Assembly: GCA_900450595.1 (NCBI GenBank)
Contig: UGGS01000002.1
Coordinates: forward strand, 620,001-684,000
Direction of reading: 5' to 3'
DNA: 64,000 nucleotides
Source of the DNA: [Flavobacterium] thermophilum
GTDB taxonomy: Bacteria; Bacillota; Bacilli; Bacillales; Anoxybacillaceae
Shown: positions 1 through 64,000 of the stretch, one piece after another
How the letters are laid out: every line of letters starts with the position of its first letter
How positions within the stretch are numbered: position 1 is the stretch's first letter
The notes under the pieces: generated by a model
The model's input: the letters and a program-made list of their open reading frames with translations, nothing else
Databases searched by the model: none
What the model was told of the DNA's origin: nothing
Program-made: the position numbers and the translations under genes

Positions 1-799
1 CATGGGACATTGCATGAACAGCGCCTAAAATCGCGTTAGAAAAAGCCAATCCTGCCTGCAAACTCGCCATTGCCATATTGGTTTTTGCCTCTTGGTTGAT
101 TTTAGAGGCGACAGAAGGGCGCAAATATTTTCCTACTAAAGAAATAGCGTTTTGAGCTTGAACGTCTGTAAGCGGTGTAGCTGCTAGACTTACATACGCC
201 TCAATGCCATGCGTTAAAACATCTAATCCTGTTGAGGCAGTTAAATGAGCGCTTTTTGTCGACAATGTTTCTGGATCAATAATTGCAATATCAGGAATAA
301 GAGATCGGGAAATGATCGTCATCTTTTTTTTCTCTTTTGTATTAACAATAACAGAAAATTGGGATACTTCTGATCCTGACCCTGCTGTTGTTGGAACCAT
401 CACTTGAGGAGGAAGGGGCAATTGAATTTTATCCACTCCCTCATATTCATGAATTTGTCCCCCGTTTGTAGCAAGAATGGCGACAGCCTTTGCGGCATCA
501 ATAGAACTGCCTCCACCGATTCCAATGATAGCATCGCATTCATTCTCAAGATATGCTTCACAGCCTTTTTTTACTTCTTCGTCCTTTGGATTTATTGTTA
601 CATCACAAAATGTCGTGTATTTTAATCCTACTTGCCTGCAACTCTTAATGACAACATCGAGCCAACCAGCTTCCGTAACACCTGGATCGCTGACAATCAA
701 CACATTTGTCGCACCAAGCCTTAGACAACTTTCCCCTACTTGATGAATGGAACCGTTACCAAAAATCACTTCGGGCATCACGAACTTATGAATGTTCAT
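1..799 (-). CDS. Iron-containing alcohol dehydrogenase, N-terminal part (cut by window edge)
   Basis: NAD(P)-dependent group III (iron) alcohol dehydrogenase; the substrate cannot be told from the sequence. The protein starts MNIHKFVMPEVIFGNGSI at the ATG complementary to 797-799 and stays open to base 1, giving about 266 residues of a usual 380-400. The last visible residues include AGLAFSNAILGAVHAMSH, the conserved helix that carries one iron-binding histidine. The C-terminal quarter lies outside the window. It is a different gene from the iron alcohol dehydrogenase at 25.8 kb. The family is certain, the substrate unknown. Confidence 0.85.
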   Translation of the reverse strand, partial: MNIHKFVMPEVIFGNGSIHQVGESCLRLGATNVLIVSDPGVTEAGWLDVVIKSCRQVGLKYTTFCDVTINPKDEEVKKGCEAYLENECDAIIGIGGGSSIDAAKAVAILATNGGQIHEYEGVDKIQLPLPPQVMVPTTAGSGSEVSQFSVIVNTKEKKKMTIISRSLIPDIAIIDPETLSTKSAHLTASTGLDVLTHGIEAYVSLAATPLTDVQAQNAISLVGKYLRPSVASKINQEAKTNMAMASLQAGLAFSNAILGAVHAMSH

Positions 800-920
800 C
801 CTCGTGCCCCCTTATTGGCCATCTGCATTTTATTGCTCAACAACCTTATGTTTTAAGCACTCATTCGACATCCCGGATGAGAAATCCTCCTGATTTTCTG
901 CAGGAGAAGGAGAAATGAGA

Positions 921-962
921 AAGCGAGCGCCAACCCTCGTGAATGAAGGCGTACGCTCGCTT
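921..962 (-). terminator. Terminator after potD
   Basis: AAGCGAGCG (921-929) pairs with CGCTCGCTT (954-962), with an inner GCC/GGC pairing. Read on the minus strand the hairpin is followed by a T-rich run. It lies 26 bases after the potD stop and should end the potABCD transcript. Confidence 0.7.
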
Positions 963-988
963 CGCCGATAGAACGCTGCTTCGTTTGT

Positions 989-2062
989 TTATTTTTGCTG
1001 CATCTTAAACTCCAAAAACAGCTCGTTGTAGTAGGCGAGCATGTGTTTTCCTAAGTTTTCGTACACTTCGAGATGCCCTGCTGAATCCAAATCGGGGTAA
1101 AAGCGCCGATCGCCCGCGATGTCTTTTGGCAAATAGCGAAGCGCCGCGCGATTCGGAGTCGAATAGCCGACATACTCGGCGTTTTGCGCCGCGTGTTTCG
1201 GGTCGAGCATAAAATTGATAAACGCGTGCGCTCCTTCGATGTTTTTCGCTGTTTTCGGAATGACCATGTTGTCAAACCATAGGTTGGATCCTTCTTTCGG
1301 CACGACATAGTCGAGCTTGTCGTTTTCGGCGATGATTTCCGCCGCATCACCCGACCAGACGACGCCGATGGCCGCTTCTTCATTCACGAGAAGCAGCTTG
1401 ATCTCATCGCCGACAATCGCCTTCACATTCGGCATGAGTCGATCGAGTTTCCGCTTTGCTTCTTGCAAATGGGCTTTGTTCGTGTCATTGAGGGAATAGC
1501 CGAGGCTGTTTAACGCCATCCCCATTACTTCGCGCGCTCCGTCGACAAGCAAAATTTGGTTTCGCAAACTCGGATCCCATAAGTCGTTCCAGCTTGTGAT
1601 GGTCTTGCCGCCAAGCATCTCGCGGTTGTAGACGATGCCGACCGTCCCCCAAAAATACGGCACGGAATACCGGTTGTGCGGATCAAACGACAAGTTGAGG
1701 AACCGCGGCTCGATATATTGTAAATTCGGCAGCTTGTCGTGATCGAGCGGCAACAGCAAGTTTTCCTCGATCATTTTGCTGATGGCGTAATCGGACGGAA
1801 CGGCGACATCAAACGTCGCCCCGCCTTGGGCGATTTTCGCCATCATCGCTTCGTTGGAATCGAATGTTTGGTAAATCACTTTCCACCCTGTCTCTTTTTC
1901 AAACTCCCGAATGAGCGCTGGGTCGATGTAATCGCCCCAGTTGTAAACGGTCACCGTTTTGCCTCCGCCGTACCCTTCCGCTTCGTTCAACCGGTGGGTG
2001 ATGAACATGAGGACGAACGCGGCGATAAACACGGCCGCAAACCCTTGGACAAGCCGTCTCAC
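989..2062 (-). CDS. potD: Spermidine/putrescine ABC transporter substrate-binding protein
   Basis: Extracytoplasmic receptor of the PotABCD polyamine importer. The 357-residue protein opens with a hydrophobic segment (about residues 5-23) and then the family start VTVYNWGDYIDPALIREFE. There is no lipobox cysteine after the hydrophobic segment, so the receptor is probably held by an uncleaved signal anchor rather than a lipid. Translation begins at GTG (2060-2062), directly abutting the potC stop. It is the last gene of the operon potA-potB-potC-potD and is followed by a terminator hairpin. PotD family membership is clear; preference for spermidine or putrescine is not shown. Confidence 0.93.
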   Translation of the reverse strand: MRRLVQGFAAVFIAAFVLMFITHRLNEAEGYGGGKTVTVYNWGDYIDPALIREFEKETGWKVIYQTFDSNEAMMAKIAQGGATFDVAVPSDYAISKMIEENLLLPLDHDKLPNLQYIEPRFLNLSFDPHNRYSVPYFWGTVGIVYNREMLGGKTITSWNDLWDPSLRNQILLVDGAREVMGMALNSLGYSLNDTNKAHLQEAKRKLDRLMPNVKAIVGDEIKLLLVNEEAAIGVVWSGDAAEIIAENDKLDYVVPKEGSNLWFDNMVIPKTAKNIEGAHAFINFMLDPKHAAQNAEYVGYSTPNRAALRYLPKDIAGDRRFYPDLDSAGHLEVYENLGKHMLAYYNELFLEFKMQQK

Positions 2063-2866
2063 CTACTTTCGCCCCCCTATCCCGTACAAGCGGCCGCCTT
2101 TTTGGCTAAGCACGTAATAGCCGATGACGAGCAGCATGGTAAATAAAAACAGAAGCGTCGACAATGCGTTGATCGACAAGGAAATGCCCTGGCGCGCCCG
2201 CGAATAAATTTCCACCGACAGCGTCGAGAACCCATTTCCCGTGACAAAAAAGGTCACGGCAAAGTCATCGAGCGAATACGTAAGCGCCATGAAAAAGCCC
2301 GCCCATATGCTCGGAGCCAAAAACGGCAGCACCACACCGGACAGCACTTGCCAATGACTGGCTCCTAAATCTCTAGCCGCATCAATCAGCGTCGGGCTCA
2401 TTTCCTCGAGTTTCGGCAGCACCATCAACACGACAATCGGCACGCTGAACGCGATATGAGACAACAGCACGGACGTAAAGCCGAGCTTGATGCCAGCGAT
2501 TGTAAACAGCAGCAAAAACGAAGCGCCGATGATGACATCCGGACTGACGATCAGCACGTTGTTGAGGGCGAGAAGAGCGTTTTTTGTCCGTTGCCGCTTG
2601 ACATAGTAAACGGCGAGCGCCCCGATGACCCCGAGTATCGTCGCGACCGCCGCCGACAGCAGCGCAATGACGATTGTATTCAAAACGATGATGAGCAAGC
2701 GGTCGTCGGACAGCACGTCGCGGTACCATTTAAACGTGAACGATTGAAAATCGTGCATCGCCCCGCCGCTGTTGAACGAATAATACATCAAATACACAAT
2801 CGGCGTATACATCACGGCAAACACGGCTAACAAGTACACACGTCCCCACCAATGCGTCCGTTTCAT
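2063..2866 (-). CDS. potC: Spermidine/putrescine ABC transporter permease PotC
   Basis: Inner-membrane permease subunit of the polyamine importer, 267 residues. I place the start at the ATG of [20 protein letters not shown] (2864-2866) because it overlaps the end of potB by four bases (ATGA); a longer reading frame upstream is an artefact. Several hydrophobic segments and the cytoplasmic EAA loop ([20 protein letters not shown]) that contacts the ATPase are visible. The gene is translationally coupled to potB on one side and abuts potD on the other. Confidence 0.93.
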   Translation of the reverse strand: MKRTHWWGRVYLLAVFAVMYTPIVYLMYYSFNSGGAMHDFQSFTFKWYRDVLSDDRLLIIVLNTIVIALLSAAVATILGVIGALAVYYVKRQRTKNALLALNNVLIVSPDVIIGASFLLLFTIAGIKLGFTSVLLSHIAFSVPIVVLMVLPKLEEMSPTLIDAARDLGASHWQVLSGVVLPFLAPSIWAGFFMALTYSLDDFAVTFFVTGNGFSTLSVEIYSRARQGISLSINALSTLLFLFTMLLVIGYYVLSQKGGRLYGIGGRK

Positions 2867-3672
2867 CGGCTTCCCTCTTTCCTTCCGGTTCCTGTCAGGA
2901 CGACGATGACCGCCATCGCGATCATTAACACAACAGCGATCGTCGCCCCCATTCCCCAATCTTGGGTGACGAGGAAGTGCTGCTCAATGGCGGTGCCGAG
3001 CGTAATGACGCGGTTGCCCGCAATGAGGCGCGTAATCATAAACAGCGACAGCGCCGGGATAAACACCGCCTGGCAGCCGGCCTTCACCCCGCCAAGCGTG
3101 AGCGGGAAGACGACGCGGCGGAACGTCGTCCAAGCCGAAGCGCCCAAATCGCGAGCGGCATCGACCAGCGATGGCGGCAGCTCCTCCAGCGCGTTGAAAA
3201 TCGGCAGCACCATAAACGGAATAAAAATGTACACCGACACAAAGACAAAACTGAAATCGGTGAACAACAGCTGCCGCGGCCCGACGCCCAGCGCTTTCAA
3301 CAAAGCGTTGGCCAGCCCGTACGTGCCGAACAGCCCTAAAAACGCATACACCTTCAGCAGCAAATTCACCCACATCGGCAAAATAAGCAACAACAGCCAT
3401 AGCTGCTTGTGCCGCGTCTTCGTCAGCCAATAGGCGGTCGGATAGCCGATGAGCAGCGACACAAGCGTGATTAAAAACGCATACCAAAACGAATACGCCA
3501 TCATTTTCAAATAAATGGGCGTCCATACGGATTTATAGTTGGACAACGTCCAATGGCCGTCAAGATCCAAAAACGATTCATACACCAAAAAGACAATCGG
3601 GGCCACGACAAACAGCACAAGCCAAATGCCATAAGGGATTAAATACCAGTTCCGCCACGCCCGTTCCGTCAT
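2863..3672 (-). CDS. potB: Spermidine/putrescine ABC transporter permease PotB
   Basis: First membrane permease of the polyamine importer, 269 residues, starting [20 protein letters not shown]. It has about six hydrophobic segments and the EAA loop [20 protein letters not shown] for docking on PotA. The ATG overlaps the potA stop by four bases and the stop overlaps the potC start, so potA, potB and potC are made as a tightly coupled unit. Confidence 0.93.
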
Positions 3673-4727
3673 GCGTCCTCATCCTCCTTTTCGAGTCGCA
3701 TGACGTGAATCGCTTCCGGTTCAAAACGAAGGCCGACCGTTTCCCCGACTTCGGCCTTTTTCGTCGAATGGACAAGCCATTCGTTGCCGTTTTCGTCATA
3801 GCCGCAAATTTCATAATGGACACCGCGGAATAAGAGCGAATCGACGCGGATGACGATCTGCCCGTCTTCCGGCGCCGCGAGCTCCAAATCTTCCGGGCGG
3901 ATGACGACATCGACCGGTTCATTTGGCGCGAAGCCGCGGTCAACACACGCAAACTGTTTGCCGGCAAATTCGACGAGGAAATCGTCGATCATGCGCCCTG
4001 ACAAAATGTTCGATTCGCCAATGAAATCGGCGACGAATCGATTGACAGGCTCGTCGTAAATGTCTTTCGGCGTCCCAAACTGCTGAATTTTTCCTTTATT
4101 CAGAACAAAAATGTAATCGGACATCGCCAATGCTTCTTCTTGATCATGCGTGACAAAAATGAACGTAATCCCTAAGCGGCGCTGCAATTCACGAAGTTCA
4201 TACTGCATTTCCGTGCGCAGCTTCAAATCCAAGGCCGATAGCGGCTCATCCAAGAGCAAAACTTCTGGCTCATTCACAATCGCCCGCGCAATCGCGACGC
4301 GCTGGCGCTGACCGCCGGACATTTCTTGAATGCGGCGGCGCTCATAGCCTTCCAAGTTGACAAACCGAAGCGCTTCCCTCACTTTCTCGCGAATGTCGGT
4401 TTCTTTCATCTTTTTCACGCGCAAACCAAACGCAACGTTTTCAAACACATCGAGATGAGGGAACAATGCATAGTCTTGAAAAACAGTGTTGACTTGCCGC
4501 TTGTTCGGCGGGACGTTTTGAATCGGCTTTCCGTGGAAATAAATCGTTCCTTCCGTCGGCTCGATAAACCCGGCAATCAGCCGCAAAATCGTTGTCTTCC
4601 CACAACCCGACGGTCCAAGCAGCGTATAAAACTTCCCGCGCTCCATCGCAAAACTGACATCATCCAGTACGGCTGCGCCGTCGTATTCCTTCGTCACTCG
4701 CTCGAAGCGGATGATTTCTCCGTTCAC
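3669..4727 (-). CDS. potA: Spermidine/putrescine ABC transporter ATPase PotA
   Basis: ATP-binding subunit that powers polyamine import. The start is taken as GTG (4725-4727), giving 352 residues beginning [17 protein letters not shown]; a GGGGGG ribosome site lies six bases upstream, while the longer open frame to 4835 has no such site. Walker A GPSGCGKT is at 38-45, the signature SGGQ at 137-140 and Walker B LLLDE at 157-161. The C-terminal region (about 260-350) is the TOBE-type regulatory domain of the sugar/polyamine ATPases. First gene of the operon. The AT-rich gap upstream also holds the divergent yitJ promoter and riboswitch. Confidence 0.93.
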
Positions 4728-4937
4728 TTTCAGCCCCCCATCTTCTTGATGTTCACTATTCCTAATTAGAACATAGGAGAGTAGAAAGTGCAACGGAAAA
4801 ATATGCTTTCCGCCATGTCGGCGACTAAAAAACAAAAAGCGGCTGACTATTCCGCAGAACAGCTTCCAATTTTGCCCGCAATGCGGAAATCAGCTGTCTC
4901 ATTGATCGTTTTTTTCAAATTTCCTTGCTTCACCGTA

Positions 4938-4966
4938 TTGAATAATTTCGAAAAATACATTAAATT
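4938..4966 (+). promoter_or_regulatory. Putative sigma-A promoter of the SAM-riboswitch operon
   Basis: TTGAAT (4938-4943), a 17-base spacer and TAAATT (4961-4966) stand about 45 bases upstream of the riboswitch aptamer in an AT-rich stretch. Each hexamer matches consensus in about four of six positions, so the call is moderate. Confidence 0.4.
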
Positions 4967-5010
4967 ATATAGTAATCATCAAAACGCTGCCGCACAATTG
5001 CATACGGACA

Positions 5011-5113
5011 TTCTTATCAAGAGAGGGGGAGGGACTGGCCCGGTGAACCCTCAGCAACCTGGCCCGCGGCCAAGGTGCTAAATCCAGACAGGCGGAAGCC
5101 TGGAAGATAAGAA
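5011..5113 (+). promoter_or_regulatory. SAM-I (S-box) riboswitch aptamer
   Basis: The leader has the S-box pattern: P1 strand CTTATC (5013-5018) paired with GATAAG (5106-5111), the conserved GAGGGACTGGCCCG block with GAACCCTCAGCAACC, and the later AAGGTGCTAAATCC and GGAAGATAAG blocks. Downstream, AAGAAGAAG (5109-5117) can pair with CTTCTTCTT (5130-5138) as antiterminator. P1 competes with that pairing, and the terminator forms instead when SAM is bound. It therefore shuts off yitJ-metH when SAM is plentiful. Confidence 0.97.
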
Positions 5114-5125
5114 GAAGCGAATGAA

Positions 5126-5155
5126 AAGTCTTCTTCTTAGAAGGCTTTTTTCTTT
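5126..5155 (+). terminator. Riboswitch-controlled intrinsic terminator
   Basis: AAGTCTTC (5126-5133) pairs with GAAGGCTT (5140-5147), followed by a T-rich run to 5155. Its 5' half is shared with the antiterminator stem, the classic arrangement of an S-box transcriptional switch. Confidence 0.93.
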
Positions 5156-5182
5156 TACTACAACGAAATGGGGGAATCAAAC

Positions 5183-7030
5183 GTGGGGCTGCTCGATGAG
5201 TTGAAACAACGCATTCTCATCGCCGACGGAGCGATGGGGACGCTGTTATATTCGCATGGCGTCGACCGTTGTTTTGAAGAATTGAATTTATCGAATCCAG
5301 ACGAAATCATTCATATTCATGAAGCGTATATCGCGGCGGGCGCCGATGTCATTCAGACGAATACATACGGCGCCAACTATGTGAAACTCGCGCGCTACGG
5401 CTTGCAAGACGAGGTGCCGGCGATCAATCGCGCCGCTGTAAGACTGGCGAAGCAAGCAGCCAATGGGGGGGCGTACGTGCTCGGAACGATCGGAGGGCTG
5501 CGCACATTGAACAAAAGCGTCGTACCGCTTGACGAAGTGAAGCGGACGTTTCGCGAGCAGCTGTTTGTGCTGCTTGCCGAAGGGGTTGATGGTGTGCTGC
5601 TGGAGACGTATTACGATTTGGAAGAGTTGGAGACGGTGCTTGCCATCGCGCGCAAAGAGACGGACTTGCCGATTATCGCCCATGTGTCGCTCCATGAAGT
5701 CGGCGTTTTGCAAGACGGCACGCCGCTCGCGGACGCCCTTAGCCGCCTGGAGGCGCTCGGGGCCGATGTTGTCGGGCTCAACTGCCGGCTTGGTCCGCAC
5801 TATATGATTCAGTCGCTTGAGGAAGTGCCCCTGCCCAATCGCGCATTTTTGTCGGCGTATCCGAACGCGAGCCTCCCGGATTACCGCGACGGCCGGCTTG
5901 TCTATGAAACGAACGCGGAATATTTTGAAGAGGCGGCCAAAGCGTTCCGAGATCAAGGGGTGCGCTTGATCGGCGGGTGCTGCGGCACGACGCCGAAACA
6001 TATTGAGGCAATGGCAAAGGCGCTCGCCGACCGGACGCCGGTGACGGAAAAAACGGTGAAGCGGCGCACGGCATCTGTATCGGTGCAAGCCGATCGGCCC
6101 GCGCCGACTCCGCTTCCCGAGCTCGCCCGCACGCGCCGCTCGGTCATTGTCGAACTCGATCCGCCGAAGCAACTCGGCATTGACAAGTTTCTCGCTGGGG
6201 CGAAAGCGCTCCATGACGCCGGCATCGACGCGCTGACGTTAGCTGACAACTCACTTGCTACGCCGCGCATCAGCAACGCCGCCGTCGCCACGATCGTGAA
6301 AGAGCGGCTCGGCGTCCGCCCGCTCGTGCATATTACGTGCCGCGACCGCAACTTGATCGGCTTACAGTCGCATTTGATGGGCTTGCATACGCTCGGCATC
6401 ACCGACGTGCTCGCTATTACCGGCGACCCGTCGAAAATCGGCGATTTTCCGGGAGCGACGTCCGTGTATGATGTGTCGTCATTCGATCTCATCCGCTTGA
6501 TCAGCCAATTCAACGAGGGATTATCGTACTCGGGCAAACCGCTCGGGCAAAAAACGAACTTCTCGATCGGTGCGGCCTTCAATCCGAACGTCCGCCATTT
6601 GGATAAAGCGGTCGAGCGAATGGAGAAAAAAATTCAATGCGGCGCTCACTATTTCTTGACCCAGCCGGTTTACTCGGAAGAAAAAATCGTGCAAATATAT
6701 GAAGCAACGAAACATCTCGCCACGCCGATCTACATTGGCATTATGCCGCTGGTAAGCGCGCGCAACGCCGAGTTTTTGCACCATGAAGTGCCGGGGATCA
6801 CCCTGTCGGACGAGATTCGCGCCCGCATGGCGGCGTGCGGCGGCGACCCGGTGCAAGCAGCCAAGGAAGGCATCGCTATCGCCAAATCGCTCATTGACGC
6901 TGCGTTTGATTTGTTTAACGGCATTTATTTGATCACGCCGTTTTTGCGCTATGACATGACGGTCGAGCTCGTCCGCTACATCCATGAAAAAGAAGCGGCC
7001 GCCAAAGAAAGGAAGGTTGTTCATGGCTAA
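5183..7030 (+). CDS. yitJ: Bifunctional homocysteine S-methyltransferase / methylenetetrahydrofolate reductase
   Basis: Two-domain methionine-synthesis enzyme of the YitJ type, 615 residues. The N-terminal homocysteine-binding barrel (about 1-290) has the three zinc cysteines C201, C266 and C267 (NCRLGP and GGCCGT). The C-terminal domain (about 320-610) is a 5,10-methylenetetrahydrofolate reductase that makes the methyl donor 5-methyltetrahydrofolate. I prefer GTG at 5183, giving [20 protein letters not shown], because it has a GGGGGA ribosome site seven bases upstream and matches the B. subtilis start; an ATG at 5168 lacks one. It lies directly behind the SAM riboswitch, and its stop overlaps the metH start. 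Confidence 0.94.
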
Positions 7031-10000
7031 CATCACCTTAGAACAGCAGCTGCAGCGAAAAATTCTCGTCATTGACGGCGCGATGGGGACGATGATCCAA
7101 AGCGCCAACCTATCAGCCGCCGATTTTGGCGGCGAGGCGTATGAAGGGTGCAACGAATATTTGACCCTCACCGCCCCGCCTGTCATCCGCCGCATTCACG
7201 AAGCGTATTTGGAAGCGGGCGCTGACATCATCGAAACGAACACGTTCGGGGCGACGCGCATTGTGCTCGATGAATACAACCTCGGGCATTTGGCGCTCGA
7301 GTTGAACATCGAAGCGGCCAAGCTCGCCAAACAAGCGGCGGAGGCGTTCTCAACTCCCGACTGGCCGCGCTTTGTCGCCGGGTCGATGGGGCCGACGACG
7401 AAGACGTTGTCGGTGACAGGCGGCGCGACCTTTGAGGAACTCGTCGCCGCCTATGAAGAACAAGCGCGCGGGCTGCTGTTGGGCGGCGTCGATCTTCTGT
7501 TGCTGGAGACGTGCCAAGATACGTTGAACGTAAAAGCCGGATTTCTCGGCATTTCCAAGGCGTTTGAGGCGGTCGGCCGCCGCGTGCCGCTCATGATTTC
7601 CGGCACGATCGAGCCGATGGGCACGACGCTCGCCGGCCAGGCGATCGATGCGTTTTTCATCTCGGTGCGTCATATGAAGCCGATCGCCGTCGGCTTAAAC
7701 TGCGCGACCGGCCCGGAGTTTATGACCGACCATTTGCGGACGCTCGCTTCCCTTGCCGATACAGCCGTCAGCTGCTATCCGAACGCCGGGCTGCCGGATG
7801 AAGAAGGCCGCTACCATGAAACGCCGGAGATGTTGGCAGAGAAAATCCGCCGCTTTGCCGAAAAGGGATGGATCAACATCGTCGGCGGGTGTTGCGGCAC
7901 GACGCCGGACCATATTCGCGCCATCGCCGAAGCGGTGCGCGGCATCCCGCCGCGGGCGATTCCGTCTTCGTTTGATGTCCACGCCGTTTCCGGCATCGAG
8001 GCGCTCATCTATGATGAAACGATGCGTCCGCTCTTTGTCGGCGAGCGGACAAACGTCATCGGCTCGCGCAAATTCAAGCGCCTCATCGCCGAAGGGAAAT
8101 ACGAAGAAGCGGCGGAAATCGCCCGCGCCCAAGTGAAAAACGGCGCCCATGTCATCGACATTTGCCTCGCCGACCCAGACCGCGACGAACTCCATGACAT
8201 GGAGCAGTTCGTCCGCGAAGTCGTGAAAAAAGTGAAAGTGCCGCTTGTCATCGATTCAACCGACGAGCGCGTCATTGAACGCGCCCTCACCTACTCGCAA
8301 GGAAAAGCGATCATCAATTCGATCAACTTGGAAGACGGCGAGGAGCGGTTTGCGAAAGTCGTTCCTCTCTTGCACAAATACGGCGCCGCTGTCGTCGTCG
8401 GCACGATCGATGAACAAGGGATGGCGGTCACCGCCGAACGAAAGCTGGAAATTGCCTTGCGTTCGTATGACTTGCTCGTGAACCGCTACGGCGTGCCGGC
8501 GCGCGACATCATTTTCGACCCGCTCGTCTTCCCGGTCGGCACCGGTGATGAGCAATACATCGGCGCGGCGAACGAAACGATCAAAGGCATTCGCCTCATT
8601 AAAGAGCAACTGCCGGAGTGCTTGACGATGCTCGGCATCAGCAACGTCTCGTTCGGCTTGCCGCCGGCCGGGCGCGAGGTGCTCAACTCCGTCTTTTTGT
8701 ACCATTGCACGCAAGCTGGGCTCGATTATGCGATCGTCAACACTGAGAAGCTTGAGCGGTTCGCCTCGATTCCGGAAGAGGAAGTGCGGATGGCCGAAGC
8801 GCTTTTGTTTGACACGAGCGATGAAACATTAAACACCTTTATCGAATTTTACCGAAGCAAAATCACCGCCGCCAAGCCGGCTGAGGAGAACTTGAGCCTT
8901 GAAGAGCGGCTCGCCCGCTACGTCATTGAAGGGTCGAAAGACGGGCTCATTCCCGATTTAGAGAAGGCGCTTGAGACCTACTCCGATCCGCTGTCGATCA
9001 TCAACGGTCCGCTTATGGCCGGCATGGATGAAGTCGGGCGGCTGTTCAACAACAACCAGCTCATCGTCGCTGAAGTATTGCAAAGCGCGGAAGTGATGAA
9101 AGCAGCGGTCGCCTTTTTAGAGCCGTATATGGAAAAGAAAGAAGGAAGCACAAAAGGAAAAGTCATTCTCGCCACCGTCAAAGGCGATGTCCATGACATC
9201 GGCAAAAACTTGGTCGACATCATTTTAAGCAACAACGGCTACGAGGTGATCGACCTCGGCATTAAAGTCGCTCCGCAGCAACTCATTGAAGCGGTGCGCG
9301 AACATCAGCCCGACATCATCGGGTTGTCGGGCTTGCTTGTCAAATCGGCCCAACAGATGGTCGTCACCGCCCAAGATTTGCGGCAAGCGGGCATCTCAAC
9401 GCCCATTTTAGTCGGCGGCGCCGCCTTGACGCGCAAATTTACCGAAAACAAAATCGCACCCGAATACGACGGCGTCGTCCTGTACGCAAAAGACGCCATG
9501 GACGGGCTTGCCCTTGCCAACCAAATCCAGCAGGGCGAGATTGACTACAAGAAAAAAGAAGCGACCGAAAACGAGCCGACACGGCCAACGGCGGTCGCCA
9601 CCGCGTTCAAATCGAACGTCTCGACCGACGTTCCCGTCTACATCCCGGCCGACCTCGAGCGCCACGTGCTGCGAAACGTGCCGCTTGACCATGTGTTGCC
9701 GTACGTCAACTGGCAAATGGTGCTCGGCCACCACCTCGGCTTGAAAGGAAAAGTGAAACGGCTGCTTGAAGAACGGGACGAAAAAGCGTTGGCGTTAAAA
9801 GCGGTCGTCGACGAACTCGTTGCCGAAGCGAAAGAACGCGGCTGGATTCAACCCGCCGGCGTCTACCGCTTCTTCCCGGCGCAAAGCGACGGCAACCGCG
9901 TCTACGTTTACGATCCGGTTGATCACAAAACCGTGCTCGAGACGTTCGACTTCCCGCGCCAACCGCGGGCGCCGCATCTTTGCCTCGCCGATTATTTGAA

Positions 10001-10433
10001 ATCGAAAGAAAGCGGCGAAATGGATTACGTCGGCTTGTTCGCCGTCACGGCCGGGCATGGCGTCCGCGAACTCGCCCAACAGTGGAAAGACGAAGGCGAA
10101 TTTTTGAAAAGCCATGCCATCCAAGCGTTGGCGCTCGAGATTGCCGAAGGATTCGCCGAACGAATCCACCAAATTATGCGCGACCGCTGGGGCTTCCCGG
10201 ACGACCCGGATTTCACGATGGAAGAGCGCTTCGCCGCCAAATACCAAGGCCAGCGCTACTCGTTCGGCTACCCGGCCTGTCCGAACTTGGAAGATCAAGA
10301 GAAACTGTTCCGCCTGCTTCATCCAGAAGACATCGGCATCCGCCTCACCGACGGCTACATGATGGAGCCCGAAGCATCAGTTTCGGCGATCGTCTTCGCC
10401 CATCCGGAAGCGCGGTATTTCAATGTGTTATAA
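7023..10433 (+). CDS. metH: Cobalamin-dependent methionine synthase
   Basis: Transfers a methyl group from 5-methyltetrahydrofolate via cobalamin to homocysteine. The 1136-residue protein has the usual modules: homocysteine barrel (about 1-325, zinc cysteines C227, C290, C291), pterin-binding barrel (about 340-620), cap and B12-binding domains (about 640-870) with the DVHDIG box whose H724 ligates cobalt, and the SAM-dependent reactivation domain (about 880-1136). The ATG at 7023 overlaps the end of yitJ by eight bases and follows a GGAAGG ribosome site. The reductase activity of YitJ supplies the methyl folate that MetH uses, so the two genes form one pathway unit under one riboswitch. Confidence 0.96.
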
Positions 10434-10443
10434 GCAAAATGAG

Positions 10444-10480
10444 AAACGAGCTGGGCTATGTGAACCAGCTCGTTTGCTTT
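10444..10480 (+). terminator. Terminator after metH
   Basis: AACGAGCTGG (10444-10453) pairs with CCAGCTCGTT (10464-10473), followed by a short T-rich run. It lies ten bases after the metH stop. Confidence 0.85.
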
Positions 10481-10593
10481 TTACGCACCAACCCTTGGCC
10501 GCGGAGATGTTTCCCGTTTTTTAGCAAAAAAAGACGAGGAATTGGCGATCTAGGAAAATCGCGATGTTTGTTCAAGTGTCAACCATCATTGAT

Positions 10594-10894
10594 TCAAATG
10601 ATGGATTCAGGCATATAGCATTCCACGCCAAGCCGACGAAAATCTTTTTCGTTCCAAGTGATGATCCCTTGGATGGATGCAGTGTGCTGCGCCAGCGCCG
10701 AAAGATACGCGTCAGCAAAATCGACGCTGCAACAGCGTTCTAGCCATATTCTATCCTATTCGTTGGCTAACGCCAACCGACATTCATCTCCCACCGACTC
10801 ACTGGGTTACACCCTTCGCGTTCCTTGAGGTGGGAGACTTCTTTCGGAAATCCGTTAAAAAACGAATGATGATGTTCGTATCTAAAATATACAC
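10594..10894 (-). pseudogene. Broken PIN-domain toxin (VapC type)
   Basis: Two ends of a PIN ribonuclease toxin remain. The N-terminal piece reads MYILDTNIIIRFLTD from GTG 10892-10894 and holds the first acidic metal ligand. The C-terminal piece (10594 to about 10745) reads ERCCSVDFADAYLSALAQ then IQGIITWNEKDFRRLGVE, the second half of a PIN fold. Between them is a 106-bp IS-end sequence in place of an expected 80 or so residues, so insertion was accompanied by loss of the middle. It lies 24 bases after the broken antitoxin gene, the usual vapB-vapC order. No functional toxin can be made. Confidence 0.75.
10745..10850. mobile_element. Solo IS605/IS1341-type end (miniature element) inside vapC
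   Basis: About 106 bp carrying the motif CTATCCTATT and a hairpin whose arms are CTCCCACC and GGTGGGAG. The same features in the same order occur at the left end of the tnpB element near 11870-11945 (CTATCCTATT, then CTCCCACTT and AAGTGGGAG). It contains no coding capacity. I infer a non-autonomous relic moved by, or deleted from, an IS200/IS605-family element. Confidence 0.6.
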
Positions 10895-11098
10895 GTTTCA
10901 TCCTCTTCTCCCTATCATCTACTCTGCGTTCTTTTCCCTCTTGGACATCCGTTCCTCTTTCGCTTGTTTGCGAATATCCTCCCATCTCATCGGACGGCTG
11001 TCTCCCCTAGGCGGCATGGTGCCGAACAAAGATAGCAACGCATCTTTCTTTTTCACCTTTAACGTCACCTCTTGATTTTCCCCGTGAACTACCCTCAC

Positions 11099-11945
11099 TT
11101 AATTTTCTAGCGAAAATTTGAAGTGGGGGCTTCCAAAGAAGTTTGACTGCTTCAAGCAATCCTTATTCTTTGAGGCGTGTCCACTTCGCCGCTAGAGCAT
11201 AAGACACTCAGGTCTACAGCTTTACTTTTCTTTAAGATGTTTAATGCGCCATTGACATCAGCATTAATTAGTTCAGGCATTTCATATTTGTACTGAATCT
11301 CAAAGAACCTGGCATGATGCTTAGGAATGATTTCAATCTGCTTAATCTTTTTGTCCAGTAACACAGGCGGAATCGTTATCGTGATAGGCTTGTGAGTCTT
11401 TTTAAATAGGCGAGAATACGGTATCGTGAATTTGTTGCCGTCTATACGAATCTGGCCAATGATCAGTGAATGAAAGCCATCTTTTTTAAGATATTTTGGA
11501 ATACTGATAGCCTTGTGGTCATATTTTCCTTGTTTGGCAAGACTGATCAAACCAAAGAAAGATTTAAAGGCTTCATTGACCTTTTTTAAAATTTGCTGTG
11601 CCATGTTGCTGTTTAACAGCTTATAGTTTTCGTTAGTTTTGGCAAGATGATCGTTTTTCTCATAATTAAGAAATTCCTTGTGTTCAAAATAGTATTGTCT
11701 GACATTGTACAATCCGACGTTGTACATGTTCTTGGCAATATGGCACAGTTCCTCGAAGAGTCAAGTATTCTTCTTTGGTCAAACCATTTAGCTGTTGTTT
11801 GATACAAAAATACATTTTTTCACCTCCCATCTAACTATATTATACCATATTTTACTGAATCTATCCTATTTTCAGCAAAATATAGTTAAGGCGATTCATC
11901 TCCCACTTACTCCGCTTCGCTTCGTTGAAGTGGGAGTCTTCTCGC
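11099..11945 (-). mobile_element. IS605/IS1341-type element with degenerate tnpB
   Basis: An element of about 0.85 kb inserted in the antitoxin gene. Its upstream end (11870-11945) has a hairpin with arms CTCCCACTT and AAGTGGGAG and a flanking GGCGA/TCGCC pair. Its downstream end (about 11100-11148) has AATTTTC/GAAAATT and GAAGTGGG-type sequences. It has no tnpA, so movement would need a transposase in trans. The region after the tnpB stop is where an omega-type guide RNA would be expected; I do not see enough to call one. Confidence 0.65.
11152..11815 (-). pseudogene. tnpB remnant with frameshift and lost RuvC core
   Basis: TnpB is the RNA-guided nuclease of IS605-family elements. The reading frame begins MYFCIKQQLNGLTKEEYLTL at 11815. 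An extra G near 11755 shifts it, and the open frame continues from 11727 as MYNVGLYNVRQYYFEHKEFL. The recognition and wedge-like region is kept as far as KYEMPE and then jumps straight to INADVNGALNILKKSK, the last RuvC motif. The first RuvC motifs and the zinc-finger insert, probably 150-200 residues, are therefore missing. The protein ends SGEVDTPQRIRIA, typical of the family. It cannot be an active nuclease. Confidence 0.8.
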
Positions 11946-12083
11946 CTAATTAAGATAAACAAATGCGACTTGGTCTCCCGGTTCTGCCCCAAGCACTTCT
12001 CTGATCTTCATTGGAATCGTCACTTGATGTTTCGAAGAAAGTGTGGAGTAATACGTATACGTTTCATGTGAGGATCGCTTCAT

Positions 12084-12569
12084 CACGATTCCTCCTTTCC
12101 TCTTTGCTCACTATTTTATCTTTACTTAATCAAAAAGTAAAGACCATCTCATTACCCAAGACGTTTATGGCTAGACACGAAAAACCAGAAGAGAAAAAGC
12201 ACGTTCCGTAAATTTCCAGATCTGCTGAACAGTGCGGTCAACATCCCGAAACAAAGCGCTTTCGGGCAGGACGCTTCCCCTTTGGCTGAAGGCGGCAGCG
12301 TTAGATGCCAGCCTCTTACAAAATGATCCGTTTCATCACGCCAATCAACGAACAAGATTCGCCGCCTTGAACCCGTTCCTTTGGCTCAACGGCTATCGCC
12401 TCACCGCTTCAGAAAAAAGCATATACCATGGGTTGTGACCGGCAAACGATCTCGACGGAAACGTGGGCAAAAAAATGATCACTGTCGACCCCTTCATCGC
12501 CTCTTTGCACATATTTCCGCCCCTCCGTTCCATACTAACGATGACAATACCCGCCAAGGAGGAAAAATG
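12084..12569. other. Gene-poor stretch with no recognised feature
   Basis: Apart from the promoter region expected for the broken antitoxin operon, I see no gene I can defend here. Short open frames on both strands show no recognisable family and no good ribosome sites. The last 20 bases before 12570 hold the ribosome site of the dehydrogenase. Confidence 0.5.
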
Positions 12570-13433
12570 ATGGTTACAAAGCAACAAGCCACGCTGCCGC
12601 CGCAGCACCAGACGCGCCAGCCCGGCCTGCAAACGGAGATGAACCCGCAGCCGGTCACCATCAAAGACACCTATAAAGGAAGCGGCAAGCTCAAAAACAA
12701 AACCGCCATCATCAGCGGCGGCGACAGCGGCATCGGCCGCGCGGTCGCCGTCCATTTCGCCAAAGAAGGGGCCGATGTGGCGATTCTCTATCTCAACGAA
12801 CATGAAGATGCCGACGAAACGAAACGGCTCGTCGAGCAGGAAGGAAGACGGTGTCTGGCCATTGCGGGAGACATTGGCGATGAAGCGTTTTGCAAAGAGG
12901 CGGTGAAACAGACGATTGAAGCGTTCGGCAAGCTTGACATCGTCGTCAACAACGCCGCCGAGCAGCACCCGCAGCCGAATTTTCTCAACATCACTGCCGC
13001 GCAGCTGGAAAAAACGTTTCGCACGAACGTATTCGGCTGCTTTTTCCTAACGAAAGCGGCGCTCCCGCACTTAAAAAACGGAAGCGCCATTATCAACACC
13101 GCTTCGGTCACCGCCTACGAAGGAAACGAACAGCTCATCGACTACTCGGCGACAAAAGGCGCAATCGTCGCGTTCACCCGCTCGCTCGCCAAAGCGCTCG
13201 TTGGGCAAGGCATCCGCGTCAATGGCGTCGCCCCAGGCCCGATTTGGACGCCGCTTATTCCATCGACATTCACAAGCGACCAAGTCGCCACATTCGGCGC
13301 CAACACGCCGATGAAACGTCCCGGCCAACCGTGCGAAGTCGCTCCAAGCTATGTCTTTTTAGCCAGCGAGGAGGCATCCTATATTACGGGGCAAATGATA
13401 CATGTGAATGGCGGGAAGATTGTGAATGGATAA
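12570..13433 (+). CDS. Short-chain dehydrogenase/reductase, copy 1
   Basis: NAD(P)-dependent oxidoreductase of the YhxC/YdaD general-stress type, 287 residues; substrate unknown. It has the extended N-terminus LPPQHQTRQPGLQTEMNPQP, the cofactor motif SGGDSGIGRAV, the NNAAEQ motif and the catalytic YSATKG (Tyr-x-x-x-Lys). The start at the second ATG is set by AAGGAGG seven bases upstream and matches copy 2. It is near-identical to 31543-32406 over most of its length, but the last 35 or so codons differ and become AT-rich, like the block that follows. It marks the left edge of that block. Confidence 0.9.
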   Translation: MVTKQQATLPPQHQTRQPGLQTEMNPQPVTIKDTYKGSGKLKNKTAIISGGDSGIGRAVAVHFAKEGADVAILYLNEHEDADETKRLVEQEGRRCLAIAGDIGDEAFCKEAVKQTIEAFGKLDIVVNNAAEQHPQPNFLNITAAQLEKTFRTNVFGCFFLTKAALPHLKNGSAIINTASVTAYEGNEQLIDYSATKGAIVAFTRSLAKALVGQGIRVNGVAPGPIWTPLIPSTFTSDQVATFGANTPMKRPGQPCEVAPSYVFLASEEASYITGQMIHVNGGKIVNG

Positions 13434-13513
13434 GAAAGCAGAAGCACTATTGCTAGCCAGAATGCTAAACAGACGAGTTGTTTTAAATCTTAAAAATCAA
13501 TGCGAAAAAGGAT

Positions 13514-13541
13514 AAGACGGCAAAAGTGTTCTTGCCGTCTT
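13514..13541 (-). terminator. Terminator after lhgO
   Basis: AAGACGGCAA (13514-13523) pairs with TTGCCGTCTT (13532-13541). On the minus strand it is followed by CCTTTTT. It lies just after the lhgO stop and may also serve the converging dehydrogenase gene. Confidence 0.75.
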
Positions 13542-13566
13542 ACCTTTCCCTCGCAGCAACACTTTT

Positions 13567-14766
13567 TTACATCGCCAAACGACATTCCTCCAATCGTCGT
13601 ACAATTTCTTTTCCAATTTCAAGAGAAGCAGTCGCTGCAGGTGAGGGGGCATTTAAAACGTGTATAGAACGACGACCATGGACAATATAAAAATCATCTA
13701 CAAGCGTACCATCTTCTTTTAATGCTTGTGCCCGCACTCCAGAAGGACCTGGAATCAAATCATCTTCTTCGATATCGGGCATTAACTTTTGAACGTTTTT
13801 TACAAACTGCCTTTTTGAAAAAGATCTTCCCATTTCTTCTATTCCCTCTTTCGCATAACGGGACGCAAGCTTCCAAAATCCTTTAAAAAATAGAACATCT
13901 TTTGCATCCCTAAAACTAAAGTCTGTTTTTAAATATCCTTCTCGTTTAAAACTTAAAACGGCATTAGGACCAACATCCACCGTTCCATCAATCATTCTCG
14001 TAAAATGCACTCCTAAAAACGGAAAGTTCGGATTCGGCACCGGATAAATTAAGTTTTTTACTAAATATCTTTTTTCCGGCTTTAATTGATAATACTCCCC
14101 TCTAAACGGAACAATCTTTACATCTGTTTGAATGTTGGCTAGTTTTGCTATGCGGTCGGAATGAAGGCCGGCACAATTAATGTAAAAAGACGTTTTGATC
14201 GTATTTTGATTTGTATCGATGATCGCTTCATCGTTTTTTTCCGTAAACGATTCGACCTTGTGATGGAGGAGAATTTGTCCTCCCTTTTCTTGAATGATTT
14301 CCGCCATTTTTTCGGCTACTTTTTTAAAATTTACAATCCCTGTTACCGGAATATGTATCGCTTTTATTCCATTTACATATGGTTCCAGTTCATGCAACTC
14401 ACGTTTTTCGATCATTCGTATTTGAAGGCCGTTTTCGACTCCTCGTTTGTATAAATTTTCGAGAAGAACGAGTTCTTCTTTATTATTTGCGACAATAACC
14501 TTGCCGCACATTTCTGCGTCTATTCCATATTCGTGACAAAAACGATACATTGCTTCATTGCCTTTTTTCGCTAATTTTGCTTTATAGCTTCCTGGTCTGT
14601 AATAAATGCCGGAATGAATCACACCGCTGTTATGTCCGGTTTGATGTGCGGCAACGCCCTTCTCCTTTTCTAAAACAGCAATCGTTGCACTTGGTTTCCA
14701 ATTTAATATAGCCATTCCAACGGCAAGACCGACAATTCCTCCGCCGATAATGACATAATCGTACAT
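13567..14766 (-). CDS. lhgO: FAD-dependent L-2-hydroxyglutarate oxidase family protein
   Basis: Flavin oxidoreductase of the DAO/LhgO (YgaF) family that, in characterised members, oxidises L-2-hydroxyglutarate to 2-oxoglutarate. The 399-residue protein has the FAD dinucleotide motif GGGIVG at 8-13 and the family sequence HQTGHNSGVIHSGIYYRPGS at about 42-61. I start at ATG 14764-14766 because a GAGGTGA site lies seven bases upstream; a TTG immediately before it is less likely. It stands alone between terminators. Other small 2-hydroxy acids are possible substrates. Confidence 0.85.
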   Translation of the reverse strand: MYDYVIIGGGIVGLAVGMAILNWKPSATIAVLEKEKGVAAHQTGHNSGVIHSGIYYRPGSYKAKLAKKGNEAMYRFCHEYGIDAEMCGKVIVANNKEELVLLENLYKRGVENGLQIRMIEKRELHELEPYVNGIKAIHIPVTGIVNFKKVAEKMAEIIQEKGGQILLHHKVESFTEKNDEAIIDTNQNTIKTSFYINCAGLHSDRIAKLANIQTDVKIVPFRGEYYQLKPEKRYLVKNLIYPVPNPNFPFLGVHFTRMIDGTVDVGPNAVLSFKREGYLKTDFSFRDAKDVLFFKGFWKLASRYAKEGIEEMGRSFSKRQFVKNVQKLMPDIEEDDLIPGPSGVRAQALKEDGTLVDDFYIVHGRRSIHVLNAPSPAATASLEIGKEIVRRLEECRLAM

Positions 14767-14977
14767 CAACAGCTCACCTCTTCCATCAACTATTCCATAT
14801 GTTTCCTATGAAGATCCATCATATTCGACAAAGTCCAGCGAGTGAACATTGTTTCTGTTCCTAAAATAAAATTTATAATAAGATAAGCAAAAAATCGAAC
14901 TAAATATTCAGAAAAAAACAAAATATATGCTCATGGCGCATCACCAGTGTGAACCTTATTCATTTACATAAAAAAAT

Positions 14978-15011
14978 TAGTCTCCAATCACTTTTTAGCG
15001 ATTGGAGACTA
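14978..15011. terminator. Orphan hairpin upstream of adhT
   Basis: TAGTCTCCAATC (14978-14989) pairs perfectly with GATTGGAGACTA (15000-15011). A run of A on the left gives a strong T-run on the minus strand; a T-rich run also follows on the plus strand. No gene ends here, since lhgO starts to the left and adhT to the right. It may be the scar of a lost gene or insulate the two promoters. Confidence 0.5.
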
Positions 15012-15113
15012 GCTTTTCATTTTCGAGCATAATCACACGAAAAAAGGATAGCATATTATTGTTGATACTTTTTCTAAATATTAATATTTTCGACAAACAT
15101 TTTCGACAGCTTT

Positions 15114-15142
15114 TTGAACTTGTCGTACTGTAGCTTTATATA
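15114..15142 (+). promoter_or_regulatory. Putative promoter of adhT
   Basis: TTGAAC (15114-15119), 17 bases, TATATA (15137-15142), about 70 bases before the adhT start. Direct repeats of TTTTCGACA lie just upstream and could bind a regulator. Confidence 0.45.
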
Positions 15143-15213
15143 AAAAACAGAATTTCTTATGATAATTTACGAAAGGGTTTCCTTTTCGAAAAAGAATATG
15201 GGAGGGAATAGTT

Positions 15214-16233
15214 ATGAAAGCTGCTGTAGTGGAACAATTTAAGGAACCATTAAAAATAAAAGAAGTAGAAAAACCAACCATTTCATATGGAGAAGTATTA
15301 GTCCGCATTAAAGCATGCGGTGTTTGTCATACTGACTTGCATGCCGCTCACGGCGATTGGCCGGTAAAACCAAAACTTCCTTTAATCCCTGGCCATGAAG
15401 GAGTAGGAATTGTTGAAGAAGTAGGTCCAGGCGTAACCCATTTAAAAGTGGGCGACCGCGTTGGAATTCCTTGGTTATATTCCGCTTGCGGCCATTGTGA
15501 ATATTGTTTAAGCGGACAAGAGACATTATGTGAGCAACAAAAAAATGCAGGCTACTCAGTCGACGGAGGTTATGCTGAATACTGCAGAGCGGCGGCAGAC
15601 TATGTGGTTAAAATTCCTGACAACTTATCATTTGAAGAAGCTGCCCCAATTTTCTGCGCCGGAGTTACTACCTATAAAGCGTTAAAAGTAACAGGGGCAA
15701 AACCAGGAGAATGGGTAGCAATTTACGGTATCGGCGGCCTTGGACACGTTGCCGTTCAATACGCGAAGGCGATGGGACTTAATGTCGTTGCTGTTGATAT
15801 CGGCGACGAAAAACTTGAACTTGCAAAAGAACTTGGCGCTGATCTTGTTGTAAACCCTTTGAAAGAAGATGCAGCGAAATTTATGAAAGAGAAAGTCGGC
15901 GGAGTTCACGCAGCAGTCGTAACAGCTGTATCTAAGCCAGCGTTTCAATCTGCGTACAATTCTATCCGCAGAGGCGGAGCTTGTGTGCTTGTCGGATTGC
16001 CACCGGAAGAAATGCCTATTCCAATTTTTGATACGGTTTTAAATGGAATCAAAATCATCGGTTCCATTGTCGGCACGCGGAAAGACCTGCAAGAAGCGCT
16101 CCAATTCGCAGCGGAAGGTAAAGTAAAAACCATTATTGAAGTGCAACCTCTTGAAAAAATTAATGAAGTATTTGACAGAATGCTAAAAGGTCAAATTAAC
16201 GGGCGTGTAGTTTTAACGTTAGAAGATAAATAA
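15214..16233 (+). CDS. adhT: Zinc-containing alcohol dehydrogenase, heat-stable ADH-HT type
   Basis: NAD-dependent medium-chain alcohol dehydrogenase, 339 residues, that interconverts primary alcohols and aldehydes. From memory the sequence is almost identical to the characterised G. stearothermophilus ADH-HT. It shows the catalytic zinc site [15 protein letters not shown] (from about residue 37) with GHEGVG, the structural-zinc cysteines in the segment [17 protein letters not shown], and the cofactor motif GIGGLG. A GGGAGG ribosome site precedes the ATG. It is followed by a terminator and lies next to hxlAB, so it may supply or remove aldehydes for the formaldehyde pathway; that role is inferred from position only. 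Confidence 0.95.
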
Positions 16234-16280
16234 AATTAAACACTGTTTTCCCGCCTCAACAAATTATAATCCGGCATTCT

Positions 16281-16315
16281 AGGGCTGTCTCATCTTTATG
16301 AGACGGCCCTTTTTA
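16281..16315 (+). terminator. Terminator after adhT
   Basis: AGGGCTGTCTCAT (16281-16293) pairs with ATGAGACGGCCCT (16298-16310), followed by TTTTT. It is a strong intrinsic terminator. Confidence 0.93.
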
Positions 16316-16487
16316 TATGATGTTTTGACAAAAAACTGTTCATGGGTTAAGCACAACCGGAATTGATAGCATCCCTTGCTTTTCTTATGTATTTTTGGCC
16401 ATTTCAAATAAGGTTTGGTTAGAAACGGAGGGACTTTACATTCAAAAAGAAAAGAGTATAAATAACAACCAATAGTATATTTTTTGA

Positions 16488-16541
16488 CACTATGTAAAAA
16501 TAAAGTGCGTACTTCTAAAGATAAATCATACATAGTATACT
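16488..16541 (+). promoter_or_regulatory. HxlR-type operator A and hxlA promoter
   Basis: The 29-base motif at 16488-16516 begins CACT and ends TACTTCT. Its last bases form the -35 hexamer TTCTAA (16513-16518). Seventeen bases later comes the -10 hexamer TATACT (16536-16541). The same motif with the same spacing to a -10 occurs before the polyamine operon and before the iron alcohol dehydrogenase, and a copy overlaps the hxlR promoter. A poor -35 with the operator abutting it suggests activation, as known for HxlR in B. subtilis. Binding by HxlR is inferred. Confidence 0.7.
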
Positions 16542-16607
16542 CATCAGTGTGTAAGAGATAAAAACACAAACAACCAACAATAAACTTTTATGAGAGGTGA
16601 AGAATTC

Positions 16608-17243
16608 ATGGAATTACAATTAGCATTGGATCTCGTAAACATTCCAGAAGCGAAAAAGCTGGTAAAAGAAGTCGAGGAGTATGTTGATATTGTAGAAATC
16701 GGCACTCCAGTTATTATTAATGAAGGGCTCAGGGCCGTAAAGGAAATCAAGCAAGAATTCCCTCATTTAAAAGTATTGGCAGACTTAAAAATCATGGATG
16801 CAGCCGCATATGAAGTCATGAAAGCATCCGAAGCCGGTGCTGACATTATCACTATACTTGGAGTTGCTGAAGATTTGTCCATCAAAGGTGCTGTGGAAGA
16901 AGCTAAAAAACAAGGCAAACAAATCTTGGTGGACATGATCGGAGTGAAGAATTTGGAAGAACGAGCGAAAGAAGTAGATGAGTTTGGAGTCGACTATATT
17001 TGTGTACACACAGGTTATGATCTTCAGGCAGTCGGAAAAAACTCTCTTGAAGACCTTGCAACAATCAAACGTGTCGTGAAAAACGCAAAAACTGCGATCG
17101 CAGGCGGCATCAAATTAAACACATTGCCTGAAGTCATTAAAGCAAAACCTGATCTTATCATTGTAGGTGGCGGCATTACTAATCAAGAAGATAAACGAGC
17201 TGTAGCCGCTGAAATGAAAAAAATGATCCAACAAGGTGAATGA
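16608..17243 (+). CDS. hxlA: 3-hexulose-6-phosphate synthase
   Basis: Condenses formaldehyde with ribulose 5-phosphate to give 3-hexulose 6-phosphate, the fixing step of the RuMP pathway. The 211-residue protein belongs to the OMP-decarboxylase barrel superfamily and has its D-x-K-x-x-D signature at D59, K61 and D64 (ADLKIMD). The ATG at 16608 follows a GAGAGGTGA site. It forms a two-gene operon with hxlB, four bases downstream, ended by a strong terminator. Confidence 0.96.
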   Translation: MELQLALDLVNIPEAKKLVKEVEEYVDIVEIGTPVIINEGLRAVKEIKQEFPHLKVLADLKIMDAAAYEVMKASEAGADIITILGVAEDLSIKGAVEEAKKQGKQILVDMIGVKNLEERAKEVDEFGVDYICVHTGYDLQAVGKNSLEDLATIKRVVKNAKTAIAGGIKLNTLPEVIKAKPDLIIVGGGITNQEDKRAVAAEMKKMIQQGE

Positions 17244-17247
17244 AATT

Positions 17248-17805
17248 ATGCAGACTACGCAATATTTGGGTGAAATCATCAAAGAGTTAAATCGGACAGC
17301 CGATTTCATTGCTGATGAAGAAGCTGAAAAATTGGTAAATGGGATTCTTGAAGCAAAGAAAATTTTCGTAGCTGGCGCAGGCAGATCTGGATTTATGTCC
17401 AAATCTTTTGCGATGCGAATGATGCATATGGGGTTAGACGCCTATGTAGTAGGCGAAACCATAACCCCTAACCTAGAACAAGATGACATTTTGATCATCG
17501 GATCGGGTTCAGGGGAAACGAGAAGTTTAGTTTCCATGGCTGAGAAAGCCAAAAGCTTAGGTGCAACCGTAGCGTTAGTGACCATTTTCCCTGAATCGAC
17601 CATTGGACAATTGGCTGATATCACGGTCAAGTTGCCTGGCTCACCTAAAGACCAATCAGACAATGGATACAAAACCATACAGCCAATGGGATCACTATTT
17701 GAGCAAACCCTCTTGCTGTTTTATGATGCGATCATATTAAGATGCATGGAGAAAAAAGGATTGGACTCCAATACCATGTTTAAAAGACATGCCAATCTTG
17801 AATAG
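17248..17805 (+). CDS. hxlB: 6-phospho-3-hexuloisomerase
   Basis: Isomerises 3-hexulose 6-phosphate to fructose 6-phosphate, completing formaldehyde fixation. The 185-residue SIS-domain protein has GAGRSGFMSKSFAMRMMHMG (from residue 43) and GSGSGETRSL, and ends MFKRHANLE like B. subtilis HxlB. The ATG at 17248 gives the same length as that protein and has AAGGTGA eight bases upstream; a GTG at 17236 is less likely. The product can be turned into glucose 6-phosphate by the pgi gene on the same block. Confidence 0.96.
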   Translation: MQTTQYLGEIIKELNRTADFIADEEAEKLVNGILEAKKIFVAGAGRSGFMSKSFAMRMMHMGLDAYVVGETITPNLEQDDILIIGSGSGETRSLVSMAEKAKSLGATVALVTIFPESTIGQLADITVKLPGSPKDQSDNGYKTIQPMGSLFEQTLLLFYDAIILRCMEKKGLDSNTMFKRHANLE

Positions 17806-17859
17806 AGTATAAGGGACTTTTGCTCAGAGAATCTTAAACCACTCAAAATCTTAAACTAT

Positions 17860-18138
17860 TCAAACGGAATTTTCAACTTGGTCACGGGGGAAAGGAGAAA
17901 AGACCGCAAAGCTTTCTTTAAGAAACGCTTTGCGGTCTTTTTTTGATCGGAAATTTGGATTCTTGTGATCGATCCATGATAGTCCTCCAACAGTTTGAAC
18001 ATTATCATTCTCTTCGTACACATCAGTCGCTCTCCCACTATCAGCATTCCCTCGATTATCATTACAAATCAAATCGGTTATAGTTGGAACGCGGGGTTTG
18101 CCAAGACTTTTTGCAAAATCGATGACCACTCCTTTCAT
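17860..18138 (-). CDS. Unrecognised short open frame (doubtful)
   Basis: An open frame of 92 codons beginning MKGVVIDFAKSLGKPRVPTI and continuing ICNDNRGNADSGRATDVYEE. I do not recognise the family. Its last third runs through the hxlAB terminator hairpin, which argues that either the gene is truncated or the frame is accidental. No good ribosome site stands before the ATG. I list it only so that the 0.5-kb gap before bpsA is described. Confidence 0.2.
   Translation of the reverse strand: MKGVVIDFAKSLGKPRVPTITDLICNDNRGNADSGRATDVYEENDNVQTVGGLSWIDHKNPNFRSKKDRKAFLKESFAVFSPFPRDQVENSV
17898..17944 (+). terminator. Terminator after hxlAB
   Basis: AAAGACCGCAAAGC pairs with GCTTTGCGGTCTTT (17927-17940), followed by TTTT. 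It is strong and ends the hxlAB transcript. Confidence 0.93.
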
Positions 18139-18281
18139 GGTTGCACACGGCGTCAAAAACTCTCAAAAGTCTGTTGCCTTCCATAATCCATCGGTAAAAT
18201 CGTGCGATGGTGGTAAATGTCATTCAGCAAACCTTGAAGAACGCAACTCCGCATGCGGGTGTCAGGAAACGGCATACAAAC

Positions 18282-18323
18282 GCCCGCCCTCGGCAACGGG
18301 TATTCCCGCTGCAGAAGGCGGGC
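18282..18323 (-). terminator. Hairpin after bpsA
   Basis: GCCCGCC (18282-18288) pairs with GGCGGGC (18317-18323), with a small inner CGGG/CCCG hairpin. The GC-rich stem with only a weak T-run after it on the minus strand is a plausible but imperfect terminator for bpsA. Confidence 0.5.
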
Positions 18324-18334
18324 AGTCTTTATCG

Positions 18335-19378
18335 CTATTCTTTGCCGCAGAACTCTTCGTCGTAGTAGAGGTCCTGCCCAAGCTCCACTCGGCCGAAAAA
18401 GAGGGGCTGAGGCTCCTCGACCAGCTCCAGGCGGTAGACGGTGCTGACGTAGAAGGGGATATCGGGCTCCTTGACCGGCACCGGTGCCATGCGTGCCCAG
18501 TCTAGGGCCACAATGTCCTCCAACAGGTAGTCCTGGAAGGCGCCCAGCATGTCAGTGATGGCATAGCCCATGTCGAGAATGCCCTGCTGGATCTGCCGCC
18601 ATTTCCGCCAAGAGGCCTCCAGGTAAGAGAGGCCAAAGTAGCCCGCGGCACCGGGCCCACGCAGCCCCTCTGTGCAGCGGCTTAAAAAAAGCAGGAGGCC
18701 CTTGACGGTGTCGACCGGGTCCGTGAAGAACACATCAAACTGGCCGCGGAGATGGGACGGCAATTCATCCCGCACGTCGTAGACCTCAGCGTGGACGTGG
18801 TCCCAACCACGGTCCCGAGCCACGTCGCGAATGAAGGTGATGATGCGCTCGTCCACATCCAGGACGCAGATGCGCCGCGGCAGCCCCGAGAGCGCGGCCG
18901 CAATGCCCGTGAGGTCGTCGTCTCCCAGCAGCAGAATGTCGCGCCCCACCAGATCTCCCCGCTGGGCCATCAGGGCCAGCCGTCGCACGGTGGTCTCGGG
19001 CGTCACGTATCCCTGGTCAAAGTCGGGCGTCGCCTTGGGCCGCATGGCTGCGATATCTTGGAAAGCAGCAAGGACGCTGTCAAAAGGCGGCCTCAGAACA
19101 ATGCCGCGCCCCGCGCAAGCCTCACAACGCTGTTCGGCCACCCGTTCCAGACTCAGAGTTTCCGCCTGCTGACGCCCCGCCTCGGTGATCACGAAGCGAT
19201 CGCCGTCGTAGACCACCAGTTCGCCCTCCAGGAGCGACTGCAGGGCCTTCAGCACCTGGTGGGTCTGGGCTTGCGCTGCCCGCATCAGCTCCCAGTAAGA
19301 TTTGGGACCGAAGTAGAGTGCACGAAGCAGAAGCGCGTCGATCCGACGGTTTTCCGCAGCAATACCTATTGTCGACAT
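18335..19378 (-). CDS. bpsA: Branched-chain polyamine synthase (N4-bis(aminopropyl)spermidine synthase family)
   Basis: Aminopropyltransferase family (formerly DUF43) that adds two aminopropyl groups to the central nitrogen of spermidine; branched polyamines are typical of thermophiles. The 347-residue protein has an N-terminal winged-helix-like region (about 10-75), a CEAC pair (85-88), DFDQGYVT (119-126), the acidic GDDDLTG loop (152-158) and FTDPVDT (218-224), all family marks. ATG 19378 follows AAAGGAG at good spacing. The gene is strikingly GC-rich beside its AT-rich neighbours, which suggests separate transfer. It lies downstream of speE on the same strand, so SpeE could provide its spermidine. 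Enzyme family confident; exact product inferred. Confidence 0.85.
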   Translation of the reverse strand: MSTIGIAAENRRIDALLLRALYFGPKSYWELMRAAQAQTHQVLKALQSLLEGELVVYDGDRFVITEAGRQQAETLSLERVAEQRCEACAGRGIVLRPPFDSVLAAFQDIAAMRPKATPDFDQGYVTPETTVRRLALMAQRGDLVGRDILLLGDDDLTGIAAALSGLPRRICVLDVDERIITFIRDVARDRGWDHVHAEVYDVRDELPSHLRGQFDVFFTDPVDTVKGLLLFLSRCTEGLRGPGAAGYFGLSYLEASWRKWRQIQQGILDMGYAITDMLGAFQDYLLEDIVALDWARMAPVPVKEPDIPFYVSTVYRLELVEEPQPLFFGRVELGQDLYYDEEFCGKE

Positions 19379-19680
19379 AGGTACCACTCCTTTCGCTCTA
19401 AAAGAGTAAAAGAGTAGAGACGCATTTCGCCACGACTTCCTTAGTTTTCAGCGATCGCCGAGAAAACATACGTGGTGGTTCAAACGTTTTTGGAATGTTT
19501 GTCTGTTGTCTTCTTAGTGTGGGTCTAACAAGCATCCGGCTACATGTCTTCAATGGTTTTTTCTTCGTGACCATCACGATTCCCATTCAGATCATTTTTC
19601 CATAAAACTGCTTGCGACCGCTCTAAGTCGCTGCTAGCATCAATATATACGTTTCCCGAGCATGTCTCATCAAAGCGCAC
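19379..19680. other. Spacer between speE and bpsA
   Basis: About 300 bases with no gene I can support. A 62-codon open frame at 19398-19586 on the minus strand has no recognisable content. The spacer could hold a bpsA promoter, but none stands out. Confidence 0.4.
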
Positions 19681-20526
19681 TTATTTTCTCTCCACAGTGA
19701 TCAACTCTTGCACGAACACAGGCAACTGGAAAAGGGCTTTGTGCATTCTCGGATGATAATAGCGGGTATCAACTTGATGGAACCTCGTCTCATCCACTTC
19801 CATAGGATCATACTTTTTAGAACCAATCGTAAAGCTCCACAACCCGCTTGGATAGGTAGGAATGCTCGCAGTATAAAGGCGCGTAATTGGGAAGAGCGAA
19901 GAGATATCCTTAAATACTCGACGAATCAGATCACGGTTAAACCAAGGAGATTCCGTTTGTGCAACCATGATTCCGTCTTCTTTTAGTGCTTCAAAAATCG
20001 ATTGATAAAACGGCTTTTGGAACAAGCCAACAGCTGGTCCCACAGGCTCGGTGGAATCCACCAAAATCACATCATATTTTCCTTTGTTTTCTTCAACATG
20101 TTTAATTCCGTCAACTACTTCAATTTTGACGCGTGGATCATCTAAAGCACCCGCGATTTTGGGGAAATAAGTTTTGGAAGCTTCGATCACTTTGCCATCA
20201 ATCTCTGCCAAAGTAGCTGTTTTTACCGAAGGATATTTTAAAATCTCACGAATGGCTCCCCCATCTCCACCGCCAACAACAAGCACATGTTCCGGATTAG
20301 GATGGGTATTCATCGCCACATGGGTAATCATTTCATGGTATACAAACTCATCAACATCGGTAGTCATTACCATGCCATCTAAAACAAGCATGTTGCCAAA
20401 TTGGACTGTTTCAATTACATCAAGGGTTTGAAATTCCGTTTTTTCATGGTGTAAAGTACGACGAATCTTGGTTGTGATTCCATGATCGAGAGTTTGTTTT
20501 TCTGTATACCACAGTTCCATCTCCAT
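19681..20526 (-). CDS. speE: Spermidine synthase (polyamine aminopropyltransferase)
   Basis: Transfers the aminopropyl group of decarboxylated SAM to putrescine, giving spermidine. The protein has 281 residues, or 279 if started at the second ATG. It contains ELWYTEKQT, the SAM-binding GGGDGG at 85-90 and the catalytic DSTEPVGPA at 157-165. It follows two GNAT genes at a 194-base gap and precedes bpsA. No speD or ornithine/agmatine gene is in the window, so decarboxylated SAM and putrescine must come from elsewhere. Confidence 0.95.
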
Positions 20527-20720
20527 CCTGTAAAAGTCCTCTCTCCTTTATTCGAATTTTGAAATAAGTTCTAGTTGTAATGTGCTATTAAGATAAAGCA
20601 TCCTTCATCTTTCAGATACCGAATAGCATTCTTGCTGCTTTCGATAGAGAAACAATAAAGGATGCCGCTAAATCCGGAAAAATTTTTTAAGGTTTCATGA
20701 GCATTGCGTTTCTATAGGGT

Positions 20721-21401
20721 TTAAATCGGTAATAGTGTGACGGTATCTTTCGCTTCCAGATTTTCAATCATTTCATACCAAGAATTCGGTTTATTCGATA
20801 AGACAGAATAATAACGTTTCAAAAACTTCACAACAAGATCTGCTGGAAGTTCATTCACGCTATCGTCCATCGGAAGAAAACAAAGATCAAGACCAGTTAC
20901 GGCTTCTCCATCATTGTTCCAAGATGGATGGACATAAGGGAAGTCAAGCCGCTTATATCCCAAATGAGATAATACCTCACGACGAACATATGGATCCATC
21001 GGCTTAATCCCGCCAAATTCATAATGCTCTACCCGATAAGGATCATAAATTTCGGCGAACATGCCATATAACTGCTTTCCATTTGCTGCAGCCCAGTTGT
21101 TCAAATCTTCTAACCGCTTTTTGGCTAAAAATCGACCGATCCCTAGTCCTGCTTGGCCGATAATGGTAAAATCTGTCATTGCGACATTTAAATCTTCATA
21201 ATAGCGATACTCTGTCGCACCTACTACCTCTCCTTCGTGAACAGCAACACACACACGAATTCCCGGATCTTCCAGAGGCTCTTTCCATAAATCGAATGCT
21301 AATACTTCTTCAGGAGGAAATACATTTTGCATCAATTGGTGCATTTTTTTAAACAAAGGGTCTTCAATACTCGTAATTCTGCGATATTCCATCTTCATCA
21401 T
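20721..21401 (-). CDS. GNAT-family N-acetyltransferase (second of a pair)
   Basis: A 226-residue acyl-CoA-dependent acetyltransferase by fold. The acetyl-CoA loop shows as TIIGQAGLGIGRFLAKKRLE. The acceptor is unknown; the neighbours suggest an amine. Three in-frame ATGs lie near the start behind AAGGAGA, so the true start may be three codons later. It begins eight bases after the previous GNAT gene and is clearly co-transcribed with it. Confidence 0.75.
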   Translation of the reverse strand: MMKMEYRRITSIEDPLFKKMHQLMQNVFPPEEVLAFDLWKEPLEDPGIRVCVAVHEGEVVGATEYRYYEDLNVAMTDFTIIGQAGLGIGRFLAKKRLEDLNNWAAANGKQLYGMFAEIYDPYRVEHYEFGGIKPMDPYVRREVLSHLGYKRLDFPYVHPSWNNDGEAVTGLDLCFLPMDDSVNELPADLVVKFLKRYYSVLSNKPNSWYEMIENLEAKDTVTLLPI

Positions 21402-21409
21402 TCTCCTTG

Positions 21410-22084
21410 TTAAGATTTTGGTCTATAAAAAGGATTTTTCCATTCCATCAGTGCTGCATAATTGCACGATTCTTCATCCTCTAAATAGTTCGCCACCACT
21501 TTAACAGGTGTACGGCCGCAACGGAGCAGGAAGGTAATAACAGGGTCCTTCAATTCGCCTTTTACTACAGCTTCGAGATATTGTTCCGCTGTCATCTCAT
21601 GAGCTTTTTTATGATAGCCAGGCATTCTCCCTCCGCCTAACAGCCGTTCTAATCCCAAATGAACAACCACTTCATACATGGATAACATCAGCCATTTTCC
21701 CAGCCCTAATTTGCGGTAGGCAGGACGCACGCCAATATCAACAACATAGAGCGTATTCCCGTTTGGGTTATGGTTACGGATATATCCATTATCCGTGATC
21801 TCTTCCCATGTATGATCCGGATGGCTGGGATCAAAGTCAACAATAAGTCCCGTCATCGACCCCGCAATTTCACCATTCACCTCAACACATAAGGCTCCCT
21901 CTGGAAACAGTGTAACATGATTTTTCAGCTGTTCCGTATTCCACCATAATTCAGACGGGAATGGTGGAGGAAAACTTTCCTGTTGAATGCGGATTAAGCC
22001 AGGGAAGTCCTTTTCTTCATAATTTCGGATTACCGCTGGGACAGGACGATCTTGGTCAAAGACGTAAAACTCCTTTCGATACAT
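21410..22084 (-). CDS. GNAT-family N-acetyltransferase (partner of the nitrilase)
   Basis: A 224-residue GNAT protein with the acetyl-CoA loop VRPAYRKLGLGKWLMLSMYE. Many bacteria encode a single protein with a GNAT domain of this type fused to a carbon-nitrogen hydrolase. Here the two halves are adjacent separate genes 34 bases apart, so they very probably act on the same molecule. The substrate is not known. Its position between the nitrilase and speE points to a polyamine or amide-linked amine. Confidence 0.8.
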   Translation of the reverse strand: MYRKEFYVFDQDRPVPAVIRNYEEKDFPGLIRIQQESFPPPFPSELWWNTEQLKNHVTLFPEGALCVEVNGEIAGSMTGLIVDFDPSHPDHTWEEITDNGYIRNHNPNGNTLYVVDIGVRPAYRKLGLGKWLMLSMYEVVVHLGLERLLGGGRMPGYHKKAHEMTAEQYLEAVVKGELKDPVITFLLRCGRTPVKVVANYLEDEESCNYAALMEWKNPFYRPKS

Positions 22085-22118
22085 TCTTCACCCTCCTCAT
22101 AGAGCAGCTAGTCACATC

Positions 22119-22976
22119 TTATTTCCAGTCCGGATAAAGATCCGTGCGCCGATCACGCCACGTAGTGACGGAACCACTTTCGCGAACCTGATATAACAGC
22201 TCTAAATCGAGATCAGCGGTTACAATCATATCATGGTTGATTTCCCCTTCTACCAAGATGCCGCGTGGAGGAAACGGGATGTCGTTCGGTGTAATCACCG
22301 CCGCTTGCCCAAAATTTGCCCGCATAAAATCAACCGTAGGAAGGGAACCTACCGTACCAGTGGTGACGACATAGACTTGATTTTCGATTGCTCTCGCATG
22401 ACTGGTGTAACGGACACGATGAAATCCGTGACGATCATCGGTGCAAGAAGGACAGAAAATGACATCAGCACCCTTGGCCTTTGCCATTCGAACAATTTCT
22501 GGAAATTCGATGTCATAGCAAGTCAACATCGCAATGGTTCCTTTGTCGGTCTCGAACACCTGCAGGCTTTCTCCAGGAGACATGTTCCATTCTTTTACTT
22601 CCGTCGGAGTGATATGAAGCTTTGGCTGTTCGGCGACTCTTCCGTCTGGATAGAATAAATGAGCCACGTTGTATAATCGTCCGCCTTTACGGATGACATG
22701 GGTTCCTCCAATAATATGCATCTTTGTTTGTTTAGCCAAATTAATAAATAAAGACCGATATTGTTCTGTAAAATCAGGAAGATCTTGAATGGTCAAAGGC
22801 TGCCCTTGCTGGTTGCCAATAGACATTAGCTGGGTGGTAAAAAATTCTGGAAACAAGACAAAATCCGCTCCAAACTCTTCCGCTGTTTTAATATAATGTT
22901 CTACTTGTTTGGCAAATTCCTCAAACGATTGGATGGTATGGAGATGATATTGAACCGCTGAAACCCTCAGTCTCAT
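22119..22976 (-). CDS. Carbon-nitrogen hydrolase (nitrilase/omega-amidase superfamily)
   Basis: Hydrolase of amide or nitrile C-N bonds, 285 residues. The Glu-Lys-Cys triad is intact: E44 in FPEFF, K119 in PKLH and C153 in LTCYDIEFPE. It is the first gene of the run nitrilase-GNAT-GNAT-speE-bpsA. Directly upstream lie operator B and a matching promoter. Candidate substrates include N-carbamoyl- or N-acyl-polyamines, but the sequence does not decide this. Confidence 0.87.
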   Translation of the reverse strand: MRLRVSAVQYHLHTIQSFEEFAKQVEHYIKTAEEFGADFVLFPEFFTTQLMSIGNQQGQPLTIQDLPDFTEQYRSLFINLAKQTKMHIIGGTHVIRKGGRLYNVAHLFYPDGRVAEQPKLHITPTEVKEWNMSPGESLQVFETDKGTIAMLTCYDIEFPEIVRMAKAKGADVIFCPSCTDDRHGFHRVRYTSHARAIENQVYVVTTGTVGSLPTVDFMRANFGQAAVITPNDIPFPPRGILVEGEINHDMIVTADLDLELLYQVRESGSVTTWRDRRTDLYPDWK

Positions 22977-23039
22977 AGTATCCCCCTCTCTTGTTATCCA
23001 TCTAGTAACGTTTCGCCTCAGTCATGTGGCGTTACTGAT

Positions 23040-23093
23040 ATTATTAGACACATCATTCAATTTAACAAGTACACACTTTCTTGTTACATAGTG
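23040..23093 (-). promoter_or_regulatory. HxlR-type operator B and promoter of the nitrilase-GNAT-speE run
   Basis: On the minus strand the 29-base motif (23093 down to 23065) begins CACTATGT and ends TACTTGT. It runs into -35 TTGTTA (23068-23063), and 17 bases later comes -10 AATAAT (23045-23040). The layout is the same as at hxlA and the iron alcohol dehydrogenase. It is about 65 bases before the nitrilase start. Confidence 0.65.
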
Positions 23094-23219
23094 TGAAAAA
23101 GTATACTAAAAGAGGATAAACGAAAAAGGAGAATAAAAAAAGAAGTCTGCAGAAACGATGAGGGATCTAATGATGGAGATAATGTTTTGTGAGCTGCAAC
23201 CACTCTTAACCTACTGCCG

Positions 23220-23275
23220 CTTCTATGGGAATCCCCCGCACATTAGAAGCAGGAGTCTTCTCTCCTTAACTTATG
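23220..23275. repeat. Possible relic of an IS605/IS1341-type end
   Basis: GCTTCTA and TAGAAGC form a hairpin, followed by CAGGAGTCTTCTCTCCTTAA. This resembles GTGGGAGTCTTCTCGCCTAA at the end of the tnpB element (11930-11949). It is short and degenerate. The rest of 23100-23360 shows nothing else I can support. Confidence 0.35.
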
Positions 23276-23362
23276 TAAATGAATCCCCTACTGACGAAAT
23301 TTCAGGAGAGTTTCTGTCAGACCGGTCTCACATCCAAACAGTCATCAACGTACATACAGAAA

Positions 23363-23409
23363 AACCAACGGACAGCGGATCTTTCATAAAAGATTGTTGT
23401 CCGTTGGTT
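23363..23409 (-). terminator. Terminator after hxlR
   Basis: AACCAACGGACA (23363-23374) pairs with TGTCCGTTGGTT (23398-23409) around an inner stem. On the minus strand the hairpin is followed by TTTTT. It lies about 100 bases after the hxlR stop. Confidence 0.8.
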
Positions 23410-23510
23410 TTAACTTGCATCTTAATGAGCGTATATTTTCTATAAAATTTTTCCTGCCAGTAATAAGGCAAGCAGGGAGTTTGCGAAGCTTTAACGGAGG
23501 AAGAGCTTTT

Positions 23511-23876
23511 CTATTTGGCGGCCTCATTGATTTTTACTTGACCTTTTACGACCGTCTCCATATAGTTTTTGCCCCATTCATACATGGCATCAAGAATTGG
23601 CATCAGGCTTTTTCCATGCTCGGTCAGTGAATATTCCACTTTTGGCGGAACAACAGGATAGACTTCGCGATGAACAATTTGATCTTGCTCCAGCTCTCGC
23701 AACTGGTTAACCAGCATTCTTTGGGTGATCCCCGGCATGAGAGCTTTTAGTTCGCTAAACCGCTTCTTTCCCCCTTTTCCTAGATGCCATAAAATAAGCA
23801 TTTTCCATTTACCGCCAATAACAGCGAGCGTTAATTCTTTTTCACAGTTATACGTTTTGCCACAAACGTGTCCCAT
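23511..23876 (-). CDS. hxlR: HxlR-family transcriptional regulator
   Basis: Winged-helix regulator; in B. subtilis HxlR activates hxlAB in response to formaldehyde. The 121-residue protein starts [20 protein letters not shown], with two N-terminal cysteines (C5, C11), one of which is the probable aldehyde-sensing residue of this family. It continues with [20 protein letters not shown] and [17 protein letters not shown] (recognition helix). A GGGGGGTGAAACG leader precedes the ATG. It is separated from hxlAB by the polyamine operon, and a copy of the 29-base operator overlaps its own promoter. Confidence 0.92.
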
Positions 23877-23899
23877 CGTTTCACCCCCCTATGTTGTTT

Positions 23900-23954
23900 A
23901 TTATAACCTATAGTATACTCTTTGTCACTTTATGATAATAAAGCACCTACTCAC
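23900..23954 (-). promoter_or_regulatory. hxlR promoter with HxlR-type operator C
   Basis: On the minus strand, -35 GTGACA (23928-23923), 17 bases, -10 TATAAT (23905-23900). The 29-base motif (23926-23954, reading on the plus strand, starting CACTTTAT and ending TACTCAC) overlaps this -35. It is oriented opposite to the gene, unlike sites A, B and D. No good plus-strand promoter follows, so autoregulation is the likely role. Confidence 0.6.
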
Positions 23955-24140
23955 AAATAAATGTTATACATATTTATTCTCACACATAGCAGACCCCATT
24001 CATTCCTTCTGGATGGTAACAGTCTTTTCATGATACATCCCGTTCATTGTATCTATCCTGAAAACACCATTTAAGACAAAAAAACGGGACCCACCTAGCC
24101 TTCGGAATCGAATTCCAAAGGAAGGTATTTCAGTATATAT

Positions 24141-24180
24141 ATGGTTAATAAGTGCTATGCATGGTTAATAAGTGCTATGC
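24141..24180. repeat. Perfect 20-bp tandem repeat at the IS110 transposase stop
   Basis: The 20-base unit beginning ATGGTTAATA occurs twice head-to-tail (24141-24160 and 24161-24180). The transposase stop codon (24175-24177) lies in the second unit. It is inside the element's 3' non-coding region. Confidence 0.9.
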
Positions 24181-25395
24181 ACTCGTTTTTTCCAGTTTCA
24201 CTTCGTACCCTAACCCCTCTAATCGTTTCACCGTTTGACGCACGATGCTCGCTTCTCGCTGCCGATCCCAGTAGTCGGCTCCCAACTCTCTATACGGTTC
24301 CTTTCGAGTTAAGATGTAATAGATCATTTCTAAAATCGTTCTCCCGACCGCGACACTCGCTCGATTCGCTCCTCTTCGTTTGGCGATCCGATGATACTTG
24401 GCCGATAGGTACGTGTTCTTCGTTCGGGCGGCGGCACGGGCGCATTCCACGAGGCACGACCTTAGCTTCTTGTTCCCTTTCCTCGTTCGACCTGACAACC
24501 GTTTCCCTGCACTCTCATGATTCCCGGGAGCCATTCCGGCCCATGAGGCCAAGTGCGCGGCGGTAGGGAACCGGCTCATGTCCGTCCCGATTTCCGCTAC
24601 AATTTGTTCCGCGCTTTGCCGCCTCACTCCCGGGATCGTATCGATGAGCTCCAGCGCTTCATGAAAAGGGCGCGTTCGTTCCTCGATTTCTCGATCCAAC
24701 CGGGCAATCGCTTCATCTAAATACTCCACATGACGCCATTGCTCAGCCAGCATCATGCGTTGATGCGGCCCTATCATTCCTTTCAACGCGCGCCGGAGCT
24801 CTTCCGTTTTTTGTTTCAGCCGCCCTTTGGCGAGCTGGGCGAGGGCCGCCGGATCGTTCTTTCCTTCGATAAGGGCGCGAATGATGAGCCGGGCCGACAT
24901 CCCGTTGATGTCGGATACGACCGAAGAAAGCTTGATATTGGCTCCTTCCAGCACTTTTTGGATGCGGTTGAGCTCCCGTGCCCGTTCCTCGATCAAACTG
25001 CGCCGATAACGGACCAGTTCCCGGAGCTCCCGCTGAGCCCGATGAGGGATGTAACTCCCTTTTAGCAATCCATGGCGAAGCAAGTCCGCGATCCATTCAG
25101 CATCTTTGACATCGGTCTTTCGCCCGGGAACCGCTTTGATGTGTTGGGCATTGACGACAAGCACTTCGATCGGCTCTGCTTCGAGGAGATTATACACTGG
25201 CTTCCAATATACGCCCGTCGACTCCATGGCAACGTGCGTCACCTTTTTTTCTTTCAGCCAATCCACCAACTCCTCGAGATCGTCGGTCAGCGTACCAAAC
25301 GTGCGAATCTCTTTTCCTTCAGGGGTAAGGGCGCAAGCCGTAATCGATTGCTTATGCACGTCCAATCCACAACAGCGTTCATACAAGACGCGCAT
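24175..25395 (-). CDS. IS110-family transposase (DEDD recombinase)
   Basis: RNA-guided recombinase, 406 residues. The RuvC-like N-terminus has D12 (GLDVHKQ), E58 (AMESTGVYW), D95 and D98 (TDVKDAEW), the DEDD tetrad. The C-terminal domain contains TIPGVRRQSAEQIVAEIGTD and NHESAGKRLSGRTRKGNKKL, which carries the conserved serine region. I start at ATG 25395 (MRVLYERCCGLDVHKQ) behind GGGAGG. The longer open frame to 25545 would run through the bridge-RNA region. The gene appears intact. Confidence 0.93.
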   Translation of the reverse strand: MRVLYERCCGLDVHKQSITACALTPEGKEIRTFGTLTDDLEELVDWLKEKKVTHVAMESTGVYWKPVYNLLEAEPIEVLVVNAQHIKAVPGRKTDVKDAEWIADLLRHGLLKGSYIPHRAQRELRELVRYRRSLIEERARELNRIQKVLEGANIKLSSVVSDINGMSARLIIRALIEGKNDPAALAQLAKGRLKQKTEELRRALKGMIGPHQRMMLAEQWRHVEYLDEAIARLDREIEERTRPFHEALELIDTIPGVRRQSAEQIVAEIGTDMSRFPTAAHLASWAGMAPGNHESAGKRLSGRTRKGNKKLRSCLVECARAAARTKNTYLSAKYHRIAKRRGANRASVAVGRTILEMIYYILTRKEPYRELGADYWDRQREASIVRQTVKRLEGLGYEVKLEKTSA

Positions 25396-25428
25396 CGGTC
25401 TCCCTCCCTGCTTCGTTCTCAAAAACAG

Positions 25429-25570
25429 CTGGTGCAGCAGCCTTTGTTCAAGCATTCTATCCTGCGTGCTTCCCTCAAGGGAGCGACATTCCGTAGTGCA
25501 CCAGACTACTGGGGTCCGTCTATATATCGGACTTTTACGTACCATAGATACAACGACCTCATGACCCCAG
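25429..25570 (-). ncRNA. IS110 bridge RNA (target and donor loops)
   Basis: Upstream of the transposase two adjacent stem-loops form on the minus strand. The target loop (25570 to 25509) is closed by CTGGGGTC/GACCCCAG, the donor loop (25504 to 25429) by CTGGTGCA/TGCACCAG. The target loop contains TTGTATCTAT, identical to the left flank plus core at 24047-24056. It also contains TATATAGAC, the reverse complement of GTCTATATA at the right junction. The donor loop contains CAGGATAG, the reverse complement of core plus element end CTATCCTG (24053-24060). Order and pairing agree with the published IS110 bridge-RNA model. The left donor guide was not clearly identified. Confidence 0.8.
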
Positions 25571-25706
25571 CTGCAAGGAGACCATTCGACAGAAGGTTGT
25601 TTTCATCCTTCCGATGGTGACGAAATTTTTTTGTCATGGGAGTCTATATACCTTTATACCTTTTATATCATTAAGTATATTTTTTTACACTATATTATAT
25701 TTTTAT

Positions 25707-25760
25707 CACTACATGATAATAAAGTGCGTACTTCTCAATAAGTTTTATACACATTATACT
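25707..25760 (+). promoter_or_regulatory. HxlR-type operator D and promoter of the iron alcohol dehydrogenase
   Basis: The 29-base motif at 25707-25735 begins CACTACAT and ends TACTTCT. It runs into -35 TTCTCA (25732-25737), and 17 bases later comes -10 TATACT (25755-25760). The last 17 bases of the motif are identical to site A before hxlA. Confidence 0.7.
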
Positions 25761-25798
25761 AGCATCTGTAAACAATCACGAGTACTGGAGGGAGCAGC

Positions 25799-26965
25799 AT
25801 GAATCGTTTTACTATTCCTCGCGATATTTATTTTGGAGAGAATGCTCTCGATGTTTTAAAAACACTGGAAGGAACAAAAGCTGCCCTCGTCATTGGCGGC
25901 AGCTCCGTCAAGAAAAACGGAAATCTTGATAAAATTCAGCAACTTCTTTCAGAGGCCAATATAGAAACAAAAGTGATTGATGGAATTACGACAGAACCAA
26001 CAACCCAAATGGTAAAAAAAGGAGTGCGCATTCTTAATGATTTTCAGCCAGACTGGGTGATCGGGATTGGCGGCGGATCAGTCATGGATGCGGCGAAAGC
26101 AATGTGGTTGTTCTACGAACATCCAGAATTGACATTTGAAGAGGCCACTCGTCCATTTAGCCTGCCACGCTTGCGCACAAAAGCAAAATTCGTGGGAATC
26201 CCGACAACAAGCGGAAGTGCATCGGAAATATCCAATTTATCGGTTATTACTGATGCAGAAACAGGGGTCAAATATCCACTGGCTGATTTTGAACTGACGC
26301 CAGACATGGCGATTATTGATCCGATTATGGTCCAATCCATGCCGAAGCACGTTACAGCCTACAGCGGGATGGACGCAATCACACATAGTATTGAAGCATA
26401 CGTAGCAAAGCCTCGTACGATTTTCACAGATTCCTTGGCTATTGAAGCAGCTCAAGTACTGAAAGAAAATCTTCTTGCTTCTTACCACGGAGATGCTAAA
26501 GCCCGCGAACAAGTTCATTACGCTCAGGCGATGGCTGGAATGGCATTTGCTAACGCGGTGCTAGGAAATGTGCACAGTCTTTCACACAAAAGCGGCCCAA
26601 TATTTAACATTCCGCATGGATGTGCCAATGCGATTTATTTGCCATATGTGATCCAATTTAATCGCACGGTAGTCGAGGATCGTTATGCAGCAATTGCCAA
26701 ACGGCTCGGTCTGAATGGGGAAAACAACAAAGAATTGGTGGATTCACTCATTGCTTGGATTCGTGACTTGAATAATAAGATGAATATTCCAAATACACTT
26801 CAAGAATACGGAGTGTCCGAAGAAACGTTCACCGCACACGTGGATGAAATGGCGGCCAATGCCGTAAAAGATCCTTGTACAAGCACAAATCCGCGTGAAA
26901 CTTCTGTAGAAGAAATGAAAAAATTATATATCGCAGCGTTTTATGGTCTAGATGTCAACTTCTAA
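25799..26965 (+). CDS. Iron-containing alcohol dehydrogenase, candidate methanol/formaldehyde oxidoreductase
   Basis: Group III NAD(P)-dependent alcohol dehydrogenase, 388 residues. The cofactor motif GIGGGSVMDAAK lies at 89-100. The metal ligands align as D192, H196, H259 and H273 (YSGMDAITHSIEAY and VHSLSHKSGPIFNIPHG). Ribosome site GGAGGG precedes the ATG. It shares its operator and promoter layout with hxlA, so it probably acts on formaldehyde or on an alcohol that yields it. Its sequence (for example AMWLFYEHPE) is closer to butanol/AdhE-type enzymes than to classical Bacillus methanol dehydrogenase, so methanol as substrate is only a suggestion. Confidence 0.88.
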   Translation: MNRFTIPRDIYFGENALDVLKTLEGTKAALVIGGSSVKKNGNLDKIQQLLSEANIETKVIDGITTEPTTQMVKKGVRILNDFQPDWVIGIGGGSVMDAAKAMWLFYEHPELTFEEATRPFSLPRLRTKAKFVGIPTTSGSASEISNLSVITDAETGVKYPLADFELTPDMAIIDPIMVQSMPKHVTAYSGMDAITHSIEAYVAKPRTIFTDSLAIEAAQVLKENLLASYHGDAKAREQVHYAQAMAGMAFANAVLGNVHSLSHKSGPIFNIPHGCANAIYLPYVIQFNRTVVEDRYAAIAKRLGLNGENNKELVDSLIAWIRDLNNKMNIPNTLQEYGVSEETFTAHVDEMAANAVKDPCTSTNPRETSVEEMKKLYIAAFYGLDVNF

Positions 26966-27009
26966 ACAAATAAAAAAAAGCAAAGCCTGTCACTAACATT
27001 CTTACCAGC

Positions 27010-27049
27010 GATAAAAAGATCGGATTCCATTGAATCTGATCTTTTTATC
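27010..27049. terminator. Terminator between the iron alcohol dehydrogenase and zwf
   Basis: An 18-base arm (27010-27027) pairs almost perfectly with 27032-27049 around a four-base loop, with the T-run inside the 3' arm. It suggests that zwf-gnd-pgi have their own promoter in the 250-base gap that follows. That gap contains the palindrome GTTCATGAAC (27141-27150) but no obvious copy of the 29-base operator. Confidence 0.7.
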
Positions 27050-27297
27050 CCACCGTTTGCTTTTATATATTACCATAGATGCCTTAAAAAAAGTACTAGG
27101 TTATTTTAATCATTGCCTTTTAGCGGATGTATTTTGTTTAAACGTTCATGAACGACAAATACATGAACAAGATTTTCTCCCTGAAATGGGCATTATTCAT
27201 AAAAATACCGATTCGAGCAATGTAGTAAACGTCGTTATATCTGCTCTATCACTTTATTCTTTTGGGAAAATGTTTCGAAAAGTCAGGGGGGATCACA

Positions 27298-28755
27298 TTG
27301 GATTCAATGACCTTTATCTTGTTTGGAGCAACAGGTGATTTAGCGAAACGAAAAATTTTCCCTGCATTATATAATTTATTTCTCGATCAAAAAATGCCGC
27401 AGCCATTTTCCATTATTGGCGTAAGCAAAAGAGAATTATCCGATGATGAATTTCAAATATATGTGGAAAATTCGATCAAAACCTTTTCCAGACGTTTGAC
27501 AAATGACCGTTCCAAAATGAAAGAGTTTCTCCGTGCGTTTCGTTATACCTCTTTAGATGTAACGAATGCACAAGGGTATAAAAAGTTGCTTGAAATGGTT
27601 CAACAACGTGAAAAAGAATTGAACATTCCTGAAAACCGTATGTTTTATTTATCGGTTGCGCCGGAATTTTTTGATGTGATCGCGTCGAACATCAAGGAAA
27701 GCGGGTTAGGATCCACAAAAGGTTGGAAACGTCTGATTATCGAAAAACCGTTTGGCCACGATATAAAATCGGCCCAAGATTTAAACGAAAAGTTAAGTCA
27801 AGCTTTTGAAGAAGAAGAAATTTATCGGGTAGATCATTACCTTGGAAAGCCGATGGTGCAAAACCTTGAAGCTTTAAAATTTGCCAATCCTGTGTTTCAA
27901 GCGATATGGAACAATCAATATATAGCCAATGTGCAAATTACGGCAAGTGAGACGGTTGGAGTAGAACAAAGAGCAAGCTATTATGATCAGGCAGGAGCCA
28001 TTCGCGATATGTTTCAAAATCATATGCTGCAATTGTTGATGATGACAGCCATGCACCTGCCAAAACAGATTAGCGCAAAAGACATCCGTAATGAGAAAAG
28101 AAAAATCATGGAATCTCTTCGACCAATACAGAAGGAAGAAGTAGGCTTGCACGTTGTTCGCGGCCAATACGGTCCTGGAGAAATCGATGGCAGACCAGTG
28201 GTTGGATATAAAGAAGAACCTGGCATCGATGCTTCTTCGACAACGGAGACATTTGTTGCTGCTCGTTTGTGGATTGATGATGAAAATTGGAGCGGGGTAC
28301 CATTCTATATTCGTACAGGTAAAAGAATGAAGGAAAAGTCCACACGTATTGTGATTGAATTTAAAAATCCATTAAAGGAATGGTACTTACCGAAAAATGA
28401 GGAAACAACTCCTAATCTTTTGGTGATTCAAATCAATCCGAACGAAGGTGTTTCGTTGCAATTCAATAGTAAAAATATATTCAACAATGGAAAGATGGAA
28501 CCCGTTCATATGCACTTTACAACTAATCAGAAAGAGGTACCCGAAGCCTATGAACTCTTAATTTTTGACGCTTTACATGGCGATTCGACTTTCTTTGCTC
28601 ATTGGAAAGAAGTTGAACTATCTTGGAAATGGCTGCAACCTGTTTTAGAGGCATTTGAGGAAAATCTCCTTCCTCTTCATTCATATCGTTCAGGTTCGAT
28701 GGGACCAGAAGCTTCTTATCAATTATTGAAAGAAGACGGATTTTATTGGCGGTAA
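27298..28755 (+). CDS. zwf: Glucose-6-phosphate 1-dehydrogenase
   Basis: Oxidises glucose 6-phosphate with NAD(P)+, the first oxidative step of the dissimilatory RuMP cycle. The 485-residue protein has the cofactor motif FGATGDLAKRK at about 9-19 and the active-site sequence RVDHYLGKPMVQ near 176-187. I start at TTG 27298, six bases after GGGGGG; an ATG three codons later (27307) is the alternative. It is followed in order by gnd and pgi. Confidence 0.95.
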   Translation: MDSMTFILFGATGDLAKRKIFPALYNLFLDQKMPQPFSIIGVSKRELSDDEFQIYVENSIKTFSRRLTNDRSKMKEFLRAFRYTSLDVTNAQGYKKLLEMVQQREKELNIPENRMFYLSVAPEFFDVIASNIKESGLGSTKGWKRLIIEKPFGHDIKSAQDLNEKLSQAFEEEEIYRVDHYLGKPMVQNLEALKFANPVFQAIWNNQYIANVQITASETVGVEQRASYYDQAGAIRDMFQNHMLQLLMMTAMHLPKQISAKDIRNEKRKIMESLRPIQKEEVGLHVVRGQYGPGEIDGRPVVGYKEEPGIDASSTTETFVAARLWIDDENWSGVPFYIRTGKRMKEKSTRIVIEFKNPLKEWYLPKNEETTPNLLVIQINPNEGVSLQFNSKNIFNNGKMEPVHMHFTTNQKEVPEAYELLIFDALHGDSTFFAHWKEVELSWKWLQPVLEAFEENLLPLHSYRSGSMGPEASYQLLKEDGFYWR

Positions 28756-28862
28756 ATAAGCTCTTCCGGAGCAAACCTGAAAACATAATTTCTGGATAAA
28801 CTAACTATGAAATAGGAATAGCCAATCTTCTTTGACCAAGATATTTTTAGGAGGTAGTCAGC

Positions 28863-29765
28863 ATGAGAGTCGGGTTAATCGGTTTAGGAAAAATGGGATT
28901 AAACTTAGGTAAAAACCTCATTGACCATAAGCACGAAGTAGTGGCGTTCGATGTAAATGCAAATGCGGTTGAAGAAATAAAAAAATACGGGGCCAAAGGC
29001 GTATCCAGTTTAAAGGAGCTCGTTTTATCATTAGAAAACCCAAGAATTCTTTGGGTGATGGTTCCACATACAGTTGTTGATTCAGTGATTAGTGAGATTA
29101 CACCATTTTTAAGCAAAGGAGACATTGTGATTGATGGAGGTAATTCTAACTATAAGGAATCGATTCGTCGTTATAACGAGCTAAAGGAGATGGGAATTCA
29201 CTTTATGGATGCTGGAACCTCTGGTGGGGTGGAAGGTGCTCGCAACGGGGCGTGTTACATGGTTGGAGGCGATTCTGAAGCTTGGAACATTGTCGAGCCT
29301 CTTTTCCGAGATACCGCTGTCAAAAATGGGTATTTATATACAGGAAAAGCAGGTAGCGGACATTTCTTAAAAATGGTCCACAATGGGATTGAATATGGAA
29401 TGATGGCTGCCATTGGCGAAGGATTCGAAATATTAGAGAAAAGCGAATTCGATTATGACTATGAAAAAGTAGCAAGAGTGTGGAATAATGGTTCGGTTAT
29501 TCGTTCATGGCTCATGGAATTAACCGAACGCGCATTTTCAAAAGATGCAAAATTAGAGGAAATCAAAGGAATTATGCATTCTTCCGGCGAAGGGAAATGG
29601 ACGGTCGAAACGGCTTTAGATCTGCAAACGGCCACTCCTGTCATCGCCATGGCCTTATTGATGCGGTATCGTTCATTAGAAAACGATACATTTACAGGCA
29701 AAGTGGTAGCCGCCCTCCGCAACGAATTTGGCGGACATGCTGTAGAAAAAAATGAGAAGAAATAA
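28863..29765 (+). CDS. gnd: 6-phosphogluconate dehydrogenase, decarboxylating, short (YqeC/GndA-like) type
   Basis: Oxidatively decarboxylates 6-phosphogluconate to ribulose 5-phosphate and CO2, regenerating the formaldehyde acceptor of HxlA. At 300 residues it is the short class, not the 470-residue GntZ type. Seen are GLIGLGKMG, DGGNSNYKES, the substrate loop GTSGGVEGARNG and the catalytic KMVHNGIEYGMM. Ribosome site AGGAGG. It sits between zwf and pgi in one run. Confidence 0.93.
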   Translation: MRVGLIGLGKMGLNLGKNLIDHKHEVVAFDVNANAVEEIKKYGAKGVSSLKELVLSLENPRILWVMVPHTVVDSVISEITPFLSKGDIVIDGGNSNYKESIRRYNELKEMGIHFMDAGTSGGVEGARNGACYMVGGDSEAWNIVEPLFRDTAVKNGYLYTGKAGSGHFLKMVHNGIEYGMMAAIGEGFEILEKSEFDYDYEKVARVWNNGSVIRSWLMELTERAFSKDAKLEEIKGIMHSSGEGKWTVETALDLQTATPVIAMALLMRYRSLENDTFTGKVVAALRNEFGGHAVEKNEKK

Positions 29766-29837
29766 CATAAAATCCCCTTGCAGTAAGACATACAATGGAC
29801 ATGCGCTGCAAAATAGAATGAGAAAGGAGAAGTGTAT

Positions 29838-31175
29838 ATGGCTATCTCTTTTGATTACTCCAATGCCTTGCCATTTATGAAAGAGAGTGAACTACATTAT
29901 TTAAGCGAATTTGTAAAAGTAGCTCATCATATGCTTCATGAAAAGAAAGGTCCAGGATCGGATTTTCTTGGCTGGGTTGATTGGCCGATCCGCTATGATA
30001 AAGACGAATTTGCGCGAATCAAACAAGCTGCTGAAAGAATCCGGAATCATTCAGACGCTCTTGTGGTTATCGGCATTGGCGGGTCTTATTTAGGTGCAAG
30101 GGCGGCTATTGAAGCATTATCCCATACATTTCATAACCAAATGAACAATACGACACAAATTTATTTCGCTGGTCAGAATATCAGTTCCACTTATATCTCT
30201 CATTTATTAGATGTGTTAGAAGGCAAAGATCTGTCTATCAATGTCATTTCTAAATCTGGAACAACGACAGAACCTGCCATTGCTTTCCGGATTTTCCGTG
30301 ACTACATGGAGAAAAAATATGGAAAAGAGGAAGCAAGAAAACGGATTTACGTTACTACCGACCGAGCAAAAGGAGCTTTAAAAAAGCTCGCCGATCAAGA
30401 AAGATATGAAACTTTCGTTATTCCGGATGACATAGGCGGAAGATATTCTGTGCTGACAGCAGTTGGCCTATTGCCAATCGCCGTAGCTGGACTGAATATT
30501 GATCAAATGATGGAAGGGGCAGCATCAGCATATCATAAATATAACAATCCTGATCTTTCAACCAATGAAAGTTATCAGTATGCCGCTGTGCGAAATATTC
30601 TGTACCGCAAAGGCAAAGCGATTGAATTATTGGTGAACTATGAGCCATCCCTTCATTATGTATCTGAGTGGTGGAAACAGCTGTTTGGAGAAAGTGAAGG
30701 GAAAGATCAGAAAGGACTCTTTCCTGCATCCGTTGACTTTACAACAGATTTACATTCCATGGGGCAATACGTTCAGGAAGGCCGCCGCAATCTGATCGAA
30801 ACAGTGCTGCAAGTCAAGAAACCGCGAATCGAACTGACGATTCAAGAAGATCCAGAAAATATTGATGGATTGAATTTCTTGGCCGGTAAGACACTGGATG
30901 AAGTAAACAAAAAAGCTTTCCAAGGCACGCTATTAGCGCATGTAGACGGCGGAGTGCCTAACTTAATTGTTGAACTGGATGAAATGAATGAATACACCTT
31001 TGGTGAAATGGTATACTTCTTCGAAAAAGCTTGCGGCATCAGCGGTCATTTACTGGGTGTGAATCCGTTTGATCAGCCGGGAGTGGAAGCTTACAAGAAG
31101 AATATGTTTGCCTTACTTGGCAAACCGGGTTTTGAAGATGAAAAAGCGTCTCTCATGAAACGGTTATCTAAATAA
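29838..31175 (+). CDS. pgi: Glucose-6-phosphate isomerase
   Basis: Interconverts fructose 6-phosphate, the hxlB product, and glucose 6-phosphate, the zwf substrate, so it closes the formaldehyde-oxidising cycle. The 445-residue protein shows [12 protein letters not shown] and [11 protein letters not shown]. The start is ATG 29838 ([16 protein letters not shown]) behind AAAGGAGA; a GTG two codons earlier is unlikely. It is probably a second copy, since bacilli have a housekeeping pgi elsewhere; that cannot be checked here. Confidence 0.95.
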
Positions 31176-31227
31176 CGTTTTCTTGCCTGTTATCGAGCAG
31201 CTATCTTGAAATGAGGCTCTACATCCA

Positions 31228-31275
31228 AACTACCTGTTTTCCTGAACTCTACAGGAGACAGGTAGTTTCATTTTT
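31228..31275 (+). terminator. Terminator after pgi
   Basis: AACTACCTGT (31228-31237) pairs with ACAGGTAGTT (31258-31267), with an inner TCCTG/CAGGA stem, followed by a T-rich run. Confidence 0.88.
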
Positions 31276-31437
31276 CCTGAATTTGATGATAATCTTTTTC
31301 CGCATGTAGACCGTTTTCAGCAAGTAAAATCAGTATGTCTAATACAGATCGATAGAGTGTAGGTACATGTACTTTCCAATTTAAAAAAGCCGACTCCAAA
31401 CGATCACGTGCAATGTGGCCAGCTTTTTTATGCCATT
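31267..31437 (-). pseudogene. Unidentified protein-end fragment
   Basis: A minus-strand frame without a start reads HIARDRLESAFLNWKVHVPT, then LYRSVLDILILLAENGLHAE, and ends QIQEK. It looks like real protein, with amphipathic leucine-rich helices, rather than noise. It has a stop just upstream and overlaps the pgi terminator. I cannot name the family. It is probably the remains of a gene broken at the right edge of the AT-rich block. The rest of 31176-31542 shows nothing else. Confidence 0.3.
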
Positions 31438-31542
31438 TTTATTCGATTCGTTTCAAAAACATCTATTCGTCAAAAAATGTTAAATATTTTCCTCCCATTG
31501 TCCCATACTAACGATGACAATACATGCTAAGGAGGAACAAAC

Positions 31543-32406
31543 ATGGTCACAAAGCAACAAACGACGCTGCCCCCGCAGCACCAGACGCGCCAGCCCGGCC
31601 TGCAAACGGAGATGAACCCGCAGCCGGTCACGATCAAAGATAGTTATAAAGGAAGCGGCAAGCTCAAAAACAAAACCGCCATCATCAGCGGCGGCGACAG
31701 CGGCATCGGCCGCGCGGTCGCGGTTCATTTCGCCAAAGAAGGGGCCGATGTGGCGATCATCTATCTCAACGAACATGAAGATGCCGACGAAACGAAACGG
31801 CTCGTCGAGCAGGAAGGAAGACGGTGTCTGGCCATTGCGGGAGACATTGGCGATGAAGCGTTTTGCAAAGAGGCGGTGAAACAGACGATCGAAGCGTTCG
31901 GCAAGCTTGACATCGTCGTCAACAACGCCGCCGAGCAGCACCCGCAGCCGAATTTTCTCAACATCACCGCCGCGCAGCTGGAAAAAACGTTTCGCACGAA
32001 CGTATTCGGCTGCTTTTTCCTAACGAAAGCGGCGCTCCCGCACTTAAAAAGCGGAAGCGCGATTATTAACACCGCTTCGATCACCGCCTACGAAGGAAAT
32101 GAGCAGCTCATCGACTACTCGGCGACAAAAGGCGCGATCGTCGCCTTCACCCGGTCGCTCGCCAAAGCGCTCGTCGGCCAAGGCATTCGCGTCAACGGCG
32201 TCGCCCCAGGCCCGATTTGGACGCCGCTCATCCCGTCGACGTTCAAAAGCGAGCAAGTCGCCACATTCGGCGCCAACACGCCGATGAAACGGCCCGGCCA
32301 ACCGTGCGAAGTCGCCCCGTGCTACGTCTTTTTGGCGAGCGACGAATCGTCGTACATGACCGGGCAAATGCTTCATGTAAATGGCGGCAAGTTCATCAGC
32401 GATTGA
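31543..32406 (+). CDS. Short-chain dehydrogenase/reductase, copy 2
   Basis: Second copy of the 287-residue YhxC/YdaD-type oxidoreductase, with SGGDSGIGRAV, NNAAEQ and YSATKG. AAGGAGG lies seven bases before the ATG. The coding sequence is near-identical to 12570-13433 except at the 3' end, where this copy keeps the GC-rich codon use of the outer chromosome and ends VNGGKFISD. Its upstream region is AT-rich, like the block. Copy 1 shows the opposite polarity. Both share the upstream sequence CATACTAACGATGACAATA. It marks the right edge of the block. Confidence 0.9.
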   Translation: MVTKQQTTLPPQHQTRQPGLQTEMNPQPVTIKDSYKGSGKLKNKTAIISGGDSGIGRAVAVHFAKEGADVAIIYLNEHEDADETKRLVEQEGRRCLAIAGDIGDEAFCKEAVKQTIEAFGKLDIVVNNAAEQHPQPNFLNITAAQLEKTFRTNVFGCFFLTKAALPHLKSGSAIINTASITAYEGNEQLIDYSATKGAIVAFTRSLAKALVGQGIRVNGVAPGPIWTPLIPSTFKSEQVATFGANTPMKRPGQPCEVAPCYVFLASDESSYMTGQMLHVNGGKFISD

Positions 32407-32546
32407 CCGCAGCCACCGCTGTTGCCAATCATTTTTAACAAAATCGCGTTACCTTTTCTCACAAAAATATGGCGTGATTGTAAAAAAACGAGTACGATAA
32501 AGCTACGATGTTCCTCTACTTCTTTACAAGGTGCCCCTCTTCTCTC

Positions 32547-32577
32547 ACCCCACCCCGGAATGGGGGCGGGGTTTTTT
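32547..32577 (+). terminator. Terminator downstream of dehydrogenase copy 2
   Basis: ACCCCACCCC is followed by a short loop, GGGGGCGGGG and TTTTTT (32547-32577). It is a GC-rich stem with a T-run, about 140 bases after the stop. Confidence 0.85.
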
Positions 32578-32704
32578 GTCACATAACAAGCAGCCAATCC
32601 GGTTCAGACAAGTACGTTTGACATTCGTTTAAGGCGTGTTGGGCCATCGCTCCATCGATGACATTCATGAGCATTTTTGGTTTCACCATCTGTGTCCAAT
32701 TTCA

Positions 32705-33183
32705 TCAATCAGCAGACGATGATATGGCTTTTTTCACCACTTTGACTTCATCATGCCTCACCTTGATATTGGAAACAAATTCCTTATCCAGTTCATTTCG
32801 TCTTGCTTTATGACCTGCGATATGGGCGTCGCTTTTCCCTATTTTTGGTTCATCACCACAACATGTACTTGACAAGCGATACGTTCTCCTGAACAAGGAT
32901 GTGCAAAAATCATTGATTTACTGATTTTTCCTCACAAGCGTAAGTGGGGCATGTTATGAAAAAATCAAGCACAACTTTTGGTGAAGAGCCCTATTTTTTT
33001 CAGTATTCCTCTGATTCCCATGTGATCAAAATGACAACTTCATTATCGCCATGACGCGTTTTTTTGACTTAAAATGTTCAAATCCATCTTGTTGCTCGAT
33101 GATTCCCGGACGCTTAAACCGTTCGACCACTTGATCAGCATATCCTTTCGCTGCGGTGATTTGCGTATTTGAACAAACATCAT
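32705..33183 (-). pseudogene. hmoA: Broken heme-degrading monooxygenase (HmoA type)
   Basis: Fragments of a small antibiotic-monooxygenase-fold heme oxygenase can be read in order on the minus strand. The start is ATG ATG at 33180-33183 behind AGAAGGGAGAGGG and encodes MFVQIRK. After a frameshift come ITAAKGYADQVVERFKRPGI and IEQQDGF. After another shift comes GDNEVVILITWESEEY. Then, beyond an insertion of roughly 140 bases, come KSDAHIAGHKARRNELDKEF and VSNIKVRHDEVKVVKK. At least two frameshifts and one insertion rule out function. Confidence 0.7.
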
Positions 33184-33216
33184 CCCTCTCCCTTCTTTTG
33201 TTTATGATCATTCCTC

Positions 33217-33516
33217 TTACTCTTCCGCATTTGACTCATCGCCGGAATGTCCGTTTGTTGGATCATCGTTATCTCGTTTTTCAAACTTCAACCTCGTTTT
33301 AAGCTCGTCTTCATGAATCTCAAACGACTGAACAAACTCGTTGATGACCATTTCGATCGCTTTCAGTTCCCCCGTCAGTATGGCATGGATCGATTGGAGC
33401 TCTGGCGACTGCAGTTGTTGTTTCAATGTTACCCGCTTAACATACAACCGCTCTAAAAACTCCAGCGCCCGCCCGCGACGGAACGTTTTGGCGCCGCGGT
33501 GAGACCCTCTGTGCAT
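33217..33516 (-). CDS. Hypothetical protein
   Basis: A 99-residue hydrophilic, probably helical protein starting MHRGSHRGAKTFRRGRALEF at ATG 33516, behind AAGGGAGG. It continues LERLYVKRVTLKQQLQSPEL and ends in an acidic tail (GHSGDESNAEE). I do not recognise the family. It lies 90 bases downstream of the O-methyltransferase on the same strand and may be co-transcribed. Confidence 0.6.
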   Translation of the reverse strand: MHRGSHRGAKTFRRGRALEFLERLYVKRVTLKQQLQSPELQSIHAILTGELKAIEMVINEFVQSFEIHEDELKTRLKFEKRDNDDPTNGHSGDESNAEE

Positions 33517-33605
33517 ATGGCCTCCCTTCCAAAGGGGGATGATCCTCAAATGGATGCTCATGTCCGGGAAAAAAGTGTCCGTGCATCTGATCGTCCCCTC
33601 TCCTT

Positions 33606-34292
33606 TCAAGCGGTTTTTTTCACTCTTGCTACCGTCACGCCATCTCCAATGGGAATGAACATGGCATCAAGCTGAGGATGGCAGGCAACGGTTTCGTTAA
33701 ACTGTTTCATGATCTCCCCGCGCCGCCGAAGCGCGTCCGATGCGCCGACACCGCTCCCAGCTAGCGTGTTGTCGGCGGCGATGATCGCACCAGGATTGGC
33801 AAGGCGGATGCAATAGTCGAGATAACGGATATAGTTTTCTTTGTCAGCGTCAATAAAGAAAAAGTCAAATCGTTCACCATTCGCTGCAAGCGTTTCAAGA
33901 CTTTCCAAAGCAGGGCCAATCATGTAAGTGACTTGGCTGCCAAAACCGGCTTTTTTGAGATTTTGCCGCGCCAAGCGCGCGTATTCCTCCACCAATTCAA
34001 GCGACGTTAACGTTCCTTCCTTGCCAAATCCGCGTGCGAGGCAAATGCCGCTATAACCGCCAAGCGCCCCGATTTCCAGCACCCTTTTCGCTCCAGAAAT
34101 CGCCACCAACATCGTCAACAGCTTCCCGGTCGCCGGTGAGACGGAAATCGACGGTAGCCCATTCTCCTCAATCGAACGTCGAACGTCGGCCAGCACTTCG
34201 TCTTGTGGTGCAAACTGTTCATTCATGTAACGGTTTAATTGCCGAAAAAACTCTAAGCCTTCCTGATGTGCATACGACCGATTCGGTTCCAT
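33606..34292 (-). CDS. SAM-dependent class I O-methyltransferase (caffeoyl-CoA type)
   Basis: A 228-residue methyltransferase starting MEPNRSYAHQEGLEFFRQLN. It shows the SAM motif VLEIGALGGYSGICLARG, the metal-binding FFFIDADKENYIRYLDYC and IIAADNTLAGSG. The substrate is unknown; bacterial members methylate catechol-type hydroxyls. ATG 34292 is preceded by GAGGGAGT. An in-frame TTG six codons upstream is a poorer start. Confidence 0.85.
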   Translation of the reverse strand: MEPNRSYAHQEGLEFFRQLNRYMNEQFAPQDEVLADVRRSIEENGLPSISVSPATGKLLTMLVAISGAKRVLEIGALGGYSGICLARGFGKEGTLTSLELVEEYARLARQNLKKAGFGSQVTYMIGPALESLETLAANGERFDFFFIDADKENYIRYLDYCIRLANPGAIIAADNTLAGSGVGASDALRRRGEIMKQFNETVACHPQLDAMFIPIGDGVTVARVKKTA

Positions 34293-34575
34293 CCTACTCC
34301 CTCTTCCCAATTATATTTGTATACAAATGTATACAAAAAGATTATGAAATGTCAAACCATTCACTCCCCTAACCACTTATATTTCCATGTCACCGTTGAA
34401 AAATTACCTGAAAGCAGATCTTTTTCCGACTTCGCTTTGCATTCCCCTTTCCCCGTTCCTTATGCTCATCCACCATCTGATTATCTAGGGGATTGCTTCA
34501 TTTTCCCCTAACCTTTTGTCCAACCCCAACGCGCCCAAGAGTGTCATCAAAGAAAAAACAACCCAAAATACAAAA
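34293..34575. other. Intergenic stretch with no recognised gene
   Basis: AT-rich spacer upstream of the O-methyltransferase, presumably with its promoter on the minus strand. I see no open frame or RNA fold I would defend. Confidence 0.4.
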
Positions 34576-34602
34576 AGACGTCCATTGACATGATGGACGT
34601 CT
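34576..34602 (-). terminator. Terminator after the LacI-type regulator
   Basis: AGACGTCCAT (34576-34585) pairs with ATGGACGTCT (34593-34602). On the minus strand TTTTTG follows. It ends the amylase-regulator transcript. Confidence 0.85.
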
Positions 34603-34626
34603 CTCCGTAAACATCGTTCTTATCCA

Positions 34627-35646
34627 CTACCGCCTCGCACACGACCCCCGTTCCACGAGCCGGTGCGGGATGATGATGCGTTTGATCGGTTCATTCAGGT
34701 TGGTGATTTTCTCAATTAAACTTTTCGCCGCTTCGTAGCCGAGCTGAAAAATGCCGATGTCAACCGACGTGAGCGGCGGACGCGACATTTCGGCGAGCAG
34801 CGTGTTGTTGAAGCTGACGATCGAAACATCTTCCGGGACGCCAAGCCCCATTTCATCAAGCGTTTTCAAGATGCCGAGCGCCATGAGATCATCGGCGACG
34901 ACAAGCCCGGTCGGCGGCTCAGGCAACGAAAGAAGCTCCTTCATCGCCTCTTGGCCGCCTTCCTGCAAAAATTCTGCATGGACGACGTATTCCGGCCGGT
35001 ACGGAAGCCCCGCCTCCTGCAAGGCGGCGGCGTAGCCGGTTTGACGGTCGACGGTCACCAAATATTGCGGATTGCCGCCGACAAACGCGATGCGTTCGTG
35101 CCCGCGAGCGATCAACCAGTTTGCCGCATCTTTCCCCGCCTGGACGTTGTCGTTGTCGACATGGGTCACTTGTTCCGCTTTTTGGTGCGGTTTGCCGATG
35201 ACGACGAACGGAAAGCCATGCTTTAACAAGTACTTCATGAGCTTATCGTTTTGCCGTGAGTAAAGCAAAATGACGCCGTCCACGCGCCGTCCTTGCAGCA
35301 TCTCCACGACTCGCTCGTAAATGTCGTTCTCTTTCTCTCCGATCGACATTTGCAAAGCATATCGCTTTTCATGGGCGGCTTTGCTGATGCCGCGGATGAC
35401 TTCCGGGAAAAACGGGTTTTGTAACGCCTGGTCGGCGGAGCTCGGCATGACGATGCCGATCACTTGCGTCATTTGGCTCGCGAGGCTGCGAGCAATAAAG
35501 TTCGGGTGATAGCCGAGCTCTTTCATCGCTTCGCGCACCCGCTGTTTCGTCTTCTCGCTGATGCGCGGGCTGTCGGCGATGACGCGCGAGACGGTTGACG
35601 GCGCAACGTTCGCTCGTTTCGCCACATCTTTAATCGTAACGGTCAT
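34627..35646 (-). CDS. malR: LacI-family transcriptional regulator of maltodextrin use (MalR-like)
   Basis: DNA-binding repressor, 339 residues. The N-terminal helix-turn-helix is IKDVAKRANVAPSTVSRVIA (5-24) with the hinge helix HPNFIARSLASQ. The rest is a periplasmic-binding-protein-like ligand domain. It lies 18 bases after the alpha-amylase gene on the same strand and beside a maltodextrin transporter, so MalR is the best assignment. The paired operator-like sequences before the sugar-binding-protein gene are its likely sites. Confidence 0.82.
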   Translation of the reverse strand: MTVTIKDVAKRANVAPSTVSRVIADSPRISEKTKQRVREAMKELGYHPNFIARSLASQMTQVIGIVMPSSADQALQNPFFPEVIRGISKAAHEKRYALQMSIGEKENDIYERVVEMLQGRRVDGVILLYSRQNDKLMKYLLKHGFPFVVIGKPHQKAEQVTHVDNDNVQAGKDAANWLIARGHERIAFVGGNPQYLVTVDRQTGYAAALQEAGLPYRPEYVVHAEFLQEGGQEAMKELLSLPEPPTGLVVADDLMALGILKTLDEMGLGVPEDVSIVSFNNTLLAEMSRPPLTSVDIGIFQLGYEAAKSLIEKITNLNEPIKRIIIPHRLVERGSCARR

Positions 35647-35664
35647 AAGGTCCCTCCTTTCCCT

Positions 35665-37200
35665 CTATTCCGGCATCCGCTTCGCCCGTTTTTTCACCAA
35701 ATACAAAAACAAAAGAAACAACACGTAAACCGATACGATGGCGGCGATAAACGAAACGTTGATCCCTGTTTTTTCCCGCAGTTTGTACACTTCCGCCGTT
35801 TCGCGGTCGAGCACAAGATCGTATCCGTCGCCATCGCCGCGGACGAGATCGTCCAATAAAAAGCCGCGCAGTTCCTTGTTTTTTGGCAGCTGGTCGTTCG
35901 TTAGGTGAACGTGCTGCGTTTTGCCCGTGTTGTTGATGGCGATAACCGTTGTTTCATCTTCATATTGCCGTTTCCACACCGCCATGCCGTCTTTTTCATA
36001 CAGGAGCGTAAAATCGCCGCGCCGCAAAGACGGCAGCTGTTGGCGGAGCGGGCCGATTTTTTTCAAGTAATCGATGATCTCCGGATCGGCGCGGAAATCC
36101 ATCAAGCGGCGGTTGTCCGGGTCTTGGCCGCCGTTCATGGCGATTTCCGTTCCGTAATACATGATCGGGATGCCGGGGGCGGTGAACAAATACGTCATCG
36201 CCAGCTTGATGCGTGAAATCGGATTGTTGCGGTTGTCAATCGAAAGTTTCGTAAACCGCACGTTATCGTGATTGTCCAAAAACGTCCCGAGCAAGTACGG
36301 GCGGTCGTAAAACGTTTTGTTGTATTCCCAGGCGTCATACAACGGCCGGAGCGATGCATCGCGCCTAGCAAGCGACTGCTTCACCGCGCCATACAGCGGA
36401 TAATCGACAAAACCGTCGATGCCGTATTGGCCGTACTCGGCAATATAGCGCGGATCGTCGCTCCACACTTCGCCAAGAAGGAAAAAGTCTTGTTTCACCG
36501 ATTTCACTTCTTTGGCAAACTCCTGCCAAAATGATTTTGGCACATGGCGAACAGCATCTAAACGATAGCCGTCAATATCGGTCTGTTTGATCCACCACTT
36601 TGCCGCATCAATTAAATACCGCTTCACCTCAGGGTTTTCTTGCGCTAAATCAGGCAGTCCGTATATCCATCCATTTTCTGCTTGTTTTTGGTCATTCCAG
36701 TCGAAAATTTCTTTTTTCTCATGAAACCAATCTTTCTTCGCTGGGTCGTTCAGCCATGGATGGTGGTAGCCGGTATAGTTGGCGACAAAATCCAGAATCA
36801 CCTTCATGTTGCGTTTATGCGCTTCTTTCACTAACGTTTTTAAATCTTCCATCGTGCCAAAATGCGGATCGACTTTGTAAAAGTCTTGAATCCAATAGCC
36901 ATGATAGCCGCCCGGTTCATTTTTGAAAATCGGCGTGAGCCAAATCGCCGTAAATCCCATATCTTTAATGTAGTCTAGTTTGGCGGTCACCCCTTTTAAA
37001 TCACCGCCGTGATATCCTTTTGGATCATTGACATTAACGTCTTGGTCATTCGTCGGATCCATGTTGTTGAAGCGGTCGACCATAATAAAATAAATTGCCT
37101 CATCTTGCCATGTCCGTTCTTCTTTTTCAGCAGCTTGTACCGGAACCGCACAAAAAAGAAGAAACGGAAGCATAAATAAAGCGAATACTCGATTCCCCAT
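35665..37200 (-). CDS. Alpha-amylase family glycoside hydrolase (GH13), secreted and membrane-anchored
   Basis: Hydrolyses alpha-1,4-glucans outside the cell. The 511-residue protein begins MGNRVFALFMLPFLLFCAVP, a signal peptide with likely cleavage after VQA (about 23). The GH13 catalytic residues are D215 (DGYRLDAVRH), E244 (LLGEVW) and D312 (FLDNHDN). The C-terminus has a single hydrophobic helix followed by KKRAKRMPE, so the enzyme is probably tethered on the outer face of the membrane. ATG 37200 is set by AAGGGGGG eight bases upstream. An imperfect inverted repeat GGTAATA/TATTACC (37249-37281) upstream may be an operator. Confidence 0.93.
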   Translation of the reverse strand: MGNRVFALFMLPFLLFCAVPVQAAEKEERTWQDEAIYFIMVDRFNNMDPTNDQDVNVNDPKGYHGGDLKGVTAKLDYIKDMGFTAIWLTPIFKNEPGGYHGYWIQDFYKVDPHFGTMEDLKTLVKEAHKRNMKVILDFVANYTGYHHPWLNDPAKKDWFHEKKEIFDWNDQKQAENGWIYGLPDLAQENPEVKRYLIDAAKWWIKQTDIDGYRLDAVRHVPKSFWQEFAKEVKSVKQDFFLLGEVWSDDPRYIAEYGQYGIDGFVDYPLYGAVKQSLARRDASLRPLYDAWEYNKTFYDRPYLLGTFLDNHDNVRFTKLSIDNRNNPISRIKLAMTYLFTAPGIPIMYYGTEIAMNGGQDPDNRRLMDFRADPEIIDYLKKIGPLRQQLPSLRRGDFTLLYEKDGMAVWKRQYEDETTVIAINNTGKTQHVHLTNDQLPKNKELRGFLLDDLVRGDGDGYDLVLDRETAEVYKLREKTGINVSFIAAIVSVYVLFLLFLYLVKKRAKRMPE

Positions 37201-37397
37201 TTCCGTTTCCCCCCTTGTATCATAATATCGTTTTGACTGTCGGAAAGGGGTAATATCACCTTTATCATAACGGTTATTACCCTTTTGTTCCACCTAATGA
37301 GTATATAAAAAGGGGGAATTTATTATACAGCAATTTCTAAAACGATTACACTAAATGAACAGAAAAATGAAGGAAACGGGGGCGCTTTTTATAAACG

Positions 37398-38213
37398 TTA
37401 TTTCACTGCCCCCTCCGACACTCCTTTTATAATCTGTTTTTGCGCAAAGAAATATCCAATAATGACTGGAAGGATTGCAATTGTTAACCCCGCAAGAGCC
37501 AAATGCCATTGTTTCGTGTATTCTCCAAAGAAGAAGAACATTTTTAGAGGGATCGTATGCATTCCTTCTTTATTGATCACAAGCGAAGGCAACAAATAAT
37601 CGTTCCATATCCAAATGGTATTTAAGATTGCAACGGTAACAGTGATCGGTTTAAGCATCGGAAATATAATATGCCAAAACACTTGAAAACGATTAGCCCC
37701 ATCTATGATTGCCGCTTCATCTAATGACTTTGGAATGCCATTTAATGTCCCATGATAAAGGAAGATAGAAAGACTGCATCCAAACCCTAAATACATGAAT
37801 ATTAATCCAATTCTATTTAACATATCCATCTGCCCAAAAATATAAATCAAAGGGATCATGACGGACTGAAATGGAATGAGCATCGCTCCAACGAAGATGA
37901 AAAATAATAAAGAACTCATTTTTCCTTTTCGTCTTGAAAGCGCATAAGCTGCCATGGATGAAAATATAATGATGATGCTGACACTGACAATGGTAATGAG
38001 CAAGGAATTAAAAAAAGTTTTCACAAAATCCAGCTCTTGAAAAGCTTCAACATAATTTTCAAATGTAAATGTTTCAGGTAATCGCAAAGTATCTGTAAAT
38101 ATTTCTCTCTTTGTCTTGAAAGAGTTTACAATCATTAAATAAAACGGAGCTAGCCAAACTAGAGCTAAAATAACCCCGAGGATTTCAACAACGTACTTCT
38201 GTGCTCTCCTCAT
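37398..38213 (-). CDS. malG: Maltodextrin-type sugar ABC transporter permease (MalG-like)
   Basis: Membrane permease of the CUT1 carbohydrate ABC family, 271 residues, with about six hydrophobic segments and the EAA loop DEAAIIDGANRFQVFWHIIF. Its ATG overlaps the stop of the preceding permease gene by one base. It lies between the amylase gene and malF, which supports maltodextrin as the substrate. No ATPase gene is in the cluster, so a shared MsmX-type ATPase is expected. Confidence 0.88.
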   Translation of the reverse strand: MRRAQKYVVEILGVILALVWLAPFYLMIVNSFKTKREIFTDTLRLPETFTFENYVEAFQELDFVKTFFNSLLITIVSVSIIIIFSSMAAYALSRRKGKMSSLLFFIFVGAMLIPFQSVMIPLIYIFGQMDMLNRIGLIFMYLGFGCSLSIFLYHGTLNGIPKSLDEAAIIDGANRFQVFWHIIFPMLKPITVTVAILNTIWIWNDYLLPSLVINKEGMHTIPLKMFFFFGEYTKQWHLALAGLTIAILPVIIGYFFAQKQIIKGVSEGAVK

Positions 38214-39073
38214 TACATCTCCACTTCCCTTTTTTTATTGAAATACACTTGAGTCAAGGAAATTACGGCAACAATCACAAAAAATATCACCGCTTTTGAT
38301 TGCGCATAAGCCATTTGGTTTTCGCTAAATGCTGTTTTAAAAATCTCCATTGCGATCATCTGTGTGGAGTTATAAGGGCCTCCGCCTGTTAAAGATAAGT
38401 TCTGGTCATACAGTTTAAAAGAGTTGGATAATGTTAAAAATAAACTTACGGTAAAAGCTGGCGCTACAAGCGGAAAAGTAATATGGCGAAAACGTTGGAA
38501 GCGATTAGCTCCATCGATCTCGGCAGCTTCTAATAACTCTTGCGGGATGCTTTCTAAATATGCAATATAAATAACCATAATGTAGCCTGCCATTTGCCAG
38601 CTCATTAAAATAACAAGTCCCCAAAAACCTGTTTCTGGTGTCGATAACCAGCCTTTTAAACTTTCTATGTGCAGGTAATTTCCTACATTAGCAAACACTT
38701 TAATAAAAATGAATTGCCAAATAAAACCGAGTATTAAACCTCCTATTAAATTCGGCATAAAAAAGATCGTTCGAAGAATTTTATACGTTTTTATTTTTTG
38801 AGTGACAATTAACGCAAGAGTCAATCCAAACAAATTAATAAAGAGCACAGACGCAATAGAAAACTTGGTTGTAAACCAAAGGGAGTGTAAAAATTCCTTG
38901 TCTTGAAAAACATTTATATAATGCTTAAATCCTACAAATTCAGTACTTTGAATCCCATTCCAATTAGTGAAAGAGTAGTATAAACCAAAAATAAACGGTA
39001 TGATTACAACAACGGTTAGCGCTATAAGAACTGGAGCCAAGAACAGCCAGTACCATAATGGTTGTTTTCTCAT
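38213..39073 (-). CDS. malF: Maltodextrin-type sugar ABC transporter permease (MalF-like)
   Basis: First permease of the CUT1 transporter, 286 residues, starting MRKQPLWYWLFLAPVLIALT at ATG 39073 behind TTGGAGG; the longer open frame upstream is not used. The EAA loop reads LLEAAEIDGANRFQRFRHIT. A 458-base gap with a stem-loop separates it from the binding-protein gene. It is coupled to malG. Confidence 0.88.
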   Translation of the reverse strand: MRKQPLWYWLFLAPVLIALTVVVIIPFIFGLYYSFTNWNGIQSTEFVGFKHYINVFQDKEFLHSLWFTTKFSIASVLFINLFGLTLALIVTQKIKTYKILRTIFFMPNLIGGLILGFIWQFIFIKVFANVGNYLHIESLKGWLSTPETGFWGLVILMSWQMAGYIMVIYIAYLESIPQELLEAAEIDGANRFQRFRHITFPLVAPAFTVSLFLTLSNSFKLYDQNLSLTGGGPYNSTQMIAMEIFKTAFSENQMAYAQSKAVIFFVIVAVISLTQVYFNKKREVEM

Positions 39074-39440
39074 GGAAAACGCCTCCAATATAACTAAACT
39101 CCTGAATCCGTGACAGCAGCTCATCAAAAGCACCGGAAAACGTAATCATATCAAGGGTTTAGCCCAGTTTCGGATGTTCACTTATTGAGTGAAAAGCAAA
39201 AAGTGTGATATTTGTTGATTTATCAAGCTTTCTCAGCAGTTTGAACGCGTTTTTATCACGGATTCAGGTAAACTGACAAGAAGACTTAAAAAATATAGGT
39301 AGATTTCATCAAAAAATTTGAGTGTATTTTCGTTCCGTCTCCCATTTAACAGAGAAATAGAAGAAAACAAAGCAACTTACCATAGTGTTATTTTCTTCTA
39401 TGCCACAATAATCAATTATTTTACTATTCAAATGAGAGTG

Positions 39441-39462
39441 GGGCATGCGATACCACATGCCC
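39441..39462 (-). promoter_or_regulatory. Stem-loop between malE and malF
   Basis: GGGCATG (39441-39447) pairs with CATGCCC (39456-39462) in the long malE-malF spacer, with no T-run. Such hairpins often protect the upstream mRNA or cause partial termination, so that the binding protein is made in excess. Otherwise the spacer 39074-39531 holds nothing I can identify. Confidence 0.45.
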
Positions 39463-39531
39463 AGTCGATAGAAAAGCCATTTGAAGGACCGATCGTAACT
39501 GGTTTTTATTAGTTAAATCAACACGCCTGAT

Positions 39532-40842
39532 TTATTTATTTCTTGCTTCTTCCCATTCTTTTTTAGAATTTGCAATTAATTCATCCCATTTCATCTTTCC
39601 GCTTACATATTTTTGGATATTTACACCTAACTTCTCCATGCCCCATCCTGTTGGATATCCCATGAATACCCAACCAATCGTTTTTCCTTGTTGAGCATAA
39701 TCATAAATTTCTTTAGATAGTGGGTCAGAAATTTCCGAAGAATCATATCCATCATACGCCGGAATAAATTTAAATTCATTCAAAATAATTTCTTTTCCTT
39801 CATCAGATGTGTATAACCAATCTAAGAATTTTTTCGATTCTTTTACTACTTTTTCATCTTTATTTTTGTTTACTGCCCAATACATCGGAACACCGACTGG
39901 AATGACATCCTCTTTATATCCTTCAATTGGTATTGGCAAAATGCCGATATTTTTCTCTGCTAATTCTGGATCGATATCTGCGATTGAGTTATATACCCAG
40001 TTCCCCTGTTGAATGATCGCTACACGTCCCGTAGAAAATAATTCTTCCACTTGCTGCGAATAATCTAGACTTACAGTAGGCTGCACAGAATATTTATTTT
40101 GTAAATCAATGAATTTTTTCATTGCATCGCCGTACTTAAATTCAACGGTTTTTGCATTAAATGCGTTTACAACATTTGAATCAAATTCAGGCGCTAAAAA
40201 TACATTAGATAGGTGAAGCCCAGTTACCCAAGTTTCTTTAGCAGGAAAAGCAAAAACAGCATCAATGCCTAAAGATTTTTTTTCTTTGTCCAGTTTTTTG
40301 ACTGCATTTTCTAAATCAGAAAAAGACTTAATATTTTTTGGATCAATACCCGCTTTTTTAAATATTTCTTTATTATAAATTAGTCCATATCCTTCTTGGT
40401 TATATGGAAGTCCTAAAATTTGATCGCCTTTCTTAACCCCATCAAGCGTTCCTTCAAGAGCTAGGGATGCAGCTTTTGTATCTGACAAATCAGCCAATTT
40501 ATCTAACCAATCTTCCACATCTTGCGGACCACCGACGTTAAAAATCGCCGGTTCATCTCCTGAAGCAAATTTTGATTTAAGTGCAGCACCGTAGTCTTCA
40601 CCGCCACCGACTGTCGTAATATTAATTTTGACACCCGGATGCTCTTTTTCATATTGTTTTGCTACTTTTTCAAATTGATCTTTAAATTCCACTTTAAATT
40701 GGAAAATGTCAATTGTCACTTGATCATCTGAGCTTTTGTTCCCAGAATCATCAGATGAATTAGATGAAGAACATCCAAATAACGCTACACTTAACAACAA
40801 AAATAATGAAAGAGCAGCTAAAAAGACCTTTTTTGCTTTCAT
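39532..40842 (-). CDS. malE: Sugar-binding lipoprotein of a maltodextrin-type ABC transporter
   Basis: Extracellular solute receptor, 436 residues. The signal peptide ends in the lipobox LFGC with C24 as the lipidated residue, followed by a Ser/Asp-rich linker. The family-1 binding fold begins QVTIDIFQFKVEFKDQFEKV. ATG 40842 follows TTTGGAGGGG. It is the first gene of the transporter operon and has a strong promoter. Maltodextrin binding is inferred from the adjacent amylase; the sequence alone allows other oligosaccharides. Confidence 0.87.
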   Translation of the reverse strand: MKAKKVFLAALSLFLLLSVALFGCSSSNSSDDSGNKSSDDQVTIDIFQFKVEFKDQFEKVAKQYEKEHPGVKINITTVGGGEDYGAALKSKFASGDEPAIFNVGGPQDVEDWLDKLADLSDTKAASLALEGTLDGVKKGDQILGLPYNQEGYGLIYNKEIFKKAGIDPKNIKSFSDLENAVKKLDKEKKSLGIDAVFAFPAKETWVTGLHLSNVFLAPEFDSNVVNAFNAKTVEFKYGDAMKKFIDLQNKYSVQPTVSLDYSQQVEELFSTGRVAIIQQGNWVYNSIADIDPELAEKNIGILPIPIEGYKEDVIPVGVPMYWAVNKNKDEKVVKESKKFLDWLYTSDEGKEIILNEFKFIPAYDGYDSSEISDPLSKEIYDYAQQGKTIGWVFMGYPTGWGMEKLGVNIQKYVSGKMKWDELIANSKKEWEEARNK

Positions 40843-40870
40843 TTTTCGTTTCCCCTCCAAATAAATTTTC

Positions 40871-40914
40871 GGAAACCGTTTGCACAAAATAGCACAAAAA
40901 GAAAACGGTTGCAC
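40871..40914 (-). promoter_or_regulatory. Two LacI-family operator-like sequences before malE
   Basis: GGAAACCGTTTGCAC (40871-40885) and GAAAACGGTTGCAC (40901-40914) are similar AAAC-S-GTT(T) palindromes in direct repeat, 30 bases apart. They lie just downstream of the -10 element, where a bound LacI-type protein (the MalR-like regulator, or CcpA) would block transcription. Confidence 0.6.
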
Positions 40915-40924
40915 TTTCATTTTC

Positions 40925-40952
40925 ATTATACAACACATGTTTTATTTGTCAA
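40925..40952 (-). promoter_or_regulatory. Consensus sigma-A promoter of malE
   Basis: On the minus strand TTGACA (40952-40947), a 16-base spacer and TATAAT (40930-40925): both hexamers are perfect. So strong a promoter fits a tightly repressed operon. Confidence 0.85.
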
Positions 40953-41033
40953 GCATTTTTTTCAAATTAACTCTTTATAAAAATTTTCATCTTCCTAAAT
41001 AATAATCTTGAAATACGCAAACGATTTCTCTTT

Positions 41034-41897
41034 TTACATCCGATGCACAGTACGGCGATATTCTGTCGGTGTAACTCCTTCTATTTTTTTGAATAGTCTT
41101 GAAAAATAGGCGCCATCTTCAATTCCTGCTCTCTTGGCAATCGCTTCAATCGTTTCATTCGTTTCTGCCAACCATTTTTTTGCTTTTGACAAGCGATAAT
41201 AATTCAAATATTGCACAAAACTCATGCCAATTGTTTTTTGCATGCAACGGGTAATGTAGTCAGGATGAAATCGTAATGATTGGGCGAGCTGCTGAATCGT
41301 AATCGGTTCAGCATAATGCCGTTCGATGTAAGCAACCGCTTCGGCACACACTTTTTCAGAAGCGCTTGGAATATGCAGCTCCTGTTTTTGCAATTGCCAA
41401 ATGAATTCAACAAAATAGAGTAATTGCTTTAATGAACGATCTGGATCTCTTTCCTCATTCAGCTCGACTAATTGTTGAAGCAATTGTTCGATGCGTTCCC
41501 TTTGCTTTACTTTCGCATATTGCCGTATCCAAAAACGATATTGGACCGGCTCGACATATGTCGCTTCCCTCTCAATGACATTATGCCAGCTTAACGCCTG
41601 TTTTGGAACGACGTCATATCCTCCTTCGATCGTAAAATGAAGCCAAACTAGTTGTGTTTCTTCCGTGCAAGGATAATGCCCGTAATGCTCTCTTCCCGGA
41701 ATAAGAATAAGATATTCTCCTTCTTTTACAGCAAATTCCTTGTTTTCTTCTGTCATATATAAGCATCCCTTTTTCACATATAACAAATCAAACACAGAAA
41801 ACGTCCGTCGAAAATGTTTTTGTCCTTTTGGAAATACGCTTTCTGCCCCTTTAATAAAAATCGGAAACGGCGGAAAAGAAAATGTTATGTATTCCAT
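41034..41897 (-). CDS. AraC-family transcriptional regulator
   Basis: A 287-residue regulator with an N-terminal cupin-like sensing domain (IPGREHYGHYP near the metal or ligand pocket) and a C-terminal double helix-turn-helix. The latter shows ITIQQLAQSLRFHPDYITRC and AIAKRAGIEDGAYFSRLFKK, ending GVTPTEYRR. ATG 41897 (MEYITFSFPPFPIFIKG) has AAAGGA eight bases upstream. It lies upstream of the maltodextrin operon on the same strand and divergent from a MATE gene. Which of them it regulates is not clear. Confidence 0.85.
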   Translation of the reverse strand: MEYITFSFPPFPIFIKGAESVFPKGQKHFRRTFSVFDLLYVKKGCLYMTEENKEFAVKEGEYLILIPGREHYGHYPCTEETQLVWLHFTIEGGYDVVPKQALSWHNVIEREATYVEPVQYRFWIRQYAKVKQRERIEQLLQQLVELNEERDPDRSLKQLLYFVEFIWQLQKQELHIPSASEKVCAEAVAYIERHYAEPITIQQLAQSLRFHPDYITRCMQKTIGMSFVQYLNYYRLSKAKKWLAETNETIEAIAKRAGIEDGAYFSRLFKKIEGVTPTEYRRTVHRM

Positions 41898-42021
41898 TCC
41901 AAACATCCTTTCACATGTCGGAAATATACAAATCAAATCGCTCTTTTCTCTTCTTATTATGCAATAAACTAGATAAACTTGATATAGTTTTAAAGTCGGA
42001 ATAATTAAAGGAGTTGTCTTG

Positions 42022-43374
42022 ATGAACACCGATCAGAAAAAGCTTTCCTTATTTGCGCTGACATGGCCGATTTTTATTGAAACGCTATTATATATGGTCA
42101 TGGGAAATGCCGATACATTGATGCTAAGCCAGTATTCGGATCACTCTGTTGCCGCTGTCGGCGTAGCGAATCAAATTATTGCTGTGATTATTGTCATGTT
42201 TAATTTTATTGCCTTAGCCACTGCCGTCTTAGTGGCGCAATATTTGGGGGCTGAAAGAAAGCAGCATGCAGTGGAAGTTTCGCTCATCTCTATCGCTGTT
42301 AACTTTTTGTTCGGCCTTGTACTTAGCAGTGTGCTATTCTTTTTCGGAAAGCCAATTTTATATACGATGAAACTATCGAACCATTTGCTTACAGAGGCGA
42401 ACGACTATTTAATGATCGTCGGCGGATTTTTATTTATTCAAGCGCTCATTATGACCATTGGAGCTATATTAAAAAGCTATGGTTTTACCCGTGAAACGAT
42501 GTACGTAACCATCGGCATGAACATACTGAATGTGATTGGCAACTACTTATTTATTTTTGGACCGTTCGATTTTCCAGTATTAGGAGTAAAAGGGGTGGCA
42601 ATCTCGACAACCGTCAGCCGTCTCATCGGATTGATCGTTATCTTTTCTTTATTATTGAAACGGACAAAAATGCCATTTTCATTATCCGTTCTTCGTTCTT
42701 TGCCATTTCATCATATCCGGGATCTACTGAAAATCGGAATTCCATCCGCTGGAGAACACTTGGCGTACAATACGGCGCAAATGCTTATTACGTATTTTAT
42801 TACTTGGCTTGGAGCAGAAGCGTTGACAACGAGAGTATATACGCAAAATATTATGATGTTTGTTTTTTTATTTGGCATTGCGATAAGTCAAGGGACGCAA
42901 ATTCTTGTCGGCCATCTCGTCGGGGCCGGACGCTATACAGAAGCATATACACGTTGTTTAAAAAGTTTGCGCAGCGCCATCGTCATCTCGATCACGATGG
43001 CATCGATTAGTTTCATTTTCTCAAGACAGCTGCTTTCATTGTTTACAGATAATGAACAAATTATCGAAACAGGCCGATTGCTTCTCTTATTGACAATAGT
43101 ATTAGAGCCCGGACGTTCGTTTAATCTCGTTATCATTAGTTCACTGCGGGCAGCTGGAGATGTTAAATTTCCAGTATATATGGGGATATTGTCCATGTGG
43201 GGCGTTAGTGTTGCCATTTCCTATTTTCTCGGTATTGAGGCTGGTTTAGGACTGATTGGGGTATGGATTTCCTTTATTGCTGATGAATGGCTGCGTGGAT
43301 TGCTGATGTTATGGCGTTGGCGTTCGAAAGTGTGGATGAGAAAATCACTTATACCAAGCATAGAAACTGCATAG
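42022..43374 (+). CDS. MATE-family multidrug/cation exporter
   Basis: A 450-residue membrane protein with about twelve hydrophobic segments and the MATE start ALTWPIFIETLLYMVMGNAD. It exports organic cations in exchange for sodium or protons; the substrate is unknown. ATG 42022 follows AAAGGAG; a TTG codon directly before it is unlikely. It converges on asnO across a shared terminator. Confidence 0.88.
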   Translation: MNTDQKKLSLFALTWPIFIETLLYMVMGNADTLMLSQYSDHSVAAVGVANQIIAVIIVMFNFIALATAVLVAQYLGAERKQHAVEVSLISIAVNFLFGLVLSSVLFFFGKPILYTMKLSNHLLTEANDYLMIVGGFLFIQALIMTIGAILKSYGFTRETMYVTIGMNILNVIGNYLFIFGPFDFPVLGVKGVAISTTVSRLIGLIVIFSLLLKRTKMPFSLSVLRSLPFHHIRDLLKIGIPSAGEHLAYNTAQMLITYFITWLGAEALTTRVYTQNIMMFVFLFGIAISQGTQILVGHLVGAGRYTEAYTRCLKSLRSAIVISITMASISFIFSRQLLSLFTDNEQIIETGRLLLLLTIVLEPGRSFNLVIISSLRAAGDVKFPVYMGILSMWGVSVAISYFLGIEAGLGLIGVWISFIADEWLRGLLMLWRWRSKVWMRKSLIPSIETA

Positions 43375-43379
43375 ACAAA

Positions 43380-43404
43380 AAGAGCTGCGACAAAGGCAGC
43401 TCTT
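43380..43404. terminator. Bidirectional terminator between the MATE gene and asnO
   Basis: AGAGCTGC is paired with GCAGCTCT across a seven-base loop (about 43380-43404), followed by ATTCTTTT on the plus strand. The 3' arm touches the asnO stop codon. Confidence 0.75.
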
Positions 43405-45250
43405 ATTCTTTTATAGTAATGCCGTATTTTTGGAACCAAACATGCACTTGGCCAAGATACGCCAATAGTTGTGGTCCTGTCATTAACTGTCCAAACCAAG
43501 GCGCTTGGAATGATTTTCCTTCTGTTTCCACTAACTCTTCTAATTTTTTCGCATCAAAAAATTCATAAAGAATCGATGAGCGGTCGTGCAATAATTCTTT
43601 TACCCAATTTTTTACTAGCTTCGTATAAAGCGGATGGTGGGTTTTCGGATACGGGCTTTTTTTGCGATATAACACTTCCTCTGGTAAAATTCCTTCCAAT
43701 GCCTTGCGCAAAATGCCTTTTTCGCGGCCGCCGTACATTTTCATTTCCCAAGGGATATTCCAGACATATTCCACAACCCGATGATCGGCAAACGGCACAC
43801 GCACTTCCAAGCTCGCTCCCATGCTCATCCGGTCTTTTCGGTCAAGGAGCGTCGTCATAAACCAAATCATATTTAAATAAAACAGCTCGCGCCGCTTCGC
43901 TGCTTCCGCACTTTCCCCTTCCAGGCGCGGCACTTCGGCAATCGTCTGTTCATAGCGCATTTGCACGTAATCGTCGAGGCGGAGCTTTTGCCGCCATTCT
44001 TCCTTTAACAACCCGATGCGCGCCTCAATCGAGCGCATCCATGGAAATCCTTTGCGCGCCAAATCGTCCGGGCGATGAAACCATGGGTAGCCGCCAAAAA
44101 TCTCATCGGCGCATTCTCCAGACAAACTGACGACAAACTGCTCGCGAATTTGTTTGCAAAACCAAAGAAGCGACGAATCGACATCAGCCATGCCCGGAAC
44201 GTCGCGGACGATGACGGCTTCATGCAAATGGCGGAACAGTTCTTCTTGCGTGATCACGCAGCGATGATGAACCGTTTGAAATTGGTTTGACACCTGTTCG
44301 ATAAATGGTGCATCGGTGTTTGGCTGAAAATCGTTTGCCCGGAAATACTGATCGTTTCCTTCATAATCGATCGAGTACGTATGAAGCGGCCCTTTTCCAG
44401 CTGTCGCAAAGGCATTGGCGGCAATCGCCGTAATGGCGCTCGAATCGACCCCGCCAGAAAGGAAGGTGCAGACCGGCACATCGGAAATGAGTTGGCGCGT
44501 GACCGCATCCGTCAATAGAAAGCGCAGCTTTTCGACCGTTTCCTCGAATGAATCGCGATGGACGTCGCTTTCGACATTCCAATACCGCCAAATGCGAAGC
44601 CCGTTGCGTGAGAAAGTCAACGCGTGCGCGGGGCGCAATTCTTGGATGCCGCAAAACACACCGTGCCCCGGCGTGCGCGACGGCCCCAGCCCGAATACTT
44701 CCGCCAAGCCTTCATAATTGACTTCCGCTTTCACATCCGGATGGGCCAAAATCGCCTTGATCTCAGATCCGAACAAAAGCTCCTTGGCATCTTGGCGATA
44801 AAACAGCGGTTTGACCCCGAGCCGGTCGCGCGCCATAAATAGCTGCTCCCGTTCTTCATCCCAAACGGCAAAGGCAAAAATGCCGTTGAGCCAGTCAACA
44901 CATTGTTCTTTCCATTCGATATAAGCGGCGAGCAGCACTTCCGTATCGGAGTGGCCGTCAAACCGGTAACCTTTATGCAACAGCTCCTTCCGGATGTCTT
45001 CCGTATTGTACAGCTCGCCATTGTAAACGATTGTGTAACGCCGTCCGTTTTTGTTCCGGATCATCGGTTGTTTGCCGCCAGCCGGGTCAACCACAACGAG
45101 CCGCTTATGCCCGAACGCGGCATGGACGTCAAGCCATGTATTTGTATCATCCGGCCCGCGTTTCGCGAGCGTCTCTGTCATCTCGGCAATCGTTTTCCGC
45201 TCACGGCGCAAATCGCGCCCGAAATGCACCCAGCCAGTAATGCCACACAT
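43403..45250 (-). CDS. asnO: Asparagine synthase (glutamine-hydrolysing), AsnO type
   Basis: Makes asparagine from aspartate, glutamine and ATP. The 615-residue protein begins MCGITGWVHF with the nucleophile C2 of the glutaminase domain. The synthetase domain contains the ATP loop FLSGGVDSSAITAIAAN. ATG 45250 follows GGAAAGG; the longer open frame to 45400 is not used. Position next to yisN, yisL and yisK matches the B. subtilis asnO (yisO) locus, whose product is needed for sporulation. Confidence 0.92.
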   Translation of the reverse strand: MCGITGWVHFGRDLRRERKTIAEMTETLAKRGPDDTNTWLDVHAAFGHKRLVVVDPAGGKQPMIRNKNGRRYTIVYNGELYNTEDIRKELLHKGYRFDGHSDTEVLLAAYIEWKEQCVDWLNGIFAFAVWDEEREQLFMARDRLGVKPLFYRQDAKELLFGSEIKAILAHPDVKAEVNYEGLAEVFGLGPSRTPGHGVFCGIQELRPAHALTFSRNGLRIWRYWNVESDVHRDSFEETVEKLRFLLTDAVTRQLISDVPVCTFLSGGVDSSAITAIAANAFATAGKGPLHTYSIDYEGNDQYFRANDFQPNTDAPFIEQVSNQFQTVHHRCVITQEELFRHLHEAVIVRDVPGMADVDSSLLWFCKQIREQFVVSLSGECADEIFGGYPWFHRPDDLARKGFPWMRSIEARIGLLKEEWRQKLRLDDYVQMRYEQTIAEVPRLEGESAEAAKRRELFYLNMIWFMTTLLDRKDRMSMGASLEVRVPFADHRVVEYVWNIPWEMKMYGGREKGILRKALEGILPEEVLYRKKSPYPKTHHPLYTKLVKNWVKELLHDRSSILYEFFDAKKLEELVETEGKSFQAPWFGQLMTGPQLLAYLGQVHVWFQKYGITIKE

Positions 45251-45514
45251 ACGAACCAATCCTTTCCTTATCAAAATGACAGGCAACTGTTCTTCGCCGA
45301 ACTGTTCGCATTGTTCTTTGGATCGCCCGTTCTTTTTTCTTGCGGATCTCGTGGGCTGCCGCCATTTTCCCCAAGGCGCTAGCCCTCCCCGCATCGGCAT
45401 GATTCCATTTTATGCACCAAGGGTCATTTCGATGAATTGTCCGATGTCAACAATAACGTGAATAAACGGACGAAAAGGTGGAAAAAAAGAGAAGTACAAG
45501 GAGGATGAGAGACA

Positions 45515-46063
45515 TTGAATATTGAAGAGCGCCTGCAGTACATTGCTGAACAGCCGCGGGCTTACGTGCAAGGAACAGCGGAGTTTGTCAACAATGAATG
45601 GGTGTTTTTTGATGAGGAAGCAGAGGAAGCGGCGTTAGTCGAGGAGATGGCCCAGCAAGGGATTGAACTGTTCCGCTATGGGCATTGGCTGTCCGGACGG
45701 TGGCAGGAAAACGGCACGATCGCGACCGACCTCGGCATCTTCCCCCTCACTGACGGCGACCGCATCCGCTTCCGCAAACAGCTGACATACGCGTACCGGC
45801 AATGGCTTGCCTCGCTTCCCAATCCGTCCTTTTTTCAATACGTCCAATGGCTGAACCATCTTGGGTTTTCGCTTTACGACTGCCTGTACTGCTACAACGG
45901 CTTATTGTTTGCCAAATCATCCGGCGTCAATTTTATGATCTATGACAATACAGAGCAAATCGCCAGCGTCCATCATTACTATGAACGCGGGCCGATGCCG
46001 GCCGACCGATTTGAAATAACATTCAACAGCGGCGAACGGGCGATTTGCGCCCAAATAGGCTGA
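45515..46063 (+). CDS. yisN: DUF2777 family protein (YisN-like)
   Basis: A 182-residue cytoplasmic protein of unknown function, starting NIEERLQYIAEQPRAYVQG and ending GERAICAQIG. It resembles the Bacillus DUF2777/YisN group and lies in the same place beside asnO. Translation appears to start at TTG 45515, with AAGGAGG about ten bases upstream; no in-frame ATG is better placed. The assignment rests on remembered family sequence and on gene order. Confidence 0.75.
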   Translation: MNIEERLQYIAEQPRAYVQGTAEFVNNEWVFFDEEAEEAALVEEMAQQGIELFRYGHWLSGRWQENGTIATDLGIFPLTDGDRIRFRKQLTYAYRQWLASLPNPSFFQYVQWLNHLGFSLYDCLYCYNGLLFAKSSGVNFMIYDNTEQIASVHHYYERGPMPADRFEITFNSGERAICAQIG

Positions 46064-46162
46064 GGACAAAAGCGGCCGGGCGGGTTCCCGCTGTTGACCG
46101 AACGTCTCCGCCTCGTGCCACAGGCTGCCGCCTCCTTTTTTCAAGGCGGTGGGCAAGCATCT

Positions 46163-49021
46163 TTACAACTGATTCATCTGGCGTCCGGTCATGTATGCGG
46201 CAATCTCCTCAGCGACAAGCGGCGGGCAGAGCGCATATCCTTGGGCATAACTGCATTGCAAATCGCGAAGCCGCTCGAGCTGCTCCAATGCCTCGACTCC
46301 CTCGGCGATCGTTTCCAGTCCGAGCCCGCGTCCCATGGTGATGATTGCTTTGACAATGGCGGCGTCGGACGCATTTGTATGGAGACGTTCGATAAACGCC
46401 CGGTCAATCTTCAAAATCGTCGCCGGCAGCTGCTTTAAATAATGAAACGAAGAATACCCGCTGCCGAAATCGTCGACGGCGATGCCGACGCCAAGCCGCT
46501 TCAACTCATCCAAAGTGCGCATCGTGCTCGATAGATGACGGAGCATGGAATGTTCAGTCAGTTCAAGACGCAAACATGATGGCAACAAATTCGACTGCTT
46601 GAGCGCTTGCTTCACGTCGTCAACGAACCGTTCGTGCTGAAATTGCACAGCAGAAACGTTGACGAAAATGGCTAGTTTATCGTTTCCTGTCTCCCTTTGC
46701 CATTGCTTTGTCTGCCGGCAAGCGGTTTGCAGCACCCAACGGCCGATTTCATGAATCAAGCCCGTCTCTTCCGCCAACGGAATAAACTCGTCCGGACGCA
46801 CAAGCCCAAGCTTCGGATTCCGCCAACGGACCAGCGCTTCCGTCGCGATGACCGCGCCGGTATGTACGTCGACAATCGGCTGGTAGCAGAGGAACAGTTC
46901 GTTTTCCTCGATCGCCTTTCGCAAATAGCCGTCCATTTCAAGCCGGTGCATCATTTCGGCATTCATTTCGGGGCAGTAGCGCTCCACGCGATTGCCCCCG
47001 CCTTTTTTCGCCATATTGACCGCCATATCAGCGTGCCGAAGCAGTGCATGTTCGTCCTCTCCATCATCTGGAAACATCGCTAGACCAACGCTTGCCGTAA
47101 CGAAAAATTCCTTTCCGTCGTACACAATCGGCCGCGCCACTTCGCGCACGATGCGGAGCGCCGCTTCCGTCGCCGCCTGGGCCTCTGTTTTGAGCGGAAA
47201 AAGCAAGCAAAACTTGTCGCCATGAAATCGGCCAAGCTCCGCACTAGGCGGCAAGACGCGGCGAATGCGCTCGACAAGCTGGCGCAAAATGTCATCTCCG
47301 GCGTAATGGCCGACGCTGTCGTTAATCCATTTAAACCGGTCCAAATCGATCAAAGCAACCGCTATCGTTCGCTGCTTCTGCTTGGCTTTATCCAGCTGTT
47401 TGGAAAACAATTCCATCCAATTTGTCCGGTTGGGCAAGTTCGTATCGATGTCGTAATATGCTAAATAAGAGATTTTCTCTTCCGCCTTTTTTTGCTCGGT
47501 AATGTTGCGTCCAATTCCGTAAATGCCGACCTTTTTGCCATCCACAATGATGGGAATGTTTTTCATTTGAAACAAAAGCCGTTCTCCCGATTTCGTCGGA
47601 ATTTCCAAGTTATACGTTTGGATATTCCCCCGCAGCGCTCGGTAAAAATAGCGGGTGACGCGGGGAACATCATTCGGATGAATATACTTGAGCGAATTCG
47701 TATACAAAATCTCTTCCTTTTTGTAACCAAGCACTTGTTCAAAGGCAGGATTGACGCTTGTCAAACGGCCGTGCAAATCTGTGGAATAGACAATGTCCGT
47801 GTTATGTTCAAACAACGATTTGTAGCGTTGCTCTGACATTTGCAGGCGAACATGCAGGCGCCCCATATCGCGTGAGGACGTGGACATGAGCTGGGCGAGC
47901 GTCATGATTCCTTCCGGCGGCGCCGGCAATGGCGACGACAAACTGTTCTCCGCTGATGCCGCTGTCTCCGTCAGCGACACAGCGGCAAACGCAGCCGTCC
48001 GCACCGCTGTAGCTGTATGTGCGTCTTTCACGAATACTTCGACAGCCGGAAAGAATGCAGCCTGTCCAAAAGCAGACATAACCCCGTCAAATAGCGGACG
48101 CGTATACCCACTGAGCGCCGCGCTGTAGTAAAAGAACATCCCCTCAGCCGATTGCTTGGCCGCATGCATGGCGGCGTCGCGCGCGCTCCAGTAAAGGGAC
48201 GGGGCATGAACATAGGAAAAACGAACCTTTTCCCCATCATGGACGTGACCTCTTACGGCAACGGAACCGTCTGAATGGAGAGCGACAATCGGCAGGCAGA
48301 CATCGCGCCCGTTTCGTTCGATAAGAAACGGGAATTCCACTCCGGAAAGCGGCAGACGGTCCATAAATTCTTTGCCTAAATATCGTTCCAAATACCATGA
48401 CGGCTTTTGTCCATCAAGCTCATCAATTTGTTGGCCACTGCTTTTCGTAATGGAGAAGGATCGTCCGACAGGCTCCCATAAAAACGGTGCGGCACAGTGG
48501 CCGCGAAGCGCTGTTCCACTGAAAGAGACGGCGATTCCTCCGCGCTCAAGCCGACCGTCGGGCGAAAATAACACGCTGCCCTCGGGAAGCGCGCAGCCGA
48601 TGATAACCATTCGTTCGTTTGCAAGCGGCAAATGGCGAAGCAAGGGCGGCAAAGCCGAGCGGTGATTCGTAAACAACAAAAGCAACGTCGTATCGTGACG
48701 AACGACCGCCTCCGCGATCAACGCCGCCAATCCATCCGGGCGGTCAAACTCATCAGCTGGCAGCGCCAACGACGAAACGGTTGAAGACGTCATCGACGCG
48801 ACGCCAACAGCGAGATTCGCCTCCCCGGCCATTGGCAGCGGTCCTGCCATCCCAACCATATGGGCGTGCGGCCAACGACGGGCTAACGCGGCGGCCGCAT
48901 GACGCACTGCTGCCTCATCATTGCCCGCGATTTGGACAAACAACGGCTCATCCAAGGAAGAACTATGCTCCCTGAGCAAATGATCCAGCTCCTCGGCGCG
49001 GCGGCAGCAGAACCAACGCAT
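46163..49021 (-). CDS. FIST-PAS-GGDEF-EAL signalling protein with degenerate GGDEF site
   Basis: A 952-residue cytoplasmic c-di-GMP protein. A FIST sensory region (about 25-370) detects small ligands, probably amino acids. It is followed by a PAS domain (about 398-512, SEQRYKSLFEHNTDIVYSTD), a GGDEF domain (about 518-685) and an EAL phosphodiesterase domain (about 700-945). The GGDEF signature is replaced by H600-G-D-K-F604, so cyclase activity is probably lost. The EAL side is intact (EALVRW at 728-733, VDDFGSGYSS). It most likely breaks down c-di-GMP, with the GGDEF domain kept as a regulator. No transmembrane segment is seen. Confidence 0.88.
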   Translation of the reverse strand: MRWFCCRRAEELDHLLREHSSSLDEPLFVQIAGNDEAAVRHAAAALARRWPHAHMVGMAGPLPMAGEANLAVGVASMTSSTVSSLALPADEFDRPDGLAALIAEAVVRHDTTLLLLFTNHRSALPPLLRHLPLANERMVIIGCALPEGSVLFSPDGRLERGGIAVSFSGTALRGHCAAPFLWEPVGRSFSITKSSGQQIDELDGQKPSWYLERYLGKEFMDRLPLSGVEFPFLIERNGRDVCLPIVALHSDGSVAVRGHVHDGEKVRFSYVHAPSLYWSARDAAMHAAKQSAEGMFFYYSAALSGYTRPLFDGVMSAFGQAAFFPAVEVFVKDAHTATAVRTAAFAAVSLTETAASAENSLSSPLPAPPEGIMTLAQLMSTSSRDMGRLHVRLQMSEQRYKSLFEHNTDIVYSTDLHGRLTSVNPAFEQVLGYKKEEILYTNSLKYIHPNDVPRVTRYFYRALRGNIQTYNLEIPTKSGERLLFQMKNIPIIVDGKKVGIYGIGRNITEQKKAEEKISYLAYYDIDTNLPNRTNWMELFSKQLDKAKQKQRTIAVALIDLDRFKWINDSVGHYAGDDILRQLVERIRRVLPPSAELGRFHGDKFCLLFPLKTEAQAATEAALRIVREVARPIVYDGKEFFVTASVGLAMFPDDGEDEHALLRHADMAVNMAKKGGGNRVERYCPEMNAEMMHRLEMDGYLRKAIEENELFLCYQPIVDVHTGAVIATEALVRWRNPKLGLVRPDEFIPLAEETGLIHEIGRWVLQTACRQTKQWQRETGNDKLAIFVNVSAVQFQHERFVDDVKQALKQSNLLPSCLRLELTEHSMLRHLSSTMRTLDELKRLGVGIAVDDFGSGYSSFHYLKQLPATILKIDRAFIERLHTNASDAAIVKAIITMGRGLGLETIAEGVEALEQLERLRDLQCSYAQGYALCPPLVAEEIAAYMTGRQMNQL

Positions 49022-49112
49022 AAACGATCATGCCCCCTCCCGCTGACCAACGAGGTCGAAAAATTCAAAAAACATTGTTTGTTTTACCATATCATATTTT
49101 CGCCTTCGACAA

Positions 49113-49141
49113 AAGCGGCAACCAATAGAAGGCTGCCGCTT
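49113..49141 (-). terminator. Terminator after yisL
   Basis: AAGCGGCAACC (49113-49123) pairs with GGCTGCCGCTT (49131-49141). On the minus strand it is followed by TTGTC. It lies just after the yisL stop and separates it from the signalling gene. Confidence 0.7.
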
Positions 49142-49145
49142 CGCT

Positions 49146-49499
49146 TTAGAATAAGTCAAAACCAAGCGGCAGCAACAGGCCAAGGAACAGCGTCACCACA
49201 AGGGCAATGACCCATTGCGTCCATCCTGCCGCCGCGCTTTTTCCTTTTTTTACAGCTGCTAAAACCATTTCCATCGCTCCGATCACCCACAGCCCGGCAA
49301 GCGCTTTTAGCCAATAAAGCGCAGATATCGAAGCAATGCTATGCAGCAAAAGCCCCCCCGTCGCGATCGTGAGAATGTAAAACAGCCGCAACACCATTTG
49401 CACGATCTTGGCTTTGCCCGCCCCTTGCCGCTCCATCGACACCGCAAGGAAAAATAAAACAATCGTGATGAGCCAGCTCGTAATATGGGCATGCGTCAA
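49146..49499 (-). CDS. yisL: YisL family membrane protein (DUF1516)
   Basis: A 117-residue protein with four hydrophobic segments and unknown function. It ends LLGLLLPLGFDLF like B. subtilis YisL. I start at TTG 49499 (MTHAHITSWL), which matches that protein and has GGAGGG seven bases upstream; a TTG five codons earlier has none. It sits downstream of yisK as in Bacillus. Confidence 0.82.
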   Translation of the reverse strand: MTHAHITSWLITIVLFFLAVSMERQGAGKAKIVQMVLRLFYILTIATGGLLLHSIASISALYWLKALAGLWVIGAMEMVLAAVKKGKSAAAGWTQWVIALVVTLFLGLLLPLGFDLF

Positions 49500-49643
49500 C
49501 GTCCATCCCTCCAATCATTCCTTGTTCCTTCCCATCATAGCACGGCGGGCGGACGGTTGACAAACTTCACGAAAACGAAAGACGCCCTTTCTTTCAAGAG
49601 GACGCCTTTTGAGCATCAATGGGGGCTTCCTCACTTTCGCCGT

Positions 49644-50546
49644 TTACTCTCCCACTTTGTTGCGCAACATGCCGATGCCTTCCACCGTCACCTCAATGAC
49701 ATCACCCGTCTGCAAAAAACGCGGCGGGTTCATCCCTTTGCCGACTCCAGCCGGCGTTCCTGTCGCGATGATGTCGCCCGGCTCAAGCGTAATGCCTTTT
49801 GAGATCGTCTCGATGATCGATTCAATGGAAAAAATCAATTGTTTCGTGTTGGCTTGCTGGCGCACTTCGCCGTTGACCCGTGTCTCGATGCGCAAATCGT
49901 TTGGATTTGGCACAAATTTGCTTGGCACGATCCATGGCCCCATCGGGCAAAATGTATCCAAGCTTTTGCCGAGAAAATATTGTTGGTGCCGCTCCTGCAA
50001 ATCTCTTGCTGTCACATCGTTGATGATCGTGTATCCAAATACGTAATCAAGCGCGTCTTCGCGGCGGATCGCCCGCCCTTGTTTGCCGATGACCACCGCC
50101 AGCTCCCCTTCATAGTCCATTTCATCCGTGACATCGGCATGGCGCAAAATTGTTTCCTCATGACCGATGACCGTTGTCGGCGCTTTCGTGAAGACGATCA
50201 AATGCTCCGGCACATCGGCGCCGCCGAGCTCCAGCGCGTGATCAACATAGTTTTTGCCGATGCAAAAAATGTTTTTCGCCGGCCGTGGGATCGGGGCCAA
50301 AAGACGGACATCGTTGAGGCGATAAACGTACTCCCGCGTCGGATGGCCTAGCGCCCAGTCAATCACTTTTTGCGCCCGTACGAGAAACTCCTCCCCTTGG
50401 GCAATCGCTTCAACCATCGTCGTCGGCATCGTCTCCGTTCCATCCATCGCCCGTTCGGCGCGGCGCAAATGAACCGCCCGGTCGTCTCCTTGCGGCACGG
50501 CTCCAACAAACGTTTCTCCATCGAAAAGTGCGGTGATCAGTTTCAT
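49644..50546 (-). CDS. yisK: Fumarylacetoacetate hydrolase family protein YisK
   Basis: FAH-superfamily hydrolase/decarboxylase, 300 residues. B. subtilis YisK decarboxylates oxaloacetate and interacts with the cell-shape protein Mbl. Visible are NIFCIGKNYVDHALELGG, the metal-binding DEMDYEGELAVVIGK and ATGTPAGVGKG. ATG 50546 follows GGGAGAGG. The upstream frame to 50618 is not used. Confidence 0.9.
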   Translation of the reverse strand: MKLITALFDGETFVGAVPQGDDRAVHLRRAERAMDGTETMPTTMVEAIAQGEEFLVRAQKVIDWALGHPTREYVYRLNDVRLLAPIPRPAKNIFCIGKNYVDHALELGGADVPEHLIVFTKAPTTVIGHEETILRHADVTDEMDYEGELAVVIGKQGRAIRREDALDYVFGYTIINDVTARDLQERHQQYFLGKSLDTFCPMGPWIVPSKFVPNPNDLRIETRVNGEVRQQANTKQLIFSIESIIETISKGITLEPGDIIATGTPAGVGKGMNPPRFLQTGDVIEVTVEGIGMLRNKVGE

Positions 50547-50846
50547 CGTGCCTCTCTCCCTTTCTTTGTTATGCAGCGGACGCTTCGTGAACTCTTCTCT
50601 TCCACCCGTCTTCGTCATTTTGGCGCGTTGAGGATGATATTCGCCATCGAGGCGAAAAAGTCCTGCTTTTGTAGAATTTTGTCTAAATTAGGAAATTTAT
50701 CACTTATTTTCCCGAATCGCTTCCTTTTTTCGTCGGGATATGTATAATAATGTTTAGTTTCCACTAGGGCGTCGATTGCGACTTTCGTCATGCAACAAAC
50801 GTCTTGCATCGACGCGGCATGCCTCAACCAACATTTCAAACGATTG

Positions 50847-51029
50847 ATGGTGAAGGAAATGGTTCTGTTGCAAATTGAAGAAAAACGACAACAAATGATT
50901 GAATTGGCGCTCACGTATGGGTTCACGGCCAAAGAGACGATCGAATGCAGCCAAGAGCTTGACCAATTGATCAATCAATATTTGCAGCAAACGAGGATTT
51001 TTGAATCGCCTTCCCCGTCCGTTCAGTAA
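50847..51029 (+). CDS. yisI: Spo0E-family aspartyl-phosphate phosphatase (YisI-like)
   Basis: Small protein that removes phosphate from Spo0A~P and so holds back sporulation. The family signature SQELDQLINQY is intact, preceded by LLQIEEKRQQMIELALTYGF. The start is uncertain: ATG 50847 gives 60 residues, while an in-frame ATG at 50790 would add 19 residues of no clear family character. Neither has a good ribosome site. A TATAAT-like sequence near 50743 may be its promoter. Its position between yisK and the gerP region matches B. subtilis. Confidence 0.8.
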   Translation: MVKEMVLLQIEEKRQQMIELALTYGFTAKETIECSQELDQLINQYLQQTRIFESPSPSVQ

Positions 51030-51040
51030 GCGGGGTTTTT
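51013..51040 (+). terminator. Terminator at the end of yisI
   Basis: CCCCG (51013-51017) pairs with CGGGG (51031-51035), then TTTTT. The yisI stop codon lies in the loop. The stem is short. Confidence 0.6.
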
Positions 51041-52205
51041 ATTGCCCCGGCCGGCGGCGAAACGGCGGCCGCGTTCCGTATGTCCCCCACCTCCACATCC
51101 ACTCAACCGGGCCATAATGAAAACGCGCAAACCAAAAGCGGCTTATCCACACTTGAGTCGCATACAAGGCAAACGCAATCAACATCTCCTGCCATGCGCT
51201 TGTGCGTCCGTACCACCCAAGCCCATAACCATAAAACAGCGACGTGCAAACGAGCGATTGCGCGAGGTAATGGGTGAGCGACATTTTGCCAACGTCTTGC
51301 CACCACCGCCAAGCGCGCTGCCAACTTCGTTTCCCGCAGACGAACACGGCGGCCACCGCGTAGAACACCGCCAATGCGGCGCCTCCGAAGCTGTCTTGGA
51401 TGTACATGGTCAAGTCGTTGACCCCAGCCCAATACGGAATGGTTTTCAGCGCTAAACCAAAACATAGCGCCCACCTCATCAGGCGGCGCAGCTTGGCGGG
51501 CGAGTGACGGTCGGCTTCAAGCCAACGTTGGTCGGCGGCATAACCGCCGAGGAAACAAAAGGGCAATACGGTCAACACCGTAAACAGCAGCCCTCCATCG
51601 CCGTTGATATACATCCAGTCGTTCCACCGTTGCCAAAACACGTCACGAAACGTTCCGTTTCGATAATGGCGAACCGCCGCGGCCGCCGCGGTCTCGTGGC
51701 CGCCGGCTGTCTCCATTTCTCCGGTCAATACATTGAGAGTTAACAACAGCGCCATGAGGCCGTGAAAAAGAAAAAAGACGGCAACAGCCGCCGTCCGCCA
51801 CCAACGAGGCGGGGCGGCGAAAAAGAAAAGCATGATGAACCCGACGAGGGCGTAGGGGATTAAAATATCGCCAAACCAAAGGCCAAACGCATGAGCCATG
51901 CCGATCCCAAGCAAAAGAAAGAAGCGGCGCAAAAGAATCGGAATCGGCCGCTTTCCGCGGCTGCTGATCCGGCGGAACATGGTCATCGCCCCGAACCCGA
52001 ATAAAAACGCAAACAACGGATAGGCGCTCGCTTCAAACAATACGTCGACGACCGCGTCCAAAACTCGGTCAAAAGCACCGCCCTTGACGCCGTCGTCGTA
52101 TAACGCTGGCGAGGAAACATAACGCATGTTGACAAGCAAAATGCCGAGCAAGGCGAATCCACGCAACACATCCGCCGCGGCGATTCGCTCGGTCGATCTG
52201 ATCAT
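51039..52205 (-). CDS. DUF418 family membrane protein
   Basis: A 388-residue polytopic membrane protein starting with the DUF418/YeiB pattern RIAAADVLRGFALLGILLVN and carrying MSLTHYLAQSLVCTSLFYGY near the end. Function is unknown; the family is distantly related to membrane acyltransferases. About ten hydrophobic segments. It stands alone and converges on yisI. Confidence 0.85.
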   Translation of the reverse strand: MIRSTERIAAADVLRGFALLGILLVNMRYVSSPALYDDGVKGGAFDRVLDAVVDVLFEASAYPLFAFLFGFGAMTMFRRISSRGKRPIPILLRRFFLLLGIGMAHAFGLWFGDILIPYALVGFIMLFFFAAPPRWWRTAAVAVFFLFHGLMALLLTLNVLTGEMETAGGHETAAAAAVRHYRNGTFRDVFWQRWNDWMYINGDGGLLFTVLTVLPFCFLGGYAADQRWLEADRHSPAKLRRLMRWALCFGLALKTIPYWAGVNDLTMYIQDSFGGAALAVFYAVAAVFVCGKRSWQRAWRWWQDVGKMSLTHYLAQSLVCTSLFYGYGLGWYGRTSAWQEMLIAFALYATQVWISRFWFARFHYGPVEWMWRWGTYGTRPPFRRRPGQ

Positions 52206-52342
52206 CGCTTTCTCCCTTCTTTCTACTGCCTAGTCGTCTGCGCAATCGGCGGCGCCTTACCGCCTTGCCAGCACGCCCGCCGCCTTATTCATTTCATTCG
52301 GCGCGCTCTCCTCTGTCCGTCTGAAGACACATGCCTGTATCA

Positions 52343-53938
52343 TCAGTTGACATAGCGACCCGATTTTCCGATTGCATCCCAATATTGGCGGCGCAAGTGT
52401 ACTTTCTGAATTTTTCCGGAGGCTGTTTTCGGCAGCTCATCCACAAACGTTACACCCGTGATCGCTTTGAAGTGGGCCAATTTTTCCCGCGAAAAGGCGA
52501 TCAGCTCCTCTTCGCTCACCGTATGCCCGGGTCGAACGACGACGAACGCATGCGGCGTTTCCCCCCATTTTTCATGCGGCACGGCGATGACGGCCGCTTC
52601 AAGCACAGCCGGATGCTCATAAAGCGCTCCTTCGACTTCAATCGACGAAATATTTTCCCCTCCGCTAATAATAATATCCTTTTTCCGGTCGACGATATCA
52701 ATATGCCCGTATTCATCGACGGTCGCCATATCGCCGGTATACAGCCAGCCGTCGCGGATCGTTGCGGCGGTCGCTTCTTCGTTTTTCCAATATCCTTTCA
52801 TGACGCCATGGCTGCGGACAATCACCTCACCGATCGCCCGTCCATTCTTCGGCACTTCCTCTCCATTCTCGTCGACGACTTTCAACTCGCAGCCGATCGT
52901 CGGATAGCCGGCTTTCGCTTTCAGCCGCTGCTTTTGCTCCACAGGCAGTCCGTCAAGCTGCGGACGAATGAGCGAAATCGTGCTGAGCGGAGACGATTCG
53001 GTCATGCCGTACACCTGGATAAACTCCCAGCCGAGCTTTTCCTCAACGCGTGCGACAAACGCCGGCGGCGGTGCGGAACCGGCGATGACGACCCGCACGC
53101 CTTCCGGGACATCTGGTTGATATTGCTCATAATATTGCAGCAACATATTGAGCACAGTCGGAGCCATATGCATAACCGTCACCTGATGTTCCTTGACAAG
53201 ATCAAAAATGACTTTCAGATCGACTTTACGCAAACCGATTTGCGTTGCCCCGTTGGCGGTGTAATAAAACGGAGCCCCCCAGCCGTTGACGTGGAACATC
53301 GGCAACACATGCAAATACGTATCGCGGTCGGACACACGCAAATGGTGCATCGTCACAAGCGCATGCAAATAGTTGTTCCGATGCGTCAGCATGACTCCTT
53401 TTGGGTTGCCTGTCGTCCCGCTTGTATATAGCAAGCTGCATATATCGTTCTCATCGATCATCGGGCGCGGAACCGGCGCTGACGACTGGGCGGCGAGCCA
53501 TTCTTCGTAAGCGGTTTCATCAATCGCCGCCTCTGTTTTATGGTGGACAATGATCTCCTCGACCGTTTCAAGCTTGTTTTTGACCGGTGCAATCAGCCCG
53601 TACAGCTCCTGATCCACAAACAACACTTTCGTTTCGCTATGATTCAAAATAAAAACGTAATCATCCGGTTTCAGCCGCGTATTCAGCGGCACCATCACCC
53701 CTCCCACTTCAAACACACCGTAAAACCCTTCGAGCATCTCGAGCGTGTTGGGCGCCAAGTACGCCACGCGGTCGCCTTTGCGAACGCCAAGCCCCCGCAG
53801 CCCGTTGGCAAGCCTCGACACTCGTTCGCCAAGCTGCCTGTATGTCACCGTCCGTCCGGAACAAATCATCGCCGGCTTGTCCCCGTACAGAGCGACAGCG
53901 CGGTCTAAAAAATGGGTCAGAACAAGCGGTGCGTTCAT
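52343..53938 (-). CDS. Long-chain acyl-CoA synthetase (AMP-binding) family protein
   Basis: ATP-dependent carboxylic acid:CoA ligase, 531 residues. It shows the adenylate motif LLYTSGTTGNPKGVMLTHRN, YGMTESSP, DGWLYTGDMATVDEYGHIDI and the C-terminal catalytic lysine in LPKTASGKIQKVHLR. The chain length of its substrate is not decided; medium- or long-chain fatty acids are usual for this class. It stands alone between DUF418 and the spore-protein genes. Confidence 0.88.
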   Translation of the reverse strand: MNAPLVLTHFLDRAVALYGDKPAMICSGRTVTYRQLGERVSRLANGLRGLGVRKGDRVAYLAPNTLEMLEGFYGVFEVGGVMVPLNTRLKPDDYVFILNHSETKVLFVDQELYGLIAPVKNKLETVEEIIVHHKTEAAIDETAYEEWLAAQSSAPVPRPMIDENDICSLLYTSGTTGNPKGVMLTHRNNYLHALVTMHHLRVSDRDTYLHVLPMFHVNGWGAPFYYTANGATQIGLRKVDLKVIFDLVKEHQVTVMHMAPTVLNMLLQYYEQYQPDVPEGVRVVIAGSAPPPAFVARVEEKLGWEFIQVYGMTESSPLSTISLIRPQLDGLPVEQKQRLKAKAGYPTIGCELKVVDENGEEVPKNGRAIGEVIVRSHGVMKGYWKNEEATAATIRDGWLYTGDMATVDEYGHIDIVDRKKDIIISGGENISSIEVEGALYEHPAVLEAAVIAVPHEKWGETPHAFVVVRPGHTVSEEELIAFSREKLAHFKAITGVTFVDELPKTASGKIQKVHLRRQYWDAIGKSGRYVN

Positions 53939-54010
53939 TCTCCCATCCCCCCAAGCTTATATTTTAGAAAATTCATAATTATATTATAGATGAAGATGGA
54001 CAAAAGAAAA

Positions 54011-54039
54011 AGACGGTCTTTTTGGTCATTCGGCCGTCT
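54011..54039 (-). terminator. Terminator of the minus-strand GerPF-like gene
   Basis: AGACGG (54011-54016) pairs with CCGTCT (54034-54039). On the minus strand TTTTTCTTTT follows. The stem begins at the stop codon of the gene. Confidence 0.75.
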
Positions 54040-54262
54040 AATTGTTCCCTTTCGCTCCAGCGTCGAACACATCCGGGTCCACTGTATTGGTGACGCTGCA
54101 AAACGTATTCGTTTGCAAGAAATCGCCAGTATTGCCGCCGCCGGCGCCTGAGTTTGACTTCGTGGTGCTTTTCGGAGCGATTTGCAGCACATCGCCCATG
54201 TTCACCGTGCCGTTGCCGCCTACACTCGTCACTTTAATCCCGCCGATGACGATCGCTGGCAT
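54038..54262 (-). CDS. GerPF/GerPA-family spore protein, divergent paralogue
   Basis: A 74-residue protein starting MPAIVIGGIKVTSVGGNGTV, with the family signature NMGDVLQIAPKS and GGNTGDFLQTNTF. Proteins of this family sit in the spore coat and help germinants reach their receptors. ATG 54262 follows GGAAGG. The sequence CATATGCTA (54302-54294, minus) fits a sigma-K -10 (CATANNNTA). It is divergent from the next paralogue and outside the gerP operon proper, like YpzD of B. subtilis. Confidence 0.85.
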   Translation of the reverse strand: MPAIVIGGIKVTSVGGNGTVNMGDVLQIAPKSTTKSNSGAGGGNTGDFLQTNTFCSVTNTVDPDVFDAGAKGNN

Positions 54263-54343
54263 CGGTTGTCCCTTCCTTTCCATTCCTTCTCATTAGCATA
54301 TGCTGACAACTTAACCGCCGATTGGACATCCGCCCCGCGTTGA

Positions 54344-54371
54344 ACCAGTTACGTGTTTTTTTCATACAATA
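54344..54371 (+). promoter_or_regulatory. Putative sigma-K promoter
   Basis: AC (54344-54345), 17 bases, then CATACAATA (54363-54371), which fits the mother-cell sigma-K consensus AC-N16/17-CATANNNTA. It stands about 35 bases before the GTG start of the next GerPF-like gene. Confidence 0.6.
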
Positions 54372-54406
54372 TGCTATAACAATGGGAACAAAAGGAGGGG
54401 GCGCGA

Positions 54407-54631
54407 GTGCCTTCGTTTATCAGCGGACCGATTAAAATCACTCATGTGAGCGGAGATGGCACGGTCAATTTTGGCGATGTTTTGCAAATCGCCCCAAAGA
54501 GTACGTCCAAATCGCACACCGGCTCTGGGGGAAGCAACAACGGTGATTTCCTGCAAACGAACACATTTGTCAGCTTTACCAACACCGGCGATCCGGATAT
54601 GATAGACGCGAACAACGCCGCGAACAATTAG
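54407..54631 (+). CDS. GerPF-family spore protein, paralogue upstream of gerPA
   Basis: A 74-residue protein reading PSFISGPIKITHVSGDGTVN then FGDVLQIAPKSTSKSHTGSG, very close to the divergent gene at 54038-54262, which points to a local duplication. It starts at GTG 54407 behind AAAGGAGGGGG. It is separated from gerPA by 70 bases with another sigma-K-like promoter. Coat localisation is inferred from the family. Confidence 0.85.
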   Translation: MPSFISGPIKITHVSGDGTVNFGDVLQIAPKSTSKSHTGSGGSNNGDFLQTNTFVSFTNTGDPDMIDANNAANN

Positions 54632-54636
54632 GGCGA

Positions 54637-54664
54637 ACGTCAGCCGGCTTGCGCCCATACACTA
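54637..54664 (+). promoter_or_regulatory. Putative sigma-K promoter of gerPA-F
   Basis: AC (54637-54638), 17 bases, then CATACACTA (54656-54664), matching the sigma-K consensus, about 38 bases before gerPA. GerP genes are known to be mother-cell expressed. Confidence 0.6.
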
Positions 54665-54701
54665 TAGCAGCAACTGCGAAGCTGGGAAAGGAGCATGCCC
54701 C

Positions 54702-54923
54702 ATGCCGGCTTTTGTCGGAATCGTGAAACTGAATAGCATCGGAAGCAGCGGCGTGTTCCATATCGGCGACGTGTTTGCGATTTCCCCGCAAAGCGTGACC
54801 AAAACGTTCGCCGGCGCCGGCTCGTTCAACACCGGCGACGGGCTTCATGTCTACAACTATTACAGCAATACGAATACGAATGACGCCGATGTCGCCGATG
54901 AAAATGTCGTCGGGAACGTATGA
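54702..54923 (+). CDS. gerPA: Spore germination protein GerPA
   Basis: A 73-residue coat-associated protein needed for passage of germinants through the spore coat. It reads MPAFVGIVKLNSIGSSGVFH, then IGDVFAISPQSVTKT and AGAGSFNTGD. It is the first gene of gerPA-PB-PC-PD-PE-PF. Confidence 0.9.
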   Translation: MPAFVGIVKLNSIGSSGVFHIGDVFAISPQSVTKTFAGAGSFNTGDGLHVYNYYSNTNTNDADVADENVVGNV

Positions 54924-54938
54924 AGGAGGAGAAGGAGG

Positions 54939-55163
54939 TTGAATGTTTACATCAGCCAAAGCATTTGCATCCATCAATTGCGGATTGGCTCCGTCACCAA
55001 CTCATCCGTTTTGCAAATCGGCAGCGCCGGCAGCATCCAAGCATTGTCAACGCTTGCCAACACCGGCGGTTTCACTGGCCCGGCTTCGCAAGCGACCGTG
55101 CCGCTTGGCACCGCCGCCCAGCCGTCCGCTCCTCTCGTTCCTCTCCATTCGGCCACCCGCTAA
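54939..55163 (+). CDS. gerPB: Spore germination protein GerPB
   Basis: A 74-residue protein, NVYISQSICIHQLRIGSVTN and SSVLQIGSAGSIQALSTLAN, ending in a Pro/Ala-rich tail. It starts at TTG 54939 with AAGGAGG upstream, 15 bases after gerPA. Order and sequence type fit GerPB. Confidence 0.88.
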   Translation: MNVYISQSICIHQLRIGSVTNSSVLQIGSAGSIQALSTLANTGGFTGPASQATVPLGTAAQPSAPLVPLHSATR

Positions 55164-55246
55164 ATGCAGAGAAAAAAAGTGATGAGGACGACAGGCCGTC
55201 CATATATTGAAGTAAGAGGGGAATGTAGAGAGGATGATGGTGCACC

Positions 55247-55849
55247 ATGAGTATATACGACTATTTCGTCCAACTGCGCCGCTATTTATTATGGCAGACA
55301 AACAAAGTACGGACACTCGAACGACGTCTTTCCGTTCTCGAAGCCCGGCTGCGGGAGCTGGAATCGCAGCCGCGCACTACGATCGAGCGGATTGAATACA
55401 AATTTGACCAGCTGAAAGTGGAAACGCTCGAAGGAACGCTCAATATCGGCATCGCCCCACCGGGGGCCGGCGGCACCATCGAAGATTTCGCTGTCGAACC
55501 GGTGAAAACCGTCGTCCCAAAGCCGGAGCCGGTGTTGATGCGCCCGATTCAGGAAAAAGTAGCCGCCTACTTAAACAGTGAGGCGGCAGAAACATTGAAG
55601 CGGCTTGAGCAGCAATACAACCGCCGCCTTGATGATACGTACCGGCAGTTTATTTTGCAAGATATCGCCCGACAGACGGATGAACGCATCCGCTTTTATT
55701 TGCAAGAGAAAGCAAACCAAGGCTATGTTCCCGCGGGCGATCGCGATGAAACGGTCGAAAACGAGATCTTCCAAAAAGTGAAAGCGGATATTGAACAATC
55801 GCTCGACGCGTTTTTGAAACACTTGCCTTCAGGGGAGGAATCAACGTGA
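55247..55849 (+). CDS. gerPC: Spore germination protein GerPC
   Basis: The largest GerP protein, 200 residues, starting MSIYDYFVQLRRYLLWQTNK. It has a short coiled coil (about 20-45), the repeat-like segment ERIEYKFDQLKVETLEGTLN and a helical C-terminus. It overlaps gerPD by four bases. Confidence 0.9.
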   Translation: MSIYDYFVQLRRYLLWQTNKVRTLERRLSVLEARLRELESQPRTTIERIEYKFDQLKVETLEGTLNIGIAPPGAGGTIEDFAVEPVKTVVPKPEPVLMRPIQEKVAAYLNSEAAETLKRLEQQYNRRLDDTYRQFILQDIARQTDERIRFYLQEKANQGYVPAGDRDETVENEIFQKVKADIEQSLDAFLKHLPSGEEST

Positions 55850-56037
55850 ATTATACCGTCATTAACCGCGACGTGCATGTCGGGGACATCCGCTTGACAG
55901 CCGTCGCCAGCGCCTCGCTGTTTTTAATCGGCGATGCTGATGTGATCAACTTATCGTCTGCGTTTGATACGCCGCCGGAATCGCTCATCATCGGCCCGTT
56001 TGTCCCGCTCGTGCCGGCTCGGGGTGGGGCATCGTGA
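55846..56037 (+). CDS. gerPD: Spore germination protein GerPD
   Basis: A 63-residue protein starting at GTG (NYTVINRDVHVGDIRLTAVA). Its start overlaps the gerPC stop and its stop overlaps the gerPE start, each by four bases, so these genes are translationally coupled. Confidence 0.9.
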   Translation: MNYTVINRDVHVGDIRLTAVASASLFLIGDADVINLSSAFDTPPESLIIGPFVPLVPARGGAS

Positions 56038-56420
56038 AACGGACATCGATCGTTCAGGCGCTCCATGCCGAAACGTTGATTATTAGCTCTGTGCTGCAAA
56101 TCGGCGACTCTGAACGGATTTCCGCCCGCACACGCGCTTTAGCCGTGCAGCGGCAATACGAGCTGTTTTTCGGGCCAGAAGGGGAACAAACATTCCCGAT
56201 TTTTACCAAGCCGATTCCACGCTGGTCTTCCCCGCCGCCGGTTGCATCACAACAGACGCTCCACGAATCCCCGGTCATTTCCGTCCGGTCGATCCGCGTG
56301 CTAGGGATCTCCTCTTCGGCCGTTGTCCACATCGGCTCAACCTCCATCGCTGAAGGCGAAGCGCGCATCAAACATATCCGCCAGCTGGCCGGCCCGATGC
56401 CGTCAGCAGCAGATATATAG
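56034..56420 (+). CDS. gerPE: Spore germination protein GerPE
   Basis: A 128-residue protein starting at GTG, KRTSIVQALHAETLIISSVL, with the internal repeat-like segments VLQIGDSE and VVHIGSTS. It is followed by 355 bases of inserted sequence before gerPF. In B. subtilis the last two genes are close together. Confidence 0.9.
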   Translation: MKRTSIVQALHAETLIISSVLQIGDSERISARTRALAVQRQYELFFGPEGEQTFPIFTKPIPRWSSPPPVASQQTLHESPVISVRSIRVLGISSSAVVHIGSTSIAEGEARIKHIRQLAGPMPSAADI

Positions 56421-56474
56421 AGGCAACGAGGAAGTTTAACATGTCCCCTGACGGAAAAACGGTTTGCCCCTTTT

Positions 56475-56601
56475 CGACTGTCGAGGGAAAGCCACAGGCT
56501 TCTCCGTCACGCCTTGGCGTGACGGAGGACCGAACAACCGCCTGCTTCACAGACCTATATAATGGGTCTGGAAGTGGCGTTGTTCGGTCGCCCGACAGTC
56601 G
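56475..56601 (+). repeat. Cloverleaf-folding sequence between gerPE and gerPF
   Basis: A 127-base unit closed by CGACTGTCG (56475-56483) with CGACAGTCG (56593-56601). Inside are three contiguous arms. One is a small GAAAGCC/GGCTTC hairpin (56487-56502). The second is a 12-bp perfect arm CTCCGTCACGCC/GGCGTGACGGAG (56502-56527). The third is a long arm beginning GACCGAACAAC/GTTGTTCGGTC (56528-56589) and continuing through GCC/GGC, CTTC/GAAG and CAGACC/GGTCTG. Together they make a four-way junction. No coding frame is present. It may be a structured mobile repeat, comparable in kind to the bcr repeats of B. cereus, or an RNA; I do not recognise it. Confidence 0.75.
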
Positions 56602-56650
56602 ATCAAATACTCGGTAAAAGTTGCAAATGGTAAATCTTCAAATTGCATCT

Positions 56651-56752
56651 ATCCTGAAAATACCCGAATTCCAAAATGCGTAAAGTTCCAGCATTCAACA
56701 TAAGGACATTTTCATCCTTCCGATGGTGACGAAAATGTTTCGTCATGGAAGT
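56651..56752. mobile_element. Miniature IS110 derivative
   Basis: A 102-base sequence between CT cores (56649-56650 and 56753-56754). Its left end ATCCTGAAAA matches the left end of the full IS110 at 24055. Its right part, 56709-56734, is identical over 26 bases to 25600-25625, and both go on to GTCATGG and AGTCTATATA. The flanks TTGCAT and ATATAG resemble the full element's target TTGTAT and ATATAC. It has no transposase or bridge RNA, so it would need the full element in trans. Its right end forms a hairpin (TGACGAAA/TTTCGTCA). Confidence 0.8.
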
Positions 56753-56775
56753 CTATATAGAAAGGAAGAGCTGTA

Positions 56776-56997
56776 ATGCCTTCATTCGTCGGTCCGATCA
56801 AAATCAACAGCGTCGGCAGCGGCGCGGTCGTGCAAATGGGCGACTGCTTGTATATCGCACCAAAAGTCGCCACGAAAACGCAGGCTGGATCCGGCGGGTT
56901 CAACACCGGCGACTTTATCATGACAAACAACGCAATCAGCTTTACAAATGCGTTTGATCCCGATGTATCTGACCAAAACGTGGCCGCCAACAACTAA
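56776..56997 (+). CDS. gerPF: Spore germination protein GerPF
   Basis: A 73-residue protein, MPSFVGPIKINSVGSGAVVQ then MGDCLYIAPKVATKTQAGSG, GGFNTGDFIMTN and FDPDVSD, the standard GerPF ending. The ribosome site AAAGGAAGAG is intact, but the gene is cut off from gerPE by the cloverleaf and miniature IS110 sequences. It may now depend on read-through or on a new promoter. Confidence 0.9.
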   Translation: MPSFVGPIKINSVGSGAVVQMGDCLYIAPKVATKTQAGSGGFNTGDFIMTNNAISFTNAFDPDVSDQNVAANN

Positions 56998-56999
56998 AT

Positions 57000-57018
57000 G
57001 GGGGCAAGGACCGCCCCC
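57000..57018. terminator. Hairpin between gerPF and sbcC
   Basis: GGGGGC (57000-57005) pairs with GCCCCC (57013-57018) just after the gerPF stop, between convergent genes. There is no T-run, so termination is uncertain. Confidence 0.4.
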
Positions 57019-57115
57019 TATCCCCCCCGTTCCTTCAATCCAGTGGGCCGGACTAACCAGCCGGCGCAGCGGCCGCTGGCAACGCATCCGCCAAGCACTG
57101 CTCCCGACAGACGGG

Positions 57116-60100
57116 TTACATCCATTCAAGCCGGACGCGCGTGCCGGGGCCGGACGGCTCCGCCGGCTCGACAATGAGACGGCGCGGCAGCCGGTTGCGA
57201 ATCTCTTGGACATGGCTGATGACGCCGACAGCCAGCTGCTGCGTATGCAACTTTTCCAAAGCAGAAACGACCGTATCGAGCAGCTCGGCATCCAATGTGC
57301 CAAACCCCTCGTCCAAAAAGAAAAACCGGAGCGGATATTCACCGCGCAACTGAATTTGCGCCGACAGCGCCAGCGCCAACGACAGCGATGTCAAAAACGT
57401 TTCCCCGCCGGACAGCGTCGACACCGGCCGCCGCACCCCCCCGTTGGCATCATCGCGAATCAAAAACCCGCCTTGCGAATCGAGCTCAAGCGCATAGCGA
57501 TGGCGCGTCAACTGCTGCAGCCGCTCAGACGCCATGATGGTCACCTGTTCGAGTTGCTCTTCCGCCATAAATTCGACAAAACTGTTGCCGCGAAGCAACG
57601 TTTGCAGCTGTTTGTACCGCTCAATTTGGCGGCCGAGAGTTGCCTGCCTCGCCTCCAATTCAACAAAACGGACATGTTTTTTTCTCAGCTCCGCCACTTT
57701 TCCGCGCACCGCGCCAAGCTGCTCGGTCATCATCTCGGTGTGCGCTTTCAACTCGTTGTATACTTGCTGCATCATCTCCCATTGTTCAGCGCTCACCGCT
57801 TCTTCGCCGATGACAGCCGCCAGCTGGGCGCGGCGGTGCTCAGCCTGCTCGACCTGGCGCCAGTAAAGGCGGATGGCTTCGTCCCATTCATCACATTGCG
57901 CTTTTGCCGCCCTCGACATTCGCACTTCTTCAGCATCAGCGAACACAGTGCCGGCCAAGGCGCGGCGCCAGCGAGCGAGCGCTTCTTCCTCGCGGCGGGC
58001 CGCTTCCTCGCACGCCTGCTTCGCTGCCTTCGCCTCACTTTCTGTCGCCTGGTATTGCTGTTGGGCGCGCTGCCATTCATCGTACGCCTGCTGTTCGCCG
58101 TTTTGCAGCCGGCGCCATTCGGCTTCCGCTTCCCGAAGCTGCACACCTGCCGGGCCAGGTCCGGCCTTCTCGCGCCGTTGCCGCTCATATTCTTTCCACA
58201 GCTCCTGTTTGGCGCTCATAAGCGATTCGAGGCGCACCCGCTCCGCCTCAAGCCGGCGACGCTCCTCAGCCGCCTGTTCTTTTGCTCTTTGTTTTTCTTC
58301 TAAAAATGGAACGCTGTCTTCAAGCCGTTTTTGTACATCACGCCACATTTTCTCTTGTTCGCGCAGCTGCTCGTAAACCACCGCGATCGTTTCCAGTGAA
58401 AAGGAAGGATGCGCCTCGCGCCACTGCCGTTCAAGCTGCTGTTTCTCCTCTTCAAGGCGCTGTTTCTCCGCTTGCAGCGCTTCGATATCCGCTGCCGCCC
58501 ATCGGCAGGCGTTTTCCGCTTCACGCCGCGCCGCTTCCGCCTCATTCCACTGCGACAACGCCCGGTAAACCGCTTCCTTTCGTTCAATGACATCCTGCCC
58601 GAGCGCCCGGACTTCAACGGCCATATCGACGGTTTCGCCTGCCGGGCGGACAGCCGCCTGAACAGGGGGTGTCCCGTGGCTGGCCGCCAGCGCGGCAAGC
58701 TGCTCAAGCTGCGCCTTGAATGAGAACAGTGTCTGCAAATCTTGTTCGCAACGCTGCCGCTCTTGCTCGAGCTCAGACAACCGACCAGAGGCTACCGTCT
58801 GCGGCCTGGCGGACGGATGCGGGTGCTCACGCGAGCCGCACACCGGGCACGGTTCACCGGGACGGAGCCGCTCAGCCAGAACCGCTGCCAGTTCGGCCGT
58901 CTGCGCCTCTTCGATCCGTTGCTGCTCCGCCTCGATCTGTCGCCGCAAAACATGCAGCCGCTTTTCGATATCTTGTTGCCGGCTGCAGACGGAATGGTGC
59001 GTTTGTTCAACAAGCTGAAACAGTTGATGAAGGCGGGCGCCGGCAGCGGCGGCGCGGCGCTCCCGCTCAGCCCGCTCTCGTTCGGCTTGGCGCCAGGCAG
59101 CTTCCTTTTGCTGGAGCTGCACATCGACGCGGGCGAGAGCGGACGCCGTTTGCTCAATGCGCCGCTTCTCTTCGCAGGCGCGCTCTATTTCGTCTTTGCC
59201 AGCGAGCGCAGCGGCATGCCGCTGCAACTCTTCTTTCAGCTCCTGTTGGCGCGCCAAGCCGCGCGCGTACCAGGCCTCCGCTTCCTCGAACTGACGCTGC
59301 ACCGCTTTTTCCCGGTCCGCCAAGCGGTTCCACTCCTCATGGAGGGCGGCGAGCTCCGCCTTGAGTGTTTCCATTTGCCGTTCGAGCTGCTCCGCCTGCC
59401 GCAGCCGCTCCATTTGCACCAACAGCTCCGGCTCGCGCCGCGCTTTTTCCTGCCGCGCCTGCTCATAGCGGCGCACGGCATCCTCATAGTGGGCTTTGGC
59501 CGCCTCCAACTGTCGCAACGCCGCCTCCTGCCGCTGCAACGCCGCGGCCTGCAGGAGGCGCATCTGTTCGTACTGCTCCCAGTACGGCCAAATGCGCTCC
59601 GCCTGCTCGGCCCGCCCTTTTTTCGCTTCAAGCGCCCGCACTTCGGGCTCCCGCCGGCGCAATGCCGATAATTCCGCTTCAACCGCTTCTTTTTCCTGCT
59701 GCCACGCCCGAAGCTGCCTCGCCCGTTCGACGTCTGCCTCGATTTTCTCAAGCTCTTTTTTGCGCTTGGCAAACAGCGCCGCAAGCTCCCGCTCCTCGGC
59801 TTCTGCCTGCTCAAGCGCCGCTTTCGAAGCATCGCCGAGCCCCGCTTTTTCCGCTTCGATTTTTTGCCATTCCTGCTCCGCGGCGGCGAGCCGCTCTTTT
59901 AACTTTTTATTCAACTCGTCACCGTATCGTTCAAGATGGAACAGGCGCTGCAGCATTTGCCGGCGCTCCGCCCCTTTGAGGGATAAAAACTCGGCAAACT
60001 TCCCTTGCGGCAAAACGACAGCGCGGGTAAAATCTTCCATAGTCAAACCAAGCAGCTGTACGACCGCCTTGTCTACATCAGAGAGCTTGTCCGCGAGCAC

Positions 60101-60460
60101 GACCGGCTCGGCCTGATGTTCGATCAATCGGCAGACGGCGCTCCGCGTCCGCCATTCATCCGCCCTTTTCAAACTGCGTTCCACCGTGTACCGTTTTGCC
60201 CCAGCGGCATTTTCCAATTCGAACGTAAAGGAAACGAACAGTTCCTTTTCAGCGTGGTTGATGATCGCTTGTGTCCGATTGGCCGCCCGTCCGACACTTC
60301 CGAACAGCGCGAGCGTGATGGCATCCAAAATCGTCGATTTGCCGCTTCCGGTCGGTCCAAAAATGCCGAATACGCCGCCGTCGCAAAGGGCCGTAAAATC
60401 GATCGTTTGTTTTTCACGAAAGCTATGAAGCCCGGCGATCGTCAAGGAAATTGGCTTCAT
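57116..60460 (-). CDS. sbcC: Exonuclease subunit SbcC
   Basis: ATPase subunit of the SbcCD (Rad50/Mre11-type) nuclease, which opens hairpins and processes DNA ends. The 1114-residue protein has Walker A GPTGSGKST (about 35-43), two long coiled coils around the zinc hook CPVCGS (about 536-541), the ABC signature LSGGETFLTSLSLALALS and the D-loop FFLDEGFGTLD near the C-terminus. Its ATG overlaps the sbcD stop. The GC-rich coiled-coil region gives several long false open frames on the other strand. Confidence 0.95.
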   Translation of the reverse strand: MKPISLTIAGLHSFREKQTIDFTALCDGGVFGIFGPTGSGKSTILDAITLALFGSVGRAANRTQAIINHAEKELFVSFTFELENAAGAKRYTVERSLKRADEWRTRSAVCRLIEHQAEPVVLADKLSDVDKAVVQLLGLTMEDFTRAVVLPQGKFAEFLSLKGAERRQMLQRLFHLERYGDELNKKLKERLAAAEQEWQKIEAEKAGLGDASKAALEQAEAEERELAALFAKRKKELEKIEADVERARQLRAWQQEKEAVEAELSALRRREPEVRALEAKKGRAEQAERIWPYWEQYEQMRLLQAAALQRQEAALRQLEAAKAHYEDAVRRYEQARQEKARREPELLVQMERLRQAEQLERQMETLKAELAALHEEWNRLADREKAVQRQFEEAEAWYARGLARQQELKEELQRHAAALAGKDEIERACEEKRRIEQTASALARVDVQLQQKEAAWRQAERERAERERRAAAAGARLHQLFQLVEQTHHSVCSRQQDIEKRLHVLRRQIEAEQQRIEEAQTAELAAVLAERLRPGEPCPVCGSREHPHPSARPQTVASGRLSELEQERQRCEQDLQTLFSFKAQLEQLAALAASHGTPPVQAAVRPAGETVDMAVEVRALGQDVIERKEAVYRALSQWNEAEAARREAENACRWAAADIEALQAEKQRLEEEKQQLERQWREAHPSFSLETIAVVYEQLREQEKMWRDVQKRLEDSVPFLEEKQRAKEQAAEERRRLEAERVRLESLMSAKQELWKEYERQRREKAGPGPAGVQLREAEAEWRRLQNGEQQAYDEWQRAQQQYQATESEAKAAKQACEEAARREEEALARWRRALAGTVFADAEEVRMSRAAKAQCDEWDEAIRLYWRQVEQAEHRRAQLAAVIGEEAVSAEQWEMMQQVYNELKAHTEMMTEQLGAVRGKVAELRKKHVRFVELEARQATLGRQIERYKQLQTLLRGNSFVEFMAEEQLEQVTIMASERLQQLTRHRYALELDSQGGFLIRDDANGGVRRPVSTLSGGETFLTSLSLALALSAQIQLRGEYPLRFFFLDEGFGTLDAELLDTVVSALEKLHTQQLAVGVISHVQEIRNRLPRRLIVEPAEPSGPGTRVRLEWM

Positions 60461-61641
60461 TCCTCTTCTCCTTCCCCTTCCTTCTCCTCGGCCGCCAATT
60501 CCAAAAAAAGGCGCACGAGCTCTTCATCCGGTGTTTGTCCGCCGGTTTGACGTTCGTAAAAACGCCGGAACATTTCCACAAGGGAAAGCGGTTTGCGGTC
60601 TGTTTCAGCCGCCGCCTCCCGCTCCCGTTCCGGAAACACCGGGCGGATATGGATAAACCCTTGATGAAGCTTGCGCAGCCGTTGAATCTCTTCCATTGTC
60701 AACGGCTCGTTTACATGGATCTCTAAATCGATCCAGCACGACCGGTCTCTTCCTTCCTCGCACCAACGATACACTTGGGCAAGTCCGTCCGTCGCCTTCC
60801 AACGGACAAGCGGTTTGCCGGAAACAAGCGGAATCTCCGTCACGTTGGCCTTTCCGCCCGGCTGGACGTCGACAACCGTCACCGACTTGGTGTGCCCAGC
60901 TTCGGAAAAGCTGTAAGCAAGCGGTGAACCGGCGTAGCGCGCCGCCGTCTCCGCCCGTCTGACGTCCTGCGGGCGGTGCAAATGACCGAGCGCCACGTAT
61001 TGCGCCGCCCCGGGCAAACTGGCAGCCGCCACCGTATAGGCGCCGCCCACCTCAATCGGCCGCTCGGAATCGGACGTATGGCCGCCAGCCACGTATAGAT
61101 GGCTCATCACAACATTGACAGTTTCATCGGCAAATGAGGCGGCCATCGCAGCGAACAACGCCCGGATGCGGTCGTCGTACCGATCGCGAAGCGCGGTTTC
61201 CTTATGGTCGGATGACAATAGCTCAGCGAGCCGCGATTCAGACGGGTACGCCAACGGCGCAAGCATCATCGCCTCGCCGCACGACGGAACGTCAATTCGG
61301 CAAACTTCCGCCTGTGGGCGGCCAAAAAGGAAAATGTTGTAGTCGGAAAGCAGCGGCCGGGCGGCGCTGATGCGGTCCGGATGGTCATGGTTGCCGCTGA
61401 TGACCGCAACCGGACGCCGGCCTTTATCGGACAGTCGGGCCAAACTCTCGTAAAACAGCTGCTCCGCCGCCGCCGGCGGATTGACGGAATCGAACACATC
61501 GCCAGCCATCAAGACGACATCGATTTGTTCTTTTGCTACAATCTCGACAAGTTCGTCGATAAACGCCTCTTGCTCCGCCAACCGGCTTCGGCCTTCAAGC
61601 GTCCGCCCGAGATGCCAGTCTGCCGTATGCAAAATGCGCAT
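60457..61641 (-). CDS. sbcD: Exonuclease subunit SbcD
   Basis: Mre11-type metallophosphatase nuclease subunit, 394 residues. The metal-binding motifs are present: HTADWHLGR (5-13), GDVFDS, SGNHDHPDR, VVMSHLYVAGG and ALGHLHRPQ. It lies 18 bases after addA and overlaps sbcC by four bases (ATGA), so addA-sbcD-sbcC is one DNA-repair transcription unit. Confidence 0.95.
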   Translation of the reverse strand: MRILHTADWHLGRTLEGRSRLAEQEAFIDELVEIVAKEQIDVVLMAGDVFDSVNPPAAAEQLFYESLARLSDKGRRPVAVISGNHDHPDRISAARPLLSDYNIFLFGRPQAEVCRIDVPSCGEAMMLAPLAYPSESRLAELLSSDHKETALRDRYDDRIRALFAAMAASFADETVNVVMSHLYVAGGHTSDSERPIEVGGAYTVAAASLPGAAQYVALGHLHRPQDVRRAETAARYAGSPLAYSFSEAGHTKSVTVVDVQPGGKANVTEIPLVSGKPLVRWKATDGLAQVYRWCEEGRDRSCWIDLEIHVNEPLTMEEIQRLRKLHQGFIHIRPVFPEREREAAAETDRKPLSLVEMFRRFYERQTGGQTPDEELVRLFLELAAEEKEGEGEEE

Positions 61642-61659
61642 CGTCTTTCCCCCTCCGCG

Positions 61660-64000
61660 TCATTCCACCGCGATAATGTATTGGCCGTCAAACGAATACA
61701 AATAGCACTCCGCTACCGGCACGCGCCAAATTTGCTCAATCGCTTGCCGATACAGGCGCATTTGCGTTCCGTAGCGGCCGAGCAAAAAGCGGGCGGCCTC
61801 CTCTTTCTGGCCGGCAAAACGGCCGGTCACCTCATCCGTTTTATAGTCGATCATCACATAACCGCGCTCATCCGCAAACACACAGTCAATCACCCCTTGG
61901 ACAAGCACCCGGCGGTCGTCTTCCATCCCGTCATGCCCGTAAAGATGGGAAGCCGGAAGCCCTAGACTGAATGGCACTTCCCGGTGCACCTCGCGGGCGG
62001 CGCAAAGGCGGCGGCCGATATCCGTAGCGAAAAAGGCGGCGATCGCGGCCGCATCGACCGCTTCGGCTTGCTCGGCCGACAACAGCTCTTTTTCGATGAG
62101 CCGACCCATTTGCTCACGGATGGACGCTTCACTGACCGGCGCACGCAAGTCGAGATGGCGCATGACGATATGAAGCGCGGTTCCTTTTTCCATCGGCGTC
62201 AACGTTTTTTCCTGCATAAAGCGCGGCCGCGAGAAAATCGGCGCTGTTCCTTGGCGCAGCGGCCATTCACTCGCCAGCTCGCCAAACAGCACCCGTTGCT
62301 CTTTCAGCTCCGACACCGACTGTTTGGCGCGCACAATCGTCCCTTTTTCATAGCGATACCGCCATAACAAACGCCGCTCTGCTTCCTCTTTCCAGCCGCC
62401 GCCAGCCGGAACCGGGCGGCCATGTTCAAGCGCAGCGAGCACGCTCTCGTCCGCCTGGTCGGCAGCCGCCTCGCCGCTGCGCAGCTCGGCCGCGGGCACA
62501 ATGGCAATGCGCCATACGGACGGATGGGAGGCGATTTCATCCGGCGCCTTCTCTCCCGCTAAAATGCACCCGTCGCGGTGGCGAATGAGCGCCCGGCCGA
62601 TCCAGTCTAAATAGGAACGGGCCGATGCCCGCACATCGTCGGGAAGCAGCCATTCGCGTTCTCCCGCAACGCCTTTCCATTTTTCGATCTCCTTATCGGC
62701 ATCGTTGACCGCGGCGAGCAAATAAAGCTTCTCTTTCGCTCTTGTCAGCGCAACGTACAAAATGCGCATTTCCTCGGCGAGCAGCTCAAGCCGCTTTTTC
62801 ACTTGGATCGCCAGCAATGGCAGCGTTGGATAGCTGATGCGCAGCTGTGGGTGGACAAAACGGGCGCCAAAGCCGAGCTCTTTATCCAACAAGTACGGAT
62901 GATGCAAATCTCGCGTATAAAACGGGCGGGCGAGTCCGGCCAGAAAGACGACCGGAAACTCGAGCCCTTTGCTGCTATGGATCGTCATCACCCGCACGAC
63001 ATCTTCCTGCTCACCAAGCGGCCGGGCTGCTCCTAAATCATCGCCGCGCTCCTGCAGCCGCTCAATAAAGCGGAGAAAGCGGAACAGCCCGCGAAAGGCC
63101 GTCGATTCGTATTGGCGGGCGCGATCATACAAGGCGCGCAAATTGGCCTGCCGTTGCTTTCCACCCGGCAGCGCGCCGACAAAATCGTAAAATTGTGTAT
63201 CGCGATACAGCTGCCAGATGAGGTCGGCCAACGAGCGGCGGCGGGCCATCGTGCGCCAGCGCCCGAGCTGCTCCAAAAACGCGGCCGCTTTTTTCTTGGC
63301 GGCCTCCTCCTCATCCGTTTCCGCCGGCTTTTGCCGGAACAACTGAAGCGCCTCATAAAACGTTCCTTTTGGATCGGCGAGGCGGATCATGGCCAGCTCG
63401 TTTTCATCAAAGCGAAACAGCGGCGAGCGGAGCACAGCGGCGAGCGGAATGTCTTGGTGCGGGTTGTCAATGACTTTCAGAAGCGACAGCATCACCGAAA
63501 CTTCCGTCGCCTGAAAGTAGCCGGACGATAAATCGGCAGCCGCCGGAATGCCGTGCGCCTGCAGCTGCTCGATCATTTGCGGGGCGTTCGTCATCGAACG
63601 GACGAGCACAACGATGTCTCGGTACATGGCACGCCGCGGTTGCCCGCTTGAGCGGTCATGCACATAAAATGGCCGCGACACGATTTCTTTGATTTTCTCG
63701 GCCATTAGGCGCGCCTCCAGCTCGGAGCCCTCAAGCTCCGCTGCCTCTTCGTCCTCTTCTTCCGCCGCGCGCTGCCGGTTGATGATCATCACTTCCGGAA
63801 CAGTATCTGCCCCATCCGGATAATCGGCGCCATACTTAAGCTGGGCTGCTTCATCGTACGCCATCTCCCCAACGGTTTCCCCCATGATTTGTGCAAAAAG
63901 GAAGTTCGTGCCGTCCAGCACCTCGGCGCGGCTGCGGAAATTGCGCGCCAAATCAATTCTCATTCCCCCTGCGGCCCCATCAGCGGCAAACCGTTTGTAT
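61660..64000 (-). CDS. addA: ATP-dependent helicase/nuclease subunit A, C-terminal part (cut by window edge)
   Basis: Subunit of the AddAB recombination enzyme that resects double-strand breaks. About 779 of some 1,240 residues are in the window; the frame stays open to base 64000. Seen are helicase motifs such as IDLARNFRSR (motif IV region), VRVMTIHSSKGLEFPVVFLA (motif V) and ILYVALTRAKEKLYL (motif VI). The C-terminal nuclease domain reads QGVIDCVFADERGYVMIDYK, followed by TD. addB is expected upstream, outside the window. Confidence 0.94.
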   Translation of the reverse strand, partial: YKRFAADGAAGGMRIDLARNFRSRAEVLDGTNFLFAQIMGETVGEMAYDEAAQLKYGADYPDGADTVPEVMIINRQRAAEEEDEEAAELEGSELEARLMAEKIKEIVSRPFYVHDRSSGQPRRAMYRDIVVLVRSMTNAPQMIEQLQAHGIPAAADLSSGYFQATEVSVMLSLLKVIDNPHQDIPLAAVLRSPLFRFDENELAMIRLADPKGTFYEALQLFRQKPAETDEEEAAKKKAAAFLEQLGRWRTMARRRSLADLIWQLYRDTQFYDFVGALPGGKQRQANLRALYDRARQYESTAFRGLFRFLRFIERLQERGDDLGAARPLGEQEDVVRVMTIHSSKGLEFPVVFLAGLARPFYTRDLHHPYLLDKELGFGARFVHPQLRISYPTLPLLAIQVKKRLELLAEEMRILYVALTRAKEKLYLLAAVNDADKEIEKWKGVAGEREWLLPDDVRASARSYLDWIGRALIRHRDGCILAGEKAPDEIASHPSVWRIAIVPAAELRSGEAAADQADESVLAALEHGRPVPAGGGWKEEAERRLLWRYRYEKGTIVRAKQSVSELKEQRVLFGELASEWPLRQGTAPIFSRPRFMQEKTLTPMEKGTALHIVMRHLDLRAPVSEASIREQMGRLIEKELLSAEQAEAVDAAAIAAFFATDIGRRLCAAREVHREVPFSLGLPASHLYGHDGMEDDRRVLVQGVIDCVFADERGYVMIDYKTDEVTGRFAGQKEEAARFLLGRYGTQMRLYRQAIEQIWRVPVAECYLYSFDGQYIIAVE

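What the first reader, a model, noticed from the sequence alone, without database searches (positions are those of the whole stretch)
16488..25760. Four copies of a 29-bp motif define a candidate HxlR regulon
Sites A (16488-16516), B (23065-23093, minus), C (23926-23954) and D (25707-25735) fit CACT-N4-RAHAAKAAAG-YRYS-TACT. At A, B and D the motif runs into the -35 hexamer (TTCTAA, TTGTTA, TTCTCA), and a -10 (TATACT, AATAAT, TATACT) follows after exactly 17 bases. At C it overlaps the -35 of hxlR itself. The genes behind them are hxlAB, the nitrilase-GNAT-polyamine run, hxlR and an iron alcohol dehydrogenase. The motif was found by eye in regions of differing sequence, with constant geometry, which chance does not explain easily. 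Seen: sequence and spacing. Known: HxlR activates hxlAB on formaldehyde in B. subtilis. Inferred: HxlR binds all four.
Basis: partly seen in the sequence, partly recalled or inferred. Interest (0 to 1): 0.87.

Follow-up and report, generated by a model that had tools for sequence, protein, structure and literature searches.

The report
Formaldehyde-sensor boxes on methanol genes
A short DNA signal beside formaldehyde-handling genes in a heat-loving Geobacillus is very probably the docking site of the formaldehyde sensor HxlR, and the same signal stands in front of formaldehyde-using genes in many related bacteria, including the model methanol-eater Bacillus methanolicus.

Summary
The four sites are real: exact matches, none in 100 shuffles. 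Genome-wide, the relaxed motif with at most 1 mismatch occurs 8 times: these four, plus four in a second, partly decayed island with an identical HxlR. In 41 family genomes it tracks the HxlR orthologue (19 of 20 with it, 2 of 21 without), and in 397 order genomes likewise (112 of 131 against 45 of 266). A matrix trained on the family finds 96 sites in 72 outside loci, 0 when reversed, with a -10 at one fixed distance. So an HxlR regulon is well supported; binding is untested. Corrections: site D leads feADH-zwf-gnd-pgi, which with hxlAB gives a complete formaldehyde-oxidising cycle; HxlR-family paralogues elsewhere use similar boxes. Extension: boxes precede rpe, glpX and hps-phi in B. methanolicus, where a paper says no regulator of the plasmid fba-tkt operon is described; its HxlR is a single-chain tandem lacking the formaldehyde-sensing cysteine. 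The nitrilase-GNAT module's function is unknown.

The parts
16488..16516 (+). Site A, HxlR box before hxlAB
   Evidence: exact match; 42.1 bits; -10 TATACT at +23..28
16590..17243 (+). hxlA, 3-hexulose-6-phosphate synthase
   Evidence: TIGR03128 300.9 bits, cutoff 200
17248..17805 (+). hxlB, 6-phospho-3-hexuloisomerase
   Evidence: TIGR03127 267.5 bits, cutoff 160
18335..19387 (-). bpsA, branched-chain polyamine synthase; may be the last gene behind site B
   Evidence: PF01861 255 bits; 62.7% GC
19681..20526 (-). speE, spermidine synthase, one of three speE-like genes of the genome
   Evidence: NF002010 387 bits, cutoff 260; copies
20721..21401 (-). GNAT2 (named so by me); no Pfam, NCBIfam or PDB match
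   Evidence: follows GNAT1 in most loci that hold both
21410..22084 (-). GNAT1, acetyltransferase
   Evidence: PF00583 41.7 bits
22119..22976 (-). nit, carbon-nitrogen hydrolase, first gene behind site B
   Evidence: PF00795 107.5 bits
23065..23093 (-). Site B, HxlR box before nit-GNAT1-GNAT2
   Evidence: exact match; 39.2 bits; -10 AATAAT at +23..28
23511..23876 (-). hxlR, formaldehyde-sensing regulator
   Evidence: PF01638 139 bits; best PDB match HxlR 7bzd/7bzg
23900..23928 (-). hxlR promoter, GTGACA-17-TATAAT
   Evidence: 11 of 12 consensus bases, best of the region
23926..23954 (+). Site C, box over the -35 of hxlR, pointing away from it
   Evidence: exact match; 33.1 bits
24057..25642 (-). 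IS110-family insertion that separates C from D; transposase 24175-25545
   Evidence: PF01548, PF02371; comparison with L092, which lacks it
25707..25735 (+). Site D, HxlR box before feADH-zwf-gnd-pgi
   Evidence: exact match; 40.7 bits; -10 TATACT at +23..28
25799..26965 (+). feADH, iron-containing alcohol dehydrogenase
   Evidence: PF00465 and PF25137; 26 residues of 388 apart from no curated equivalog: none of 18 NCBIfam matches reaches its cutoff
27304..28755 (+). zwf, glucose-6-phosphate dehydrogenase
   Evidence: PF02781, PF00479 (on the longer frame 27262-28755)
28863..29765 (+). gnd, 6-phosphogluconate dehydrogenase
   Evidence: homologue of annotated gnd in Priestia flexa plasmid, 84%
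29832..31175 (+). pgi, glucose-6-phosphate isomerase
   Evidence: homologue of the annotated isomerase in Priestia flexa plasmid, 84%

Best explanation
The 29-bp motif is the operator of HxlR. Formaldehyde bridges Cys11 and Lys13 of HxlR and raises its DNA affinity (shown for B. subtilis HxlR in PMC7835342; inferred here from conserved residues). The activated dimer binds the box, which runs into the -35 of promoters with a poor -35 and a -10 that starts 23 bases after the core, and recruits RNA polymerase (geometry shown; activation inferred from B. subtilis hxlAB). Here A switches on hxlAB, D feADH-zwf-gnd-pgi, and B nit-GNAT1-GNAT2 with, possibly, speE and bpsA. hxlAB, pgi, zwf and gnd form the closed dissimilatory RuMP cycle: formaldehyde is fixed on ribulose 5-phosphate, carried to glucose 6-phosphate and released as CO2 while ribulose 5-phosphate returns. 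C lies on the -35 of hxlR, so occupied HxlR should limit its own synthesis (inferred). The nit-GNAT branch most likely removes formaldehyde-damaged amine or amide metabolites (a guess, about 0.3). Across Bacillales the same box links hxlAB, the oxidative branch, nit-GNAT and, in some genera and on pBM19, regenerative RuMP genes.
For: 4 exact sites, 0 expected. 8 places in the genome at 0-1 mismatch, all in the two HxlR islands. Motif in 19 of 20 family genomes with the HxlR orthologue and 2 of 21 without. Order: 112 of 131 with HxlR, 45 of 266 without, odds ratio 29; 0 matches for the reversed pattern in those 397 genomes. Matrix trained on 32 family sites: 96 places of at least 12 bits in 72 outside loci, 0 reversed. 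Of 171 distinct sites of at least 9 bits, 73 precede hxlA, 28 zwf, 20 nit, 9 feADH, 2 GNAT1. Fixed -10 in 63 hxlA, 19 nit, 27 zwf sites. The hxlA promoters of four B. subtilis-group genomes hold a degenerate site with TAGAAT at the same place. Cys11 and Lys13 kept in 114 of 115 distinct HxlR sequences of at least 70% identity.
Against: No binding or expression data for this organism. 45 genomes have a motif match without an HxlR at 1e-45, 19 have HxlR without a match. DUF24 paralogues 49-63% identical to HxlR lie beside boxes of 9 to 22 bits, so the box is partly a family code. Two of the four B. subtilis-group sites score below 5 bits. About 10 of the 75 family matches look like background, as many as the 11 of the reversed pattern. 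The 72 test loci were chosen for their HxlR gene. nit has a boxless 77% copy in the same genome and occurs in 149 of 199 genomes, so it is not a formaldehyde gene everywhere.
Confidence: 0.87

Rival explanations
1. The box is read mainly by another DUF24-family regulator (answering quinones or other electrophiles), and HxlR binds it only by cross-talk.
For: Paralogues 49-63% identical to HxlR lie beside boxes of 9 to 22 bits, e.g. with SDR or flavodoxin genes.
Against: In the window's genome only the two identical HxlR copies reach 1e-30. The box tracks HxlR over the family and order and sits on formaldehyde genes. Boxes of 35-42 bits lie with HxlR, those of the paralogues score lower.
Confidence: 0.06
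2. HxlR binds the boxes but acts as a repressor at B or D, formaldehyde releasing it, as other DUF24 regulators do.
For: DUF24 relatives are repressors (PMC4776306, passages); site C lies over a -35.
Against: At A, B and D the box ends at a weak -35 in one geometry that is also that of the HxlR-activated B. subtilis-type hxlA promoter; B. subtilis HxlR gains affinity with formaldehyde.
Confidence: 0.05
3. The similarity of the sites is shared ancestry of recently duplicated or transferred promoters, without function.
For: The island is duplicated in this genome, low in GC and has been reported as transferred in Anoxybacillus (PMC3948429, section 11); the 150 bases at D are nearly identical in both islands.
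Against: Outside the family the box stands before non-homologous genes whose further promoter sequence differs; at A, B and C of the two islands box and -10 are kept where sequence further upstream has drifted.
Confidence: 0.02

Closest known systems
HxlR-hxlAB of Bacillus subtilis (PMC7835342, section 6 read; Yurimoto 2005 not held, recalled)
   Same: Orthologous sensor with Cys11 and Lys13; hxlAB as target; degenerate box with the same -10 place in B. subtilis-group genomes.
   Different: There hxlAB is the described target; here the box also leads feADH-zwf-gnd-pgi and nit-GNAT1-GNAT2, and lies on hxlR itself.
pBM19 RuMP genes of Bacillus methanolicus
   Same: Boxes of 24.8 and 28.9 bits before rpe and glpX with a -10 at the same place.
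   Different: Assimilatory set; mdh has no box; the HxlR found in PB1 and MGA3 is a tandem without Cys11.
Other MarR/DUF24 regulators (YodB, CatR, HypR; named in PMC6943732, passages)
   Same: Same family; unnamed relatives lie beside similar boxes.
   Different: They answer quinones, diamide or hypochlorite.
Gene stretch GNAT-nitrilase-HxlR-zwf-gnd of Anoxybacillus SK3-4 (PMC3948429, section 11)
   Same: Same genes in part.
   Different: Reported as transferred DNA; no regulatory motif in the section read.

Membership tests
HxlR, formaldehyde-sensing activator | HxlR-type winged helix | tested here: met
   PF01638 139 bits; 7bzd E 2.3e-57
HxlR, formaldehyde-sensing activator | Cys11 and Lys13 | tested here: met
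   NCEKEL at the same place
HxlR, formaldehyde-sensing activator | linked hxlAB with a conserved site before hxlA | tested here: met
HxlR, formaldehyde-sensing activator | formaldehyde-dependent binding and activation | not testable with these tools
   needs gel shift and expression data
Dissimilatory RuMP cycle | hxlA, hxlB, pgi, zwf and gnd all present and linked | tested here: met
Dissimilatory RuMP cycle | flux from formaldehyde to CO2 | not testable with these tools
   needs labelled formaldehyde
NAD-dependent methanol dehydrogenase (for feADH) | closest solved relatives are Mdh | tested here: not met
   best matches are AdhE alcohol-dehydrogenase domains, Mdh is lower; 34% to pBM19 Mdh
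Polyamine pathway enzymes (for nit) | N-carbamoylputrescine amidase score above cutoff | tested here: not met
   TIGR03381 63.6 bits, cutoff 410

The most novel reading that the evidence does not exclude
HxlR boxes define one formaldehyde regulon that covers most of the RuMP machinery of Bacillales, including the methanol-induced plasmid genes of B. methanolicus, for which no regulator is described. In that methylotroph the regulator has become a single-chain tandem HxlR without the sensing cysteine, i.e. the switch was rewired when formaldehyde turned from poison to food. The nit-GNAT module is a new formaldehyde-defence branch.
Probability: 0.4. Interest if true: 0.85.

Novelty: new variant of a known kind. 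Interest (0 to 1): 0.7.

Why it matters
It gives an operator sequence, a promoter geometry and a testable target list for one of the few proteins known to sense formaldehyde directly. It offers a concrete candidate answer to a question left open in print: PMC8119897 (passages) says that no transcriptional regulator of fbaC or of the plasmid fba-tkt operon has been described. It would supply modular formaldehyde-responsive promoters for thermophiles and for engineering methanol use, and it marks a conserved nitrilase-GNAT module as a candidate formaldehyde function.

Tried and rejected
Places at 2 mismatches in the own genome: no better than the reversed pattern, not taken as targets. feADH as a methanol dehydrogenase of the Mdh type: not supported. 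A polyamine-based formaldehyde sink as an established pathway: among the 30 papers shown of 139 none is about that by title or abstract start, and no paper of the library holds nitrilase, GNAT, formaldehyde and Bacillus together; it stays a guess. A box before pBM19 mdh: none, best -11.0 bits. nit as an obligatory partner of HxlR: rejected, it occurs in 149 of 199 genomes; many of the listed matches are a 46-50% class in open frames of about 500-560 codons, which look like YhcX (name recalled). Protein search with nit: 2368 matches, the best 120 listed with unspecific names.

Rows dropped: one search leaves out sites under 15 bits or with short context (10 of 73 hxlA, 1 of 20 nit, 1 of 28 zwf, 1 of 9 feADH); the feADH class (and part of zwf) mixes D-type sites with C-type sites further upstream, so its -10 is less uniform. 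In one search, 25 sites lead a frame unlike the reference genes and 11 lead none; of these I named glpX, fba, gap and one oxidoreductase by reading, and checked only those of L117. One search kept the best 80 of at least 550 relatives; one search scored only 7999 candidates. One search was a script that failed; one search repeats it.
Full report
WHAT IS THERE. Between two SDR genes whose products are 95% identical (about 12.6-13.4 and 31.5-32.4 kb) lies an island with genes of 38-45% GC, except bpsA (62.7%) and the IS110 copy (54.3%), in flanks of 51-52%. It holds a zinc alcohol dehydrogenase that differs from 1rjw at two places of 339, hxlAB, bpsA, speE, GNAT2, GNAT1, nit, hxlR, the IS110 copy, feADH, zwf, gnd and pgi. 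All four reported sites are exact and none is expected by chance. The promoter spacing is as described.

HOW OFTEN IN THE GENOME. With at most one mismatch the slightly relaxed motif occurs 8 times: the four sites and four in a second island on contig 1. That island has lost nit, speE, most of feADH and parts of bpsA and pgi but keeps an identical HxlR protein and a box at each of the four places. At A, B and C, box and -10 are kept where sequence further upstream has drifted; at D the 150 bases next to feADH are nearly identical in both islands, so D says less.

RELATIVES. In 41 genomes of the family the motif with at most 1 mismatch gives 75 matches, the reversed pattern 11; about 10 of the 75 look like background. 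It is in 19 of 20 genomes with an HxlR orthologue (86% identity or more) and in 2 of 21 without. Of these two, G022 keeps a box before GNAT1-GNAT2 and G034 has two dissimilar hits. The one orthologue-bearing genome without a match is G011; at matrix level it has a site before nit (L082). Gene maps show A before hxlA, B before nit (before GNAT1 where nit is lost), C beside hxlR, D before feADH or, where that is lost, before zwf. A weight matrix from 32 family sites finds 96 places of 12 bits or more in 72 loci outside the family and 0 with the matrix reversed (at 6 bits 110 against 5). These loci were picked for an HxlR gene, so this tests the box, not its link to HxlR; some could be boxes of paralogues. 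Of the 72, a box of 12 bits or more leads hxlA in 45, zwf in 18 and nit in 7. The order scan tests the link: of 397 genomes 131 have HxlR (1e-45) and 157 the motif; both 112, HxlR only 19, motif only 45, neither 221; odds ratio 29, p 4e-41 with relatedness ignored. The reversed pattern found none there, and a spacer one base longer, typed by mistake, none either.

GEOMETRY. In 63 hxlA, 19 nit and 27 zwf sites a -10 stands at +23 to +28 after the core (final T in 98%, 100% and 96%), and TATA followed by a run of T stands just upstream of the core in these classes, weaker for zwf. The core reads as an inverted repeat CACTWTRT-N3-AYAWAGTG followed by GCGTACTT (my reading). In four genomes of the B. 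subtilis group, so placed by HxlR 90-96% identical to the solved protein, the hxlA promoter has a degenerate core (AACTA..., AAAGTGCSTACTT) with TAGAAT at +23 to +28. Two of the four cores score below 5 bits, the others 18.7 and 6.8. B. subtilis hxlAB is where HxlR is an experimentally known activator (PMC7835342, section 6; the 2005 study is not held, recalled).

THE SENSOR. The window's HxlR has N-C-E-K at positions 10-13, as in B. subtilis, where formaldehyde forms a Cys11-CH2-Lys13 bridge and raises DNA affinity. Of 115 distinct sequences of at least 70% identity among my loci, 114 keep both residues.

WHAT THE REGULON DOES. hxlAB with pgi, zwf and gnd close a cycle that burns formaldehyde to CO2 (established pathway logic). 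D heads the oxidative branch; no terminator match lies between feADH and zwf. The same set lies with boxes on plasmids of Cytobacillus, Priestia flexa and Peribacillus (in the last, no pgi in view), and a Halobacillus plasmid has hxlR, box and feADH. In some genera the box precedes glpX (L112, L117, L129, L134, L166) or fba (L116) (only L117 checked by family models). In Neobacillus rhizophilus (L117) a monomeric sarcosine-oxidase-type gene, pfk, tkt, fba, glpX, gap, zwf, rpe and a transaldolase-like gene (below its model cutoffs) lie within 20 kb with two hxlR, nit, GNAT1 and boxes; hxlAB is not in that stretch.

BACILLUS METHANOLICUS. pBM19 has boxes of 24.8 bits before rpe and 28.9 bits before glpX, which is followed by fba, tkt and pfkA; both exceed the best of 60 simulated plasmids (15.2). 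Strain PB1 (G086) has the same two, one before hps-phi and a weaker one before a zwf start that I read by eye. Most of these are genes reported as methanol-induced (five pBM19 RuMP genes, hps and phi: PMC3905653, passages; PMC4342826, passages). PMC8119897 (passages) says no regulator of the plasmid fba-tkt operon is described. Against a simple story, mdh is induced too but has no box. The only HxlR-type protein found in PB1 at 1e-30 is a 226-aa tandem of two HxlR domains without Cys11; MGA3 has a 94% identical one, also without it. Among the 17 tandem-type sequences read, one named B. toyonensis keeps Cys in both halves and one named B. fengqiuensis in the first. In B. subtilis loss of Lys13 raised the basal level; what loss of Cys11 does in a fused protein is unknown. 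PMC8879981 (passages) says that HxlR controls hps and phi in MGA3; I did not see its source.

CAVEATS. DUF24 paralogues 49-63% identical to HxlR lie beside similar boxes of 9 to 22 bits, e.g. with SDR or flavodoxin genes. So the box is partly a family code, and cross-reading is possible where such paralogues occur; in the window's genome none reached 1e-30. nit has a boxless 77% copy in the same genome and occurs widely; its function and that of GNAT1 and GNAT2 are unknown. speE and bpsA lie 194 and 293 bases further on, were not found in the 72 outside loci and may or may not be read from B.

NOVELTY. Searches of the open library listed no paper that, by title or abstract start, describes an HxlR operator beyond hxlAB or links HxlR to zwf, nit-GNAT or pBM19 promoters. 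Most subscription papers are missing from it, so this is not proof. The stretch GNAT-nitrilase-HxlR-zwf-gnd was noted in Anoxybacillus SK3-4 as transferred DNA, without a motif in the section I read (PMC3948429, section 11).

Noticed in passing
L279:8426-9106 (B. methanolicus PB1) and P0005 (MGA3): Single-chain tandem HxlR of 223-226 aa; Cys11 is R or H in the first and Y in the second domain, while P0008 keeps Cys in both and P0009 in one.
   Followed up: partly
L096:2531-6508 and L097 (genome G038, same family): feADH with its D box lies between inverted copies of a 406-aa transposase gene on the chromosome and again on contig C3, which looks like a composite transposon that moves gene and box together.
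   Followed up: partly
window 12570-13427 and 31543-32406: Two SDR genes in the same orientation, 95% identical in protein, bracket the low-GC island.
   Followed up: no
window 18335-19387: bpsA has 62.7% GC inside an island of 38-45%, as if it had a separate origin.
   Followed up: no
window 15214-16233: Zinc alcohol dehydrogenase differing from 1rjw at two of 339 places lies directly upstream of site A; no box of its own was found.
   Followed up: partly
L117 (Neobacillus rhizophilus): A sarcosine-oxidase-type gene and most regenerative RuMP genes lie within 20 kb with HxlR boxes, which would fit formaldehyde from demethylation.
   Followed up: partly
L077:12186 (genome G023): Site C is cut after CACTTTATGATAATAAAGC, presumably by an insertion, while D is intact.
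   Followed up: no
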